A program made the translations under genes and the position numbers. Positions 1 through 43,451 of a DNA stretch of 43,451 nucleotides are shown in pieces. The notes beneath the pieces are model-generated. The model had not been told where the DNA came from and did not search any database. It worked only from the letters and a program-made list of their open reading frames with translations. How positions within the stretch are numbered: the stretch's first letter is position 1; each line of letters starts with the position of its first letter. The DNA comes from a bacterium (GTDB lineage: Bacteria; Campylobacterota; Campylobacteria; Campylobacterales; Sulfurovaceae): positions 1 to 43,451 of the forward strand of contig JAHJJU010000063.1 in assembly GCA_018822805.1 (NCBI GenBank). Reading direction: 5' to 3'.

Positions 1-2
1 AG

Positions 3-809
3 TGGCTGGCTGAGGTCATGCCTCAGCTGTGCTCTTCGGAGCGGCTGGGCGACCACCAGTACGATCCATATCAGGATCGGGTGGTGGAGACCTCGGTTAT
101 CCGATTCGACACCCGGGAGATCGCCCGGGAGATGGTCGAGTCGGTGGATCGGCCGGCGGCGACGGCCGCTTTGGCCAGATGGCTGGCTGACCGGCAGATC
201 CTACCCGGGGACGCAGAGGCCCCCTTGGCAAAGGCGTGGGCGGCTAATCTCGCCCGCGACCGGGAGGCCGAGGCCCTGAATATCCGGGCCGGCAAGGTTG
301 TTTTCCCGATTCTCTCGGGGTCGGCCAAGGCCGAGTGGATTCGGGAGCGGCTGGCCGGGTCGACTTGCCTGGCCGAGATCGCCGAGCCGGAGGCTTTCCG
401 GCAGGAGGCCCTCGCCGCCGACCTGATCGACTTAATCAGGAAAGAGAATCCTGAGTCGATCGAGGTCCTCGGAAGGGAGCTCACGGTGGAGTACCGGGAA
501 CGGTGTCTGGCAAGAGTCATCCTTTCGGACGACTTGGTTGAGGCGCGAGCCTGGACCGAGTTGGCCGACGAGGGCTATGTCCTGCCCTCAGGCCAGCCGG
601 TGGAGGTGGTAGTCAGGCTAAACTACTACACCACCCGCGGCTCGGCTGACATTCCGAAGCTCAAGGGGATGGTACGGGAGTACCTGAGCGAACGGCTTTG
701 GGATGAGTGGACCCAGCGGCCGGAGGTTTTTCTGCCCGATCCCAAGGACGAAGGGGCCGAGATACCTAAAATATATTTTGATTCTAATCTTATTTGGAAC
801 TTCGCTTAA
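3..809 (+). CDS. C-terminal part of a DEAH-helicase-like protein (GC-rich, 5' partial)
   Basis: The reading frame is open from base 3, so the gene begins before the window. The GC-rich coding sequence runs to about 760; the last ~15 codons to the stop at 809 lie in AT-rich DNA and are probably not native. The segments WLAEVMPQLC, ENPESIEVLGRELTVEYRER and the ending SDIP-like 'ADIPKLKGMVREYLSERLWDEW' pattern (read in pieces) resemble the C-terminal accessory region of HrpA/HrpB-like helicases from Patescibacteria-type genomes. No helicase motif is inside the window, so the name rests on recalled family resemblance only. Base composition and codon use are completely unlike everything after 765. 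Confidence 0.4.
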   Translation, partial: WLAEVMPQLCSSERLGDHQYDPYQDRVVETSVIRFDTREIAREMVESVDRPAATAALARWLADRQILPGDAEAPLAKAWAANLARDREAEALNIRAGKVVFPILSGSAKAEWIRERLAGSTCLAEIAEPEAFRQEALAADLIDLIRKENPESIEVLGRELTVEYRERCLARVILSDDLVEARAWTELADEGYVLPSGQPVEVVVRLNYYTTRGSADIPKLKGMVREYLSERLWDEWTQRPEVFLPDPKDEGAEIPKIYFDSNLIWNFA

Positions 810-1311
810 TCTATCTGCAAAAGATGGTGTCCCTTTTATTCATCCATTTGGTGAGTTGCGTGTCTATTTTAAAGATTGGCTTGTTGTTTGTGCCGATAAA
901 GGCGAGGGTGAGTGTCGGATGGTTAATTATGTTAATCATGATAGTAAACAAAAAACAGGCTTTTTCCCAGATAGCCGTTTGACGATTGTTCCGGCACAGT
1001 CAGAGAAAACAGCATCTTTAGATTTTTATCATAAAAATGCTCCTTCCGTTATTGATAGCATAACGATTGCTGTAGATAGGAAAAAGCTTTCGTTAGATAG
1101 TGAAGATTATCAAACACCTGAACAAAATAGGATGATGGAGACGTATGTTGTAGACAATGAAACGAAGTTAAACACAATTATAGAGGCATCTAAACCGGGA
1201 AGATGGCTTACCTTTACCTATGCTTATCCTGATAATCAGCATAAAAAAGTACGATTTTCTTTGAGGGGTTTTACAAAAGCGTTTGCTTTTATAGCAAAAC
1301 AAACCAAGTAG
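763..1311 (+). CDS. IalB-like (invasion-associated locus B family) periplasmic protein, start missing
   Basis: The protein begins with what is left of a Sec signal peptide (LKYILILILFGTSLNLSA followed by KDG). The mature part carries the IalB-type pattern FKDWLVVCADKGEGECRMVN and a C-terminal WLTFTYAYPDNQ...VRFSLRGFTKAF, typical of this ~180-residue family of secreted proteins of uncertain function. The open frame can be extended back to an ATG at 703, but that stretch is translated from the GC-rich segment and is not native. Only the initiator and perhaps one or two residues appear to be lost at the composition break near 763. The gene is followed by a strong hairpin. Family assignment is moderate; truncation by the junction is seen directly. 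Confidence 0.55.
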   Translation, partial: YLKYILILILFGTSLNLSAKDGVPFIHPFGELRVYFKDWLVVCADKGEGECRMVNYVNHDSKQKTGFFPDSRLTIVPAQSEKTASLDFYHKNAPSVIDSITIAVDRKKLSLDSEDYQTPEQNRMMETYVVDNETKLNTIIEASKPGRWLTFTYAYPDNQHKKVRFSLRGFTKAFAFIAKQTK

Positions 1312-1326
1312 TTTATGGGGGTATTT

Positions 1327-1361
1327 GTATTCTCACACTTAATGTGAGAATACTATTTTTT
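1327..1361. terminator. Bidirectional terminator between convergent genes
   Basis: GTATTCTCACA (1327-1337) and TGTGAGAATAC (1343-1353) form a perfect 11-bp stem with a 5-base loop, followed by a T-run at 1356-1361. It sits between the convergent IalB-like and IMPase genes and can serve both. Confidence 0.85.
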
Positions 1362-1366
1362 GAGAG

Positions 1367-2140
1367 TTAGGCTTTTAAGAGGGACAACATTTCATCATGT
1401 ATCTGTGTATTACTAGCTACTAGACATTTATCTTCAAACATATCATAAGGTTTTCCCTCTATATTGCTTATCTTTCCACCTGCTTCACTTAAAATAATGA
1501 TTCCGGCACTTACATCCCAAGGCTTTAAGTTTATCTCATAGTATCCACCATAGATACCTGAAGCAACCATACAGATGTCTAACGCTGCACTACCAAGTAG
1601 CCTAATATCTTGACATCTAGGTAAGATAACTTCTAAGTTAGTGATGACAAATTCTAAATCTTGTTTATGGGTTGCTCCAGTATAAGGAAAGCCTGTAGCA
1701 ATGAGTGAGGTCATTAACTCATGGTCTTGATTAACAGAGATTTTTTTGTCATTAAGATAAGCTCCTTTGCCTATCTCTGCATAGTAGAGTTGATCTAGAA
1801 TAGGATTGTAAACAATGCCAATAAATGGTTTTTTGTTTTTATAAACACCTACAGAGATGGCACAATGGACTAAGCCATTGACAAAATTGGTTGTTCCATC
1901 AATAGGGTCAATAATAATAGAATCTCCAAACTCAACATGAGTATTGTCCGATTCTTCAGCAATAATATTAAAGCTACTAAATGTTTGAGAAAACTTCTCT
2001 TTTAAATGGGCTTCAATAGCTAAATCATATGGTGTTACTAAATCTTTTTTCCCTTTAAAAGAGGTTTCTTTTGTACCATAAAATCCCTCTTTTAAAATTT
2101 CGCCTGCTTCTTTGATAATTTGAATGAGTTCTGTTTGCAT
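1367..2140 (-). CDS. Inositol monophosphatase family protein (SuhB/CysQ/HisN type)
   Basis: A 257-residue, full-length member of the Mg-dependent, Li-sensitive phosphatase superfamily. The first metal motif is IIAEESD (Glu-Glu), the second is the signature IIDPIDGTTNFVNGL, and the third is KPWDVSAGIIILSEAGG near residue 205-220. All metal ligands appear intact, so it should be an active phosphomonoesterase. Candidate substrates in this family are inositol phosphate, histidinol phosphate or 3'-phosphoadenosine phosphate; the sequence does not separate these. It starts at ATG 2140, preceded on the minus strand by AAAGGAAA. No operon partner downstream. Confidence 0.9.
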   Translation of the reverse strand: MQTELIQIIKEAGEILKEGFYGTKETSFKGKKDLVTPYDLAIEAHLKEKFSQTFSSFNIIAEESDNTHVEFGDSIIIDPIDGTTNFVNGLVHCAISVGVYKNKKPFIGIVYNPILDQLYYAEIGKGAYLNDKKISVNQDHELMTSLIATGFPYTGATHKQDLEFVITNLEVILPRCQDIRLLGSAALDICMVASGIYGGYYEINLKPWDVSAGIIILSEAGGKISNIEGKPYDMFEDKCLVASNTQIHDEMLSLLKA

Positions 2141-2161
2141 TGTTTTCCTTTGTGTAATAAT

Positions 2162-2221
2162 TAGCTCTTCAAAATTTCATAGAGATTTGCAGGAGCAATA
2201 TAAGCGATGGTTCGACCATCT
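2162..2221 (-). pseudogene. Possible C-terminal gene remnant
   Basis: Between the IMPase and the lipoprotein the minus strand reads DGRTIAYIAPANLYEILKS followed by a stop codon. It is immediately preceded in frame by a stop, with no start codon. The residue composition looks protein-like, but the piece is only 19 codons. It may be the tail of a deleted gene or chance. I do not recognise a family. Confidence 0.2.
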
Positions 2222-2260
2222 TAAATAAAACACACTATACAAAATTATTGGCTCTACAAG

Positions 2261-2278
2261 GGTGCAATTTATTGCACC
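2261..2278. terminator. Small hairpin downstream of the lipoprotein gene
   Basis: GGTGCAA (2261-2267), loop TTTA, TTGCACC (2272-2278): a perfect 7-bp stem just past the stop of the lipoprotein gene on the minus strand. It lacks a clear T-run, so it may be a 3'-end stabiliser rather than an intrinsic terminator. Confidence 0.45.
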
Positions 2279-2294
2279 ACGAAGAGGGATTTGG

Positions 2295-2627
2295 TTATTG
2301 CCACTTAAGACAAGAAAAAGCTCCTTTATTGTCACAGGTATACACCGTACAACTCGCTTGGTTGTTTTCTGCACGGGTACAGGTATTACAGCCATCTGAC
2401 CATTCTTGGCAGTCTTGAGGAACATTTGAATCCATAGGTTTCATGACTTTCTTCTCTACAAATCCGGCAGGTAATACGGGGTCTTTTTGTAGGGTTTTCA
2501 CCTCTTTTTTTATGCTGTCTGCTTCTTTGGTCATGGGTGCTTCAACTTTTGGTGTTGCTACTTCTGTTTTACCACTACATCCGTGCATAAAAAGTGCTAC
2601 GATTATTACGCTTATATATTTAGTCAT
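2295..2627 (-). CDS. Small Cys-rich lipoprotein
   Basis: About 110 residues. The signal peptide MTKYISVIIVALFMHGC ends in a lipobox-like FMHGC, so it is probably a lipoprotein. The mature part begins with a Lys/Glu/Pro-rich linker. It ends in a compact Cys-rich module (DCQEWSDGCNTC...CTVYTCDNKGAFSCLKW) with seven cysteines, probably paired in disulfides. The WxDGCNxC pattern occurs in small exported proteins of other proteobacteria; function unknown to me. I chose ATG 2627 because AAAGGAAAA lies just upstream of it; an in-frame start at 2660 would add 11 residues ahead of the signal peptide and has no better ribosome site. Confidence 0.75.
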   Translation of the reverse strand: MTKYISVIIVALFMHGCSGKTEVATPKVEAPMTKEADSIKKEVKTLQKDPVLPAGFVEKKVMKPMDSNVPQDCQEWSDGCNTCTRAENNQASCTVYTCDNKGAFSCLKWQ

Positions 2628-2778
2628 GGGTTTTCCTTTTTTGTTGATTGGTTTTAACAAATAAAAATATACAACAACTAAGATGAAAAGAAGATTTATA
2701 GGTCATATTTAACTTTAATCCGAGATTAGGTCAGCAAAGTGTAAAATAGAGTTTTAAGTACCTGACCATAATAATCCT

Positions 2779-2786
2779 AAGGAAAA
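2779..2786 (+). promoter_or_regulatory. Ribosome-binding site pointing to an AUC start codon
   Basis: AAGGAAAA at 2779-2786 lies about 6 bases before ATC at 2791. It is the only Shine-Dalgarno-like site before the zinc-ribbon coding sequence, and no ATG, GTG or TTG follows it in the right frame until 2881. Confidence 0.5.
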
Positions 2787-2790
2787 TCTC

Positions 2791-3417
2791 ATCAAAGCAC
2801 TCTATAAAGCAGATATTGAACAGACTTTTAATTGTCCACAATGTGGTGATGCTTTAGATATTCATTTCAAATGGACAAAATTGGTAGAGTGTCCTTCTTG
2901 TAAATCGTCTATAGTTCTTCATGATAACAGTGTGGAGGCGATAGGAGAGTTTTCAGAGCTATCTCCAGAACCTTCACTTTTGAAACTGCATGAGCCTATT
3001 ATCATTGATAGCAAAACCTATTTACCTTTGGGAAAGATTCGTTATGCGTATGGGCGTGGATTTTGGGAAGAGTGGTTTTTAAAAGGTGAGGGGAACCGAG
3101 AATTTTGGTTAAGTGTGGATGAGGGAGATTTTGTTTTAGAGAAAAAAACGACCATACCTTTACCTTTTAAAAGTCCTCATGTTGTCAAAGTAGGAAAACG
3201 CTATGGAGAGTACCTTGCTACTGAGATAGGAGAGGGGCGTTGTGTTGGTTTTGAGGGAGAACTTCCTCTTTCTATTGAGGTAGGTAAAGTTCATAGCTAT
3301 ATCCATTTAAGTCAAGGTGGGGGTAGGTTGATAACCGTTGAGTTCAGTGATGGTGTTGATGAAATTTTTAAGGGAGAGTGGATTGACCCTTTGGAGATTA
3401 AGAGGGTCTATCCGTGA
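2791..3417 (+). CDS. DUF4178 zinc-ribbon protein 1 (non-canonical or lost start)
   Basis: Read from 2791 the protein is about 208 residues. It starts KALYKADIEQTFNCPQCGD, then ECPSCKSS. The two CPxC pairs make a zinc ribbon at residues ~15-40, followed by a single DUF4178 beta-domain (LPLGKIRYAYGRGFWEEWFL, GEFWLSVDEGDFV-like core). The conventional start, TTG 2881, would cut off the first CPxC pair and split the ribbon. The frame is open upstream only to a TAA at 2755-2757 and contains no ATG/GTG/TTG; ATC 2791 follows AAGGAAAA. A single base change, ATG to ATC, would explain this. It overlaps the next gene by 4 bases (GTGA). First gene of the polyamine/DUF350 operon; function unknown, probably membrane or envelope related from context. 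Confidence 0.7.
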   Translation: MKALYKADIEQTFNCPQCGDALDIHFKWTKLVECPSCKSSIVLHDNSVEAIGEFSELSPEPSLLKLHEPIIIDSKTYLPLGKIRYAYGRGFWEEWFLKGEGNREFWLSVDEGDFVLEKKTTIPLPFKSPHVVKVGKRYGEYLATEIGEGRCVGFEGELPLSIEVGKVHSYIHLSQGGGRLITVEFSDGVDEIFKGEWIDPLEIKRVYP

Positions 3418-4751
3418 GTAACGTGCAGAGTATAAAATGCAGCAACTGTGCAGCACCACTAAAACTGTTAGGTGGTGGACGGGTCATGACGGTGACTTGC
3501 CCTTACTGTAAATCGGTATTGGATTTAAACGATAACTATAAAGTACTCTCTAACTTTAGAAACACCAAAGTTCTTAATCGTTTGCCTTTTGACTTAGGTA
3601 TGAAAGGGGAGTTAAAAGGGATTGACTATACGATTATCGGTCGGGTTGATTATAGGGTTATAGAGTATCCTGACAGTCAATGGACAGATTTTTTACTCTT
3701 TTCACCTCTGTACGGTTATACGTGGTTGACCTATGAAGAGGGAGGTTTAAGTTACTCTCGAAGAGATAGAAACTTTCCCAATTTAGAGTGGCATGAGATA
3801 AGGGGGCATTCTCATATTGTTGTGGGTAATCGAAGCTATGAAACCTATGACAGTTACAGTGCGACAATTTCGTATGTGGAGGGTGAGTTAACATGGGTAG
3901 CAAAAAAAAATGACAACATCTCGTTTATAGATTCAATAGCGCCTCCTTATGGAATCAGTGCTGAGAAGAGTAAAGAGGAGATTGAGTATTACAAAACAGA
4001 GTATTTAAAGTCTGATGAGGTCTACAGTGCGTTTAATGTTCCCAAAGAGAAGCGAGAGTTGGAAGCCGGTTTTAATCCTTTAAAACCGTTTGAACAACCA
4101 TTTTTGAAGGCATTTTCATATATTTCTATGTGGGTACTATTAATTGTTGCACTGTTCTTTTTAGCCGTGAAGTTGGATGGTCAAGGAAAAATTTTGAACC
4201 ATTTTACGGCTGACAGTCAAGGGGTTAAAGAGGCGTTTTTCACCTTAGACTCAACAAAATATTTGACCAGTATAGTGCTTAAATCAGCCTCTACAAAAAT
4301 GTTAAACAATTTTAATATTAAGTTGCATAAAGAGGGACATTTACTCTTTACACTGACACAAAAAAATGCCTATCGCTTTGATTATGAGACACAAAAAGTA
4401 GTAGACAGTTTGAAGTCGTGGGAACAGAGTGCCAAAGAAGGAATAATTTATTTGAATCTTGAACGCTTGGGTGCCTATAAACTCTCTATCGAACCTATTG
4501 ATAAAAGTTTTAGCTCAAGTGTTAAGGTTACGGTAAAAGAGAAAAGTGCCCGTGTGAATTATTTGCTGATGTTTGCTATTGTATTGGTGATTTTTATCTT
4601 TTTGTATCGGTTTATGAGGTGGAGACATCATGGCAGATTGGAGCAGGAACAGGGTATTTCTGATGAAGATGATGAAACGAGTAGCTCTTGGAGAAGTTAT
4701 CTGTTTTGGTTTACAGTAGTGATATTTTTAGTGTATTTGGATCTGGACTAG
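3414..4751 (+). CDS. DUF4178 zinc-ribbon membrane protein 2
   Basis: A 445-residue protein that starts with GTG overlapping the previous stop. Its N-terminus is a zinc ribbon (CSNCAAPL...CPYCKSVLDL, residues ~9-36). A DUF4178 domain follows at ~55-200 (LKGIDYTIIGRVDYRV, WTDFLLFSPLYGYTWLTYEEG, SYETYDSYSATISYVEGELTW). One transmembrane helix lies at ~233-252, an extracytoplasmic beta-rich domain at ~255-375, a second helix at ~381-400 and a third at the extreme C-terminus (~427-443). It is a larger, membrane-anchored paralogue of the preceding gene. Side-by-side DUF4178 genes next to DUF350 and a spermidine-synthase-like gene form a recurring neighbourhood in bacteria, but the biochemical role is not known to me. 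Confidence 0.8.
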   Translation: MSNVQSIKCSNCAAPLKLLGGGRVMTVTCPYCKSVLDLNDNYKVLSNFRNTKVLNRLPFDLGMKGELKGIDYTIIGRVDYRVIEYPDSQWTDFLLFSPLYGYTWLTYEEGGLSYSRRDRNFPNLEWHEIRGHSHIVVGNRSYETYDSYSATISYVEGELTWVAKKNDNISFIDSIAPPYGISAEKSKEEIEYYKTEYLKSDEVYSAFNVPKEKRELEAGFNPLKPFEQPFLKAFSYISMWVLLIVALFFLAVKLDGQGKILNHFTADSQGVKEAFFTLDSTKYLTSIVLKSASTKMLNNFNIKLHKEGHLLFTLTQKNAYRFDYETQKVVDSLKSWEQSAKEGIIYLNLERLGAYKLSIEPIDKSFSSSVKVTVKEKSARVNYLLMFAIVLVIFIFLYRFMRWRHHGRLEQEQGISDEDDETSSSWRSYLFWFTVVIFLVYLDLD

Positions 4752-4763
4752 GAAGGAACGTTT

Positions 4764-4955
4764 ATGGCAAAATTTATAATATTCTTTTTTCTTATGGTTG
4801 GTTCAGGGGTATTTTATGCGACGTACCAAGGTCTAGGACAAGAAGAAATTGTTACTTTAAAAAAAGAAGAGACGGTGCGTTCCAACAGTTATAGAAGTGG
4901 TGGAAGTTACAGTGGTAGCAGTTACAACAGTGGTGGCTACAGTTACGGAAAATAA
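4764..4955 (+). CDS. Small membrane peptide with Ser/Gly/Tyr-rich tail
   Basis: 63 residues, starting at ATG 4764 after AAGGAA. An N-terminal hydrophobic helix (MAKFIIFFFLMVGSGVFYATY) is followed by a short charged segment. The tail has repeated SYRSGGSYSGSSYNSGGYSYGK units, low-complexity and likely disordered. It sits 12 bases after the DUF4178 gene. I recognise no family; a comparable small secreted or lipoprotein-like gene accompanies DUF350 genes in other genomes (such as yjfM in the E. coli yjf cluster), so an accessory role is inferred. Confidence 0.65.
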   Translation: MAKFIIFFFLMVGSGVFYATYQGLGQEEIVTLKKEETVRSNSYRSGGSYSGSSYNSGGYSYGK

Positions 4956-4958
4956 CTG

Positions 4959-4983
4959 TAGGGGCAGAGCCAAGTCTCTGCCC
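4959..4983. repeat. REP-like hairpin, copy A
   Basis: TAGGGGCAGAG-CCAAGT-CTCTGCCC: an 8-bp stem (4962-4969 with 4976-4983) around the loop CCAAGT. A second copy at 12585-12609 has the same flank and loop but a compensated base pair in the stem. Lies inside the operon between the small peptide and DUF350 genes. Confidence 0.65.
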
Positions 4984-5039
4984 TTCCTGAATTTAAATTT
5001 GGGCTTTTATAAAATTTAAACAACAAAAGGAGTAAAAAC

Positions 5040-5252
5040 ATGGAAATATTTCACCTATCGGGTGCATTATCGGCACTGATTTACGCAGGATTGGGGATAA
5101 CAGTATTTTTTTTGGTATTAACCATTATTGAGGTGGTAACCAAATATTCAGTTAACACAAAAATCACGCAAGAGGGGAATGTGGCACTTGCCATTGTATT
5201 AGGAGCAATTATTCTCTCACTTGGTATGATTATATCAGCAGCCATTCGTTAA
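5040..5252 (+). CDS. DUF350 (YjfL-like) small membrane protein, half-length
   Basis: 70 residues with two membrane helices (~11-33 and ~46-68) separated by a short polar loop (EVVTKYSVNTKITQEGN). This matches one half of the usual ~130-residue, four-helix DUF350/YjfL protein, so it probably assembles as an oligomer of single units. The site AAAGGAG precedes ATG 5040 well. Its TAA overlaps the ATG of the spermidine-synthase-like gene (TAATG), giving strong translational coupling. DUF350 genes commonly neighbour polyamine or glutathionylspermidine-type enzymes; the molecular role is unknown. Confidence 0.8.
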   Translation: MEIFHLSGALSALIYAGLGITVFFLVLTIIEVVTKYSVNTKITQEGNVALAIVLGAIILSLGMIISAAIR

Positions 5253-6772
5253 TGGTAAATGTGGTTGACAGCAGAGCCAAAGAGATGGCTCTACTCTTTG
5301 GTACCTTTCTTATTGCCATATGTGGGCTAATTTATGAACTCTTAGAGGGGACGTTGTCTTCTTATTTATTGGGTGACTCTATTTACCATTTCTCTTTGGT
5401 TATTGGGCTTTTTATGTCTTCTATGGGAATTGGTGCTTGGCTCTCTCGTTTTATAGAAACAGAGTTAGAACGTGCATTTGTACGACTACAACTTACCATC
5501 GCTTTATTGGGTGGATTTTCTGCTTTTGTTCTTTTTATGGCGTTTGCGTACATGGATAACTATGATGCATTTCTATACCTCATTACCATTTCTCTAGGAA
5601 CAATGTTGGGAATAGAGATTCCTCTAATTATTCGTATACTCAAAGAGAATTTTTCACTTAAAACCAATATTTCTAATGTCTTTACCGTGGATTATATTGG
5701 TGCACTTTTTGCTTCGTTACTTTTTCCTTTGGTATTGGTACCGAAATTGGGGTTAATGCAAACCTCGTTTTTGTTTGGAATGATTAATCTTTTTGTTGGA
5801 GCGATGGCGTGGTATATCTTTAGATCGATGTTGGGACAACGTTATGTTATCTATCTGTTGCTTATTTTTACGATACTGAGTGCAGGACTGTGGAAGTCAA
5901 ATGAATTGACAACGATGATAGAAAACAAACTCTATAAAAACAACATTATCCACAGTGCACAGACACCGTACCAAAAAATCGTGGTCACAGGTAATCATGG
6001 ACGGGTACAGTTTTACATTAACGGTGCCATACAGTTTGATAGCATTGATGAACATCGGTATCATGAATCGTTGGTGCATCCTGCGATGATGAATGCCAAA
6101 GCCCATGAAAATGTGCTTATTATCGGTGGTGGTGACGGTATGGCACTGCGTGAGGTCTTAAAATATGATGATGTCGCGAAGGTGACCTTGGTCGATTTGG
6201 ATCCATCCATTACCACCCTGTTTAAAGAGCATAAAACATTGAGTCTGCTTAATGACAAGGCATACAGCAGTTCTAAAGTAAGCGTGGTTAATCAAGATGC
6301 GTGGAAGTTTATAGAAAAAGCTACCGTGCTTTATGATGTGATAATTTTAGATTTACCCGATCCCAACAACATTTCACTGAGCCGACTCTACTCTCAGACT
6401 TTTTATCAGCTTTTGAAAAAACAACTCTCTAAAGTTGGGGTCATGGTGACACAGGCGAGTTCACCTATGTTTACCCATAAAGCCTTTTGGTCGATAAAAA
6501 GAACCATGGAAAATACAGGCTTGTATACTCAAGCGTATCATACCTATGTTCCAAGTTTTGGAGAGTGGGGATTTGTTTTGGCAGGGAATTTTCCTTTAAA
6601 TTTTGAACAAAATGTGTCACTTGAAAATCTACACTATATGGATACTGATGTACTTAAAAAAATGACCATTTTTGCCCTGGATATTGCTGAAATAGAGGTC
6701 GAAGCCAATAAGTTGAGTACCCATCGTTTGATTGAGTACTACAATGAGGGCTGGAAGAAGTGGTATGAGTAA
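5252..6772 (+). CDS. Membrane-fused spermidine-synthase-like aminopropyltransferase
   Basis: 506 residues. The N-terminal half (~8-215) carries about seven membrane helices. The C-terminal half is a spermidine synthase fold: entry motif AQTPYQKIVVT (~236-246), YHESLVHP (270-277), the AdoMet-binding VLIIGGGDGMALREVL (288-303), the acidic LVDLDP (~313-318) and the active-site-like DLPDPNN (~347-353). This is the known spermine/spermidine synthase architecture with a membrane anchor. Canonical enzymes transfer aminopropyl from decarboxylated AdoMet to putrescine. No AdoMet decarboxylase (speD) is in the window, and the next gene is a carboxynorspermidine-decarboxylase-like enzyme, so the donor may be different. 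Overlaps the next gene by 8 bases. Confidence 0.85.
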   Translation: MVNVVDSRAKEMALLFGTFLIAICGLIYELLEGTLSSYLLGDSIYHFSLVIGLFMSSMGIGAWLSRFIETELERAFVRLQLTIALLGGFSAFVLFMAFAYMDNYDAFLYLITISLGTMLGIEIPLIIRILKENFSLKTNISNVFTVDYIGALFASLLFPLVLVPKLGLMQTSFLFGMINLFVGAMAWYIFRSMLGQRYVIYLLLIFTILSAGLWKSNELTTMIENKLYKNNIIHSAQTPYQKIVVTGNHGRVQFYINGAIQFDSIDEHRYHESLVHPAMMNAKAHENVLIIGGGDGMALREVLKYDDVAKVTLVDLDPSITTLFKEHKTLSLLNDKAYSSSKVSVVNQDAWKFIEKATVLYDVIILDLPDPNNISLSRLYSQTFYQLLKKQLSKVGVMVTQASSPMFTHKAFWSIKRTMENTGLYTQAYHTYVPSFGEWGFVLAGNFPLNFEQNVSLENLHYMDTDVLKKMTIFALDIAEIEVEANKLSTHRLIEYYNEGWKKWYE

Positions 6773-7859
6773 GCGTCGTTATAGGACACCATGTTTTGTG
6801 ATGGAGCAAAAGAAGTTAGAGAAGAATTTAATGCGACTTCGTAGTTTAGAAAAAGAGGCTGGAGTTAAAATTTTTCATACTTTAAAAAGTTTTAATGAAG
6901 CCTCTCTCTTGCCTTCTATCGCTGAAAAACTTTCGGGAATGAGTGTAAGTTCTATGAAAGAGATACGTATGGCAAAAGAGGCAAAGAGTGAACATCTGCA
7001 TCTTTACGCTCCTGCCTTTAAAAAAGAGGAGTTGCCTCAACTCCTTTCTAAAGTCGATACTGTTTCATTTAACTCCTTGAATCAATGGAATACTTTTCAT
7101 GCCATGCCGTCTAAAAGCTCTATGGGATTACGCATTAACCCTAAACTTCCTCTGCCCATTCCTGATTACTGTAACCCCAATCTCTCTTACTCTCGTTTGG
7201 GTGTCGATTATATGACTTTTGTCGAAACGTATAAAAAGAATAGGGAGTACTTTTCAAACTTAGAAGGTCTACATTTTCATGCACTCTTTCAAAGTTCGGT
7301 TGAAGGGCTGAGGGTGTTGGTGGAACACATTATGGAACACTATCAAGCCATTTTACCCCAACTCAAATGGATTAATTTTGGAGGGGGACACAACTTTAGC
7401 GATGCAGGGTATGATGTGCTAACCTTTGTTGATTTAATGAATCTCTTTCATGAACACTGTCCCTCTATCGAACTCTATTTTGAACCGGGGGAATCGGTGA
7501 CAAAAGGGTGTGGAGATTTTATAACAACCGTACTGGATATTGTTAGGGTTGAAGGTCAAAATATTGCGATATTGGATACCTCCATCGAAACACATCTTCT
7601 CGATGTGGCTATTGTAAATCAACGTCTCAAAGTTAAAAACACTCAAGCTTTTTCAACCCCTTACTTTTATGAGTTGGCAGGGAACTCTTGTCTGCAAGGG
7701 GATAGTATAGGGGAGTACTTTTTTAAGACCCCTTTGAACATTGGTGATGAAGTGGTTTTTGAAGACATGATGGCATACAGTATGGTAAAAATGACGGAGT
7801 TTAATGGGATGGAGAGGGCAGGTACTTATTGGATTAAAAAAGGGATAAGAAATGGTTAA
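6765..7859 (+). CDS. Carboxynorspermidine decarboxylase-like PLP enzyme (NspC family)
   Basis: 364 residues from ATG 6765. A start at 6732 would lie deep in the previous gene, and GGAAGAAG precedes 6765. Alanine-racemase-fold decarboxylase features are in order: YRTPCFVME start, the PLP lysine in FHTLKSF (K41), LGLRINP-like GLRINPKLPLP, SRLGVD, GLHFHALFQSS, the glycine loop WINFGGGHNFSD, ELYFEPGESV, AILDTSIETHLLDV, AGNSCLQGDSIGEY (the active-site Cys-containing loop) and VFEDMMAYSMVK. This order is specific to NspC rather than DapA/LysA or ornithine decarboxylase. Several positions deviate (GGGHNFSDAG rather than GGGHHITR), so it may be a specialised paralogue. Expected reaction: removal of the carboxyl group from carboxy(nor)spermidine-like compounds. 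Confidence 0.8.
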   Translation: MSKRRYRTPCFVMEQKKLEKNLMRLRSLEKEAGVKIFHTLKSFNEASLLPSIAEKLSGMSVSSMKEIRMAKEAKSEHLHLYAPAFKKEELPQLLSKVDTVSFNSLNQWNTFHAMPSKSSMGLRINPKLPLPIPDYCNPNLSYSRLGVDYMTFVETYKKNREYFSNLEGLHFHALFQSSVEGLRVLVEHIMEHYQAILPQLKWINFGGGHNFSDAGYDVLTFVDLMNLFHEHCPSIELYFEPGESVTKGCGDFITTVLDIVRVEGQNIAILDTSIETHLLDVAIVNQRLKVKNTQAFSTPYFYELAGNSCLQGDSIGEYFFKTPLNIGDEVVFEDMMAYSMVKMTEFNGMERAGTYWIKKGIRNG

Positions 7860-10515
7860 ACACTTTATAGGTTTGGTTTTAGGAGTAGGATGTCTATCTG
7901 CATCGGGAGTGGTGGTTCCTGATGCGTATAAGATAATGGATGATAAGGAACTCTCGTATGTCTATAGCGAAGAGTATACAGAGGTATTAGCAGATTTAAA
8001 ATTGTATCATGAGCAGATAATAGATGGTTATGAAAAAGAGTACGGTTATAAACTGGATGAAAAGTTGCATGTTGGTTTGGCATCGCATAACAATCAGATA
8101 GCCAATGCGTTTTCAACACAAATTCCTTTTAATGCACAACTTTTTTATGGGGCAGGGGCAGGGTCGATTGACTATTTTTGTTTCTCTTCATGGTTAAAGA
8201 CCTTGCTGATTCATGAGACAGCCCATAATTTTCAACTCAATCCCAAAGAGAATGAACTTTCACGACTGAGCCATAAGGTTTTAGGGAACAATCCTTTTTC
8301 TATTGTTGGTTTGCTTCCTGTCTTCCCATTGCCCAATATTACTGAGAGTTCTTTTATGTTGGAAGGAAACTCGGTCATGAATGAGTCCCGTTACGGCAAT
8401 GGTGGACGGCTCTTTTCAGGCTATGCTTTGGCTGAAGTGGTGACCCTAGCAAAGGCTGGAAAGATTAGACCTGAGATGATGTACAACAACACGTTGTCCT
8501 TTCCTTATGGTGAAAAACCTTATCTGGTAGGGGGCTTTTTTCAACAGTTTTTAGTGGAACGTTACGGCATAGAAAAGGTCAATGGTTACTTTAAAACGTA
8601 TGCAACACAACCCTATCCTTTTTTTACCAACCGTATTTTCAAAGAGCAGTTTGGAAAAGATTTTGAGGTACTGTTAAGCACGTTTGCCAAGGAAATTCAA
8701 ACCAAACATCAAGGCTTTGTCTCTACGCAGGGTGAAGTATTGGCGAAGAGTCAAATTTTTGTGCCATTGAATGCCGATGAGAACATCATCTATACCTTAG
8801 TCGGTGATAAAAAATCAGGGCCTAAAGTGTTGGAGATTAATCGAGAGAATAAAAAAGTCTCTTATGTGCATGGTTCGTGGCGTGTGGGAGAGGTTTTTAA
8901 ATACAGAGGCAACTACGCCATCCAAAGTTCAGCTAAAACGTCCCCGACCAACATCGAGATGGGGCTTTATGATGCAGATGGTTATTTACTAAAAGAGACG
9001 GGTTCTAAAGTGATGCAAGGTTTTAAGCATAACGGAGCGATGGTTTACATAGACGTGCCAAAATCCTTAGAGAGCCCTCAGGTCTATGTAGATGGAACGT
9101 TTTATACCCAAAGTCACTCTTCGGTCTATGTGGACAGAGAAGACAATCTCTACTATTTTAAACAAGAGGGTAAAAAACGTACCCTCTATAAAAATAAAAC
9201 AGCACTCTTTGATTATGAGGGGCATTATGGTTTTGTCTCCGATGTCGATGTTGAGGGAAATGTCTATTTTATAGCGTCAAGTGAACATGGAAGTACGGCA
9301 TACAGGTTTGCTGGTGGTAAGCTAGAAAGAGTAACACAGGGTGATGATGTTATTGAATTTAAATATGTGAATGAAAAAGAAGCTTTGGTTACTACCATTG
9401 GGGCAGAGGGGTACAGTTATAGGGTAGTAACATTAGAAAATGGTAGAATCGATGATAATCGACCACATAAAGTTGAAATTGAGGATGGTGGTCGATTATC
9501 ATCGACCCTACAGGTATTAAATTTTGCTAAAAGTTCTGAACCTTTGGAGTCAAAACCCTACAGACCGTTTCAAGAGTTACATTACAGTGCGTTAAGTCAA
9601 GCGATGAGTTATGAAGATTATGAGGGCTTTGGTATGGGGGTACAAGCAAATTTTTCAGACCCATTAATGCAAAATTCACTCTCTGTACTTCTTTCTAGCA
9701 ACAAACAACGAACGGTTGCAGGAGTACGTTATAACAATCAAGCCCATCAATTGGAGTATGGCGTTGCTCTGTATGGTGTAAATCATGATGCATTTGATAG
9801 CAATGAGCGTAACCATGGATATGACGCCTATGTACATCTACCATTTTTAGCGAGAGGATATTGGCGAGCTTCTAGCACATTGGCTTACACAAAAGCGTAT
9901 GACAATATCTATAGAGAGCCTTTAACCCTTTCATTTGATATAGAAAATCGAAAACAGTACGGTTTGAGCAAATATGCCAACCATCTTAATGAACTCTCTT
10001 TCTTTACTAGCAGTGATAGGGACAATACCATTGTTGGGGCATCTTATGCATGGATGCACGATATGCCTTTTCAGAGTTATGTGGGGTTAAAAGGAGCTTA
10101 TTTAAAAAGTGATAAGGTGAGTCTTTTTGATGAAAAAGGAATTGAGCTTGGCGATACCTTTTCATCACTCCAATCAGACAGAGCAACGTTAAACATACCA
10201 ACTTTTTCAAGCACCACCTATGCCCAAGAGGTTAAAATGGCAGAGTTGAGTTTGGCTAAGGTATTTGATGCTTCACTTTATTTTTATTCATTTCCTTTCT
10301 CTTTACAACGAGAGAGTCTCTATCTTAAACAGCGAATTTATGACATTGATTTTTCAACAACACTACATAGGGAGTATAAAGAGACTATTGCCGGGTTAGA
10401 GTTGGATTTGCTCTTTTTACATAAGCTTCAAATTCCATTGAGTGTTGAGTGGCTTTACAATGCAGATGCACAAGATAAAGAGTATATTAGGGTGTTGCTT
10501 GGTATGCGTTTTTAA
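7852..10515 (+). CDS. Exported HEXXH metalloprotease with beta-propeller and C-terminal outer-membrane barrel
   Basis: 887 residues, overlapping the previous gene by 8 bases. A signal peptide (MVKHFIGLVLGVGCLSASG) leads to a gluzincin-like domain with HETAH at 121-125 and a likely third ligand in LEGNSVMNES (E171 or E178), preceding a GGRLFSGYAL segment and a thermolysin-like helical tail to ~280. Residues ~290-540 are beta-strand repeats like a propeller (YTLVGDKKSGPKV, YHVHGSWRVGEVF-like, DNLYYFKQEGKKRTLYKN). Residues ~580-887 alternate in the way of a transmembrane barrel and end VLLGMRF, with the terminal Phe of a BAM signal. It thus appears to be an outer-membrane-anchored protease. Its coupling to the polyamine enzymes is unusual. 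Substrate unknown. Confidence 0.75.
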   Translation: MVKHFIGLVLGVGCLSASGVVVPDAYKIMDDKELSYVYSEEYTEVLADLKLYHEQIIDGYEKEYGYKLDEKLHVGLASHNNQIANAFSTQIPFNAQLFYGAGAGSIDYFCFSSWLKTLLIHETAHNFQLNPKENELSRLSHKVLGNNPFSIVGLLPVFPLPNITESSFMLEGNSVMNESRYGNGGRLFSGYALAEVVTLAKAGKIRPEMMYNNTLSFPYGEKPYLVGGFFQQFLVERYGIEKVNGYFKTYATQPYPFFTNRIFKEQFGKDFEVLLSTFAKEIQTKHQGFVSTQGEVLAKSQIFVPLNADENIIYTLVGDKKSGPKVLEINRENKKVSYVHGSWRVGEVFKYRGNYAIQSSAKTSPTNIEMGLYDADGYLLKETGSKVMQGFKHNGAMVYIDVPKSLESPQVYVDGTFYTQSHSSVYVDREDNLYYFKQEGKKRTLYKNKTALFDYEGHYGFVSDVDVEGNVYFIASSEHGSTAYRFAGGKLERVTQGDDVIEFKYVNEKEALVTTIGAEGYSYRVVTLENGRIDDNRPHKVEIEDGGRLSSTLQVLNFAKSSEPLESKPYRPFQELHYSALSQAMSYEDYEGFGMGVQANFSDPLMQNSLSVLLSSNKQRTVAGVRYNNQAHQLEYGVALYGVNHDAFDSNERNHGYDAYVHLPFLARGYWRASSTLAYTKAYDNIYREPLTLSFDIENRKQYGLSKYANHLNELSFFTSSDRDNTIVGASYAWMHDMPFQSYVGLKGAYLKSDKVSLFDEKGIELGDTFSSLQSDRATLNIPTFSSTTYAQEVKMAELSLAKVFDASLYFYSFPFSLQRESLYLKQRIYDIDFSTTLHREYKETIAGLELDLLFLHKLQIPLSVEWLYNADAQDKEYIRVLLGMRF

Positions 10516-10604
10516 CTCAATAAACAATAGAGCCTATACTTTAAAAAATGATATAATTAATAAAATTCCGATAAAATGTAAATATATGACAAAAATAACA
10601 AAAT

Positions 10605-10652
10605 AATGGATTTTTATTAATGAAATTCCGAATAAATTAATAAAAATCCATT
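10605..10652. repeat. 16-bp perfect inverted repeat
   Basis: AATGGATTTTTATTAA (10605-10620) and TTAATAAAAATCCATT (10637-10652) are exact reverse complements around a 16-base spacer containing ATTCCG. The same ATTCCG context occurs once more at about 10561-10575. It could be a terminator for the upstream operon, a protein-binding site or the remnant of a miniature element. Confidence 0.7.
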
Positions 10653-10722
10653 TAGTGGATGTACTATGAAAATTATTTGGAAAGGGAAAGTTAAAGAGGT
10701 CTAATTAGAGTAAAGGTGAATA

Positions 10723-10827
10723 TTGGATGATAACGGTTCACTTGATTCTGAGATTGTTATTTCGGGAGCAAGAGAGATTGAGATTATGGATACACAACGT
10801 GTTAAGAGTGGTAAATTTATAGGATAA
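10723..10827 (+). CDS. Possible 34-codon ORF or gene remnant upstream of ppk2
   Basis: From TTG 10723 (AAAGGTG just upstream) the frame reads DDNGSLDSEIVISGAREIEI and on to a stop at 10825-10827, 10 bases before ppk2. The sequence looks protein-like, but the upstream continuation contains stops in all frames, so it may be the 3' end of a degraded gene. No family recognised. Confidence 0.25.
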   Translation: MDDNGSLDSEIVISGAREIEIMDTQRVKSGKFIG

Positions 10828-10837
10828 AGGGAGACAG

Positions 10838-11782
10838 ATGGCAAATAAAAATGAAGTAAACAATAATCCAACACCAGAAGAGAGACAAGAGAATAAGGTG
10901 GTCAAAAGTACGTTAGAAGATACGCTTAAAAATAGTAAGTTGTCCAAAGGTAAAGGAGAGAGAAAAGAGAAATCTAAAGTTGGTAAAGTTCAAATTTGGG
11001 TAAAGCAAGAGAAGATTGATTATGAAAAAGAGTTAATAAAACTTCAAGTAGAGCTTTTAAAACTTCAAAATCATGTTAAAGAGCAAGGGCTTAAAATTCT
11101 TATGATTTTTGAAGGTCGTGATGCTGCAGGTAAGGGTGGTACGATTAAGAGAATCACCGAACATTTAAACCCTAGAGGTGCACGTGTTGTGGCACTTGAA
11201 AAACCGAGTGATAAAGAGTTGTCGCAGTGGTATTTTCAACGTTATGTGAACCATTTACCATCTGCCGGAGAGATTGTTCTTTTCGATAGATCTTGGTACA
11301 ACCGTTCTATGGTTGAACCTGTTATGGGGTTCTGTACAGAGCGAGAGCATCATAAGTTTTTAAAAGATGCTCCTGAGTTTGAGGGCATGTTGGTCGATGA
11401 GAATATTAAGATTTTTAAATTTTATTTCTCTGTTTCAAAAAAAGAACAAGCAAAACGATTTAAGGCAAGAGAGACAGACCCGTTGAAACAGCACAAACTC
11501 TCTCCTGTAGATCAAGAGTCACAACGTCTGTGGGATGAGTACTCTTTAGCCAAGTTTATGATGTTGAGTGCGACGCATACTGAAGCTGCTCCTTGGACGA
11601 TTGTTAAAAGTGACGACAAGAAGAAAGCCCGTATTAATGCCATAAAACATATTTTGAATTTTGTAGATTATCCTGATAAGATAGATGCAAAAGAGATAAT
11701 TGTCGATAATGACATCATTGTTTATGGACGAGATGAAGCGATTGCTATGGAGAAGATGTTTACCTTTAAAGCCAAACATTAA
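10838..11782 (+). CDS. ppk2: Polyphosphate kinase 2 (PPK2)
   Basis: 314 residues. The first ~60 are a charged, probably flexible extension. The PPK2 fold follows with Walker A EGRDAAGKGG (92-101), then GARVVALEKPSDKE, WYFQRYV, Walker B/lid IVLFDRSWYNRSMVEPVMGFC (~147-167, read in two pieces) and the conserved KFYFSVSKKEQAKRFKAR...LKQHKLSPVD segment. All catalytic elements are intact. The enzyme transfers phosphate between polyphosphate and (deoxy)nucleotides; direction and base preference cannot be told from sequence. Start ATG 10838 follows AAAGGGAGA. It lies next to a PhoB-like regulator and opens the phosphate island. Its stop is 2 bases from the convergent regulator's stop. Confidence 0.95.
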   Translation: MANKNEVNNNPTPEERQENKVVKSTLEDTLKNSKLSKGKGERKEKSKVGKVQIWVKQEKIDYEKELIKLQVELLKLQNHVKEQGLKILMIFEGRDAAGKGGTIKRITEHLNPRGARVVALEKPSDKELSQWYFQRYVNHLPSAGEIVLFDRSWYNRSMVEPVMGFCTEREHHKFLKDAPEFEGMLVDENIKIFKFYFSVSKKEQAKRFKARETDPLKQHKLSPVDQESQRLWDEYSLAKFMMLSATHTEAAPWTIVKSDDKKKARINAIKHILNFVDYPDKIDAKEIIVDNDIIVYGRDEAIAMEKMFTFKAKH

Positions 11783-11784
11783 GT

Positions 11785-12456
11785 TTAACTGAGTTTGTAT
11801 CCAATACCCCAAACAGATGAAATATAATTTTTTGTTCCATCAGGGTCTATCTTATTTTTAAGTCGGTTAATGGCAACATTAATCGTCTTACCTTGCGATT
11901 CTTCCGAAACTTCTTCAAGTAAAAATTCTCTTTGTAATGGTTTATTGACATTCCTTATGAACGTATGAAGTAGGTTAAATTCCATATTGGTGAGTTTAAT
12001 GTGTTCTCCGTTGATAGTGAGTAGTCTAGCATCAATGTCTAAAAGTAAGTCTCGATGTTTAAGTTTTGTTTGCCGGGTAGCACCTGTACGTTTGAGAAGA
12101 GCTTGAACTCGAAAAAGAACTTCTTGCAGTCTAAACGGTTTGGTAATGTAATCATCAGCACCACACATAAATCCTTCATCGATGTCACTGTCACTGTCTT
12201 TGGCTGTTAAAAAAATAACAGGTGTATTGTGTCCTTTATCTCGTAAACATTGTATAAATTCACTGCCTTCTACTCCAGGTAGATTTCGGTCGACAATGAG
12301 CAGAGAAGGTTGCTCTTCTTCTAGAAATTGTTCAACATTGTCCGTAGATAAAAATCCGGTAACTTCATAACCATTTTTACTTAAGTGGTACTCCAATAGT
12401 TCTAAAATATCTTTCTCATCTTCAATAATGACAATTTCAATGTTTAAATTTTGCAT
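11785..12456 (-). CDS. OmpR/PhoB-family response regulator 1
   Basis: 223 residues: receiver domain with acidic pair E12/D13, phospho-acceptor D56 (SLLIVDRNLPG), switch Thr in FLTAKDSD and Lys in DYITKPF, then a winged-helix effector (LLDIDARLLTINGEHIKLTNMEFNLL...GKTINVAINRLKNKID...ISSVWGIGYKLS). It is a PhoB-type transcription factor by family. No histidine kinase is adjacent. Its position in the phosphate island, next to ppk2 and pit, makes it a candidate for the PhoB that binds the repeat arrays in this window, but no specificity residue proves this. No Pho-box-like array is visible before its own start. Confidence 0.85.
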   Translation of the reverse strand: MQNLNIEIVIIEDEKDILELLEYHLSKNGYEVTGFLSTDNVEQFLEEEQPSLLIVDRNLPGVEGSEFIQCLRDKGHNTPVIFLTAKDSDSDIDEGFMCGADDYITKPFRLQEVLFRVQALLKRTGATRQTKLKHRDLLLDIDARLLTINGEHIKLTNMEFNLLHTFIRNVNKPLQREFLLEEVSEESQGKTINVAINRLKNKIDPDGTKNYISSVWGIGYKLS

Positions 12457-12547
12457 AAAATAATTATGGCATATTTTGGATTAAAGATAATGGGGTTTTT
12501 ATGAGGTATGTTTTAACCACATGTTAGGTGTGTAGATATGCTTGGAA

Positions 12548-12567
12548 AGGGTCAGTAACTTGACCCC
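12548..12567. repeat. Hairpin upstream of response regulator 1 / downstream of pit
   Basis: GGGTCA GTAAC TTGACCC forms a short stem with a 5-base loop in the 170-base gap between pit and response regulator 1. It is followed by the REP-like hairpin copy B. Confidence 0.45.
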
Positions 12568-12584
12568 GTCATATAGCATCATTG

Positions 12585-12609
12585 TAGGGGTAGAGCCAAG
12601 TCTCTACCC
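12585..12609. repeat. REP-like hairpin, copy B
   Basis: TAGGGGTAGAG-CCAAGT-CTCTACCC: stem 12588-12595 with 12602-12609. It matches copy A (4959-4983) in flank, loop and length; a C-G pair in the stem is replaced by T-A. Located just past the pit stop codon. Confidence 0.65.
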
Positions 12610-12626
12610 ACTGTTTTAAAATGAGC

Positions 12627-14162
12627 TTATGCCCAAACACCTTTAATAATAAAGAAGACAGCAGCAGAAAGCAGAGCAGCAACAGGAACGGTAATGATCC
12701 ATGCAGCAACAATTTTTTTAACCATACCACGCTTTACATAGTTTTCTCTTAATGCTTTTCGAATCTGTTTGGCTTTTTTCTTTTCTATTTTAATGATTTC
12801 AAAAAGTTCAGATTTACGTTTGTAATCATTACCGATATTCTCCATCTCAGTTTTATAGTTATTCAATACTTCCATTTGTTCATGAAGCTCTTGATGTTTT
12901 GCATTGGTTCCTTTTCTGTCCATCCACTCTCGAAGGAAACCAACACCAAATACACCACCAACAGCAATGTGTGTTGACGATACAGGTAGACCCAATTGAG
13001 ATGCAATCACCACGGTAATGGCAGCAGCCATCATAATAGAGAAGGCACGCATTTGGTCAAGCTCAGTAATTTCAGAACCTACCGTTTTAATCAGTCTTGG
13101 TCCAAAAAGTGCCAAACCAACAGAGATACCGACACCACCGACAACCATTACCCACAGTGGAATAGCAGCTTTTGCAGAAATGGTAGTGTGTGCCAAAGCA
13201 TCATAAATCGCAGCCAAAGGTCCAACAGCATTGGCTACGTCGTTTGCACCGTGAGCAAAACTGAGCAGTGCAGCTGCAAAAATAAGGGGAATGGTAAAGA
13301 GTGTATTGATGGCTTCTCTATCATTTTCAAGTGTTGCTACTTTTGTGTGAACACGTGGTTTAACGATGATATAAGTAATGATAGCACCAATAATACCAAA
13401 GATTAAGGCTATTCCAAAAGAAGGTTTTTTACTCTCCGGTAGGAATGGTAAAAGATTAAGAATGTCACCCCAAATATGTTTAAACCCTTTAAGGGTCAAA
13501 TAAGTAATAAATGCCATTGTCATTATTGAAACTAAGATAGGCACAATTTTTTTAGCAGCTTCTAATCGGTTATCTTTATGTAGGATTTCAGATTTTATAA
13601 TATAAAGGAATCCTGCAGCAATTAGACCACCTAATACCGGAGAGATAACCCATGACATTGCAATTTTTCCCATGGTTACCCATGAAACAACGGCAAATCC
13701 ACCGGCAGCAATACCGGCACCCATAACCCCACCAACAATCGAGTGTGTGGTTGATACAGGAGCTTTAAGCCATGTTGCCAAAGTTAACCAAAGAGCAGCA
13801 GCCAAAAGAGCAGCAGCCATGGCATAAACAAAAATCATTGGATCACCGGCAAAAGCAACGGGGTCAATAATTCCTTTTTTTATGGTACTAACCACATCTC
13901 CACCGGCAATTAATGCACCGGCAGCTTCAAAGATAGAAGCAATAAGAATCGCTCCACCAATGGTTAACGCACCCGAACCAACAGCCGGTCCTACATTATT
14001 GGCAACATCATTGGCTCCAATGTTCATTGCCATATAGGCACCAAACAGAGCTGCCATCATTAAAAAGCCTGAATTGGCCATGTTTCCAAATGCAAATTGG
14101 ACATAGAAAGCAACAGCAATTGCAAATCCTGCTCCCAGTAGAGTTTTGATTGTAGTGTTCAT
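12627..14162 (-). CDS. pit: Inorganic phosphate transporter, Pit/PHO-4 family
   Basis: 511 residues with about ten to twelve membrane helices. It carries the duplicated family signature: GANDVANNVGPAVGSGAL near residue 50 and AHGANDVANAVGPLAAIYD near 305, plus the APVSTTHSIVGGVMGAG and LPVSSTHIAVGGVFGVG pairs of the two halves. A charged, helical cytoplasmic segment (~412-475, KHQELHEQMEVLNNYKTEMEN...) precedes the last membrane helix. Low-affinity phosphate uptake, driven by cation gradient, is the family function. Start ATG 14162 follows AAAGGGAAT. A repeat array resembling a Pho box lies at 14200-14228. Confidence 0.92.
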   Translation of the reverse strand: MNTTIKTLLGAGFAIAVAFYVQFAFGNMANSGFLMMAALFGAYMAMNIGANDVANNVGPAVGSGALTIGGAILIASIFEAAGALIAGGDVVSTIKKGIIDPVAFAGDPMIFVYAMAAALLAAALWLTLATWLKAPVSTTHSIVGGVMGAGIAAGGFAVVSWVTMGKIAMSWVISPVLGGLIAAGFLYIIKSEILHKDNRLEAAKKIVPILVSIMTMAFITYLTLKGFKHIWGDILNLLPFLPESKKPSFGIALIFGIIGAIITYIIVKPRVHTKVATLENDREAINTLFTIPLIFAAALLSFAHGANDVANAVGPLAAIYDALAHTTISAKAAIPLWVMVVGGVGISVGLALFGPRLIKTVGSEITELDQMRAFSIMMAAAITVVIASQLGLPVSSTHIAVGGVFGVGFLREWMDRKGTNAKHQELHEQMEVLNNYKTEMENIGNDYKRKSELFEIIKIEKKKAKQIRKALRENYVKRGMVKKIVAAWIITVPVAALLSAAVFFIIKGVWA

Positions 14163-14199
14163 ACGTGTAATTCCCTTTAAATTTCAAGTTTCGTAATTC

Positions 14200-14228
14200 T
14201 ATAACAAAAATGTTACCAAATGATTACA
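14200..14228 (-). promoter_or_regulatory. Pho-box-like repeat array upstream of pit
   Basis: Three 7-bp units with 11-bp period: on the + strand TATAACA, TGTTACC, GATTACA, each separated by 4 bases. The -10 position 9 bases away reads poorly (AACTTG on the minus strand), making this the weakest of the seven arrays. It lies between divergent pit and the CofD-like gene, so either could be controlled. Confidence 0.55.
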
Positions 14229-14246
14229 AAGAAAAATAAATTTTAG

Positions 14247-14252
14247 TATAAT
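14247..14252 (+). promoter_or_regulatory. -10 box of a probably leaderless transcript
   Basis: TATAAT at 14247-14252 lies 5 bases before the ATG at 14258. Normal -10 to start-site spacing would put the first transcribed base at or beside that ATG, and there is no Shine-Dalgarno site. Confidence 0.5.
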
Positions 14253-14257
14253 AATTA

Positions 14258-15427
14258 ATGTTAAATTTTAAAAATAAAAAAATAACCATTCTTTCCGGTG
14301 GTTCTGCCATAAAAGAGATTATGTTTGAACTGCTCATTTATGCAGATGACATTACACGGGTGGTGCCCAGTACGGATAATGGTGCTTCGTCCAAAGAGTT
14401 AAGAGATTGTTATGACATTTTATCGGTAGGAGATATTCGTCAGTCACTGGCAATGTCCATACCTCATACTCAAAACAATAAACAACTTGTAAAATTTATT
14501 AACTGGAGATTTCCTGTTGAAGAGCGTATTTCTATTGATGTATTAGAACAATTACTTCTTGATGGAAAGAGTGTTTTGTATCAGATAAGTAACAGTTTAT
14601 CTATTCAAAAAGAGCTTTTTGACTATCTTTCTCTTTTTTTGGAAAAAGCAAAAGAGAAGCCGTTAAATTTAAGTAATGGAAGTATCGGTAATTTTATACT
14701 GGTGGCTGCTTATTTTAAACACCATCATGATTGGAATGAAGCGATAGAACGCTTAGAGAAGCTTTTTGGATGCAACTCTAAAGTATTGCCCATTTATCTC
14801 AATAATCACTATCAGCTTAAAGCGAAGTTTCATAATGGTACCGTGATTTGTGGAGAGAGTGAAATCAGCTCATTTTGTGGTAAACGAAAAAAAGAGATTG
14901 AGTCGTTGGAGATTGCTCTTCTAAAGGAACATAAATTTTCAGATGTTGAACCGGAGGTGAATCCTAAAGTACTTAAAAGTTTAGCAGCATCAGAACTTAT
15001 TGTCTTTAGTCCGGGTAGTTTTTTTACCAGTATTTTGCCTCATTTAAGTAATAAAGGGGTTCCCTTGGCTCTTTTTAACAATAAAAAAGCAAAAAAAGTT
15101 TTTTTAATGAATTTGGCAGAAGATGAGGAAACTATGGGGTATACGGCTAAAGATATTATTGATATTATTCACAATTTAGCCAAAGAACAGGGGTATAAAC
15201 TGAGTGATTTCATAACGCATATTGTTATTCATAACCACTATAAACAAGTCTCTTTTTTGAACCGACATAAAGAGAAACAACGCTACATTCAAACGGGAAA
15301 TTTAGAAGGATGTTTGAAAGAGGGTATACATGTTATTGTCGAAGATTTAGAAGACCCTTGGAAGCGAGGGGAATTTGATGCTCAAGAGGTGGTTACTGTT
15401 CTACATACGTTATTGGAAGAGCAGTAG
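14258..15427 (+). CDS. CofD/YvcK (GlmR-like) family protein
   Basis: 389 residues of the 2-phospho-lactate transferase/YvcK fold: a Rossmann-like start ITILSGGSAIKEIMFELL, then the diagnostic RVVPSTDNGASSKELRDCYDILSVGDIRQSLA (in two pieces), a LSNGSIGNFIL segment like the family's 'shN..GN' motif, and SELIVFSPGSFFTSILPHL near 250. YvcK-type proteins bind nucleotide sugars and influence cell-wall metabolism and carbon use; CofD proper makes F420. Nothing here supports F420 synthesis, so a YvcK-like regulatory role is more likely. The GGGTG-type loop is altered to GGSA. Divergent from pit, convergent with phoU. Start site appears leaderless. Confidence 0.75.
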   Translation: MLNFKNKKITILSGGSAIKEIMFELLIYADDITRVVPSTDNGASSKELRDCYDILSVGDIRQSLAMSIPHTQNNKQLVKFINWRFPVEERISIDVLEQLLLDGKSVLYQISNSLSIQKELFDYLSLFLEKAKEKPLNLSNGSIGNFILVAAYFKHHHDWNEAIERLEKLFGCNSKVLPIYLNNHYQLKAKFHNGTVICGESEISSFCGKRKKEIESLEIALLKEHKFSDVEPEVNPKVLKSLAASELIVFSPGSFFTSILPHLSNKGVPLALFNNKKAKKVFLMNLAEDEETMGYTAKDIIDIIHNLAKEQGYKLSDFITHIVIHNHYKQVSFLNRHKEKQRYIQTGNLEGCLKEGIHVIVEDLEDPWKRGEFDAQEVVTVLHTLLEEQ

Positions 15428-15451
15428 TTATCCCATTTTTTATGGAATAAC
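15427..15451. terminator. Bidirectional terminator between cofD-like gene and phoU
   Basis: GTTATCCCAT (15427-15436), loop TTTTT, ATGGAATAAC (15442-15451): a 10-bp stem with one mismatch between convergent genes. Confidence 0.65.
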
Positions 15452-15466
15452 CGTATTGCTCAAGTT

Positions 15467-16132
15467 TTATAGTTTTCCACCCATACGAGCAAAAATAATT
15501 CTTTGGGCAATATTTTCTAGTCTATCAATAATTTTCATGTTTTTTCTAAAATATTTTAATAAGTTAAAGTACTCTTGGGCATTATTGTCAGCATCACTCA
15601 TTTTTTGTACCATCTCTTTTTCTAAAATAGAGTAGATATCCTCTGTTTTACTAAACTCTACCGTAATCTTAGAAGCAAGTTTTTTGATTTTGTTATCATC
15701 ATCAAATGTTTTTAACATCTCAATGGTATAGTCAAAGGCTTTAATGGTACATTGATTAATGCGTAAAGAGTCATTAATAAACTCACTTAAATCACGGTTA
15801 TCTTCCATAAGAACCGATTGCATATTTTTTAAATAGCTATTGATATTACTTTCTATTCTATTGAGTCCTGAAGTTACTTTGAGGTAGGATACCATCTCTC
15901 GTAAATCTCTAGCACCAGGGGTGAATTTTGCAAAAATAAGGACAATTTCATTGTCAATTTTTTCTGTAAGGTCATGCATGTCTTTAAGCTCCTTGCGAGC
16001 AGCTTCTAAGCCTTCAACAGAGTTGTTTTGCATTGCTTCTAATGCCATTTGGTTGGTTTTGGCTAGGTTTTCAACCATGGCTATAACGCTGTCTCTTACT
16101 TTGTGTCGTGCATCATGATATTGTGGTAGCAT
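15467..16132 (-). CDS. phoU: PhoU-domain protein (PhoU-like regulator)
   Basis: 221 residues, all-helical, with two PhoU repeats: an N-terminal half containing DNEIVLIFAKFTPGARDLREMVSYLKVTSGLNRIESN and a C-terminal half containing LASKITVEFSKTEDIY...LLKYFRKNMKIIDRLENIAQRIIFARMG. The ARDLR and IDRLEN segments correspond to the metal-binding E/D-xxx-D and ER-x-ENIA-type motifs of PhoU. It represses the Pho regulon when phosphate is plentiful by acting with PstSCAB and the sensor kinase. Last gene of the pstSCAB-phoU run. Start ATG 16132 follows AAGAAAGGA. Confidence 0.85.
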   Translation of the reverse strand: MLPQYHDARHKVRDSVIAMVENLAKTNQMALEAMQNNSVEGLEAARKELKDMHDLTEKIDNEIVLIFAKFTPGARDLREMVSYLKVTSGLNRIESNINSYLKNMQSVLMEDNRDLSEFINDSLRINQCTIKAFDYTIEMLKTFDDDNKIKKLASKITVEFSKTEDIYSILEKEMVQKMSDADNNAQEYFNLLKYFRKNMKIIDRLENIAQRIIFARMGGKL

Positions 16133-16168
16133 ATAAATCCTTTCTTCTTAAGCTCATCTATAATTTAT

Positions 16169-16194
16169 CTCACTAAAGCTTCACCTTTGGTGAG
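16169..16194 (-). terminator. Hairpin between pstB and phoU
   Basis: CTCACTAAAG (16169-16178) pairs with CTTTGGTGAG (16185-16194) with a single G-T pair and a 6-base loop. It stands in the 70-base gap between pstB and phoU and lacks a T-run, so partial termination or mRNA processing that sets the pstB:phoU ratio is more likely than complete termination. Confidence 0.55.
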
Positions 16195-16202
16195 AAACTT
16201 CG

Positions 16203-16994
16203 TTATCCAAATCTTCCTGTAATATAATCTTCTGTCAATTTAACATTTGGATTCATAAAAATCGTATCGGTTGTATCGTACTCGATTAAATCTCCCAAAT
16301 ACATAAACGCTGTGTAGTCACTAAGCCTACTCGCTTGTTGCATGTTGTGGGTAACAATGACCACTGAGACATCTTTTTTAAGCTCTGCTAATAACTCTTC
16401 AATCGCTCCGGTTGAAATCGGGTCAAGGGCTGAGGTTGGTTCATCAAAGAGCATGACATCCGGTTTAAGGGCAACGGCTCTAGCAATACATAAACGCTGT
16501 TGCTGTCCACCACTGAGCCCCAAGGCAGAGCTGTTTAGTCTATCTTTGGTCTCTTTCCAAATCGCTGCATCTTTAAGGGCTTTTTCAACTCTTCCCTCCA
16601 GTTCAGATTTATTTTTAACACCAGCAAGCTTCATTCCATATGCGACATTGTCATAAATACTCATTGGAAAGGGGGTAGGTTTTTGGAAAATCATACCCAC
16701 ATCTTGACGCAATCGTATCAGGTCGTTCTCTTTTTTGAGGTTCAAGATGTTCTCTTTCTCCCCATTTTCACGATAAAGGTTAATCTCTCCACCATATTTG
16801 TTTCCCGGGTAGAGGTCATGTATACGGTTCATGGCTCTAAGTAAGGTTGATTTACCACATCCACTAGGACCAATCATGGCTGTAATTTTGTTTTTTTCAA
16901 TAGGAAGATTTATTTGCTTTAATGAAGGATCATCCACTCCTGCATAAGTAAAGTCAAAATCTTTTACTTCCATTATTAAGTTTTTCGTGTTCAC
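16203..16994 (-). CDS. pstB: Phosphate ABC transporter ATP-binding protein
   Basis: 263 residues. Walker [13 protein letters not shown]-loop in [20 protein letters not shown] (the PFPMS/IYDN wording is diagnostic of PstB), signature [14 protein letters not shown], Walker [14 protein letters not shown] and switch His in VIVTHNM are all present. It powers high-affinity phosphate import with PstA and PstC. It starts with GTG at 16994, since AAAGGAAA is correctly spaced before it; 9 bases separate it from pstA. Confidence 0.96.
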
Positions 16995-17003
16995 TGTTTT
17001 CCT

Positions 17004-17813
17004 TTACTTTTTATTTCTGGTCATGTATCGACCTGTTAGGTTAATCAGCAGTACAATCGCTGTTAAGACAAACGATGCTGCCCAAGCCAACTCACGACTC
17101 GCTTCATCAGGATAGGTGGCCAAGTTGTAGATACTGACCGTTAGTGATGGAAATTGCCCTGTTAAATCCATGGTAAAAAACTGGTTGTTTGCCGAGGTGA
17201 AAAGCAGTGGTGCTGTCTCACCGATAATTCGTGCAAACGAGAGTAGAACACCTGTGGTAATCCCAACTTTAGCAGCTTTGACAACAATCTGCATAATAAT
17301 CTTATGTTTTGATCCACCAAGGGCGATTCCTGCTTCTCTAAGCTCTTTAGGAACCAAAGAGAGCATGTTGTCCGTTGTACTGATAATAATGGGAATCATC
17401 ATAATGGTCAAGGCAATAATTCCTGCAAAACCGTTGTAGCTTCCAAACGGAGCAACAAAGAGAGCAAATACAAATACTCCGATAACAATCGAAGGAGCCG
17501 ACATCATAATGTCGCTTAAATTTCGTATGACCGATGCCAATTTAGAGTTGTTGCTGTATTCACGAAGCCAAATTCCTGCAAACATTCCTATTGGTACAGC
17601 AATGGCTGAAGCCATCAATGCCATGGTAAATTGCCCCACCAAAAGGTTACGGATTCCTCCCTCTACCAAGTCATTGGTAAAGGTACTAAGATGCAGTGCC
17701 GAGATTCCCTTGTAGCTTAGGGTAATGAGAATCCAAAAGAGAAAACCAATTCCAATAATCGCTGAGAGGGTAGAGAGTACCAATATGATTTTATTTAAAA
17801 GTAATCTGTTCAT
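17004..17813 (-). CDS. pstA: Phosphate ABC transporter permease PstA
   Basis: 269 residues, six membrane helices, with the permease EAA-type cytoplasmic loop (LVPKELREAGIALGGSKHKIIMQIVVKAAKVG, in the family position near 155-185) and the motif RIIGETAPLLFT characteristic of PstA. The start codon directly abuts the pstC stop (TAG then ATG, no gap), so the two permeases are translationally coupled. Confidence 0.95.
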   Translation of the reverse strand: MNRLLLNKIILVLSTLSAIIGIGFLFWILITLSYKGISALHLSTFTNDLVEGGIRNLLVGQFTMALMASAIAVPIGMFAGIWLREYSNNSKLASVIRNLSDIMMSAPSIVIGVFVFALFVAPFGSYNGFAGIIALTIMMIPIIISTTDNMLSLVPKELREAGIALGGSKHKIIMQIVVKAAKVGITTGVLLSFARIIGETAPLLFTSANNQFFTMDLTGQFPSLTVSIYNLATYPDEASRELAWAASFVLTAIVLLINLTGRYMTRNKK

Positions 17814-18671
17814 CTATTTTACCTTTTTCCCTAAGAAATAGAACTTCGCCACCGAGATAATGGCAAAGCTTACCACAAATAGAATCAATGCCAAGTAGTA
17901 CATGGAACTCATCTCTAATCCTTGTGCTTCTGAGAAGTTGTTTGCCAAAAGAACAGGTATCGAAGTGGTTGGGTCGGTAATGCTACTAGGAATTGCCATT
18001 ACTGAACCAATCAAGAATGCAACAGCCATGGTCTCACCCAAAGCACGTCCCAGTGCCAAGATGATAGAACCGATAATCCCCCCTTTTGAGTAAGGCATAA
18101 TGACATCTTTAATCACCTCAAACTTGGTCGCCCCCATCGCATACGCCGACTCTTTAAGCACATCAGGAACGGTATTCATCGCATCACGTGTAATCGCAGC
18201 CATAAACGGGATAATCATAATCGCCAAGACAATACCAGCCGTGAGCAGTCCAACCCCTTGACCTCCAAAAGTAGACTGAACAATCGGTGCAAAGTAGAAA
18301 AGCCCCCACATACCATAGATAATACTTGGAATGGCTGCCAGTAATTCAATGGCAATCGAGACAGGCTTCACCAATGTTTTGTGTGCAATTTCGGTTAAAA
18401 AGATAGCAATTCCCATCGCCAATGGTGTTGCAATAACCATCGCAATGAGAGTACTAAGCATGGTTCCGATAACAGGAATATACCCACCAAAGATACCTAT
18501 CTCTTCATCATCCTCATCAGCTTCCCATATTTCACTGCCTAAAAAATCAAACCCAAATTCACGGATTGAGTCTTGTGCGTAAGTGAAAAGTATAGAGAAG
18601 ATACCAATAAGAATAAAAAACGAGAGCGTCGCTGAGAAAAACGAGAAGTTTTTAAAGAGTTTTCCACCCAT
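17814..18671 (-). CDS. pstC: Phosphate ABC transporter permease PstC
   Basis: 285 residues, six membrane helices, with PSIIYGMWGLF, the cytoplasmic loop VPDVLKESAYAMGATKFEVIKDVIMP and RALGETMAVAFLIGS, all typical of PstC. A short acidic insert (EADEDDEEIG, ~50-59) faces the periplasm after helix 1. It has its own Pho-box-like array and -10 box just upstream, although in normal pst operons it is co-transcribed from pstS; here a hipA gene separates the two. Confidence 0.95.
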   Translation of the reverse strand: MGGKLFKNFSFFSATLSFFILIGIFSILFTYAQDSIREFGFDFLGSEIWEADEDDEEIGIFGGYIPVIGTMLSTLIAMVIATPLAMGIAIFLTEIAHKTLVKPVSIAIELLAAIPSIIYGMWGLFYFAPIVQSTFGGQGVGLLTAGIVLAIMIIPFMAAITRDAMNTVPDVLKESAYAMGATKFEVIKDVIMPYSKGGIIGSIILALGRALGETMAVAFLIGSVMAIPSSITDPTTSIPVLLANNFSEAQGLEMSSMYYLALILFVVSFAIISVAKFYFLGKKVK

Positions 18672-18698
18672 TTTTTGCCTTTGTTTAGTTAATGGGTG

Positions 18699-18742
18699 AT
18701 TTTACTTTTAAAAGGTAACATTTTGGTAACAAGGGGGTTATA
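18699..18742 (-). promoter_or_regulatory. Pho box and -10 box of pstC
   Basis: + strand units GGTAACA (18714-18720), GGTAACA (18725-18731) and GGTTATA (18736-18742), period 11 bp. On the minus strand TGTTACC is followed by exactly 9 bases and then TAAAAT (18699-18704), 28 bases before the pstC start. Confidence 0.75.
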
Positions 18743-18770
18743 AAAAGGATAAAAAAGAGAATAGAAGTAG

Positions 18771-18793
18771 AGATGGTACAATTTGTACCATCT
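18771..18793 (-). terminator. Hairpin after the pstS 3' fragment
   Basis: AGATGGTACAA / TTGTACCATCT is an almost loop-less 11-bp palindrome. A homologous hairpin (AGATGGCAC...GTGTCATCT on the minus strand) follows the full pstS gene at 20597-20616, so this is the equivalent pstS terminator of the duplicated copy. Confidence 0.65.
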
Positions 18794-18834
18794 AAAAATT
18801 AGTCAATTGAGTTGACAATTTTGGAAAAAGAGTC

Positions 18835-18942
18835 TTACTTAACCCCTTTACTTTCCCAATACTTACGAATAGCATCTTTGGTCTCTGTTGGAAGTGGAAC
18901 ATAACCTAAATCTGTTGCTGCTTTATCACCGTTGGTGAAGTT
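18835..18942 (-). pseudogene. pstS 3'-end fragment (diverged duplicate)
   Basis: The minus strand encodes FTNGDKAATDLGYVPLPTET followed by KDAIRKYWESKGVK and a stop. The full pstS ends YTNGDKAATDLGYVPLPKET, KDAIRKYWEAKGVK. Three residue changes and several silent third-position changes separate them, so this is a diverged allele rather than a recent copy. Homology stops at about 18938, where the hipA promoter begins. The fragment and its terminator hairpin lie on the pstC side of hipA. Confidence 0.85.
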
Positions 18943-18970
18943 ATTTATATAAAATAAAAAAAATCTAAAA

Positions 18971-19000
18971 TATGCTACAATATGCACAATTATGCACAAT
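18971..19000 (+). promoter_or_regulatory. Triple 10-bp tandem repeat at the hipA promoter (likely operator)
   Basis: TATGCTACAA, TATGCACAAT, TATGCACAAT follow each other without gaps, one helical turn apart. The first unit contains TGCTACAAT, a good extended -10 box. The repeats end 18 bases before the hipA start; binding by the fused HTH of HipA would give autoregulation (inference). Confidence 0.55.
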
Positions 19001-19018
19001 TACTCAGGAGGAGAAGCC

Positions 19019-20596
19019 ATGAGTCAAATAGAGACTATAGTATTGGAACTGTTTGAGTCCTATCCAGAGGCAACAACCAAAGATATTATTGAGCGTACAG
19101 GTCTAGCAAGGCGTACGGTTCAAAAGTATCTAAGTCTGTTGGTTGAAAAGGGAAACTTACAGGCTCATGGTAAGGGTCGTGGTCGATATTATCAAAGGGT
19201 TTATACCAATCAAGAGTCGCTCTCTCATCTTGCTGTTTTGAAAAATGAGGTACTTATTGGTAAACTCTCTTATGGAAACGGCTCGTACAGTTTTAACTAT
19301 GACACAAACTATAAAGGGGTCGAACTCTTAGGGCTTCTACGCAATGATGATAATTCATCCCCTTATTTATATCCTGTTTTTGAGAATCTTCTACCTGAAT
19401 ATGAACGACGAGAACGGTTTTTACAAGAACTCAAAGAGAGTGCTGATATCCTCTCTAGGCTCTATAATGTACAGGGAGATTTTAAGTTCATTCCCTATTT
19501 TGAACTCTTTAAATACAAATCAACAATTGAAGCAAGACCAGCATGGCATACGGTCAAACATAAGATATTAGGAGAAAATGAGTACCCCAATCTTATGGAT
19601 TTTCAAATGCTTATTAGTGAAGAGATTTTAGAGGAACAATCAACTAAAGAACACTCCTCTTTAAGTGGTTATCAGCATAAAATAGACATCAATATCAACT
19701 TTGAAAAAGGGACAATTCAGGAGGCAAAGGAACATGCACTCTATCTGCTAAAACCTCTAAATCGTACGATGATAGACTATTTTGAAAAAGATGAGAATCG
19801 ACAAAAGAAGTATTACCCTTTTCTTGCACTCAATGAACACCTATTTATGAGCTTTTCAAAAAATGAGTTGGGGTTAAATACCCCTCAAAGTGGTATCGTT
19901 TGGGCAAAAGGTGGTGATTTTCACTATGTTGTAAAACGCTATGACCGTTATGACAACTATGCTTATGGGCAATACGATATGGCACAACTGCTTAATATCT
20001 CCAGTGATAAAAAGTATAAAACAGATACCTTAACCCTGATGGAGGCTTTTTCAAAAAAAGTAAAAGATGAAGCATCACGACTCGATATGCTTAAATTCCA
20101 AGTCTACTCTTCACTCATACAACATAGTGACTTTCATGCCAAAAATATGGGCATACTCGATGCAGGAAAAGAGAGATACATCTTGGCTCCTCTCTATGAT
20201 GTTATCTCTGTAGGTTTGTACAATGGTGAAGCCCATGACCTTGGTTTGCCTCTCTCTCGTACGGTACGGAAATTTGGTAAGTATAATCTAGAGGACTACT
20301 TGACAATCGCAAAAACATTGAAAATTGGTACCATAAAAGCGAAGCGTGCCATTAAACAGACCATTGAAACTTTTCTTGATAGATTTCCTAAGTATATTAA
20401 ACGAACCATTGAGTTTGAGCAGAAGCATAATTTAAAAATACAAGATACACGAATTCGTAAAAAGTTTTTTTCTTCTCCTATGCAGTCGATGTATGATAGG
20501 AGGCTAATCCAGCTTAAAAAACAGGGTGTGCTTCATGACCTTGGGTTGATTGAGAAATATGGTGGAGTTTTGGGGAGTGAGTTGAAAAAGTTGTAA
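19019..20596 (+). CDS. HipA-type Ser/Thr kinase with fused N-terminal winged HTH
   Basis: About 525 residues from ATG 19019, chosen because CAGGAGGAG sits directly before it (an ATG at 18992 lies inside the operator repeats). Residues 1-65 form a winged HTH (TTKDIIERTGLARRTVQKYLSLLVEKGNLQAHGKGRGRYY, in pieces). HipA kinase elements follow: SGYQHKID (glycine-rich loop equivalent of SGaQpK), YLLKPL (ATP lysine), NEHLFMSFSKNELGL, YVVKRYDR (R-F/Y-D-R), the catalytic loop LIQHSDFHAKNMGIL and the metal motif APLYDVISVGLY. The kinase looks intact. HipA kinases phosphorylate translation factors and cause growth arrest; normally HipB neutralises them. No hipB is present; the fused HTH may replace it. 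The gene is wedged between two pstS 3' ends. Confidence 0.82.
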   Translation: MSQIETIVLELFESYPEATTKDIIERTGLARRTVQKYLSLLVEKGNLQAHGKGRGRYYQRVYTNQESLSHLAVLKNEVLIGKLSYGNGSYSFNYDTNYKGVELLGLLRNDDNSSPYLYPVFENLLPEYERRERFLQELKESADILSRLYNVQGDFKFIPYFELFKYKSTIEARPAWHTVKHKILGENEYPNLMDFQMLISEEILEEQSTKEHSSLSGYQHKIDININFEKGTIQEAKEHALYLLKPLNRTMIDYFEKDENRQKKYYPFLALNEHLFMSFSKNELGLNTPQSGIVWAKGGDFHYVVKRYDRYDNYAYGQYDMAQLLNISSDKKYKTDTLTLMEAFSKKVKDEASRLDMLKFQVYSSLIQHSDFHAKNMGILDAGKERYILAPLYDVISVGLYNGEAHDLGLPLSRTVRKFGKYNLEDYLTIAKTLKIGTIKAKRAIKQTIETFLDRFPKYIKRTIEFEQKHNLKIQDTRIRKKFFSSPMQSMYDRRLIQLKKQGVLHDLGLIEKYGGVLGSELKKL

Positions 20597-20616
20597 GATG
20601 ACACAAAAGTGCCATC
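20597..20616 (-). terminator. pstS terminator hairpin abutting the hipA stop codon
   Basis: On the minus strand GATGGCAC TTTT GTGTCATC forms an 8-bp stem with one G-U pair, 20 bases after the pstS stop. Its outer base is adjacent to the hipA TAA (20594-20596). Confidence 0.6.
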
Positions 20617-20636
20617 TAAAAGAAGTAAAAAAAGGC

Positions 20637-21638
20637 TTATTTAACCCCTTTAGCTTCCCAATACTTACGAATAGCATCTTTGGTCTCTTTAGGAAGAGGA
20701 ACATATCCTAAATCAGTCGCTGCCTTGTCACCGTTGGTGTATGCCCAGTCGATGAATGTTGTCACTTGTTTGTTGGTTTCAATTTTTTCTGTTGGAAGAA
20801 GAACAAATGTTGCTGCAACAATTGGGTAGGAGGTGTTTCCATCCGGATCACCGATAACAGCGTAAAAGTCGTTCTCGGCTGTCCAGCTAGCATATTTTGC
20901 TGCATCTTGGAATGACTCTAATGTCGGGTTGATATATTGACCCTCTTTGTTTTCAATCTGTGCTGCTGCTAGACCTAACTTCTCTTTAAATGAGTACTCA
21001 ATGTAACCGATAGAGTTTTTAATCTGTTGAATGTTTGCCGATACACCCGAGTTTGATTTACCTGCAACCACTTTTTTAGCAGCCCATGTTGGTTTTTTAC
21101 TTACTTTAATTTTTTCGTCAAGTTTGTTCAAAAAGTAGGTAAAGTTAAATGTTGTCCCTGATTTGTCAGCTCTTACGGCCACGGTAATAGGCTCATGTGG
21201 CAGTTTTAAATCTTTGTTCTGCTCTACAATTGCTTTATCATCCCAGTACTCAATAGAACCGTTAAAAATACCTGCAATGGCTGCACGGCTAAGTTTCAAC
21301 TCACCATCTTTAACACCGTCGATGTTGTACGCTAAAACAACTGAACCCACTACGGTTGGGAACATTAAAAGTTTGTCTTTTTTAAGTGCTTTTGCATTCA
21401 GTGGTTTATCTGAACCGGCAAAATCTACCATTCTTTTACCAATGGATTTAACACCATCACCGGAACCTGTCGGTGTGTAGTTTACTTGATTTTTAGTGGC
21501 TGCATAATACTCTGAAGTCCATGCTTTGTAGATTGGTCCGGGAAATGAAGCTCCTCTACCTTTTAATTCGTCGGCATTAACAGCCGTTAATGTTACCGTT
21601 GCTATAAGGGCTGTTGTAAGAAGTTTTGAAAATGTCAT
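20637..21638 (-). CDS. pstS: Phosphate ABC transporter substrate-binding protein PstS
   Basis: 333 residues. Signal peptide MTFSKLLTTALIATVTLTAVNA, then GRGASFPGPIYKAWTSEY, the phosphate-binding TGSGDGVKSIGKRMVDFAGSDKPL, FPTVVGSVVLAYNI, VRADKSGTTFNFTYFL and NSGVSANIQQIKNSIGYIEYSF, all in canonical order for periplasmic PstS. It delivers phosphate to PstCA. A strong Pho box and TATAAT lie upstream. Its 3' end is duplicated (diverged) on the other side of hipA. Confidence 0.96.
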   Translation of the reverse strand: MTFSKLLTTALIATVTLTAVNADELKGRGASFPGPIYKAWTSEYYAATKNQVNYTPTGSGDGVKSIGKRMVDFAGSDKPLNAKALKKDKLLMFPTVVGSVVLAYNIDGVKDGELKLSRAAIAGIFNGSIEYWDDKAIVEQNKDLKLPHEPITVAVRADKSGTTFNFTYFLNKLDEKIKVSKKPTWAAKKVVAGKSNSGVSANIQQIKNSIGYIEYSFKEKLGLAAAQIENKEGQYINPTLESFQDAAKYASWTAENDFYAVIGDPDGNTSYPIVAATFVLLPTEKIETNKQVTTFIDWAYTNGDKAATDLGYVPLPKETKDAIRKYWEAKGVK

Positions 21639-21670
21639 TTTTTGTCCTTGTCATTTTTTATATTTTGGGC

Positions 21671-21703
21671 ATTATAAAATAACTTGGTAACATTTTGGAT
21701 ACA
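21671..21703 (-). promoter_or_regulatory. Pho box and -10 box of pstS
   Basis: Minus strand: TGTATCC, 4 bases, TGTTACC, 9 bases, TATAAT (21671-21676). Units occupy 21686-21692 and 21697-21703. The best -10 match of the set, 33 bases before the pstS start; this anchors the consensus for the other arrays. Confidence 0.82.
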
Positions 21704-21768
21704 AAATACTTTTTTAAATTTCTATTTATGGCTTATTTGGGATAAAAAATAGTGAAAAATAGTTAATA

Positions 21769-21800
21769 AACCCATCTAAAGGAGAATGAAAAGATGGGTT
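21769..21800. terminator. Hairpin downstream of the porin gene
   Basis: AACCCATCT (21769-21777) pairs with AGATGGGTT (21792-21800), about 70 bases past the porin stop. A second smaller hairpin, AAGGTGC/GCACCTT (21829-21848), lies between it and the gene. The gap 21704-21868 contains nothing else recognisable. Confidence 0.6.
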
Positions 21801-21868
21801 ATTTTTATTAGTTAAGAAGATGTTTTTTAAGGTGCTTGTCTGCACCTTTTGTTAAAGAGATTAAACGT

Positions 21869-23050
21869 TTACCACTCTACAGCAGCAGTCAACATAATTG
21901 CATCTTGATCTTTATTGTTTGTGACAAGATTTGATCCACCTTCTTTAAGGTAGTTGGCAATGAATTCAACATTGTGGTTATAGGCATAAGTTATACCGGC
22001 AATGGCTCTTTTCTTTTCACCAGAGTTATCATCCATATCAAAGAAGTCGTATCGTCCAATAGCATTCCATTTTGGAGCAATTCTGTACTCACCATTTACT
22101 GAATAACCTTTACCTTTGTACGCAGCATTCGCTTCATCAACAGTAACATATTGTGCAGCTACAAGGAACTCAGGTTGGTTGTAAACAGCATGAACACCCA
22201 TCCAGTTTAAATCTTCATTTTTATGTTTGTTGCTCAATCTGTTTTGTTGTCCAAAGAATGAAACATTGGCATAAGTACCTGATTTTTTAGACTTCTCTTT
22301 ACCTGTAGCAAGAAGGTGACCTGTTAATCTCCACTCTCCACTTAATGCTTCTCCATCTTCTACATTGTGGTAACCTTCACCATTAAAAAGACCCAATTCA
22401 CTTGAGAAATATGGAGTTTTAGTTTTAAAGTTAACACCAATATCAGCTGAGTTTGTTAAGTGTGCTGCGTTATCATCTTCTACCATAACTTTTGAAATTG
22501 AACGGTAGTTCCAAGAACCATGCTCTTCATAGTCAATCCAAGGTCGATGTGCTTGACCAAGTTCAACACCTGTATTTGGTAGAACATCGTCCAAGTAAAG
22601 GAAAGCATATTTAAGTCTAACGTTCCATGTACCGTCAAGATCTTTACCCACTGTTGCACTTCCATCATCAACATTATGCGTATCAAGTGTGATTCTCATG
22701 TAATCTTTTGGATTGTCTTCGAAGTATGCTTTTGCTTGTAAATAGTTTCTTCTGGTCTCAAATCTGTTTGTTGAGTCATCATTACCATCTTTGCTGTTGA
22801 CAAAACCAAGGTAGTGTGTTCCGGAAAAATTAATAACAGGTACGTTTGATTTAACCAACACACCTTCTGCTTTTGGTGCTTCTTTGTTTTCTAATGCACT
22901 TAATTTTGTTTGCATAGCACCCATTTGTTGTTTAAGTGCTTCTATTTCTGAATTGGTAGCATCACTGTTTTCATGGTTCATTGTTGAAGAATCGCCACCT
23001 GCGATTGCCATTGTTGCGATTGCTACTGTTGATAATATGATTTTTTTCAT
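21869..23050 (-). CDS. Outer-membrane porin, phosphate-selective (OprO/OprP-like) type
   Basis: About 393 residues from ATG 23050 (MKKIILSTVAIATMAIAGG signal peptide; GGAG upstream; the longer TTG start at 23065 covers that ribosome site). Residues ~35-55 form a short coiled coil (IEALKQQMGAMQTKLSALENK), as in trimeric porins. Then ~16 barrel strands (GTHYLGFVNSKD, ETRRNYLQAKAYFEDNPKDYMRITLDTH, LKYAFLYLDD, GQAHRPWIDYEEHG) end in LTAAVEW, an aromatic-terminated barrel. Its four-unit Pho box argues that it lets phosphate or phosphate esters through the outer membrane. Exact substrate is inferred. Confidence 0.8.
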   Translation of the reverse strand: MKKIILSTVAIATMAIAGGDSSTMNHENSDATNSEIEALKQQMGAMQTKLSALENKEAPKAEGVLVKSNVPVINFSGTHYLGFVNSKDGNDDSTNRFETRRNYLQAKAYFEDNPKDYMRITLDTHNVDDGSATVGKDLDGTWNVRLKYAFLYLDDVLPNTGVELGQAHRPWIDYEEHGSWNYRSISKVMVEDDNAAHLTNSADIGVNFKTKTPYFSSELGLFNGEGYHNVEDGEALSGEWRLTGHLLATGKEKSKKSGTYANVSFFGQQNRLSNKHKNEDLNWMGVHAVYNQPEFLVAAQYVTVDEANAAYKGKGYSVNGEYRIAPKWNAIGRYDFFDMDDNSGEKKRAIAGITYAYNHNVEFIANYLKEGGSNLVTNNKDQDAIMLTAAVEW

Positions 23051-23084
23051 GTTAAAAAACTCCAATGTTTGTTATATTGAGCGA

Positions 23085-23128
23085 AGTATAATACAAAGTG
23101 GTTACAAAACGATTACAAAATGGTTACA
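23085..23128 (-). promoter_or_regulatory. Pho box and -10 box of the porin gene
   Basis: + strand units GGTTACA (23100-23106), GATTACA (23111-23117), GGTTACA (23122-23128), 11-bp period. On the minus strand TGTAACC is followed by 9 bases and TATACT (23085-23090). Among the cleanest repeats in the window. Confidence 0.82.
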
Positions 23129-23207
23129 CCAAAAAATGAGACAGTAAAATATTTATGGATTAGAGTTGAAGCTTTATTCTATAAACCTGAGGTAGTCTAT
23201 GGTAGAG

Positions 23208-23225
23208 TAGAGCTTTTAAGCTCTA
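23208..23225 (-). terminator. 18-base palindrome downstream of response regulator 2
   Basis: TAGAGCTTTTAAGCTCTA is a perfect palindrome 50 bases past the end of the operon that finishes with response regulator 2. The surrounding 23129-23275 holds no other feature I can support. Confidence 0.5.
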
Positions 23226-23275
23226 GTACCAATCAAACTAAGTATGAAGTTGCTAAGGATGGGGGGGTGGTATGT

Positions 23276-23944
23276 TTACCCAAATTTATAACCGATACCT
23301 CGTACAGCAGTAAAATAGTTATGCTCGTTATGAGGATCGATTTTTTTAATGAGACGATTAATGCTCACATTGATGGTACGTTTTTTGGTGGTGTTGTCTT
23401 TCCATACTGAGTCGAGGATGTATTCTCGCTCTAAAATCATGTTTTTATGTTGTATAAAAAAGGTTAAAAGATTAAATTCCAGTTTGGTTAACTCAATCTC
23501 TTTTCCATTGAGGTAGGTGCTTCTTGTGTTGATATCAAGAAGAAGGTTCTTATAGCTCAGTCGATCATGTTTAAGTCCATGCGTACGTTTGAGTAGGGCT
23601 TTACTACGATAGATAAGCTCTTTAATGTTAAAAGGTTTGGCCAAATGGTCATCGGCACCATGTAAAAAAGCTCTTTCTACATCTTCTTGACCAGCATCTT
23701 TACTAAGAACAATAATCGGAGTATCGATTCCTTTTTCTCGAAGGTATTGAATAAAATCAATACCATCAATGTTAGAGAGTTCACAATCAAGAATAATAAG
23801 ATGTATGTCCTCTAGACTGTGTTCAACATCGCTAATGGATTTAAACTCAACAACATTAAAACCCTCTTTTAAAAGATGAAGCCCCTCTTGCATGAGCAGT
23901 TCTTCATCTTCTCCTATAATCATAATATTTGCTATGCTGTTCAT
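23276..23944 (-). CDS. OmpR/PhoB-family response regulator 2
   Basis: 222 residues. Receiver with acidic residues E12/D13 (GEDEE), phospho-acceptor D53 (LIILDCELSNIDG), switch Ser in VLSKDAG and Lys in HLAKPF; winged-helix domain with KEIELTKLEFNLL, RTINVSINRLIKKIDPHNEHNY and AVRGIGYKFG. It is close in layout to response regulator 1, including TINVAINRLKNKID-like recognition helix wording, so they are paralogues with probably similar DNA targets. One base separates it from the TonB-dependent receptor stop codon, so it is the last gene of that operon. No kinase neighbour. Confidence 0.85.
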   Translation of the reverse strand: MNSIANIMIIGEDEELLMQEGLHLLKEGFNVVEFKSISDVEHSLEDIHLIILDCELSNIDGIDFIQYLREKGIDTPIIVLSKDAGQEDVERAFLHGADDHLAKPFNIKELIYRSKALLKRTHGLKHDRLSYKNLLLDINTRSTYLNGKEIELTKLEFNLLTFFIQHKNMILEREYILDSVWKDNTTKKRTINVSINRLIKKIDPHNEHNYFTAVRGIGYKFG

Positions 23945-23945
23945 A

Positions 23946-26900
23946 TTAAAACTTTGAAGAGATTCCTACACTAATGGTTTGACCTGTTTTAAACGTATTG
24001 GTTACATTTGTTCCTTGTCTCCATACGGTTTCATCATCAAGGATGTTTCCTATTTTGATTTTCATATCAAGATTGTCGATTCCAAAAGTATCGAGATTTT
24101 TGAATTTCTCTTGCCATACTAGGTCAAGTAGTTGAGGTGGTGTCTCATAATAGTCTGGGTAAGCGTATTGGTCAATAACCCCAATTTTACGAATTCTTTC
24201 ACCCATTTTGTTGTACGATAGGGCAATGTTTCTTTTATCATTATCGTACCCAATGGTGGTGTTGAGAACAATTTGTGACAAACCTTGTAGTTGTCTATGG
24301 TTGGTACTGTAGGTTGCCAGTTGTTCCTCTCTTAGTGTTACATCCGATTCGGTATAAGAGAAGTTTCCTGATACATAATAGTTTGAGTAATCTTTTCCTA
24401 AGAAATCAAAATTTTTACGTCCATCTACTTCAACTCCATAAAGTATGGCTGAATCAGCATTATCATACGAGTAGATTGGTAGTGATGACGATGGTCGAAT
24501 GACATCTTCAATTGGTTTATCTAAATATTTAAAGAACAATCCCCCTTTTATATTTTCACTATCAGAGATGTAGTGAGAGTATTTAAAGTCAAGGTTATAG
24601 AGATTTGTATTTTCTAGATTTGGGTTACCGACAACGGTTGCCACATCATAAGGGTGAAAGTACTCACCATTGGTAAACTCTCTAAGGTCCGGGACAATAT
24701 AGGTTTTTGAAACAGCCACATCAAAATGGTTGTCTTCATCATATTTGTATTTAAGTGAAGCACTCGGATAGATACCTTTAACAGCCAATGACTCCGGAAT
24801 CCTTTGAATAAGACTTCTTAATGTCATATCGGGGTTGGTACTGTCCAGTTGATACTGGTAAACAGTTTGAGAGAGGTCAACAAATTTAAGTCCAAAGGTT
24901 GTTTCTATGTTGTCATATGGTTTAAGAAAAGTACTTCCAAAGATACCAAATTCATCTACGTTAGCATCAAAGTAATCAGCAGCTTTAAAGGCAGAACTTA
25001 CAATAAACCCTCTTTCATTATAGGGAATATTGTTTCGTACATACTGGTAATAGAACGATTCAATATCTGAGGTTAAATCAGCATCATTAACATCAACGGC
25101 ACCAATAGGTCTGAGGTTAAATTTACTTTGTCGTGAAATTCTCTCTTTGCTACTGTAGTTCATTCCAAACTCTACGGTATCTTCATCACTTAACCAGTCT
25201 ATAAAAATTTTGTTTTTTACAAACATGGCATAGAGGTCATCATCTGATTTTAATCTGTTGGCAACGTGAGGTGCACTGACGGCATTGTTAATGTGTGTTA
25301 CCCCTTGCTCTTCAATATAGGCATAATTAAAGTTGTTTGGCTGATAGAGATTCGCTTGTGCATACTCCAATCCAAATTCGGCTTTTGATTTTTTGTTGAA
25401 TATTTCATAATCAAATTCACCGTTAAGTTGGTCTACATTTAAGATTCTCTCTTCCCAATCCAGATAGTAGTTGGTCTGTTGGTCATAGTTTGAACCGTAA
25501 ACCCCATCAACAATTCTGGTTGCTTTTACAGCATTTCTCGTATAGAGTTTGGTGTATTTTACTTTCAATAGGTCAAGGTAGTTGTATCCTAAGTTAAAAC
25601 TTCCACCTTGATAGTAAGATGAATACGATTTCGCATTGGTACCATATTTATCAGCTTCGCTATGGAGTTGCCCATCAGTACCTATATCGTAGTCATAAAA
25701 GTTTTCAACGGTATAGGTATGGTCTTGAGAGTAACCGTAGTTGGCAAATACTGAGAGGCTGTGTTCCTCATTGATTTCAAAGTTTTTTGAACCCTCTATT
25801 GATCCACTAAGACCTATAGGAAGTTTTCGTGTATAGGTGTTGTAGTTTCTATCGACAAAGTCCGTGGTGTATTGAACCAATTGCTCTTCGGTAAAATATT
25901 CAGGAGTAAAGGATTTAATTCTTTCCCCTACATTAACGGCACCGGCTGCCAAAATATCATCGACAATCGCTCGATACCCATTATCATAACCAAGCCAATC
26001 CGTTTCACTTCCATAGTAGTTGTCACTCTCTTTACCCGTGTTACTGTTGGCAGAGGTTCCTAATGAGACCTTAATAAAATCCTCTTTAGAGGTATCTTTG
26101 GTACGAATATCAATATAACCTCCACCAAAATTACTAGGAATATCAGCAGAAGCACTTTTTTGAACTTTTAATGAACCAATCACCGATGATGGAAAAATAT
26201 CCAGAGGAACGGTTCGTTTTGTCGGATCAGGTGAAGGTAGTGGCATGGAGTTCATTTCAATGTTTGAATAACGCTCTCCAAGACCCCTTACATAGATGTT
26301 TTTCCCACCAACAAGGGTAATACCTGTAACCCTTTTAAGGGCAGCAGCAGCATTTCCATCACCTTTCTTTTCAAACTCTTCTGAACCCAAAATATTTGAG
26401 ATGGCTGAAGCCTCTTTCTCTTCCGTCATAATGTCAGCAATACTTCCCTCAATTTTAGGGGCAAGCACCACAAACTCTTCAAGCTCTAAACTCGCAGGTG
26501 TTAATTTGACGGTTTTTGAAATTGTAGCACCTTTAGCCACATTAATGTCATTAATGGTTTGAGCTGAGTAGGCAGAGTGAACCACAGAGATACTCACGGC
26601 AGAATCAGCAGGAATCTCTACCGAGAAACGACCGGCATCATCGGTTCGCGTATCGATAGAGGTTCCTTTTACAAAAACTCTCGCTCCGGTAATCGGGGTT
26701 TGTCTATCTGAGCTAAGGACTCTACCCTTTAGTGTTCCTTTACCTTTAGCTTTTTGATCTTTCTTTTTATCTTCAACAACTTCTCCAACAGGTGTGTCAA
26801 TGTCGATTTCAGGTTCACTCATGGTGAATGATGCCACTACTTGGGTATCTTTTCCCTCTTTAATGGTGACGGGTTTTTTGAAATACCCCAAGTTTTTGTT

Positions 26901-27137
26901 GTTGGCAGATTTTCCAAAAATTTCAATTTGGTGTTCTCCTACTGAAAGGATTACTTTAACAGAACCATCAGCATCGGTTCTAATGGTCTTTTTTGAATCA
27001 ATGATAATCTCATTGTTTGATAAGGGTTTACCACTTTTTAGCATAAAAACTGAAAGTGTTCCTACCTCTTGTGCGTAAGCAAAAGGAGGTATAACGGCAA
27101 ACAGTGAAATGGTAAATAGTTTTAAATGTCTTGTCAT
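23946..27137 (-). CDS. TonB-dependent outer-membrane receptor with two N-terminal beta-sandwich domains
   Basis: About 1063 residues from ATG 27137, whose A overlaps the stop of the TPR gene (TAATG). Signal peptide to ~AYA; a first carboxypeptidase-regulatory-like domain (GTLSVFMLKSGKPLSNNEIIIDS...), a charged linker (VVEDKKKDQKAKGKG), a second CarboxypepD_reg domain (GTLKGRVLSSDRQTPITGARVFVKGT), then plug (SAISNILGSEEFEKKGDGNAAAALKRVTGITLVGG, RGLGERYSNIEMNSMPLPSPDPTKR) and a 22-strand barrel ending GQTISVGISSKF. Receptors with this plug wording take up large or complex substrates. Co-operonic with its own TonB-ExbBD set under a Pho box, so the cargo is probably a phosphorus source (inference). 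Confidence 0.88.
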   Translation of the reverse strand: MTRHLKLFTISLFAVIPPFAYAQEVGTLSVFMLKSGKPLSNNEIIIDSKKTIRTDADGSVKVILSVGEHQIEIFGKSANNKNLGYFKKPVTIKEGKDTQVVASFTMSEPEIDIDTPVGEVVEDKKKDQKAKGKGTLKGRVLSSDRQTPITGARVFVKGTSIDTRTDDAGRFSVEIPADSAVSISVVHSAYSAQTINDINVAKGATISKTVKLTPASLELEEFVVLAPKIEGSIADIMTEEKEASAISNILGSEEFEKKGDGNAAAALKRVTGITLVGGKNIYVRGLGERYSNIEMNSMPLPSPDPTKRTVPLDIFPSSVIGSLKVQKSASADIPSNFGGGYIDIRTKDTSKEDFIKVSLGTSANSNTGKESDNYYGSETDWLGYDNGYRAIVDDILAAGAVNVGERIKSFTPEYFTEEQLVQYTTDFVDRNYNTYTRKLPIGLSGSIEGSKNFEINEEHSLSVFANYGYSQDHTYTVENFYDYDIGTDGQLHSEADKYGTNAKSYSSYYQGGSFNLGYNYLDLLKVKYTKLYTRNAVKATRIVDGVYGSNYDQQTNYYLDWEERILNVDQLNGEFDYEIFNKKSKAEFGLEYAQANLYQPNNFNYAYIEEQGVTHINNAVSAPHVANRLKSDDDLYAMFVKNKIFIDWLSDEDTVEFGMNYSSKERISRQSKFNLRPIGAVDVNDADLTSDIESFYYQYVRNNIPYNERGFIVSSAFKAADYFDANVDEFGIFGSTFLKPYDNIETTFGLKFVDLSQTVYQYQLDSTNPDMTLRSLIQRIPESLAVKGIYPSASLKYKYDEDNHFDVAVSKTYIVPDLREFTNGEYFHPYDVATVVGNPNLENTNLYNLDFKYSHYISDSENIKGGLFFKYLDKPIEDVIRPSSSLPIYSYDNADSAILYGVEVDGRKNFDFLGKDYSNYYVSGNFSYTESDVTLREEQLATYSTNHRQLQGLSQIVLNTTIGYDNDKRNIALSYNKMGERIRKIGVIDQYAYPDYYETPPQLLDLVWQEKFKNLDTFGIDNLDMKIKIGNILDDETVWRQGTNVTNTFKTGQTISVGISSKF

Positions 27138-28417
27138 TATATACACTCCAACGAATTCATTTTACATTTTTCGATACTTTTACGAATAACGGTTGCTTTT
27201 GAGAAGAGTGCATCATCGCTTATTTTCTTAAAATGTTCTTCAGCTTGCTCATAATCTTTAACCATGTAGTAGGCATAGGCTAAGGCATAACGCAAGTTGT
27301 CATCTGCCAAAAGACCATAACGACCCAATCCATCTTTTAGACCAATTATTTTTTCAAATTCACCACGGTCAACAAAGATGGCTATTTTTTGTTTAAGCTT
27401 CTCTTTATTATCGGTAAGTCTAGAGTTCAAGTAGAGTGCATGAGATAGATCTTTAGCTCTACGGTGTATCTCTGCTGCCTCTTTGGTGTAGTTGCTATCG
27501 TAGTACGATGCCTCTTCAAAAAGATGTGCTGTTACATGAATCATGTCTCGTTTTAAGTAGGCATGACCCAGTAACATTGAGAGTTTTGCTGTAGTAGGAA
27601 ACTCTAGTTTTGCCTCTTCTAAAACCTTGATAGCCGATTGAAGTTCACCTCCACTTATAAGCATTTGTGCCAAGGTAACGTACTCTTTAGCCGATGTTTC
27701 ACCTTTTGCCATATACGCTTTTGATGCATCAATGGCTGCTTGATAGAGTTTTAACTCTGCAAGGTAGTAGAACTTCTGTTTAAGCAGTCTTTTGTCATCA
27801 GGGAAAAGCTGTGAACCTGTGCTTAATGCTTCTAGGGCACCGTTATGATCTTTTAACTTCCAGTAACATTCTGCTCTAAGGGTATAGAGCCCGGCTTGTT
27901 TACGTCCCATTTCACCGGCAGCATCCAATTCCTGAATGGTGTTGGCATAATCTTTAAGCTTATAGTACGATTTGGAAAGGTGAATATGAAGTTTCCCCAA
28001 TTTCTCTGCACGTATTTTTTCTGCATCAAATACCGGTGCAACTTCTACTTTTTTAGGGGCTTCTTTTTTGTCCGATAAGAGAGAGAATAGGTACGCTTTA
28101 TGTGCTTTTACTTTTGGAGGTGCTTTATAGACTTTTACTTTAGTGGCTTCTACGGCTTGGTTAAAGTTTCCAATAGATTTTTGGTACTTTTTCTCTTTAA
28201 CATCCATAACACCCAATAGCGTAAAGTACTTTGCTGCATCAAAATTTTCAGCTTTAGTATCAACTTCATCAAGTTCTTCTCGTGCTTTGTCAAATTTTCC
28301 ATCAAAAATCATCATGGTAGCCACCGACATATGATCAACTGCAGGAGCAGTTTTGGCATCAATTGGCATCATAGACAAAGCTAAGACCAATGGTAAATAT
28401 TTTATATTTTTTAACAT
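27137..28417 (-). CDS. Periplasmic TPR protein of the TonB system
   Basis: 426 residues with a signal peptide (MLKNIKYLPLVLALSMMPIDAK) and about nine tetratricopeptide-like helical pairs: FDGKFDKAREELDEV, KKYQKSIGNFNQAVE, SKSYYKLKDYANTIQELDAAGEMG, AECYWKLKDHNGALEAL, ELQSAIKVLEEAKLEFP, LAYAYYMVKDYEQAEEHFKKI. A Lys/Pro-rich insert lies at ~95-130. TPR proteins regularly follow tonB in TtpC-type TonB operons and are thought to hold the complex together in the periplasm. 14 bases from tonB; coupled to the receptor. Confidence 0.82.
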   Translation of the reverse strand: MLKNIKYLPLVLALSMMPIDAKTAPAVDHMSVATMMIFDGKFDKAREELDEVDTKAENFDAAKYFTLLGVMDVKEKKYQKSIGNFNQAVEATKVKVYKAPPKVKAHKAYLFSLLSDKKEAPKKVEVAPVFDAEKIRAEKLGKLHIHLSKSYYKLKDYANTIQELDAAGEMGRKQAGLYTLRAECYWKLKDHNGALEALSTGSQLFPDDKRLLKQKFYYLAELKLYQAAIDASKAYMAKGETSAKEYVTLAQMLISGGELQSAIKVLEEAKLEFPTTAKLSMLLGHAYLKRDMIHVTAHLFEEASYYDSNYTKEAAEIHRRAKDLSHALYLNSRLTDNKEKLKQKIAIFVDRGEFEKIIGLKDGLGRYGLLADDNLRYALAYAYYMVKDYEQAEEHFKKISDDALFSKATVIRKSIEKCKMNSLECI

Positions 28418-28431
28418 CTTTTACTCCTCCT

Positions 28432-29076
28432 TTAGTTAAAGTCAAATCGAACTTTTTGTTTTGCCCAAACCCTTACAGCTTGACCTTTATATTTGGCCGG
28501 TGAAAATCTCCAGTTTCGAACACCGTTGAGTGCAACGGCATCAAAAATTCCTGCAGGGAAGGCTTCAAGTACTTGAGCTGTCTCGACACTTCCTTGTTTG
28601 TCAATGAGAACATTAACAATGACATAGCCTTTAATACGCTTTTTCATCGCCGATGCCGGATAATCCATTTTCGAACGTGATAAAACTTTTGGTTTAACAT
28701 CAACGCTGTTTCCTGTCATGATGGTATCTTCAGAGATCTCATCGAGTAACTTGTTTGTATCGCCACCAATACCCTCACTACCAAACTCCGGTATGTCCAT
28801 CTCAATACCATTTAAACTTGCACTTAAGTCCGGAAGTGGAGCTTTTGGTGGAGCTTTTCTTGGTTTTGGTTTAGGCTTCGGTTTAGGCTTGGTCGCTTTT
28901 TTAGTAGCTTTTTTCTCCATCTTGACATAGCGAGACTCTTTTTTGACTTTTGCCTCTTTCTCTTTAACGGGTTTGTTAAAGGCAATGACCAAAGTCATCA
29001 TCAGTATCCCACCCAAGAACATAAAGAAAAAGGCTAAAAGAGCTTTTCTAGCTGTGCCATATTTTCTTATACTCAT
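28432..29076 (-). CDS. tonB: TonB energy-transducing protein
   Basis: 214 residues: one N-terminal membrane anchor (~9-33, LLAFFFMFLGGILMMTLVIAF), a Lys/Pro-rich periplasmic spacer (KATKPKPKPKPKPRKAPPKA), and the TonB C-terminal domain (MDYPASAMKKRIKGYVIVNVLIDKQGSVETAQVLEAFP...ALNGVRNWRFSPAKYKGQAVRVWAKQKVRFDFN, read in pieces). It carries proton-motive energy from ExbBD to the receptor encoded two genes downstream. 6 bases from exbD. Confidence 0.93.
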   Translation of the reverse strand: MSIRKYGTARKALLAFFFMFLGGILMMTLVIAFNKPVKEKEAKVKKESRYVKMEKKATKKATKPKPKPKPKPRKAPPKAPLPDLSASLNGIEMDIPEFGSEGIGGDTNKLLDEISEDTIMTGNSVDVKPKVLSRSKMDYPASAMKKRIKGYVIVNVLIDKQGSVETAQVLEAFPAGIFDAVALNGVRNWRFSPAKYKGQAVRVWAKQKVRFDFN

Positions 29077-29082
29077 GATGGC

Positions 29083-29490
29083 TTATCCCATCTCTTTAGT
29101 CGTCGAGACGGCAACATCTTTGGCTCCACTCATACGGCATTCATCAACCACATCTATAAGTTTGTTTACCGGAATGTTGTCATCTGTAATCACCAGTACA
29201 TTTTTGTCGGTGGCTGTTCGTAAGAGATCTCTCACTTTACTTTGAATGGCCCATACTTTTACAGCTTGGTTATCAATGTAGACTTCTCCTGTATTGTCGA
29301 TATAGACACGAACAACTTTAGAGTCAGCTTTACTGGCACTTGAAGCAGAAGGTCTATTGATATCCAATTTCATATCTTTTACAAATGTGGTTGTAACCAT
29401 AAAAAAGATAAGTAAAATAAATACCATATCAATCAATGGTGATACATCAACATCGGTTGGATTATCGGTTCGTCGTTGTCTAAATCTCAT
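29083..29490 (-). CDS. exbD: ExbD biopolymer transport protein
   Basis: About 135 residues from ATG 29490 (MRFRQRRTDNPTDVDVSPLIDMVFILLIFFMVTTTF); AAAGGAAGAG precedes it. A longer frame to 29532 only reads through the end of exbB. The membrane-embedded Asp of the proton path is present (SPLIDMVF), followed by the periplasmic domain with VYIDNTGEVYIDNQAV and VLVITDDNIPVNKLIDVVDECR. The first codons overlap the 3' end of exbB by 11 bases. Confidence 0.93.
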   Translation of the reverse strand: MRFRQRRTDNPTDVDVSPLIDMVFILLIFFMVTTTFVKDMKLDINRPSASSASKADSKVVRVYIDNTGEVYIDNQAVKVWAIQSKVRDLLRTATDKNVLVITDDNIPVNKLIDVVDECRMSGAKDVAVSTTKEMG

Positions 29491-30106
29491 GTTGCTCTTC
29501 CTTTGTAGATAGAATATCTGTAATTTGCTCAAAATCTAAAGCAAATTGTTCCTCTTTTTTATCAAGTATTTTCCCTAAAATTAGCCCCGGTACAGCAACA
29601 ACCAACCCCAGTTCAGTTGTAAACAGTGCTTTAGAGATACCTCCTGAAATACTCGCTCCTTGTGAGAACATAGAGCCTGATGTTAAGGCATCAAAGGTTT
29701 CAATCATCCCCATAACGGTTCCAAGTAGCCCCACCAACGGTGCTAAAATAACAATGGTTTTTACCAATGTCGAGTATTTTCTAATGGCATTATCATACGG
29801 AACAAGAGCATCATAAATGTAGTTTCTGCATTTTAATCCCAGCGTTTTAGCACTTTGTTCAGCGTAGATGGCATCAGCAATGGCATAGTCAAGAAGACCT
29901 CTCATCTTCTGTTCTTCTCCACGTTTTTCATGTTTGTCAATTTGTCGACGAACGTTTCCTAGTGTTCCCCTTTGTAGGACAAGGTATCTATAACCCAGTC
30001 CATACCAAAGGAAGAGATTGAGTATAAAAAGTACCCACATCACTGCTCCTCCGGTATTCATAAAGTTGACAAACAACTCTACGTATGTTTGTATTGAGTC
30101 TATCAT
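29480..30106 (-). CDS. exbB: ExbB/TolQ-family proton channel protein
   Basis: 208 residues, three membrane helices: ~17-40, ~115-140 (IVILAPLVGLLGTVMGMIETF, with the family GLLGTV motif) and ~160-180 (GGISKALFTTELGLVVAVPGLILG, with the pore Thr). Shorter than the preceding ExbB-like subunit; together they match the TtpC/ExbB2 pair of Vibrio-type TonB2 systems. Overlaps its neighbours by 4 (upstream) and 11 (downstream) bases. Confidence 0.92.
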   Translation of the reverse strand: MIDSIQTYVELFVNFMNTGGAVMWVLFILNLFLWYGLGYRYLVLQRGTLGNVRRQIDKHEKRGEEQKMRGLLDYAIADAIYAEQSAKTLGLKCRNYIYDALVPYDNAIRKYSTLVKTIVILAPLVGLLGTVMGMIETFDALTSGSMFSQGASISGGISKALFTTELGLVVAVPGLILGKILDKKEEQFALDFEQITDILSTKEEQHEI

Positions 30107-31425
30107 TTTGCATTGTGCTTTTCAAAAATGTTAACAATATGAAGAGCACTCTGCTCCATAGAGTCTTTAATCCCTTGTGCCCAACCGGAGATAAGGTTTC
30201 CTAGTAGTAAAAGAGGAATGGCAACAATAAGACCAAACATCGTTGTAATCAAGGCTTCAGAGATACCACCTGAAAGCATTTTAGGATCACCTGTACCGTA
30301 CTCGGTAATCATGTCAAAGGTTGCAATCATACCTGTTACCGTACCCAAAAGACCCAGTAGTGGAGCAACAGCTGCCAGTACCATTACAAATCCACCAAAC
30401 TTATCAATATGTCCACTCTCATTTAGGATATTTTCCATAACAATGTCTTCAACGTGTTCTCTGTTTTTGTTAATGTTTCTAAGTGTTGCTTTAACCACTC
30501 TGGCTGCTGATCCTTTAAAGTTTTGAATGGCATCTAAGGCTTGGTGTCCTTCACCGTTTTCAACTTTGTAGGCAACAATATTTGAAATTTTAGTAACGTT
30601 TGAACCGGCTCTTAAAAGAATAACCACTCTGATAATCAACAGTAGAAGACCTAAAAGACCCAATGCCAAAATGATGTAACCGATAACACCTCCACCTTTA
30701 AGCACGTCATCAAATGTTTTCTCTTTTTTATACTCGACCTCTTTGTCAAGGTTTTCATAAACAAAAACATCAAGTGAATCTAATGGTTTACCTGCATAGA
30801 GTGCTTTTGCATCATCCGATGACCCAACAGCATTCCATAGTTTGTATTCACCGTTACCGGCAGGAGCCAAAGCACCGGCTGCTTGATCGGACACACCATA
30901 AGCAGCAATGTTACCAACTTTTACAATTTCCCCTTGGGCAACTGATCCATCAGGAAGGTAAAATTTTCCGTTTTCAGTTTGAATAGAAGAGAGCTTAGCA
31001 TAAAGTTTTGATGCTTCATTAAAGGCAATTTCCATCTTTTTCGCATTGGTGGTTTTGTTGCTGTCGTCCAGTTCAATTCCATATTCATCCAGTGTTATTT
31101 TGGCTTGCATCACCACAGAACCTGAAATTTCTGAATTGTTTTGAACATCAGAGAGTTTTTCAGAGAGTTTGTCCAGTTTGGCTTGTCTCTCTTTTAAGGC
31201 TTCACTAAGGTTCAAATATGTTTCTTGAAGGTTTTTTGTTTTTGCTTTTGCTTTTTCAATGTCGGCATTTTGTTGGCTTTTCTCTTTGCTTAATCGGCTT
31301 TGAAGTTCTGATTTTTGTGCTTTTAAGAAGGTATACTCTTTGTTGTAGGCATTGCTTAATTCATCTGCTTGAATGGATGCTGTAAGCACTAATAGTGAGA
31401 TTAAGGCTGTGTAAAACGTGTTCAT
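30103..31425 (-). CDS. ttpC: TtpC-like large MotA/TolQ/ExbB-family protein
   Basis: 440 residues. A cleavable signal peptide (MNTFYTALISLLVLTASIQA) is followed by a coiled coil (~25-105, KSELQSRLSKEKSQQNADIEKAKAK...), a small periplasmic beta-domain (~140-235), a first membrane helix (~247-272, GGGVIGYIILALGLLGLLLLIIR in pieces) and the ExbB core with LAAVAPLLGLLGTVTGMIATFDMI and GGISEALITTMFGLIVAIPLLLLGN. This long periplasmic extension distinguishes TtpC from normal ExbB; TtpC is essential for TonB2-dependent transport in Vibrio. Its ATG overlaps the DUF3450 stop (TAATG). Confidence 0.88.
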   Translation of the reverse strand: MNTFYTALISLLVLTASIQADELSNAYNKEYTFLKAQKSELQSRLSKEKSQQNADIEKAKAKTKNLQETYLNLSEALKERQAKLDKLSEKLSDVQNNSEISGSVVMQAKITLDEYGIELDDSNKTTNAKKMEIAFNEASKLYAKLSSIQTENGKFYLPDGSVAQGEIVKVGNIAAYGVSDQAAGALAPAGNGEYKLWNAVGSSDDAKALYAGKPLDSLDVFVYENLDKEVEYKKEKTFDDVLKGGGVIGYIILALGLLGLLLLIIRVVILLRAGSNVTKISNIVAYKVENGEGHQALDAIQNFKGSAARVVKATLRNINKNREHVEDIVMENILNESGHIDKFGGFVMVLAAVAPLLGLLGTVTGMIATFDMITEYGTGDPKMLSGGISEALITTMFGLIVAIPLLLLGNLISGWAQGIKDSMEQSALHIVNIFEKHNAK

Positions 31426-32195
31426 TATTTACTCTCCGATAAAATTAAGGCATTTGGTAGGCTAAAGAACCCTGTACGAATCTGTTTTTGTAAGTCATCA
31501 AAAAGAGCTACGATTTTTTTGACATCTTCTTTGTTGGTTACTACGTTGTATTTGTAAATTGGTCCCTCTTTGCTTACAAAACCGACTTTGTCATTAGGTG
31601 TGGCAAAATACATCATGACTGAACCCAATTTAGCGATCTTAGCCATTACCGGTTCACCATTAATTTCAATCTCTTGTTTAAAAAGACCAATCTCTTTGGT
31701 TAAACGAATGTTGTCATCGTAACTTGCCCATGTTTGAGCTAGGGCTTTTTCTTCAGTGATGTCACCATTGCTCAGTTGGGTTTTAATTTTTTCTACATCA
31801 GCAACTCTCTGGCTTACTTTAAAAGGGATTCCTGTCTCAATGGTTGCTTTTAAACGGTCAAGTGCAGAGACTAGAAGAGGTTTAATGCTCTCATTTTTAT
31901 TTGAAGCAGCTGCTATTTTCTCTTCGGCTTTAGTCAATTCACTCTCAGCCAACTTCAGAGCCGTCTCTTGACGATTGATTTGTGCCTCACTGTCTGCACT
32001 CTGCATGGCATTTGATTTCATTTCAGCTTTGTACATCTCTTTATTGTCATCAATCTTGGTATAGAGTGCTTCTACATCAGCTCTAAGTTTCATGATTGAG
32101 TTAACAATGTTTGTGTTTTCAGCATAAAGTGAAGATGTCCCCAATACTCCACAAGCTACGGTTGAAAGTAGTACTCTCTTATATGTTTTAAACAT
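31425..32195 (-). CDS. DUF3450 periplasmic coiled-coil protein
   Basis: 256 residues: signal peptide (to ~LYA), long coiled coil (~30-115, MKLRADVEALYTKIDDNKEMYKAEMKS..., INRQETALKLAESELTKAEEKI), then LDRLKATIETGIPFKVSQRVADVEKIKTQLSNGDITEEKALAQTW and a C-terminal beta-part with AKLGSVMMYFATPNDKVGF. This is the standard first gene of TtpC-TonB2 operons; its partner is thought to be TtpC. A four-unit Pho box and -10 box lie directly upstream. Confidence 0.88.
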   Translation of the reverse strand: MFKTYKRVLLSTVACGVLGTSSLYAENTNIVNSIMKLRADVEALYTKIDDNKEMYKAEMKSNAMQSADSEAQINRQETALKLAESELTKAEEKIAAASNKNESIKPLLVSALDRLKATIETGIPFKVSQRVADVEKIKTQLSNGDITEEKALAQTWASYDDNIRLTKEIGLFKQEIEINGEPVMAKIAKLGSVMMYFATPNDKVGFVSKEGPIYKYNVVTNKEDVKKIVALFDDLQKQIRTGFFSLPNALILSESK

Positions 32196-32224
32196 TTATA
32201 CTCCAATGTAAAATTTAATACTTT

Positions 32225-32279
32225 ATAGTATTAAGAAGTGGTAACAATAAGGAAACACTATGATTACAAATCGGTTACA
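32225..32279 (-). promoter_or_regulatory. Pho box and -10 box of the DUF3450-TonB operon
   Basis: + strand units GGTAACA (32240), GGAAACA (32251), GATTACA (32262), GGTTACA (32273), each 7 bases plus 4, period 11. On the minus strand TGTTACC is followed by 9 bases and TACTAT (32225-32230). The -10-proximal DNA from 32193 is nearly identical to that of the triple lipoprotein gene. Confidence 0.8.
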
Positions 32280-32386
32280 TTAATAAAAATGAAAAAATAA
32301 ATGTTTCAAATATAATCATTATATTTAATGGGTGTTTTAAAATGTGTTTTAAGTAAAAGAGTTTGAGGATGTTAGGTGTAGTGATA

Positions 32387-32410
32387 GACAAGTAGAATTT
32401 TCTACTTGTC
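32387..32410 (-). terminator. Hairpin downstream of the triple beta-helix lipoprotein gene
   Basis: GACAAGTAGAA (32387-32397) and TTCTACTTGTC (32400-32410) make a perfect 11-bp stem, 25 bases past the stop codon and ahead of the next promoter. Confidence 0.7.
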
Positions 32411-32434
32411 CAAAGAAGATATTTTATAGTTTTA

Positions 32435-35400
32435 TTAATTTGCAGTGTTTCCTGTACCGGCAGTAAATTTAGCTTCGAGTTCTGTAGCCGAATCACCAGA
32501 GAACCTTGTGTCTGTTGAAGAACCGGCAAGTACTACATTTTCAAAAGAGGTGTTTGCAATATCAGCTGTACCTTTAGAATGAATTGTACCGGCACTATCA
32601 ATAGAGTTATCGGTTACTGTACCATTTTTAAAGTGTCCACCGATACCATCATTCTTAAAGTAAATACCACCCTCTTTAACGGAAGTAGTTTGTGTAATGT
32701 TAAAGGTATCAAAGGTAGCAGCTGTTGTTCCTGACATCTCAATGGCAGCATTCCCTCCTGTCTGGTTAATGGTTAAGTTGGTTACCGTACCGGCATATCC
32801 ATCATCAATATCAAAGTGGTCATCGGTACACTCTGAGATGGTAATGTTTTTCATATTTACCGTACCACCCCATGCTTCAACACAGTCATCATCGGATTTA
32901 GTAACCGTAATATTTTCGATGGTTGTACCTGAACCGACACCCACTAAACTAAGACCGTTTATCTCTTTGTCGGTCTCCATAGTAATACCCGAGTTCAAAA
33001 TTTGAACATGCTTTAATGACCCTGAGTTATCGGTTAAATCAGAACTGTCTGCAGTAAATGCAGAGTTTACTTCATACGCTTGAACTTGGTCATTACCGGC
33101 TTTACCGATAAGGGTTAAACCACCCCATTGACCTACGGCTGCCGTACCACCGTCATACGCTGTTTCAGAAGTAAAGATAATAGGTTGTTCTGAAGACCCT
33201 TCAGCCATAATTTTAGCACCCTTATCAATAATCATGTAAGAAGTATTGTCACCTGTACCATCTTTACCAGCAATGGTTGTTCCCGGGTCAATTGTTAAGG
33301 TCGCTCCATCTTTTACTGCTACAAGACCATCGATTACCCAAGTTTTTGTAAAGATAAGGGTTGTGTCCGTTGTAATTTCTCCACTTAGGGTTGCTTTTGG
33401 CTTTGTTCCTGTTGAACTGTTTTCTGTACCTGAGTTAAACTCAGCTTCTAATTCCGTTGCTGAGTCACCTGTAAATTTAGCATCGGTTGAAGAGCCATCT
33501 AAAATAACATTGGTAAAGGATGTATTGGCAATATCAGCAGTACCCTTTGAATGAATAGTACCAGCACCGTCCGTTGAGTTATCAGTTACAAAACCATTGA
33601 TAAAGTGTCCACCAACACCATCTTGCTTAAAGTAGATACCTCCCTCTTTTTTAGAAGTTGTTTGGGTAATAACAAAAGTATTAAAGGTAGCAGCTGTCGT
33701 TCCTGACATTTCAATAGCAGCATTACCTCCTGTCTGGTTAATCGTTAAGTTTGTTACCGTACCGGCATAGCCATCATCAATATCAAAGTGATCGTCGGTA
33801 CACTCTGAAACGGTGATGTTTTTCATATTTACTGTACCACCCCAAGCTTCAACACAGTCATCATCTGACTTAGAAACGGTTATATCTTCAATGGTTGTAC
33901 CTGAACCAACTCCCACAAGGCTAAGACCATTAATCTCTTTATCGATTTCCATGGTGATACCGGAATTTAGAATTTGAACATGTTTTAATGTCCCAGAGTT
34001 GTCTTCTAAATCTGAATCATCAGGAACAAATGCTGTGTTTACTTCATACGCTTGAACTTGTGAGTTACCGGCTTTACCGATAAGGGTTAAGCCACCCCAT
34101 TGACCTACGGCTGCCGTACCACCGTTATAGGCTGTTTCTGAAGTAAAGATAATCGGTTGACTCTCTGTACCTACAGCCATAATTTTAGCACCTTTATCAA
34201 TAATCATATAAGAAGTATTATCTCCCGTACCATCTTTACCAACAATGGTTGTTCCGGCATCAATCGTTAATGTCGCTCCATCTTTTACAGCTACCAGACC
34301 ATCAAGTACCCAGATTTTAGTATTGATTAAGGTTGTATTGGATGTAATATCTCCACTAATGGTCTCTTTTTCTTTTGGTGCTTCAATCGTATTACCTGTA
34401 CCGGCATTAAATTTAGCAAGTAGTGTATCAGCAGAGTCTCCAGAAAATCTTGTGTCTGTTGAAGAACCAGCCAATGTTACATTTTCAAATGAAGTGTTTG
34501 CAATATCAGCTATTCCTTTAGAATAGATAGTCCCAGTACCATCAATAGAGTTGTCTGTTACCGTACCATTTTTAAAGTGACCACCGATACCATCATTTTT
34601 AAAGTAAATACCACCCTCTTTAACGGAAGTTGTTTGAGTAATGGTAAAGGTATCAAAAGTAGCATGAGTCGTACCCGACATTTCGATACCGGCATTACCG
34701 GTTGTTTGATTAATTATTAAGTTGCTTACGGTACCGGCATATCCGTCATCAATATCAAAGTGATCATCTGAACATTCTGAAAGCGTTACATTTTTAAGGT
34801 TTACCGTACCACCCCAAATCTCAACACAGTCATCATCTGATTTATTTACAGTAATGTTTTCGATGGTTGTACCTGAACCAACACCTACAAGGCTAAGACC
34901 GTTTATCTCTTTATCGGTCTCCATGGTGATACCTGAGTTTAAGATTTTAACGTATTTTAATGAACCTGAGTTATCAGTTAAGTTTGAACTATCAGCTTCG
35001 AATGCAGAATTAACTTCATAAGCTTGAACTTGAGTATTACCGGCTTTACCGATAAGGGTTAAACCACCCCATTGTCCCCAGGCAGCCGTTCCTCCATCAT
35101 AAGCAGTTTCTGAAGTAAAGGTAATTGGGTTAGCAGCAGTACCTTCAGCCATAATTTTGGCACCTTTATCAATAATCATGTAGGAGGTATTGTCACCGGT
35201 ACCGTCTTTACCAACGATGGTTGTTCCGGCTTCGATGGTTAATGTTGCTCCATCTTTTACAGCTACCAGACCATCAAGTACCCATGTTTTGGTTGCTGTT
35301 AATGTGGTATCGGTTGTAATGTCTCCACTAAGTGTCTCTTTTGGTTTAAGTCCGGAAGCCTCACTAAGATGATCGATGGCATCTTCTTCGCTTACAATAG

Positions 35401-35950
35401 CACCGGCATCAATACCTGCTTTAGCAGCTAACGCTTCAACCGTTTCACTTAATGAATCACTTGCAGTAAGTTTATTTGCTTTGGTGGTGTCAATGGTAAT
35501 TCCATTACTTGGGTCACCGTCAGAGTCAAGTGACTGTAAAAGTCTGGCAATTTTAATAACTTGAGCATTGGATGTTTCTGCTTTACTCACCCCTACAAGA
35601 TCTTGTGGAAGTATTTGACCACCACTGCTGTAACTGCTAATGGTTCCCAGTGTCATGCCTCCGAGTTTAAAAGTTACAGGAGCAGCTTTACATTCAAATG
35701 CTCCATCACTACCTGTTACCCCGATTGTCTCTCCACTGTCACATTCATAATTGACACCTTGAACAGCTGAATCAACAAGATAACCTTTGGTTTTTGTTGT
35801 ACCGTTATCCGTGTAGATATAGACTTGATTGGGTGATGATTTACCTTGATCAATACATCCTGTCATCGTTACAGCACCTAAAAATAGGGTAGATAACGCA
35901 ACATGTGTACTCTTGAACGTCTTGAATACGCTTTTGTATCTGTTTAACAT
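32435..35950 (-). CDS. Large lipoprotein with three tandem beta-helix units
   Basis: 1171 residues. Signal peptide with lipobox VTMTGC (C32). An N-terminal beta-sandwich (~45-130, KGYLVDSAVQGVNYECDSGETIGVTGSDGAFEC) plus a helical segment (~130-200) is followed by three ~325-residue units. Each unit reads SGDITTDTTL...TWVLDGLVAVKDGATLTI, AGTTIVGKDGTGDNTSYMII, DKGAKIMAEG, GQWGGLTLIGKAGN, NSGITMETDKEINGLSLVG, SDDDCVEIWGGTVNLKN, DDHFDIDDGYAGT and GIYFKNDGIGGHF. Short-turn, Gly/Asp-rich strands suggest right-handed parallel beta-helices with acidic, possibly Ca-binding, turns. It is the paralogue of the single-unit gene at 36104-37198. Pho box upstream. Probably surface-exposed; function unknown. 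Confidence 0.8.
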   Translation of the reverse strand: MLNRYKSVFKTFKSTHVALSTLFLGAVTMTGCIDQGKSSPNQVYIYTDNGTTKTKGYLVDSAVQGVNYECDSGETIGVTGSDGAFECKAAPVTFKLGGMTLGTISSYSSGGQILPQDLVGVSKAETSNAQVIKIARLLQSLDSDGDPSNGITIDTTKANKLTASDSLSETVEALAAKAGIDAGAIVSEEDAIDHLSEASGLKPKETLSGDITTDTTLTATKTWVLDGLVAVKDGATLTIEAGTTIVGKDGTGDNTSYMIIDKGAKIMAEGTAANPITFTSETAYDGGTAAWGQWGGLTLIGKAGNTQVQAYEVNSAFEADSSNLTDNSGSLKYVKILNSGITMETDKEINGLSLVGVGSGTTIENITVNKSDDDCVEIWGGTVNLKNVTLSECSDDHFDIDDGYAGTVSNLIINQTTGNAGIEMSGTTHATFDTFTITQTTSVKEGGIYFKNDGIGGHFKNGTVTDNSIDGTGTIYSKGIADIANTSFENVTLAGSSTDTRFSGDSADTLLAKFNAGTGNTIEAPKEKETISGDITSNTTLINTKIWVLDGLVAVKDGATLTIDAGTTIVGKDGTGDNTSYMIIDKGAKIMAVGTESQPIIFTSETAYNGGTAAVGQWGGLTLIGKAGNSQVQAYEVNTAFVPDDSDLEDNSGTLKHVQILNSGITMEIDKEINGLSLVGVGSGTTIEDITVSKSDDDCVEAWGGTVNMKNITVSECTDDHFDIDDGYAGTVTNLTINQTGGNAAIEMSGTTAATFNTFVITQTTSKKEGGIYFKQDGVGGHFINGFVTDNSTDGAGTIHSKGTADIANTSFTNVILDGSSTDAKFTGDSATELEAEFNSGTENSSTGTKPKATLSGEITTDTTLIFTKTWVIDGLVAVKDGATLTIDPGTTIAGKDGTGDNTSYMIIDKGAKIMAEGSSEQPIIFTSETAYDGGTAAVGQWGGLTLIGKAGNDQVQAYEVNSAFTADSSDLTDNSGSLKHVQILNSGITMETDKEINGLSLVGVGSGTTIENITVTKSDDDCVEAWGGTVNMKNITISECTDDHFDIDDGYAGTVTNLTINQTGGNAAIEMSGTTAATFDTFNITQTTSVKEGGIYFKNDGIGGHFKNGTVTDNSIDSAGTIHSKGTADIANTSFENVVLAGSSTDTRFSGDSATELEAKFTAGTGNTAN
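32438..35340 (-). repeat. Three ~975-bp direct repeats within the lipoprotein gene
   Basis: Equivalent points such as the codons for SGDIT fall near 35330, 34350 and 33380 on the + strand, giving units of about 975 bases (325 codons). Long near-identical DNA tracts persist between units, so duplication is fairly recent or maintained by gene conversion. Confidence 0.75.
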
Positions 35951-35980
35951 TTATACTCCAATGTAAAATTTTAATACTTT

Positions 35981-36035
35981 ATATTAGTACGAAGTGGTAA
36001 CAAGAGGGAAACACGATGGATACAAAGTGGTTACA
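35981..36035 (-). promoter_or_regulatory. Pho box and -10 box of the triple lipoprotein gene
   Basis: + strand units GGTAACA (35996), GGAAACA (36007), GGATACA (36018), GGTTACA (36029), period 11 bp. On the minus strand TGTTACC, 9 bases, TAATAT (35981-35986). The block from the start codon through the repeats is closely similar to 32193-32280. Confidence 0.8.
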
Positions 36036-36052
36036 AAAGAAGAATGGGAGAA

Positions 36053-36079
36053 GATAGTGTTAAAAATCTTAACACTATC
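36053..36079 (-). terminator. Terminator hairpin of the single-unit lipoprotein gene
   Basis: GATAGTGTTAA (36053-36063), loop AAATC, TTAACACTATC (36069-36079): perfect 11-bp stem 25 bases after the stop. Confidence 0.7.
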
Positions 36080-36103
36080 TTTGAAAATTAACTTTTAGAT
36101 TAA

Positions 36104-37198
36104 TTATTTAGTATTACCTGTACCAGCATCAAATTTAGCTTCAAGTTCTGTAGCAGAATCACCAGTAAATTTATCATCAGCACTTGATCCAGCAAGGGTT
36201 ACATTTGTAAATGAAGTGTTGTTGATATCAGCAGTACTTTTTGAATGAATAGCTCCGGCACCATCGTTTGCATTGTCTGTTACCGTACCATTTTTAAAGT
36301 GTCCACCGATACCATCATTTTTAAAGTAGATACCACCTTCATCATCTTCAGTAGTTGTTTGAGTAATGGTAAATGTGTCAAATGTAGCAGCCGTTGTTCC
36401 TGACATCTCAATAGCAGCATTACCTGTAGTTTGAGTAATTGTAAGGTTTGTAACGGTACCGGCATATCCATCGTCGATATCAAAGTGGTCATCTGAACAT
36501 TTTGAAATGGTTACATTTGTTAAGTTAACGGTACCACCCCAGATTTCAACACCATCATCATCAGAACGCTCTACTGTAATGTCTTCGATGGTTGTACCTG
36601 AACCAACACCGACAAGGCTAAGACCATTAATCTCTTTGTCTGTTTCCATGGTGATACCAGAGTTTAAGATTTTAACATGTTTGAGTGAACCGGAACTGTC
36701 TGTTAAATCTGAACTGTCAGCAACAAATGCCGTGTTTACTTCATAGGGTTGAACTTGAGCATTACCGGCTTTACCAATGATGGTTAAACCACCCCATTGA
36801 CCCCATGCAGCCGTACCACCATCAACAGCTGTTTTCGATGTAAAGATAATAGGTTGTGCAGCTGTACCTTCAGCCATAATTTTTGCACCTTTGTCAATGA
36901 CCATATAAGAAGTGTTGTCACCTGTGCCATCTTTACCTGCGACAGTTGTACCGGCATCAATTTTTAAAGTAGTACCTTTAATCGATACCAAACCATCAAT
37001 AATCCAAGTTTTATCAGCTGTAAGTTGTGTACATGTAGTAATGTCACCAATTAAAGTAGTTGTACTTGGTGTTGTGTAGGTCGTACATGTAGATGGATCA
37101 GTTGTTCCTCCGTCAGTTGTTTCTCCTCCACTACTACCACATCCTGTGAATACCAATGCTGCTGCTGCAACTGAAAGTAAAATGTTCGTCGTTTTCAT
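36104..37198 (-). CDS. Single-unit beta-helix lipoprotein
   Basis: 364 residues: signal peptide MKTTNILLSVAAAALVFTGC with lipidated C20, a short Gly/Thr-rich linker, then a single beta-helix unit that aligns end to end with each unit of the 1171-residue neighbour (TWIIDGLVSIKGTTLKIDAG, GQWGGLTIIGKAGN, NSGITMETDKEINGLSLVG, SDDDGVEIWGGTVNLTN, DDHFDIDDGYAGTVTN). The Cys of the DDDCVE motif is Gly here. Six-unit Pho-box array upstream. Proteins of this unit type are common as hypothetical exported proteins in marine bacteria; no activity is known to me. Confidence 0.8.
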   Translation of the reverse strand: MKTTNILLSVAAAALVFTGCGSSGGETTDGGTTDPSTCTTYTTPSTTTLIGDITTCTQLTADKTWIIDGLVSIKGTTLKIDAGTTVAGKDGTGDNTSYMVIDKGAKIMAEGTAAQPIIFTSKTAVDGGTAAWGQWGGLTIIGKAGNAQVQPYEVNTAFVADSSDLTDSSGSLKHVKILNSGITMETDKEINGLSLVGVGSGTTIEDITVERSDDDGVEIWGGTVNLTNVTISKCSDDHFDIDDGYAGTVTNLTITQTTGNAAIEMSGTTAATFDTFTITQTTTEDDEGGIYFKNDGIGGHFKNGTVTDNANDGAGAIHSKSTADINNTSFTNVTLAGSSADDKFTGDSATELEAKFDAGTGNTK

Positions 37199-37231
37199 AT
37201 GTAAATCCTTTGTATATGTTTTGATGGGGTA

Positions 37232-37308
37232 ACTTTAACCCAGTAAGGTAACAGAAATGCTACAAAGCAATTACAATACGGCTACAGCAATATTACCATT
37301 TTGTTATC
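37232..37308 (-). promoter_or_regulatory. Six-unit Pho-box array between lipoprotein and olsF-like genes
   Basis: + strand units at 37247, 37258, 37269, 37280, 37291 and 37302 (GGTAACA, TGCTACA, AATTACA, GGCTACA, TATTACC, TGTTATC), all exactly 11 bp apart. On the minus strand TGTTACC, 9 bases, TAAAGT (37232-37237) serves the lipoprotein. On the + strand TATACT (37318-37323) lies 9 bases beyond the last unit, so divergent control of the olsF-like gene is possible. Confidence 0.78.
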
Positions 37309-37340
37309 AAAAAATCTTATACTTTAGAATTCATAAACCA

Positions 37341-37351
37341 TATAATAGGAG
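37341..37351 (+). promoter_or_regulatory. -10 box and ribosome site of the olsF-like gene
   Basis: TATAAT at 37341-37346 runs into the ribosome site ATAGGAG (37345-37351), 6 bases before ATG 37358. A -10 used here would leave a very short leader without the Shine-Dalgarno site, so the upstream TATACT at 37318 is the more useful promoter. Confidence 0.4.
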
Positions 37352-37357
37352 TGATTG

Positions 37358-39073
37358 ATGATTAATGTACAAGCGTCTGTCATAAGTAAATACCCAAAAG
37401 TTCAAGCCATACCCAAACCCATACTGTCACCACTGTTTGCTGCTGTAAAAAAAGTGATTCATGAAAATGATATTAATGTTTTTTTGAAGCAACAAGAGCA
37501 AGCAGGACCGTTCTCTTTTGTTGAGTCGGTATTGGACTATTTTGACTTCTCGTACAAATTTTCAAGTAATCAGATCGAAAATATTCCTTCATCAGGTCGT
37601 GTGGTGATTATTGCGAACCATCCATTGGGAGCGTTGGATGCACTCTCTTTAATTCATTTGGTTAAACGGGTACGAAGCGATATTAAAGTGGTTGCTAATG
37701 ACATGCTGTCTCAAATTGATCAGTTAAAACCTATTTTGGTTGGGGTCAATACTTTTGGAGACAACATCTCTAGAGCTTCAGTTAAAGAGATTCATGATAC
37801 CTTAAACCATGAAGAAGCGTTGATTATTTTTCCTTCAGGTGAGGTCTCTAGGGCTCGACCTAATGGCGTAAAAGATACACGATGGCACAAAGGCTTTCTT
37901 ACCTTTGCGACTAAAAATGTTGCACCGATTTTACCCATACACATACAAGCAAAAAATTCAACACTTTTTTATACCCTCTCTTCGTTAAACAAAGGACTCT
38001 CCTCGATACTTTTACCTCATGAGATGTTTAAGAAGAAAAATGGTTCATTGGAGTTTAGTATTGGAGAGAGTATTCCCTACAGAAGTTATGCCAACAATCC
38101 TTTAGAGATAAAGTCTCAGGTTAAACTCTTTAAACGACATCTTTACCGTGTGGCAAAAGGTAAAAAAGGAATATTTGCTACGGAACGTTGTATTGCCCAT
38201 CCTGAAAATAGGCAAATACTAAAGCAAGAGTTGGCAAAGTGTCAAGCCTTAGGTCAGACCAGTGATGGAAAGAAAATTTATCTTTACGATTATGAAAAAG
38301 GTTCTGTCGTTTTACAAGAGATTGCCAGACTTAGAGAGTATACCTTTAGAAAAGTAGAAGAGGGTACAGGTAAAAAAAGAGATAAAGACGATTATGATTA
38401 CTACTATAAACACATTGTTTTATGGGATGAAAAAGCGTTAGAGATTGCCGGTGCTTACCGTATTGCAGAGAGTAATTATGTTTATGAAAATTATGATACA
38501 GAAGGGTTTTATACCGACTCACTTTTTCACTTTGATAATGATTTTAAAAAGTATTTAAACAACTCTATCGAGTTAGGAAGAAGTTTTGTTCAACCTAAAT
38601 ATTGGGGAAGTAGAGCTTTAGATTATCTTTGGCAAGGAATTGGTGCTTACCTCTATGAGAACCCACACATTAAGTACATGTTTGGTGCTGTAACATTGAG
38701 TGCTGCCATGCCAAAAAGTGCACAAGAGTTGATTATTCATTATTATGATAAATATTATGGAAATCATCATGAACTTTTACACCCTAAAGATGAATTTAAA
38801 TTTTCTAAAAATGTTGTTGATGAGTTAGAGTTTATTTTTGAGAGCAACGATGCAAAAGAGGATTTTAGAATTTTACGTGAACAGCTTGACTATTACGGCG
38901 TAACGGTTCCAACGCTTTATAAACAGTACTCTGAACTCTGTGAAGAGGGTGGAATCTCCTTTATGGGTTACAATGTCGACAAAGATTTCGGTGATTGTGT
39001 GGACAGCTTTATTTTGGTAGAAATTGATAAAATTAAAGAGAAAAAGCGTGAACGATACATTAAAAAATCTTAA
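37358..39073 (+). CDS. olsF: Bifunctional ornithine-lipid synthase (OlsF-like: acyltransferase + GNAT)
   Basis: 571 residues from ATG 37358 (TTG 37355 is one codon earlier). The N-terminal half is a PlsC/hemolysin-type acyltransferase: IIANHPLGALDAL (H88; family-style NHPxG...D motif), NDMLSQI, IIFPSGEVSRARP and APILPIHIQAKNS. The C-terminal half (~290-560) is an OlsB-type acyl-ACP N-acyltransferase: IARLREYTFRKVEEGTG, DYDYYYKHIVLWDEKALEIAGAYRI, SIELGRSFVQPKYWGSRALDYLWQGIGAYL. The order acyltransferase-then-GNAT is that of OlsF, which makes ornithine lipids in one polypeptide. Ornithine lipids replace phospholipids under phosphate starvation, which fits the adjacent Pho-box array. Confidence 0.82.
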   Translation: MINVQASVISKYPKVQAIPKPILSPLFAAVKKVIHENDINVFLKQQEQAGPFSFVESVLDYFDFSYKFSSNQIENIPSSGRVVIIANHPLGALDALSLIHLVKRVRSDIKVVANDMLSQIDQLKPILVGVNTFGDNISRASVKEIHDTLNHEEALIIFPSGEVSRARPNGVKDTRWHKGFLTFATKNVAPILPIHIQAKNSTLFYTLSSLNKGLSSILLPHEMFKKKNGSLEFSIGESIPYRSYANNPLEIKSQVKLFKRHLYRVAKGKKGIFATERCIAHPENRQILKQELAKCQALGQTSDGKKIYLYDYEKGSVVLQEIARLREYTFRKVEEGTGKKRDKDDYDYYYKHIVLWDEKALEIAGAYRIAESNYVYENYDTEGFYTDSLFHFDNDFKKYLNNSIELGRSFVQPKYWGSRALDYLWQGIGAYLYENPHIKYMFGAVTLSAAMPKSAQELIIHYYDKYYGNHHELLHPKDEFKFSKNVVDELEFIFESNDAKEDFRILREQLDYYGVTVPTLYKQYSELCEEGGISFMGYNVDKDFGDCVDSFILVEIDKIKEKKRERYIKKS

Positions 39074-39101
39074 TTAGAGCTTTTTGATATGTTGAAAATC
39101 G

Positions 39102-39120
39102 GATACGTTATTCACGTATC
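39102..39120. terminator. Hairpin between olsF-like gene and L,D-transpeptidase
   Basis: GATACGT (39102-39108), loop TATTC, ACGTATC (39114-39120), overlapping the last codons of the convergent transpeptidase gene. Confidence 0.5.
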
Positions 39121-39701
39121 TCTACAATCGTAGATTTGGAAATTTTATTCCAAATGCTGTCCATACCTTCATTGGTCATGGCAATGCATCCATTTGTCCA
39201 GTCTCTTTCTAAGGTATAATCATTTAAGTGACCATCCCAGTTCCAAGGAACTTGGGCATGAAAGGTGATGCCTCCACCGGGGTTAAAGCCCAATGCTTTT
39301 GAGCGTGCTCTATCGGCACTATTGGGATAGGAGATGAGTATCTCTTTATAATATTTTGGATCACTTCGTTGCTCTATAATGTGGTAGATTCCCTCAGGTG
39401 TTTTAAAATCACCTTGTTTTAATTTTGTTCCTATAGGATTCTCACCAAGTGAAACTCTATGTCGGCTTAAAATGTTTCCCTCTTTATCAAATAAGACCAA
39501 AACTCGCTTAGACTTTACCACCACCAACTTAGATGCCATGCCCTCTTGTATCAACTCATCATTTTGTTGCCAATCAAAATCACCCAATTCAGGTGCAATC
39601 TCTTCTACTGTTGCATTTGTATCAACAACCGGCGTAACCTTTTTTCCACATCCTGTAATCATAAATATACTTAACGTAAAGTACATTAAAACTTTTTTCA
39701 T
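39108..39701 (-). CDS. L,D-transpeptidase (YkuD) lipoprotein
   Basis: About 197 residues from ATG 39701, where AAAAGGGA is well placed (an ATG two codons earlier is also possible). The lipobox ends at MITGC (C18). The YkuD domain covers ~60-197: LVVVKSKRVLVLFDKEGNIL, SLGENPIGTKLKQGDFKTPEGIYHI and the active site with His in GITFHAQVP and nucleophile Cys in DWTNGCIAMTNEGMD. The family cross-links peptidoglycan 3-3 or attaches proteins; in Campylobacterota such enzymes also trim cell-shape-determining peptides. Which applies is not visible. Stands alone. Confidence 0.88.
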   Translation of the reverse strand: MKKVLMYFTLSIFMITGCGKKVTPVVDTNATVEEIAPELGDFDWQQNDELIQEGMASKLVVVKSKRVLVLFDKEGNILSRHRVSLGENPIGTKLKQGDFKTPEGIYHIIEQRSDPKYYKEILISYPNSADRARSKALGFNPGGGITFHAQVPWNWDGHLNDYTLERDWTNGCIAMTNEGMDSIWNKISKSTIVEIRE

Positions 39702-39721
39702 AATCATTCCCTTTTTAGTTA

Positions 39722-40864
39722 TTAATCAAATCTTAACAGTAACCTATCTATTTCCTCTTCAGTTATTCCAAAATTAAGTCGCATATAGCCTCTGCCTTCT
39801 TTTCCAAAACTGCTTCCTATTGACAGTCCTAATTTTTTTGTATAGATAAAAAAATCATTGAGCTCTGTCTCATTTAGATGCATCTTTTTACAATCTAACC
39901 AAGCTAAAAAAGTTGCTTCAGGCTTTTGAAACTGTATTCTATAGGAATCTTCTTTAAATAAATCATCCAGTTTGTTTATATTTGCTTGTAGATGTTGCAA
40001 AAGGGCATCTAACCATGTTTCACCGTACAGATAGGCATGTTCAAATGCTACATGTGCCAAAATATTTCCTGTTCCTAGTGCTGTAGCTTGGTAAACTTTT
40101 GTAAATCTCTTTTTCATCTCTTGATTTGCAATCGTTAGTGTAGAGATGTGTAGACCGGAGATGTTAAATGTTTTTCCGGGACTGAGTAAAGTAATGGTTT
40201 GCTCAGAAATTTTTTTTGAGAGGGAAGCAAAAGGGGTATGTTTTTTGTAGCTGATGTCACAGTGAATCTCATCTGCTACAACTTTTATGTCGTGTTTTAA
40301 ACAGATTTGAGCCAGTTGGGTTAACTCCTCTTGTGTCCATACACGTCCTACAGGGTTATGAGGAGAGCAGAGCAGTAGGAGTTTTGTTTTTTGTGTAATT
40401 TTACGCTCTAAATCTTCCAAATCAAAGGTGTAATGATTCTCTTCATCGCAGTATAAAGGATTGTCCACAACACTGCGTTGATTATTTTTAATCGATGAAG
40501 CAAATGCTCCATAGACAGGAGGTTGGATGATAATTTCATCTCCTTTTTCTGAAAAGGCTTGAATGGTGAGGTTAAGTGAAGTTAGTACCGACGGGGAGTA
40601 GAACATGTCATCTCGTTTGAGTTCCAAGCCATGGCGTTTTTTCATCCACGTTATTTGAGCTTCAAAAGCTGAATCGGGCATCGCTTCATAGCCCAGTATG
40701 GGGTGTTTTAAACGTTTTTTTAACGCATCCATGATAAAACTTGGTGTTGCAATGTCCATGTCAGCGACCCACAAAGGCATAACATCATCGGTACCAAATT
40801 TTTGTTTTCGTGCTTGGTACTTTTCTGCGTTGCTTTGGTTTCGGTCTAGGGATTTTTTAAACAT
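39722..40864 (-). CDS. ovoB: PLP-dependent C-S lyase, MalY/PatB family; OvoB candidate
   Basis: About 380 residues from ATG 40864, one base after the ovoA stop (the frame extends further back but inside ovoA). Fold-type I aminotransferase family: N-terminal PLWVADMDIATP (MalY/PatB signature), YSPSVLTSLNLTIQAF, PPVYGAF, LLLCSPHNPVGRVWT, VVADEIHCDI and the PLP lysine in LLSPGKTFNISGL; C-terminal YMRLNFGIT binds the carboxylate. MalY/PatB enzymes are cystathionine-type beta-lyases. Directly after OvoA the expected job is cleaving the histidyl-cysteine sulfoxide to 5-thiohistidine, the OvoB step; this assignment rests on context. Confidence 0.8.
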   Translation of the reverse strand: MFKKSLDRNQSNAEKYQARKQKFGTDDVMPLWVADMDIATPSFIMDALKKRLKHPILGYEAMPDSAFEAQITWMKKRHGLELKRDDMFYSPSVLTSLNLTIQAFSEKGDEIIIQPPVYGAFASSIKNNQRSVVDNPLYCDEENHYTFDLEDLERKITQKTKLLLLCSPHNPVGRVWTQEELTQLAQICLKHDIKVVADEIHCDISYKKHTPFASLSKKISEQTITLLSPGKTFNISGLHISTLTIANQEMKKRFTKVYQATALGTGNILAHVAFEHAYLYGETWLDALLQHLQANINKLDDLFKEDSYRIQFQKPEATFLAWLDCKKMHLNETELNDFFIYTKKLGLSIGSSFGKEGRGYMRLNFGITEEEIDRLLLRFD

Positions 40865-40865
40865 T

Positions 40866-42974
40866 TTAGATCTTTTTCCAAACACTCATTTGTGCAATGC
40901 TGTGTTGAAACTTACGAGCTGTTTCACGAATAACAAAGGGTACATCTTGGGTATCGATGAGCTCAAAATTTTCAGAGAGTATACGCTTAAGTCCTTCTAA
41001 AGTGTAGTGTTCAGCACCTTCTTCATCTTTAAACCCACCCAACCAAAACTCTTTTTTGGTGGAACTCTCTTGCCATGTATAGGGCGAAGTTAAAATAAGA
41101 ATACCATGCTCATTAAGTCGTTCATGAATGGTCTCTAAAAAGAGTTTTGGCTCATAAAGTCTGTCTATGAGATTGGTGGCTAAAATAAGGTCATAATCTC
41201 TGAAGTGTGCTTTTAGATTACAGGCATCACCTTGCCAAAACTGAACACGATTTACCACATTTTTAAAGGAGTAGTCTGAAAGTTTTTTGGTTTCTGTGGA
41301 AAAAATATCCCCTTCTACTTTACGTTTAAAGCTTATCTCTCCTTGCTCTTGCATCGCAATAGCCACTTGGATAAACCGTGCAGAAAAATCAATGCCCGTG
41401 ACATGTTCAAATACATTTGCCAACTCAAATGAACAACGCCCTGTAGCACAACCGATGTCTAAAACAGACTTTTGTTCGGTTTCATGACTATAGCCAATGG
41501 CTAAAGCAGTTGTTTTTTTTGCAAAATTTTCTACTCCAAAATACTCATCACCGTATTGAAAGTCACAGTATTGGTTGACCAATTCATCATGCTCATAAAT
41601 GTTTTTTTCTTTTTTCTCGCTCAGCTCTTTATCCAGTTTAATGTACCTAAATCCTGCATGTTGGTAAAAGTGTCGTCTAAAAGCATAACGGGAATGTTTC
41701 ATTAACTCATTCCCTGAACTGGCAAATGAACCACCTTTTATAAGGTTGTGTTTTCCATCAAAGGTTGGTGTTGAAAAATCATCATAGATAGGATGCACTT
41801 TAAATCCAGTGTATCCATCTATAGGGGTTGAAGTCCATTGCCAAACATTTCCCATAACATCAAAAAGCTTACCAAAGGCAAAGATGTTAACAGGACAGGG
41901 TGAGGCATAATGAGCAAAGTTTATGTTGGCTTTACTATCATCAAAATGAGGCACATCTTGAATGTTTGCCACAGTATACAAATGGTACCATTGTGCTTCA
42001 CTCATCAGTCCAAAATGAGTATTTTCTTTTTTGGATTTCCAGCGACAAAATGCGATCGCCTCTAAGGCATTGACCTCTACAGCCCAAGCAAGAGGAAGAG
42101 GAATCTCTTTATCTAAGAGACGTAAAGCATAGGTATCATTCTCTTTTTTTACCCAAAAAGGTGGGTGTTGTGCTCTTCGCTCTTTTAAAAACACTTCTCC
42201 CTCTTCATCCCAGTATTCCATGTTGTTGTAGCCATCGTCTAAGACAAAAGGTAAATATTCAGCATTAGAGACCAAGTATTTAGAGACTTCAAAAGGTTCT
42301 ACCGTTTCTTCTTTGTATCCATACTCATTGTCCCAACCATAGAGAGGATGTGCTTTGATTTTCCCTAAAGTTAGAGTCTCTCCTTGCATCTGGACAAGTT
42401 CATTTTTAGGAGCTTGTGAAAATACTTCACAGGTATTAAATTCAGGAACAGATTTTATAAACTTCAAAGGCATTTGACGATGAAGTACCGATGAGGTCTC
42501 AATATGTATGCGTTCATGTTCTATCCCCATCAGTATAATCCACCAAGGAGATTCTTGGGTAATGGGTAGGGTTAAGGGGAGTGTTTTTATAAGATGAGTA
42601 ACACGTTGTTTCACCTTTTCTCGATAGTCTCGTACTTCTGAAACTCTGGGCCAATGGTAACGTTGTTCATTCATGTCGTCCCAAGCCATTTCATCAACAC
42701 CAATGGCAAAAGTAGCTTCAAATTCAGGATTAATGCGTTCGTTAATAATGTTGGCTAAAATGAGTTTGTTAATAAAAAAGGTTGCTGTATGTCCAAAGTA
42801 AAAAATCATAGGATGACGGGTCGGTTCTGATTTTTTATAAAAGACATCATCGTCTTTAAGAAGATCAAATATTTTTTCATAAAGAGCGTAGGTGTTTAGA
42901 AAGTAGTTTAAAATTGCTTCTCTTTTTGCTTCAACATCAGTTCCTACGAGTGTAATGGGAAGTTGGCTTATCAT
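40866..42974 (-). CDS. ovoA: 5-histidylcysteine sulfoxide synthase with methyltransferase domain (OvoA)
   Basis: 702 residues, the typical OvoA length and three-part layout. An N-terminal DinB-like domain has iron ligands H62 (FGHTATFF) and H153/H157 in IEHERIHIETSS. A formylglycine-generating-like domain runs from ~200 to 450 (VEPFEVSKYLVSNAEYLPFV, CRWKSKKENTHFGLMSEAQW, LFDVMGNVWQWT, LIKGGSFASSGNELMKHSRYAFRR-H-GFRYI). A C-terminal AdoMet methyltransferase has VLDIGCATGRCSFEL and LILATNLIDRLYEP. EgtB lacks the methyltransferase and prefers trimethylhistidine, so OvoA is favoured. It joins cysteine to histidine C5 with oxygen and later N-methylates the thiol product. Start ATG 42974 follows AAGGATAA. 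Confidence 0.92.
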   Translation of the reverse strand: MISQLPITLVGTDVEAKREAILNYFLNTYALYEKIFDLLKDDDVFYKKSEPTRHPMIFYFGHTATFFINKLILANIINERINPEFEATFAIGVDEMAWDDMNEQRYHWPRVSEVRDYREKVKQRVTHLIKTLPLTLPITQESPWWIILMGIEHERIHIETSSVLHRQMPLKFIKSVPEFNTCEVFSQAPKNELVQMQGETLTLGKIKAHPLYGWDNEYGYKEETVEPFEVSKYLVSNAEYLPFVLDDGYNNMEYWDEEGEVFLKERRAQHPPFWVKKENDTYALRLLDKEIPLPLAWAVEVNALEAIAFCRWKSKKENTHFGLMSEAQWYHLYTVANIQDVPHFDDSKANINFAHYASPCPVNIFAFGKLFDVMGNVWQWTSTPIDGYTGFKVHPIYDDFSTPTFDGKHNLIKGGSFASSGNELMKHSRYAFRRHFYQHAGFRYIKLDKELSEKKEKNIYEHDELVNQYCDFQYGDEYFGVENFAKKTTALAIGYSHETEQKSVLDIGCATGRCSFELANVFEHVTGIDFSARFIQVAIAMQEQGEISFKRKVEGDIFSTETKKLSDYSFKNVVNRVQFWQGDACNLKAHFRDYDLILATNLIDRLYEPKLFLETIHERLNEHGILILTSPYTWQESSTKKEFWLGGFKDEEGAEHYTLEGLKRILSENFELIDTQDVPFVIRETARKFQHSIAQMSVWKKI

Positions 42975-42999
42975 AATTATCCTTTCGTACTAACCCCTA

Positions 43000-43119
43000 C
43001 TATACTTTTTTAAAATGATAAATTGACGAACAGCATAATAACTGTTGCTTCTTACCCAGCTTAAATAACTCTTGTATGAGTTCAGTAATGGTTAGGGCTT
43101 CATTCTTTTTAATTATCAT
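43000..43119 (-). CDS. Possible 39-residue ORF upstream of ovoA
   Basis: The minus strand reads MIIKKNEALTITELIQELFK and on to a stop, 40 codons, with AAAGGT before the ATG. The LTITELIQEL pattern is protein-like. It ends 25 bases before the ovoA start. No family recognised; may be a gene remnant. Confidence 0.3.
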   Translation of the reverse strand: MIIKKNEALTITELIQELFKLGKKQQLLCCSSIYHFKKV

Positions 43120-43451
43120 TTTGTACCTTTAGTTTTTTATGCTACTAACTAAACCATAAAAAAGCTAAACAGGTTCTTAGTTTTTGAGGAAGTTGATTAA
43201 AGAGAGATTGAAATGAATTAGGAAAGAAATGAGTTGAAGTTGATTTCAAGGGAGTTTATTACAAAGGAGGTCGTGAATGAAATTTAACAAAATACTTCAA
43301 CTCAATTTATGGAATCCTTCAAGGGAGTAATTTCAGATTCCATATCTTTCATAAGTGTATTATATATGCTAAGCATCAACCAATGAACAATCAAAGGTGA
43401 ACGATTGGTTAATGACATTTATTACATAATAATTTATAATAAAATGATATA
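43120..43451 (+). other. Terminal non-coding region with nested inverted repeats and a 17-codon micro-ORF
   Basis: No ordinary gene. It holds inverted repeats GAGTTGAAGT/ACTTCAACTC (43231-43240, 43294-43303), TGGAATC/GATTCCA (43310-43316, 43336-43342) and AACCAAT/ATTGGTT (43378-43384, 43404-43410), direct repeats of TTCAAGGGAGT, and a TATAAT at 43435-43440 at the very end. It may be a leader or regulatory RNA; the following gene is outside the window. Confidence 0.5.
43277..43330 (+). CDS. Micro-ORF (17 codons) with consensus Shine-Dalgarno
   Basis: AAAGGAGGT (43263-43271) precedes ATG 43277 by about 5 bases, the best ribosome site in the window. The peptide MKFNKILQLNLWNPSRE ends at a TAA. 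Coding sequence is inside the arms of inverted repeats, as in leader peptides or type I toxins. Evidence is only the ribosome site and the overlap with structure. Confidence 0.35.
   Translation: MKFNKILQLNLWNPSRE

Follow-up and report, generated by a model that had tools for sequence, protein, structure and literature searches.

TtpC-TonB systems are known for iron. The Vibrio TonB2 cluster (TtpB2-TtpC2-ExbB2-ExbD2-TonB2-TtpD2), for example, serves several siderophores (PMC6957404). TonB-dependent receptors have also been published as members of the Caulobacter PhoB regulon, and in Caulobacter crescentus the phosphate-starvation lipoprotein ElpS (CC0170) is encoded beside the receptor CC0171, followed by genes of a type II secretion system (T2SS) that releases ElpS (PMC2996285). 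ElpS has been linked to extracellular phosphatase activity, and not to ligand capture; transcription of cc0171 was reported to be constitutive, and its deletion did not abolish ElpS production and caused no measurable change in intracellular phosphate (PMC2996285). In Flavobacterium, the PUSIII and PUSIV loci encode low-Pi induced lipoproteins FI-FIII, modelled as polygalacturonase-like (beta-helix) proteins with homology to ElpS, which adjoin a TonB-dependent transporter or phoBR, and the SusCD-like PusCD systems combine a Pho-induced receptor with a SusD-like surface lipoprotein (PMC8115612).

This work describes a locus in a 43,451-nucleotide stretch of DNA (hereafter the window) from a member of the Campylobacterota, an origin that was predicted before and agrees with the nearest named relative, a Sulfurovum metagenome-assembled genome sharing 80-86% protein identity. 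All genes of the module lie on the minus strand, with two lipoprotein genes preceding an operon. BHL1 (36104..37198) encodes a one-unit, acidic right-handed beta-helix lipoprotein of the ElpS type (364 aa; Pfam Beta_helix 1e-7, lipobox FTGC), and BHL3 (32435..35950) encodes a three-unit protein of 1171 aa, the units of which are 77-81% identical to BHL1. The operon consists of a TtpB-like DUF3450 protein (31425..32195, 256 aa, PF11932 1.2e-27), a TtpC-like member of the MotA/TolQ/ExbB family (30103..31425, 440 aa, PF01618 2.2e-27), ExbB (29480..30106, 208 aa, PF01618 1.3e-21), ExbD (29083..29532, PF02472 2.2e-29), TonB (28432..29076, 214 aa, PF03544 1.3e-22), a TtpD-like TPR protein (27137..28417, 426 aa, TPR_19 8e-13, with the position and length of TtpD2), a TonB-dependent receptor (23946..27146, 1066 aa) and, as the last gene, an OmpR/PhoB-family response regulator (23276..23944). 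The gene junctions range from -53 to +14 bp, which justifies the description as a single coupled operon that the original prediction had given to the receptor and its DUF3450-TtpC-ExbB-ExbD-TonB-TPR set. The receptor comprises a CarboxypepD_reg domain, a TonB-box-like motif, a plug and a barrel; its EEFVVL motif is invariant across nine sequences, and sequence searches against solved structures matched only the common carboxypeptidase-like region.

The TtpB, TtpC, ExbB, ExbD, TonB and TtpD genes in this single cluster are the same six components as in Vibrio TonB2. The proposal that the receptor has its own TtpC-type TonB system is supported by the match of TtpB and TtpD, in domain and in length, to their Vibrio vulnificus counterparts (255 and 425 aa in V. 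vulnificus versus 256 and 426 aa here; PMC6957404). Unlike the Vibrio system with its several siderophores, the window operon holds one receptor and has Pho-type promoters. In a TtpC tree, the root of which is not known, the Pho-linked TtpC proteins of Campylobacterota form their own side with 100/100 support, apart from those of Vibrio and from other Campylobacterota TtpC. The known role of TtpB-TtpD components in Vibrio iron uptake, together with acidic lipoprotein motifs that could bind metals, would fit an uptake system for iron, haem or another metal that merely happens to be located among phosphate genes. The long, fully supported branch separating the Pho-linked Campylobacterota TtpC from the Vibrio type, the Pho-type promoter sites kept in all ten receptor-carrying genomes and the recurrence of pst or phoBR linkage across distant lineages make this explanation highly improbable.

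The locus is set in a phosphate island, and the original range of 23276-37198, although correct for the genes it covers, proved too narrow, since the island continues at 10.8-23.1 kb. This part includes a probable outer-membrane porin-like protein (21869..23065, minus strand), a putative assignment made without a family match; its structure model is poor (pLDDT 32), and a sequence search against solved structures returned nothing credible. Further along the minus strand follow pstS (20637..21638; TIGR00975 301 bits, above the cut-off), pstC-pstA-pstB-phoU (15467..18671), a PiT/PHO4 phosphate permease (12627..14162; PF01384 4e-113) and a second PhoB-like response regulator (11785..12456), while a polyphosphate kinase 2 gene (PPK2, 10838..11782; PF03976 7e-98) lies on the plus strand. 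The regulator of the operon scored 138 bits against the NCBIfam PhoB equivalog TIGR02154, well under the cut-off of 296 bits; another regulator, on contig 67, reached 174 bits. The operon contains no phosphatase gene. PhoA is missing from all ten receptor-carrying Campylobacterota genomes, and PhoX-like genes are present in each of them but never adjoin the operon.

Pho-type arrays, consisting of TGTWWC repeated every 11 bp, were found upstream of BHL1, BHL3 and the operon, using a motif derived in the present analysis and not from footprinting. The array upstream of BHL3 (35986..36035) has three perfect matches to the 17-bp pair, spaced in 11-bp register; those preceding TtpB (32230..32279) and the porin-like gene (23090..23128) are likewise on the minus strand, as is the array of BHL1 (37248..37286), which is weaker than the others. 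Sites also precede pstS (21687-21703), pstC-pstA-pstB-phoU (18715-18753, an array) and the PiT permease (14200-14228, Pho-like). A Pho box had been predicted for the operon, and the array before TtpB bears this out. The near-identical promoter ascribed to the two lipoprotein genes was misassigned in part: BHL1 has the sites and differs in the remainder, and the near-identical pair is formed by BHL3 and TtpB. The 17-bp pair pattern has 17 matches in the 2.79-Mb genome, 6 of them inside the 43-kb window; among the matches elsewhere, several are intragenic and were taken as chance occurrences, and a few are intergenic without an evident phosphate link. A search for arrays of three units, with no more than one mismatch allowed, gave seven partly overlapping matches in the genome, six of which are in the window, at four promoters. 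Only these were kept, as allowing up to three mismatches gave 148 matches, no better than the 178 of a reversed control.

Across relatives, 28 Pho-like site pairs were detected in 21 upstream regions representing eleven loci, compared to 0.4 expected from background and 0.3 (maximum 2) in shuffled sequences. Because of this excess, the control by phosphate that had originally been inferred appears well supported at the sequence level, in line with the arrays at the module, pstS and pstC promoters. Linkage to pst or phoBR is seen in the window and in three further loci (G191, G288 and G282), and independently in Alteromonas (phoB-phoR-pstS). Scans of gammaproteobacterial loci gave marginal matches only, and no sites are claimed there.

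Among 298 sampled Campylobacterota genomes, ten encode the receptor, all ten with the TtpB-TtpD set. A scan of genome contigs for the receptor yielded only three partial loci, all from Campylobacterota. The suggested co-occurrence of receptor and lipoprotein families was found in nine of the ten genomes, the contig of the tenth ending at TtpB, and the two homologues are adjacent in 20 of the 21 plasmid records that carry the lipoprotein. On the basis of common gene layout, and not of alignment to ElpS, the lipoprotein and receptor can be assigned to the known ElpS/CC0171-type pair, which the original prediction had overlooked. Indioceanicola and Sphingomonas encode homologues of both window proteins in a lipoprotein-receptor-T2SS layout, and in alphaproteobacterial plasmid records the pair adjoins a T2SS, as in the Caulobacter elpS-cc0171 arrangement. 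No T2SS genes adjoin the pair in the window, where a TtpC-TonB motor and lipoproteins of one and three units are found instead; the pair is thus homologous to that of Caulobacter, in a different type of cluster. Plasmid records of Pseudoalteromonas and Alteromonas contain the DUF3450-TtpC-ExbB-ExbD-TonB-TPR set with a beta-helix lipoprotein and a receptor, in Alteromonas next to phoBR-pstS, but these receptors are just 24-27% identical to that of the window. The TtpC proteins of the two groups fall on different sides of the tree, and their joint origin (p 0.09) is neither demonstrated nor rejected. The analogy drawn earlier with phosphate systems of Bacteroidetes holds for the FI-FIII lipoproteins, likened here by description, although no TtpC motor is reported for PUSIII/PUSIV (PMC8115612). 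It does not extend to the SusD component of PusCD: no SusD-like domain was found in the window lipoproteins, with the beta-helix as the only notable match. What is new is the Campylobacterota version of a pair known from Caulobacter and Flavobacterium, equipped with a divergent TtpC engine.

The lipoproteins are strongly acidic (pI 4.2 for BHL1, 4.05-4.79 in all 17 homologues), and DDxxExxGG and DDxxD-type motifs are conserved from Bacteroidota to Campylobacterota. The BHL1 structure model, modest in quality (pLDDT 66), aligns to beta-helix proteins with a Z-score of about 20, with sugar-acting enzymes among its matches, a similarity of fold only; sequence searches of the lipoprotein against solved structures gave nothing credible. 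Such acidity (pI 4.0-4.8) argues against direct binding of polyanionic phosphates. The idea that these lipoproteins directly bind polyphosphate or nucleic acid is not supported, for this reason and because ElpS, the closest relative that has been studied, was linked to extracellular phosphatase activity. The motifs may bind metals, and as a special case of import the substrate could be a metal-phosphate complex (phosphate or phytate bound to, for example, calcium, iron or a lanthanide), giving access to mineral or chelated phosphorus. The acidity and motifs suit metal-bridged better than direct polyanion binding; however, acidic motifs also occur in sugar-acting beta-helix enzymes, which were among the fold matches, and this variant is considered very unlikely.

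The main rival to import is that the receptor, powered by a TonB motor of its own, secretes the lipoproteins or presents them on the surface; the lipoproteins would themselves perform the phosphate work, for example as phosphatase partners. The CarboxypepD_reg-type receptor Oar of Myxococcus is required, with ExbB/ExbD/TonB, for secretion of the protease PopC, although this architecture occurs in 28% of receptors, mostly presumed importers (PMC6434023). Receptor and lipoprotein are almost never apart, and the TtpC-TonB set of gammaproteobacteria and Campylobacterota stands beside the pair in the place of the alphaproteobacterial T2SS, which releases ElpS. Caulobacter, however, has the receptor alongside its T2SS, and a GspD-like secretin, encoded away from the pair in all ten receptor-carrying Campylobacterota genomes, could export the lipoprotein. 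Display without nutrient import is regarded as possible but unlikely, and its extension, TonB-powered lipoprotein secretion as the Campylobacterota and marine gammaproteobacterial counterpart of the Caulobacter T2SS in the phosphate-starvation response, as quite doubtful.

Import of a phosphorus compound is the most likely function, and the module is probably a Pho-regulated outer-membrane acquisition system of the ElpS/CC0171 type. Under phosphate shortage, a PhoB-type regulator would bind the TGTWWC arrays and switch on the beta-helix lipoproteins, which we infer to be surface-exposed, along with the receptor and the TtpB-TtpC-ExbB-ExbD-TonB-TtpD motor dedicated to it. These lipoproteins may aid in capture or processing of a phosphorus compound that is too bulky, or present at too low a level, to enter by way of the porin; the receptor would draw this compound into the periplasm using proton-motive force relayed by the TtpC-type motor; periplasmic phosphatases could then free Pi for PstSCAB or PiT. 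If true, a conserved, phosphate-controlled TtpC-TonB system tied to one Campylobacterota receptor would mean that TonB energy is used for phosphorus acquisition. Moreover, the locus offers a compact system for testing the role and transport direction of the widespread, unexplained ElpS-type lipoprotein-receptor pair. Finally, the module predicts which Campylobacterota may exploit phosphorus sources other than free phosphate.

The window corresponds to contig 55 of a Campylobacterota genome of 2.79 Mb, whose closest named relatives are pieces of one Sulfurovum MAG (receptor fragments 80-86% identical). Two beta-helix lipoproteins on the minus strand, BHL1 with one unit (36104-37198) and BHL3 with three (32435-35950), are followed on that strand by an operon (23276-32195) encoding a DUF3450 protein (TtpB), a TtpC-like protein, ExbB, ExbD, TonB, a TPR protein (TtpD), a TonB-dependent receptor, and an OmpR-family regulator; its gene junctions range from -53 to +14 bp. 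The receptor carries a CarboxypepD_reg domain and a plug, and its TonB-box-like EEFVVL motif is invariant in 9 of 9 aligned sequences. The DUF3450 and TPR proteins resemble, in domain and length, TtpB2 (255 aa) and TtpD2 (425 aa), which are essential to TonB2 function in Vibrio vulnificus (PMC6957404). In the Sulfurovum MAG, the operon regulator (L025:2196-2897) has Asn at the expected phospho-acceptor Asp position, a substitution that hints at phosphorylation-independent control in that relative.

The operon is followed downstream by a porin-like gene, by pstS and pstCAB-phoU, and by genes for a PiT permease and PPK2; a HipA-like gene with an HTH domain (18992-20596, plus strand) is located inside this phosphate island, between pstC and pstS. 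TGTWWC arrays with an 11-bp repeat were found approximately 60-90 bp upstream of BHL1, BHL3, and TtpB, and also precede the porin-like gene, pstS, and pstC; the BHL3 and TtpB promoters are nearly identical, whereas that of BHL1 differs. The exact 17-bp pair has 17 matches genome-wide, 6 of them in the window, which also holds 6 of the 7 partly overlapping genomic matches to three-unit arrays (at most one mismatch), covering four promoters. Moreover, 28 Pho-type pairs occurred in the 21 upstream regions of receptor loci (17 regions containing pairs), compared with 0.4 expected by background rate and a maximum of 2 in dinucleotide shuffles. At the sequence level, phosphate regulation of the module is well supported. 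A probable second phosphate-stress locus on contig 67 of the same genome (L097, 5271-15342) encodes a glycolipid-synthase-like glycosyltransferase, two LpxH-like metallophosphoesterases, one preceded by a Pho-type array, a PhoX-like protein, and a PhoB-like regulator, and resembles PlcP/Agt lipid remodelling.

Among 298 sampled genomes of the class, the receptor was present in 10 (the window's own counted; two families), all with the order TtpB-TtpC-ExbB-ExbD-TonB-TtpD-receptor. The lipoprotein was detected in nine of these, the contig of the tenth ending at TtpB, and in none of the sampled genomes lacking the receptor. The module has pst genes and a gene for a PhoB-like regulator as neighbours in G191, G288, and G282. 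Genome G295 has one more beta-helix lipoprotein (L112:6282-7562), which stands alone outside the operon, flanked by housekeeping genes. A much higher-scoring, canonical-type DUF3450 occurs in eight sampled genomes, including G060, which has both types; there, the neighbours of a second, canonical TtpC-TonB set (L113, 2673-13112) are a PhoX-like gene and what is probably a second TonB-dependent receptor; this may be another phosphate-related TonB cluster.

The lipoprotein-receptor pair is also encountered in other bacteria: a receptor homologue lies within 3.4 kb in 20 of 21 plasmid records with a lipoprotein homologue. The order lipoprotein-receptor-T2SS in Indioceanicola and Sphingomonas equals that reported for Caulobacter elpS (cc0170)-cc0171-T2SS, where co-occurrence of ElpS and cc0171 was previously noted; ElpS is a surface lipoprotein produced at low phosphate and associated with raised extracellular phosphatase activity (PMC2996285). 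The Caulobacter PhoB regulon includes receptors and T2SS (PMC11208175), and the low-Pi lipoproteins FI-FIII of Flavobacterium show ElpS homology and polygalacturonase-like models, one of their genes adjoining a receptor and one going with phoBR (PMC8115612). Near the pair on a Hymenobacter plasmid (L138), a DNA/RNA non-specific endonuclease gene and a porin gene hint at nucleic-acid phosphorus as a source in that lineage. A complete TtpC-TonB set joins the pair in Pseudoalteromonas and Alteromonas, adjoining phoB-phoR-pstS in the latter, and the combination is therefore not unique to the window. No description of it was found in the papers searched, where DUF3450 and TonB appear together in two, neither about phosphate. 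In an unrooted TtpC tree that includes long branches, all eleven Campylobacterota Pho-linked proteins fall on one side of a fully supported branch, with the TtpC proteins of Vibrio, the lipoprotein-linked gammaproteobacterial ones, and the remaining Campylobacterota ones on the other; a joint clade of both linked groups was not rejected (p-AU 0.09). The pair may have acquired its TtpC motor twice.

A lipoprotein model based on four units of the window proteins (mean pLDDT 66) aligns to right-handed beta-helix proteins with Z about 20. Many matches are polysaccharide-acting enzymes and phage tailspikes; the alignment indicates fold only. Conservation of two acidic motifs, DDxxExxGG and a DDxxD-type stretch, spans Bacteroidota to Campylobacterota. 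The 17 homologues without exception have an acidic pI (4.05-4.79), which argues against direct polyanion binding and would leave metal-bridged binding, an enzymatic role, or a partner role.

The main rival to import is that the Ton system drives secretion of the lipoprotein, as the Myxococcus receptor Oar, which has the same kind of N-terminal domain as the window receptor, requires the Ton system for PopC secretion (PMC6434023); however, a GspD-like secretin, unlinked to the module, is present in 10 of 10 receptor genomes, making a T2SS route for the lipoprotein possible. For the window module we infer import, substrate, and surface location, and the module probably serves phosphate-starvation import of a phosphorus compound. 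Low phosphate would induce the lipoproteins along with the receptor and the motor; import of the compound would be through the receptor, the lipoprotein being needed for the compound's capture or processing, and Pi would be released in the periplasm and subsequently taken up by Pst or PiT.
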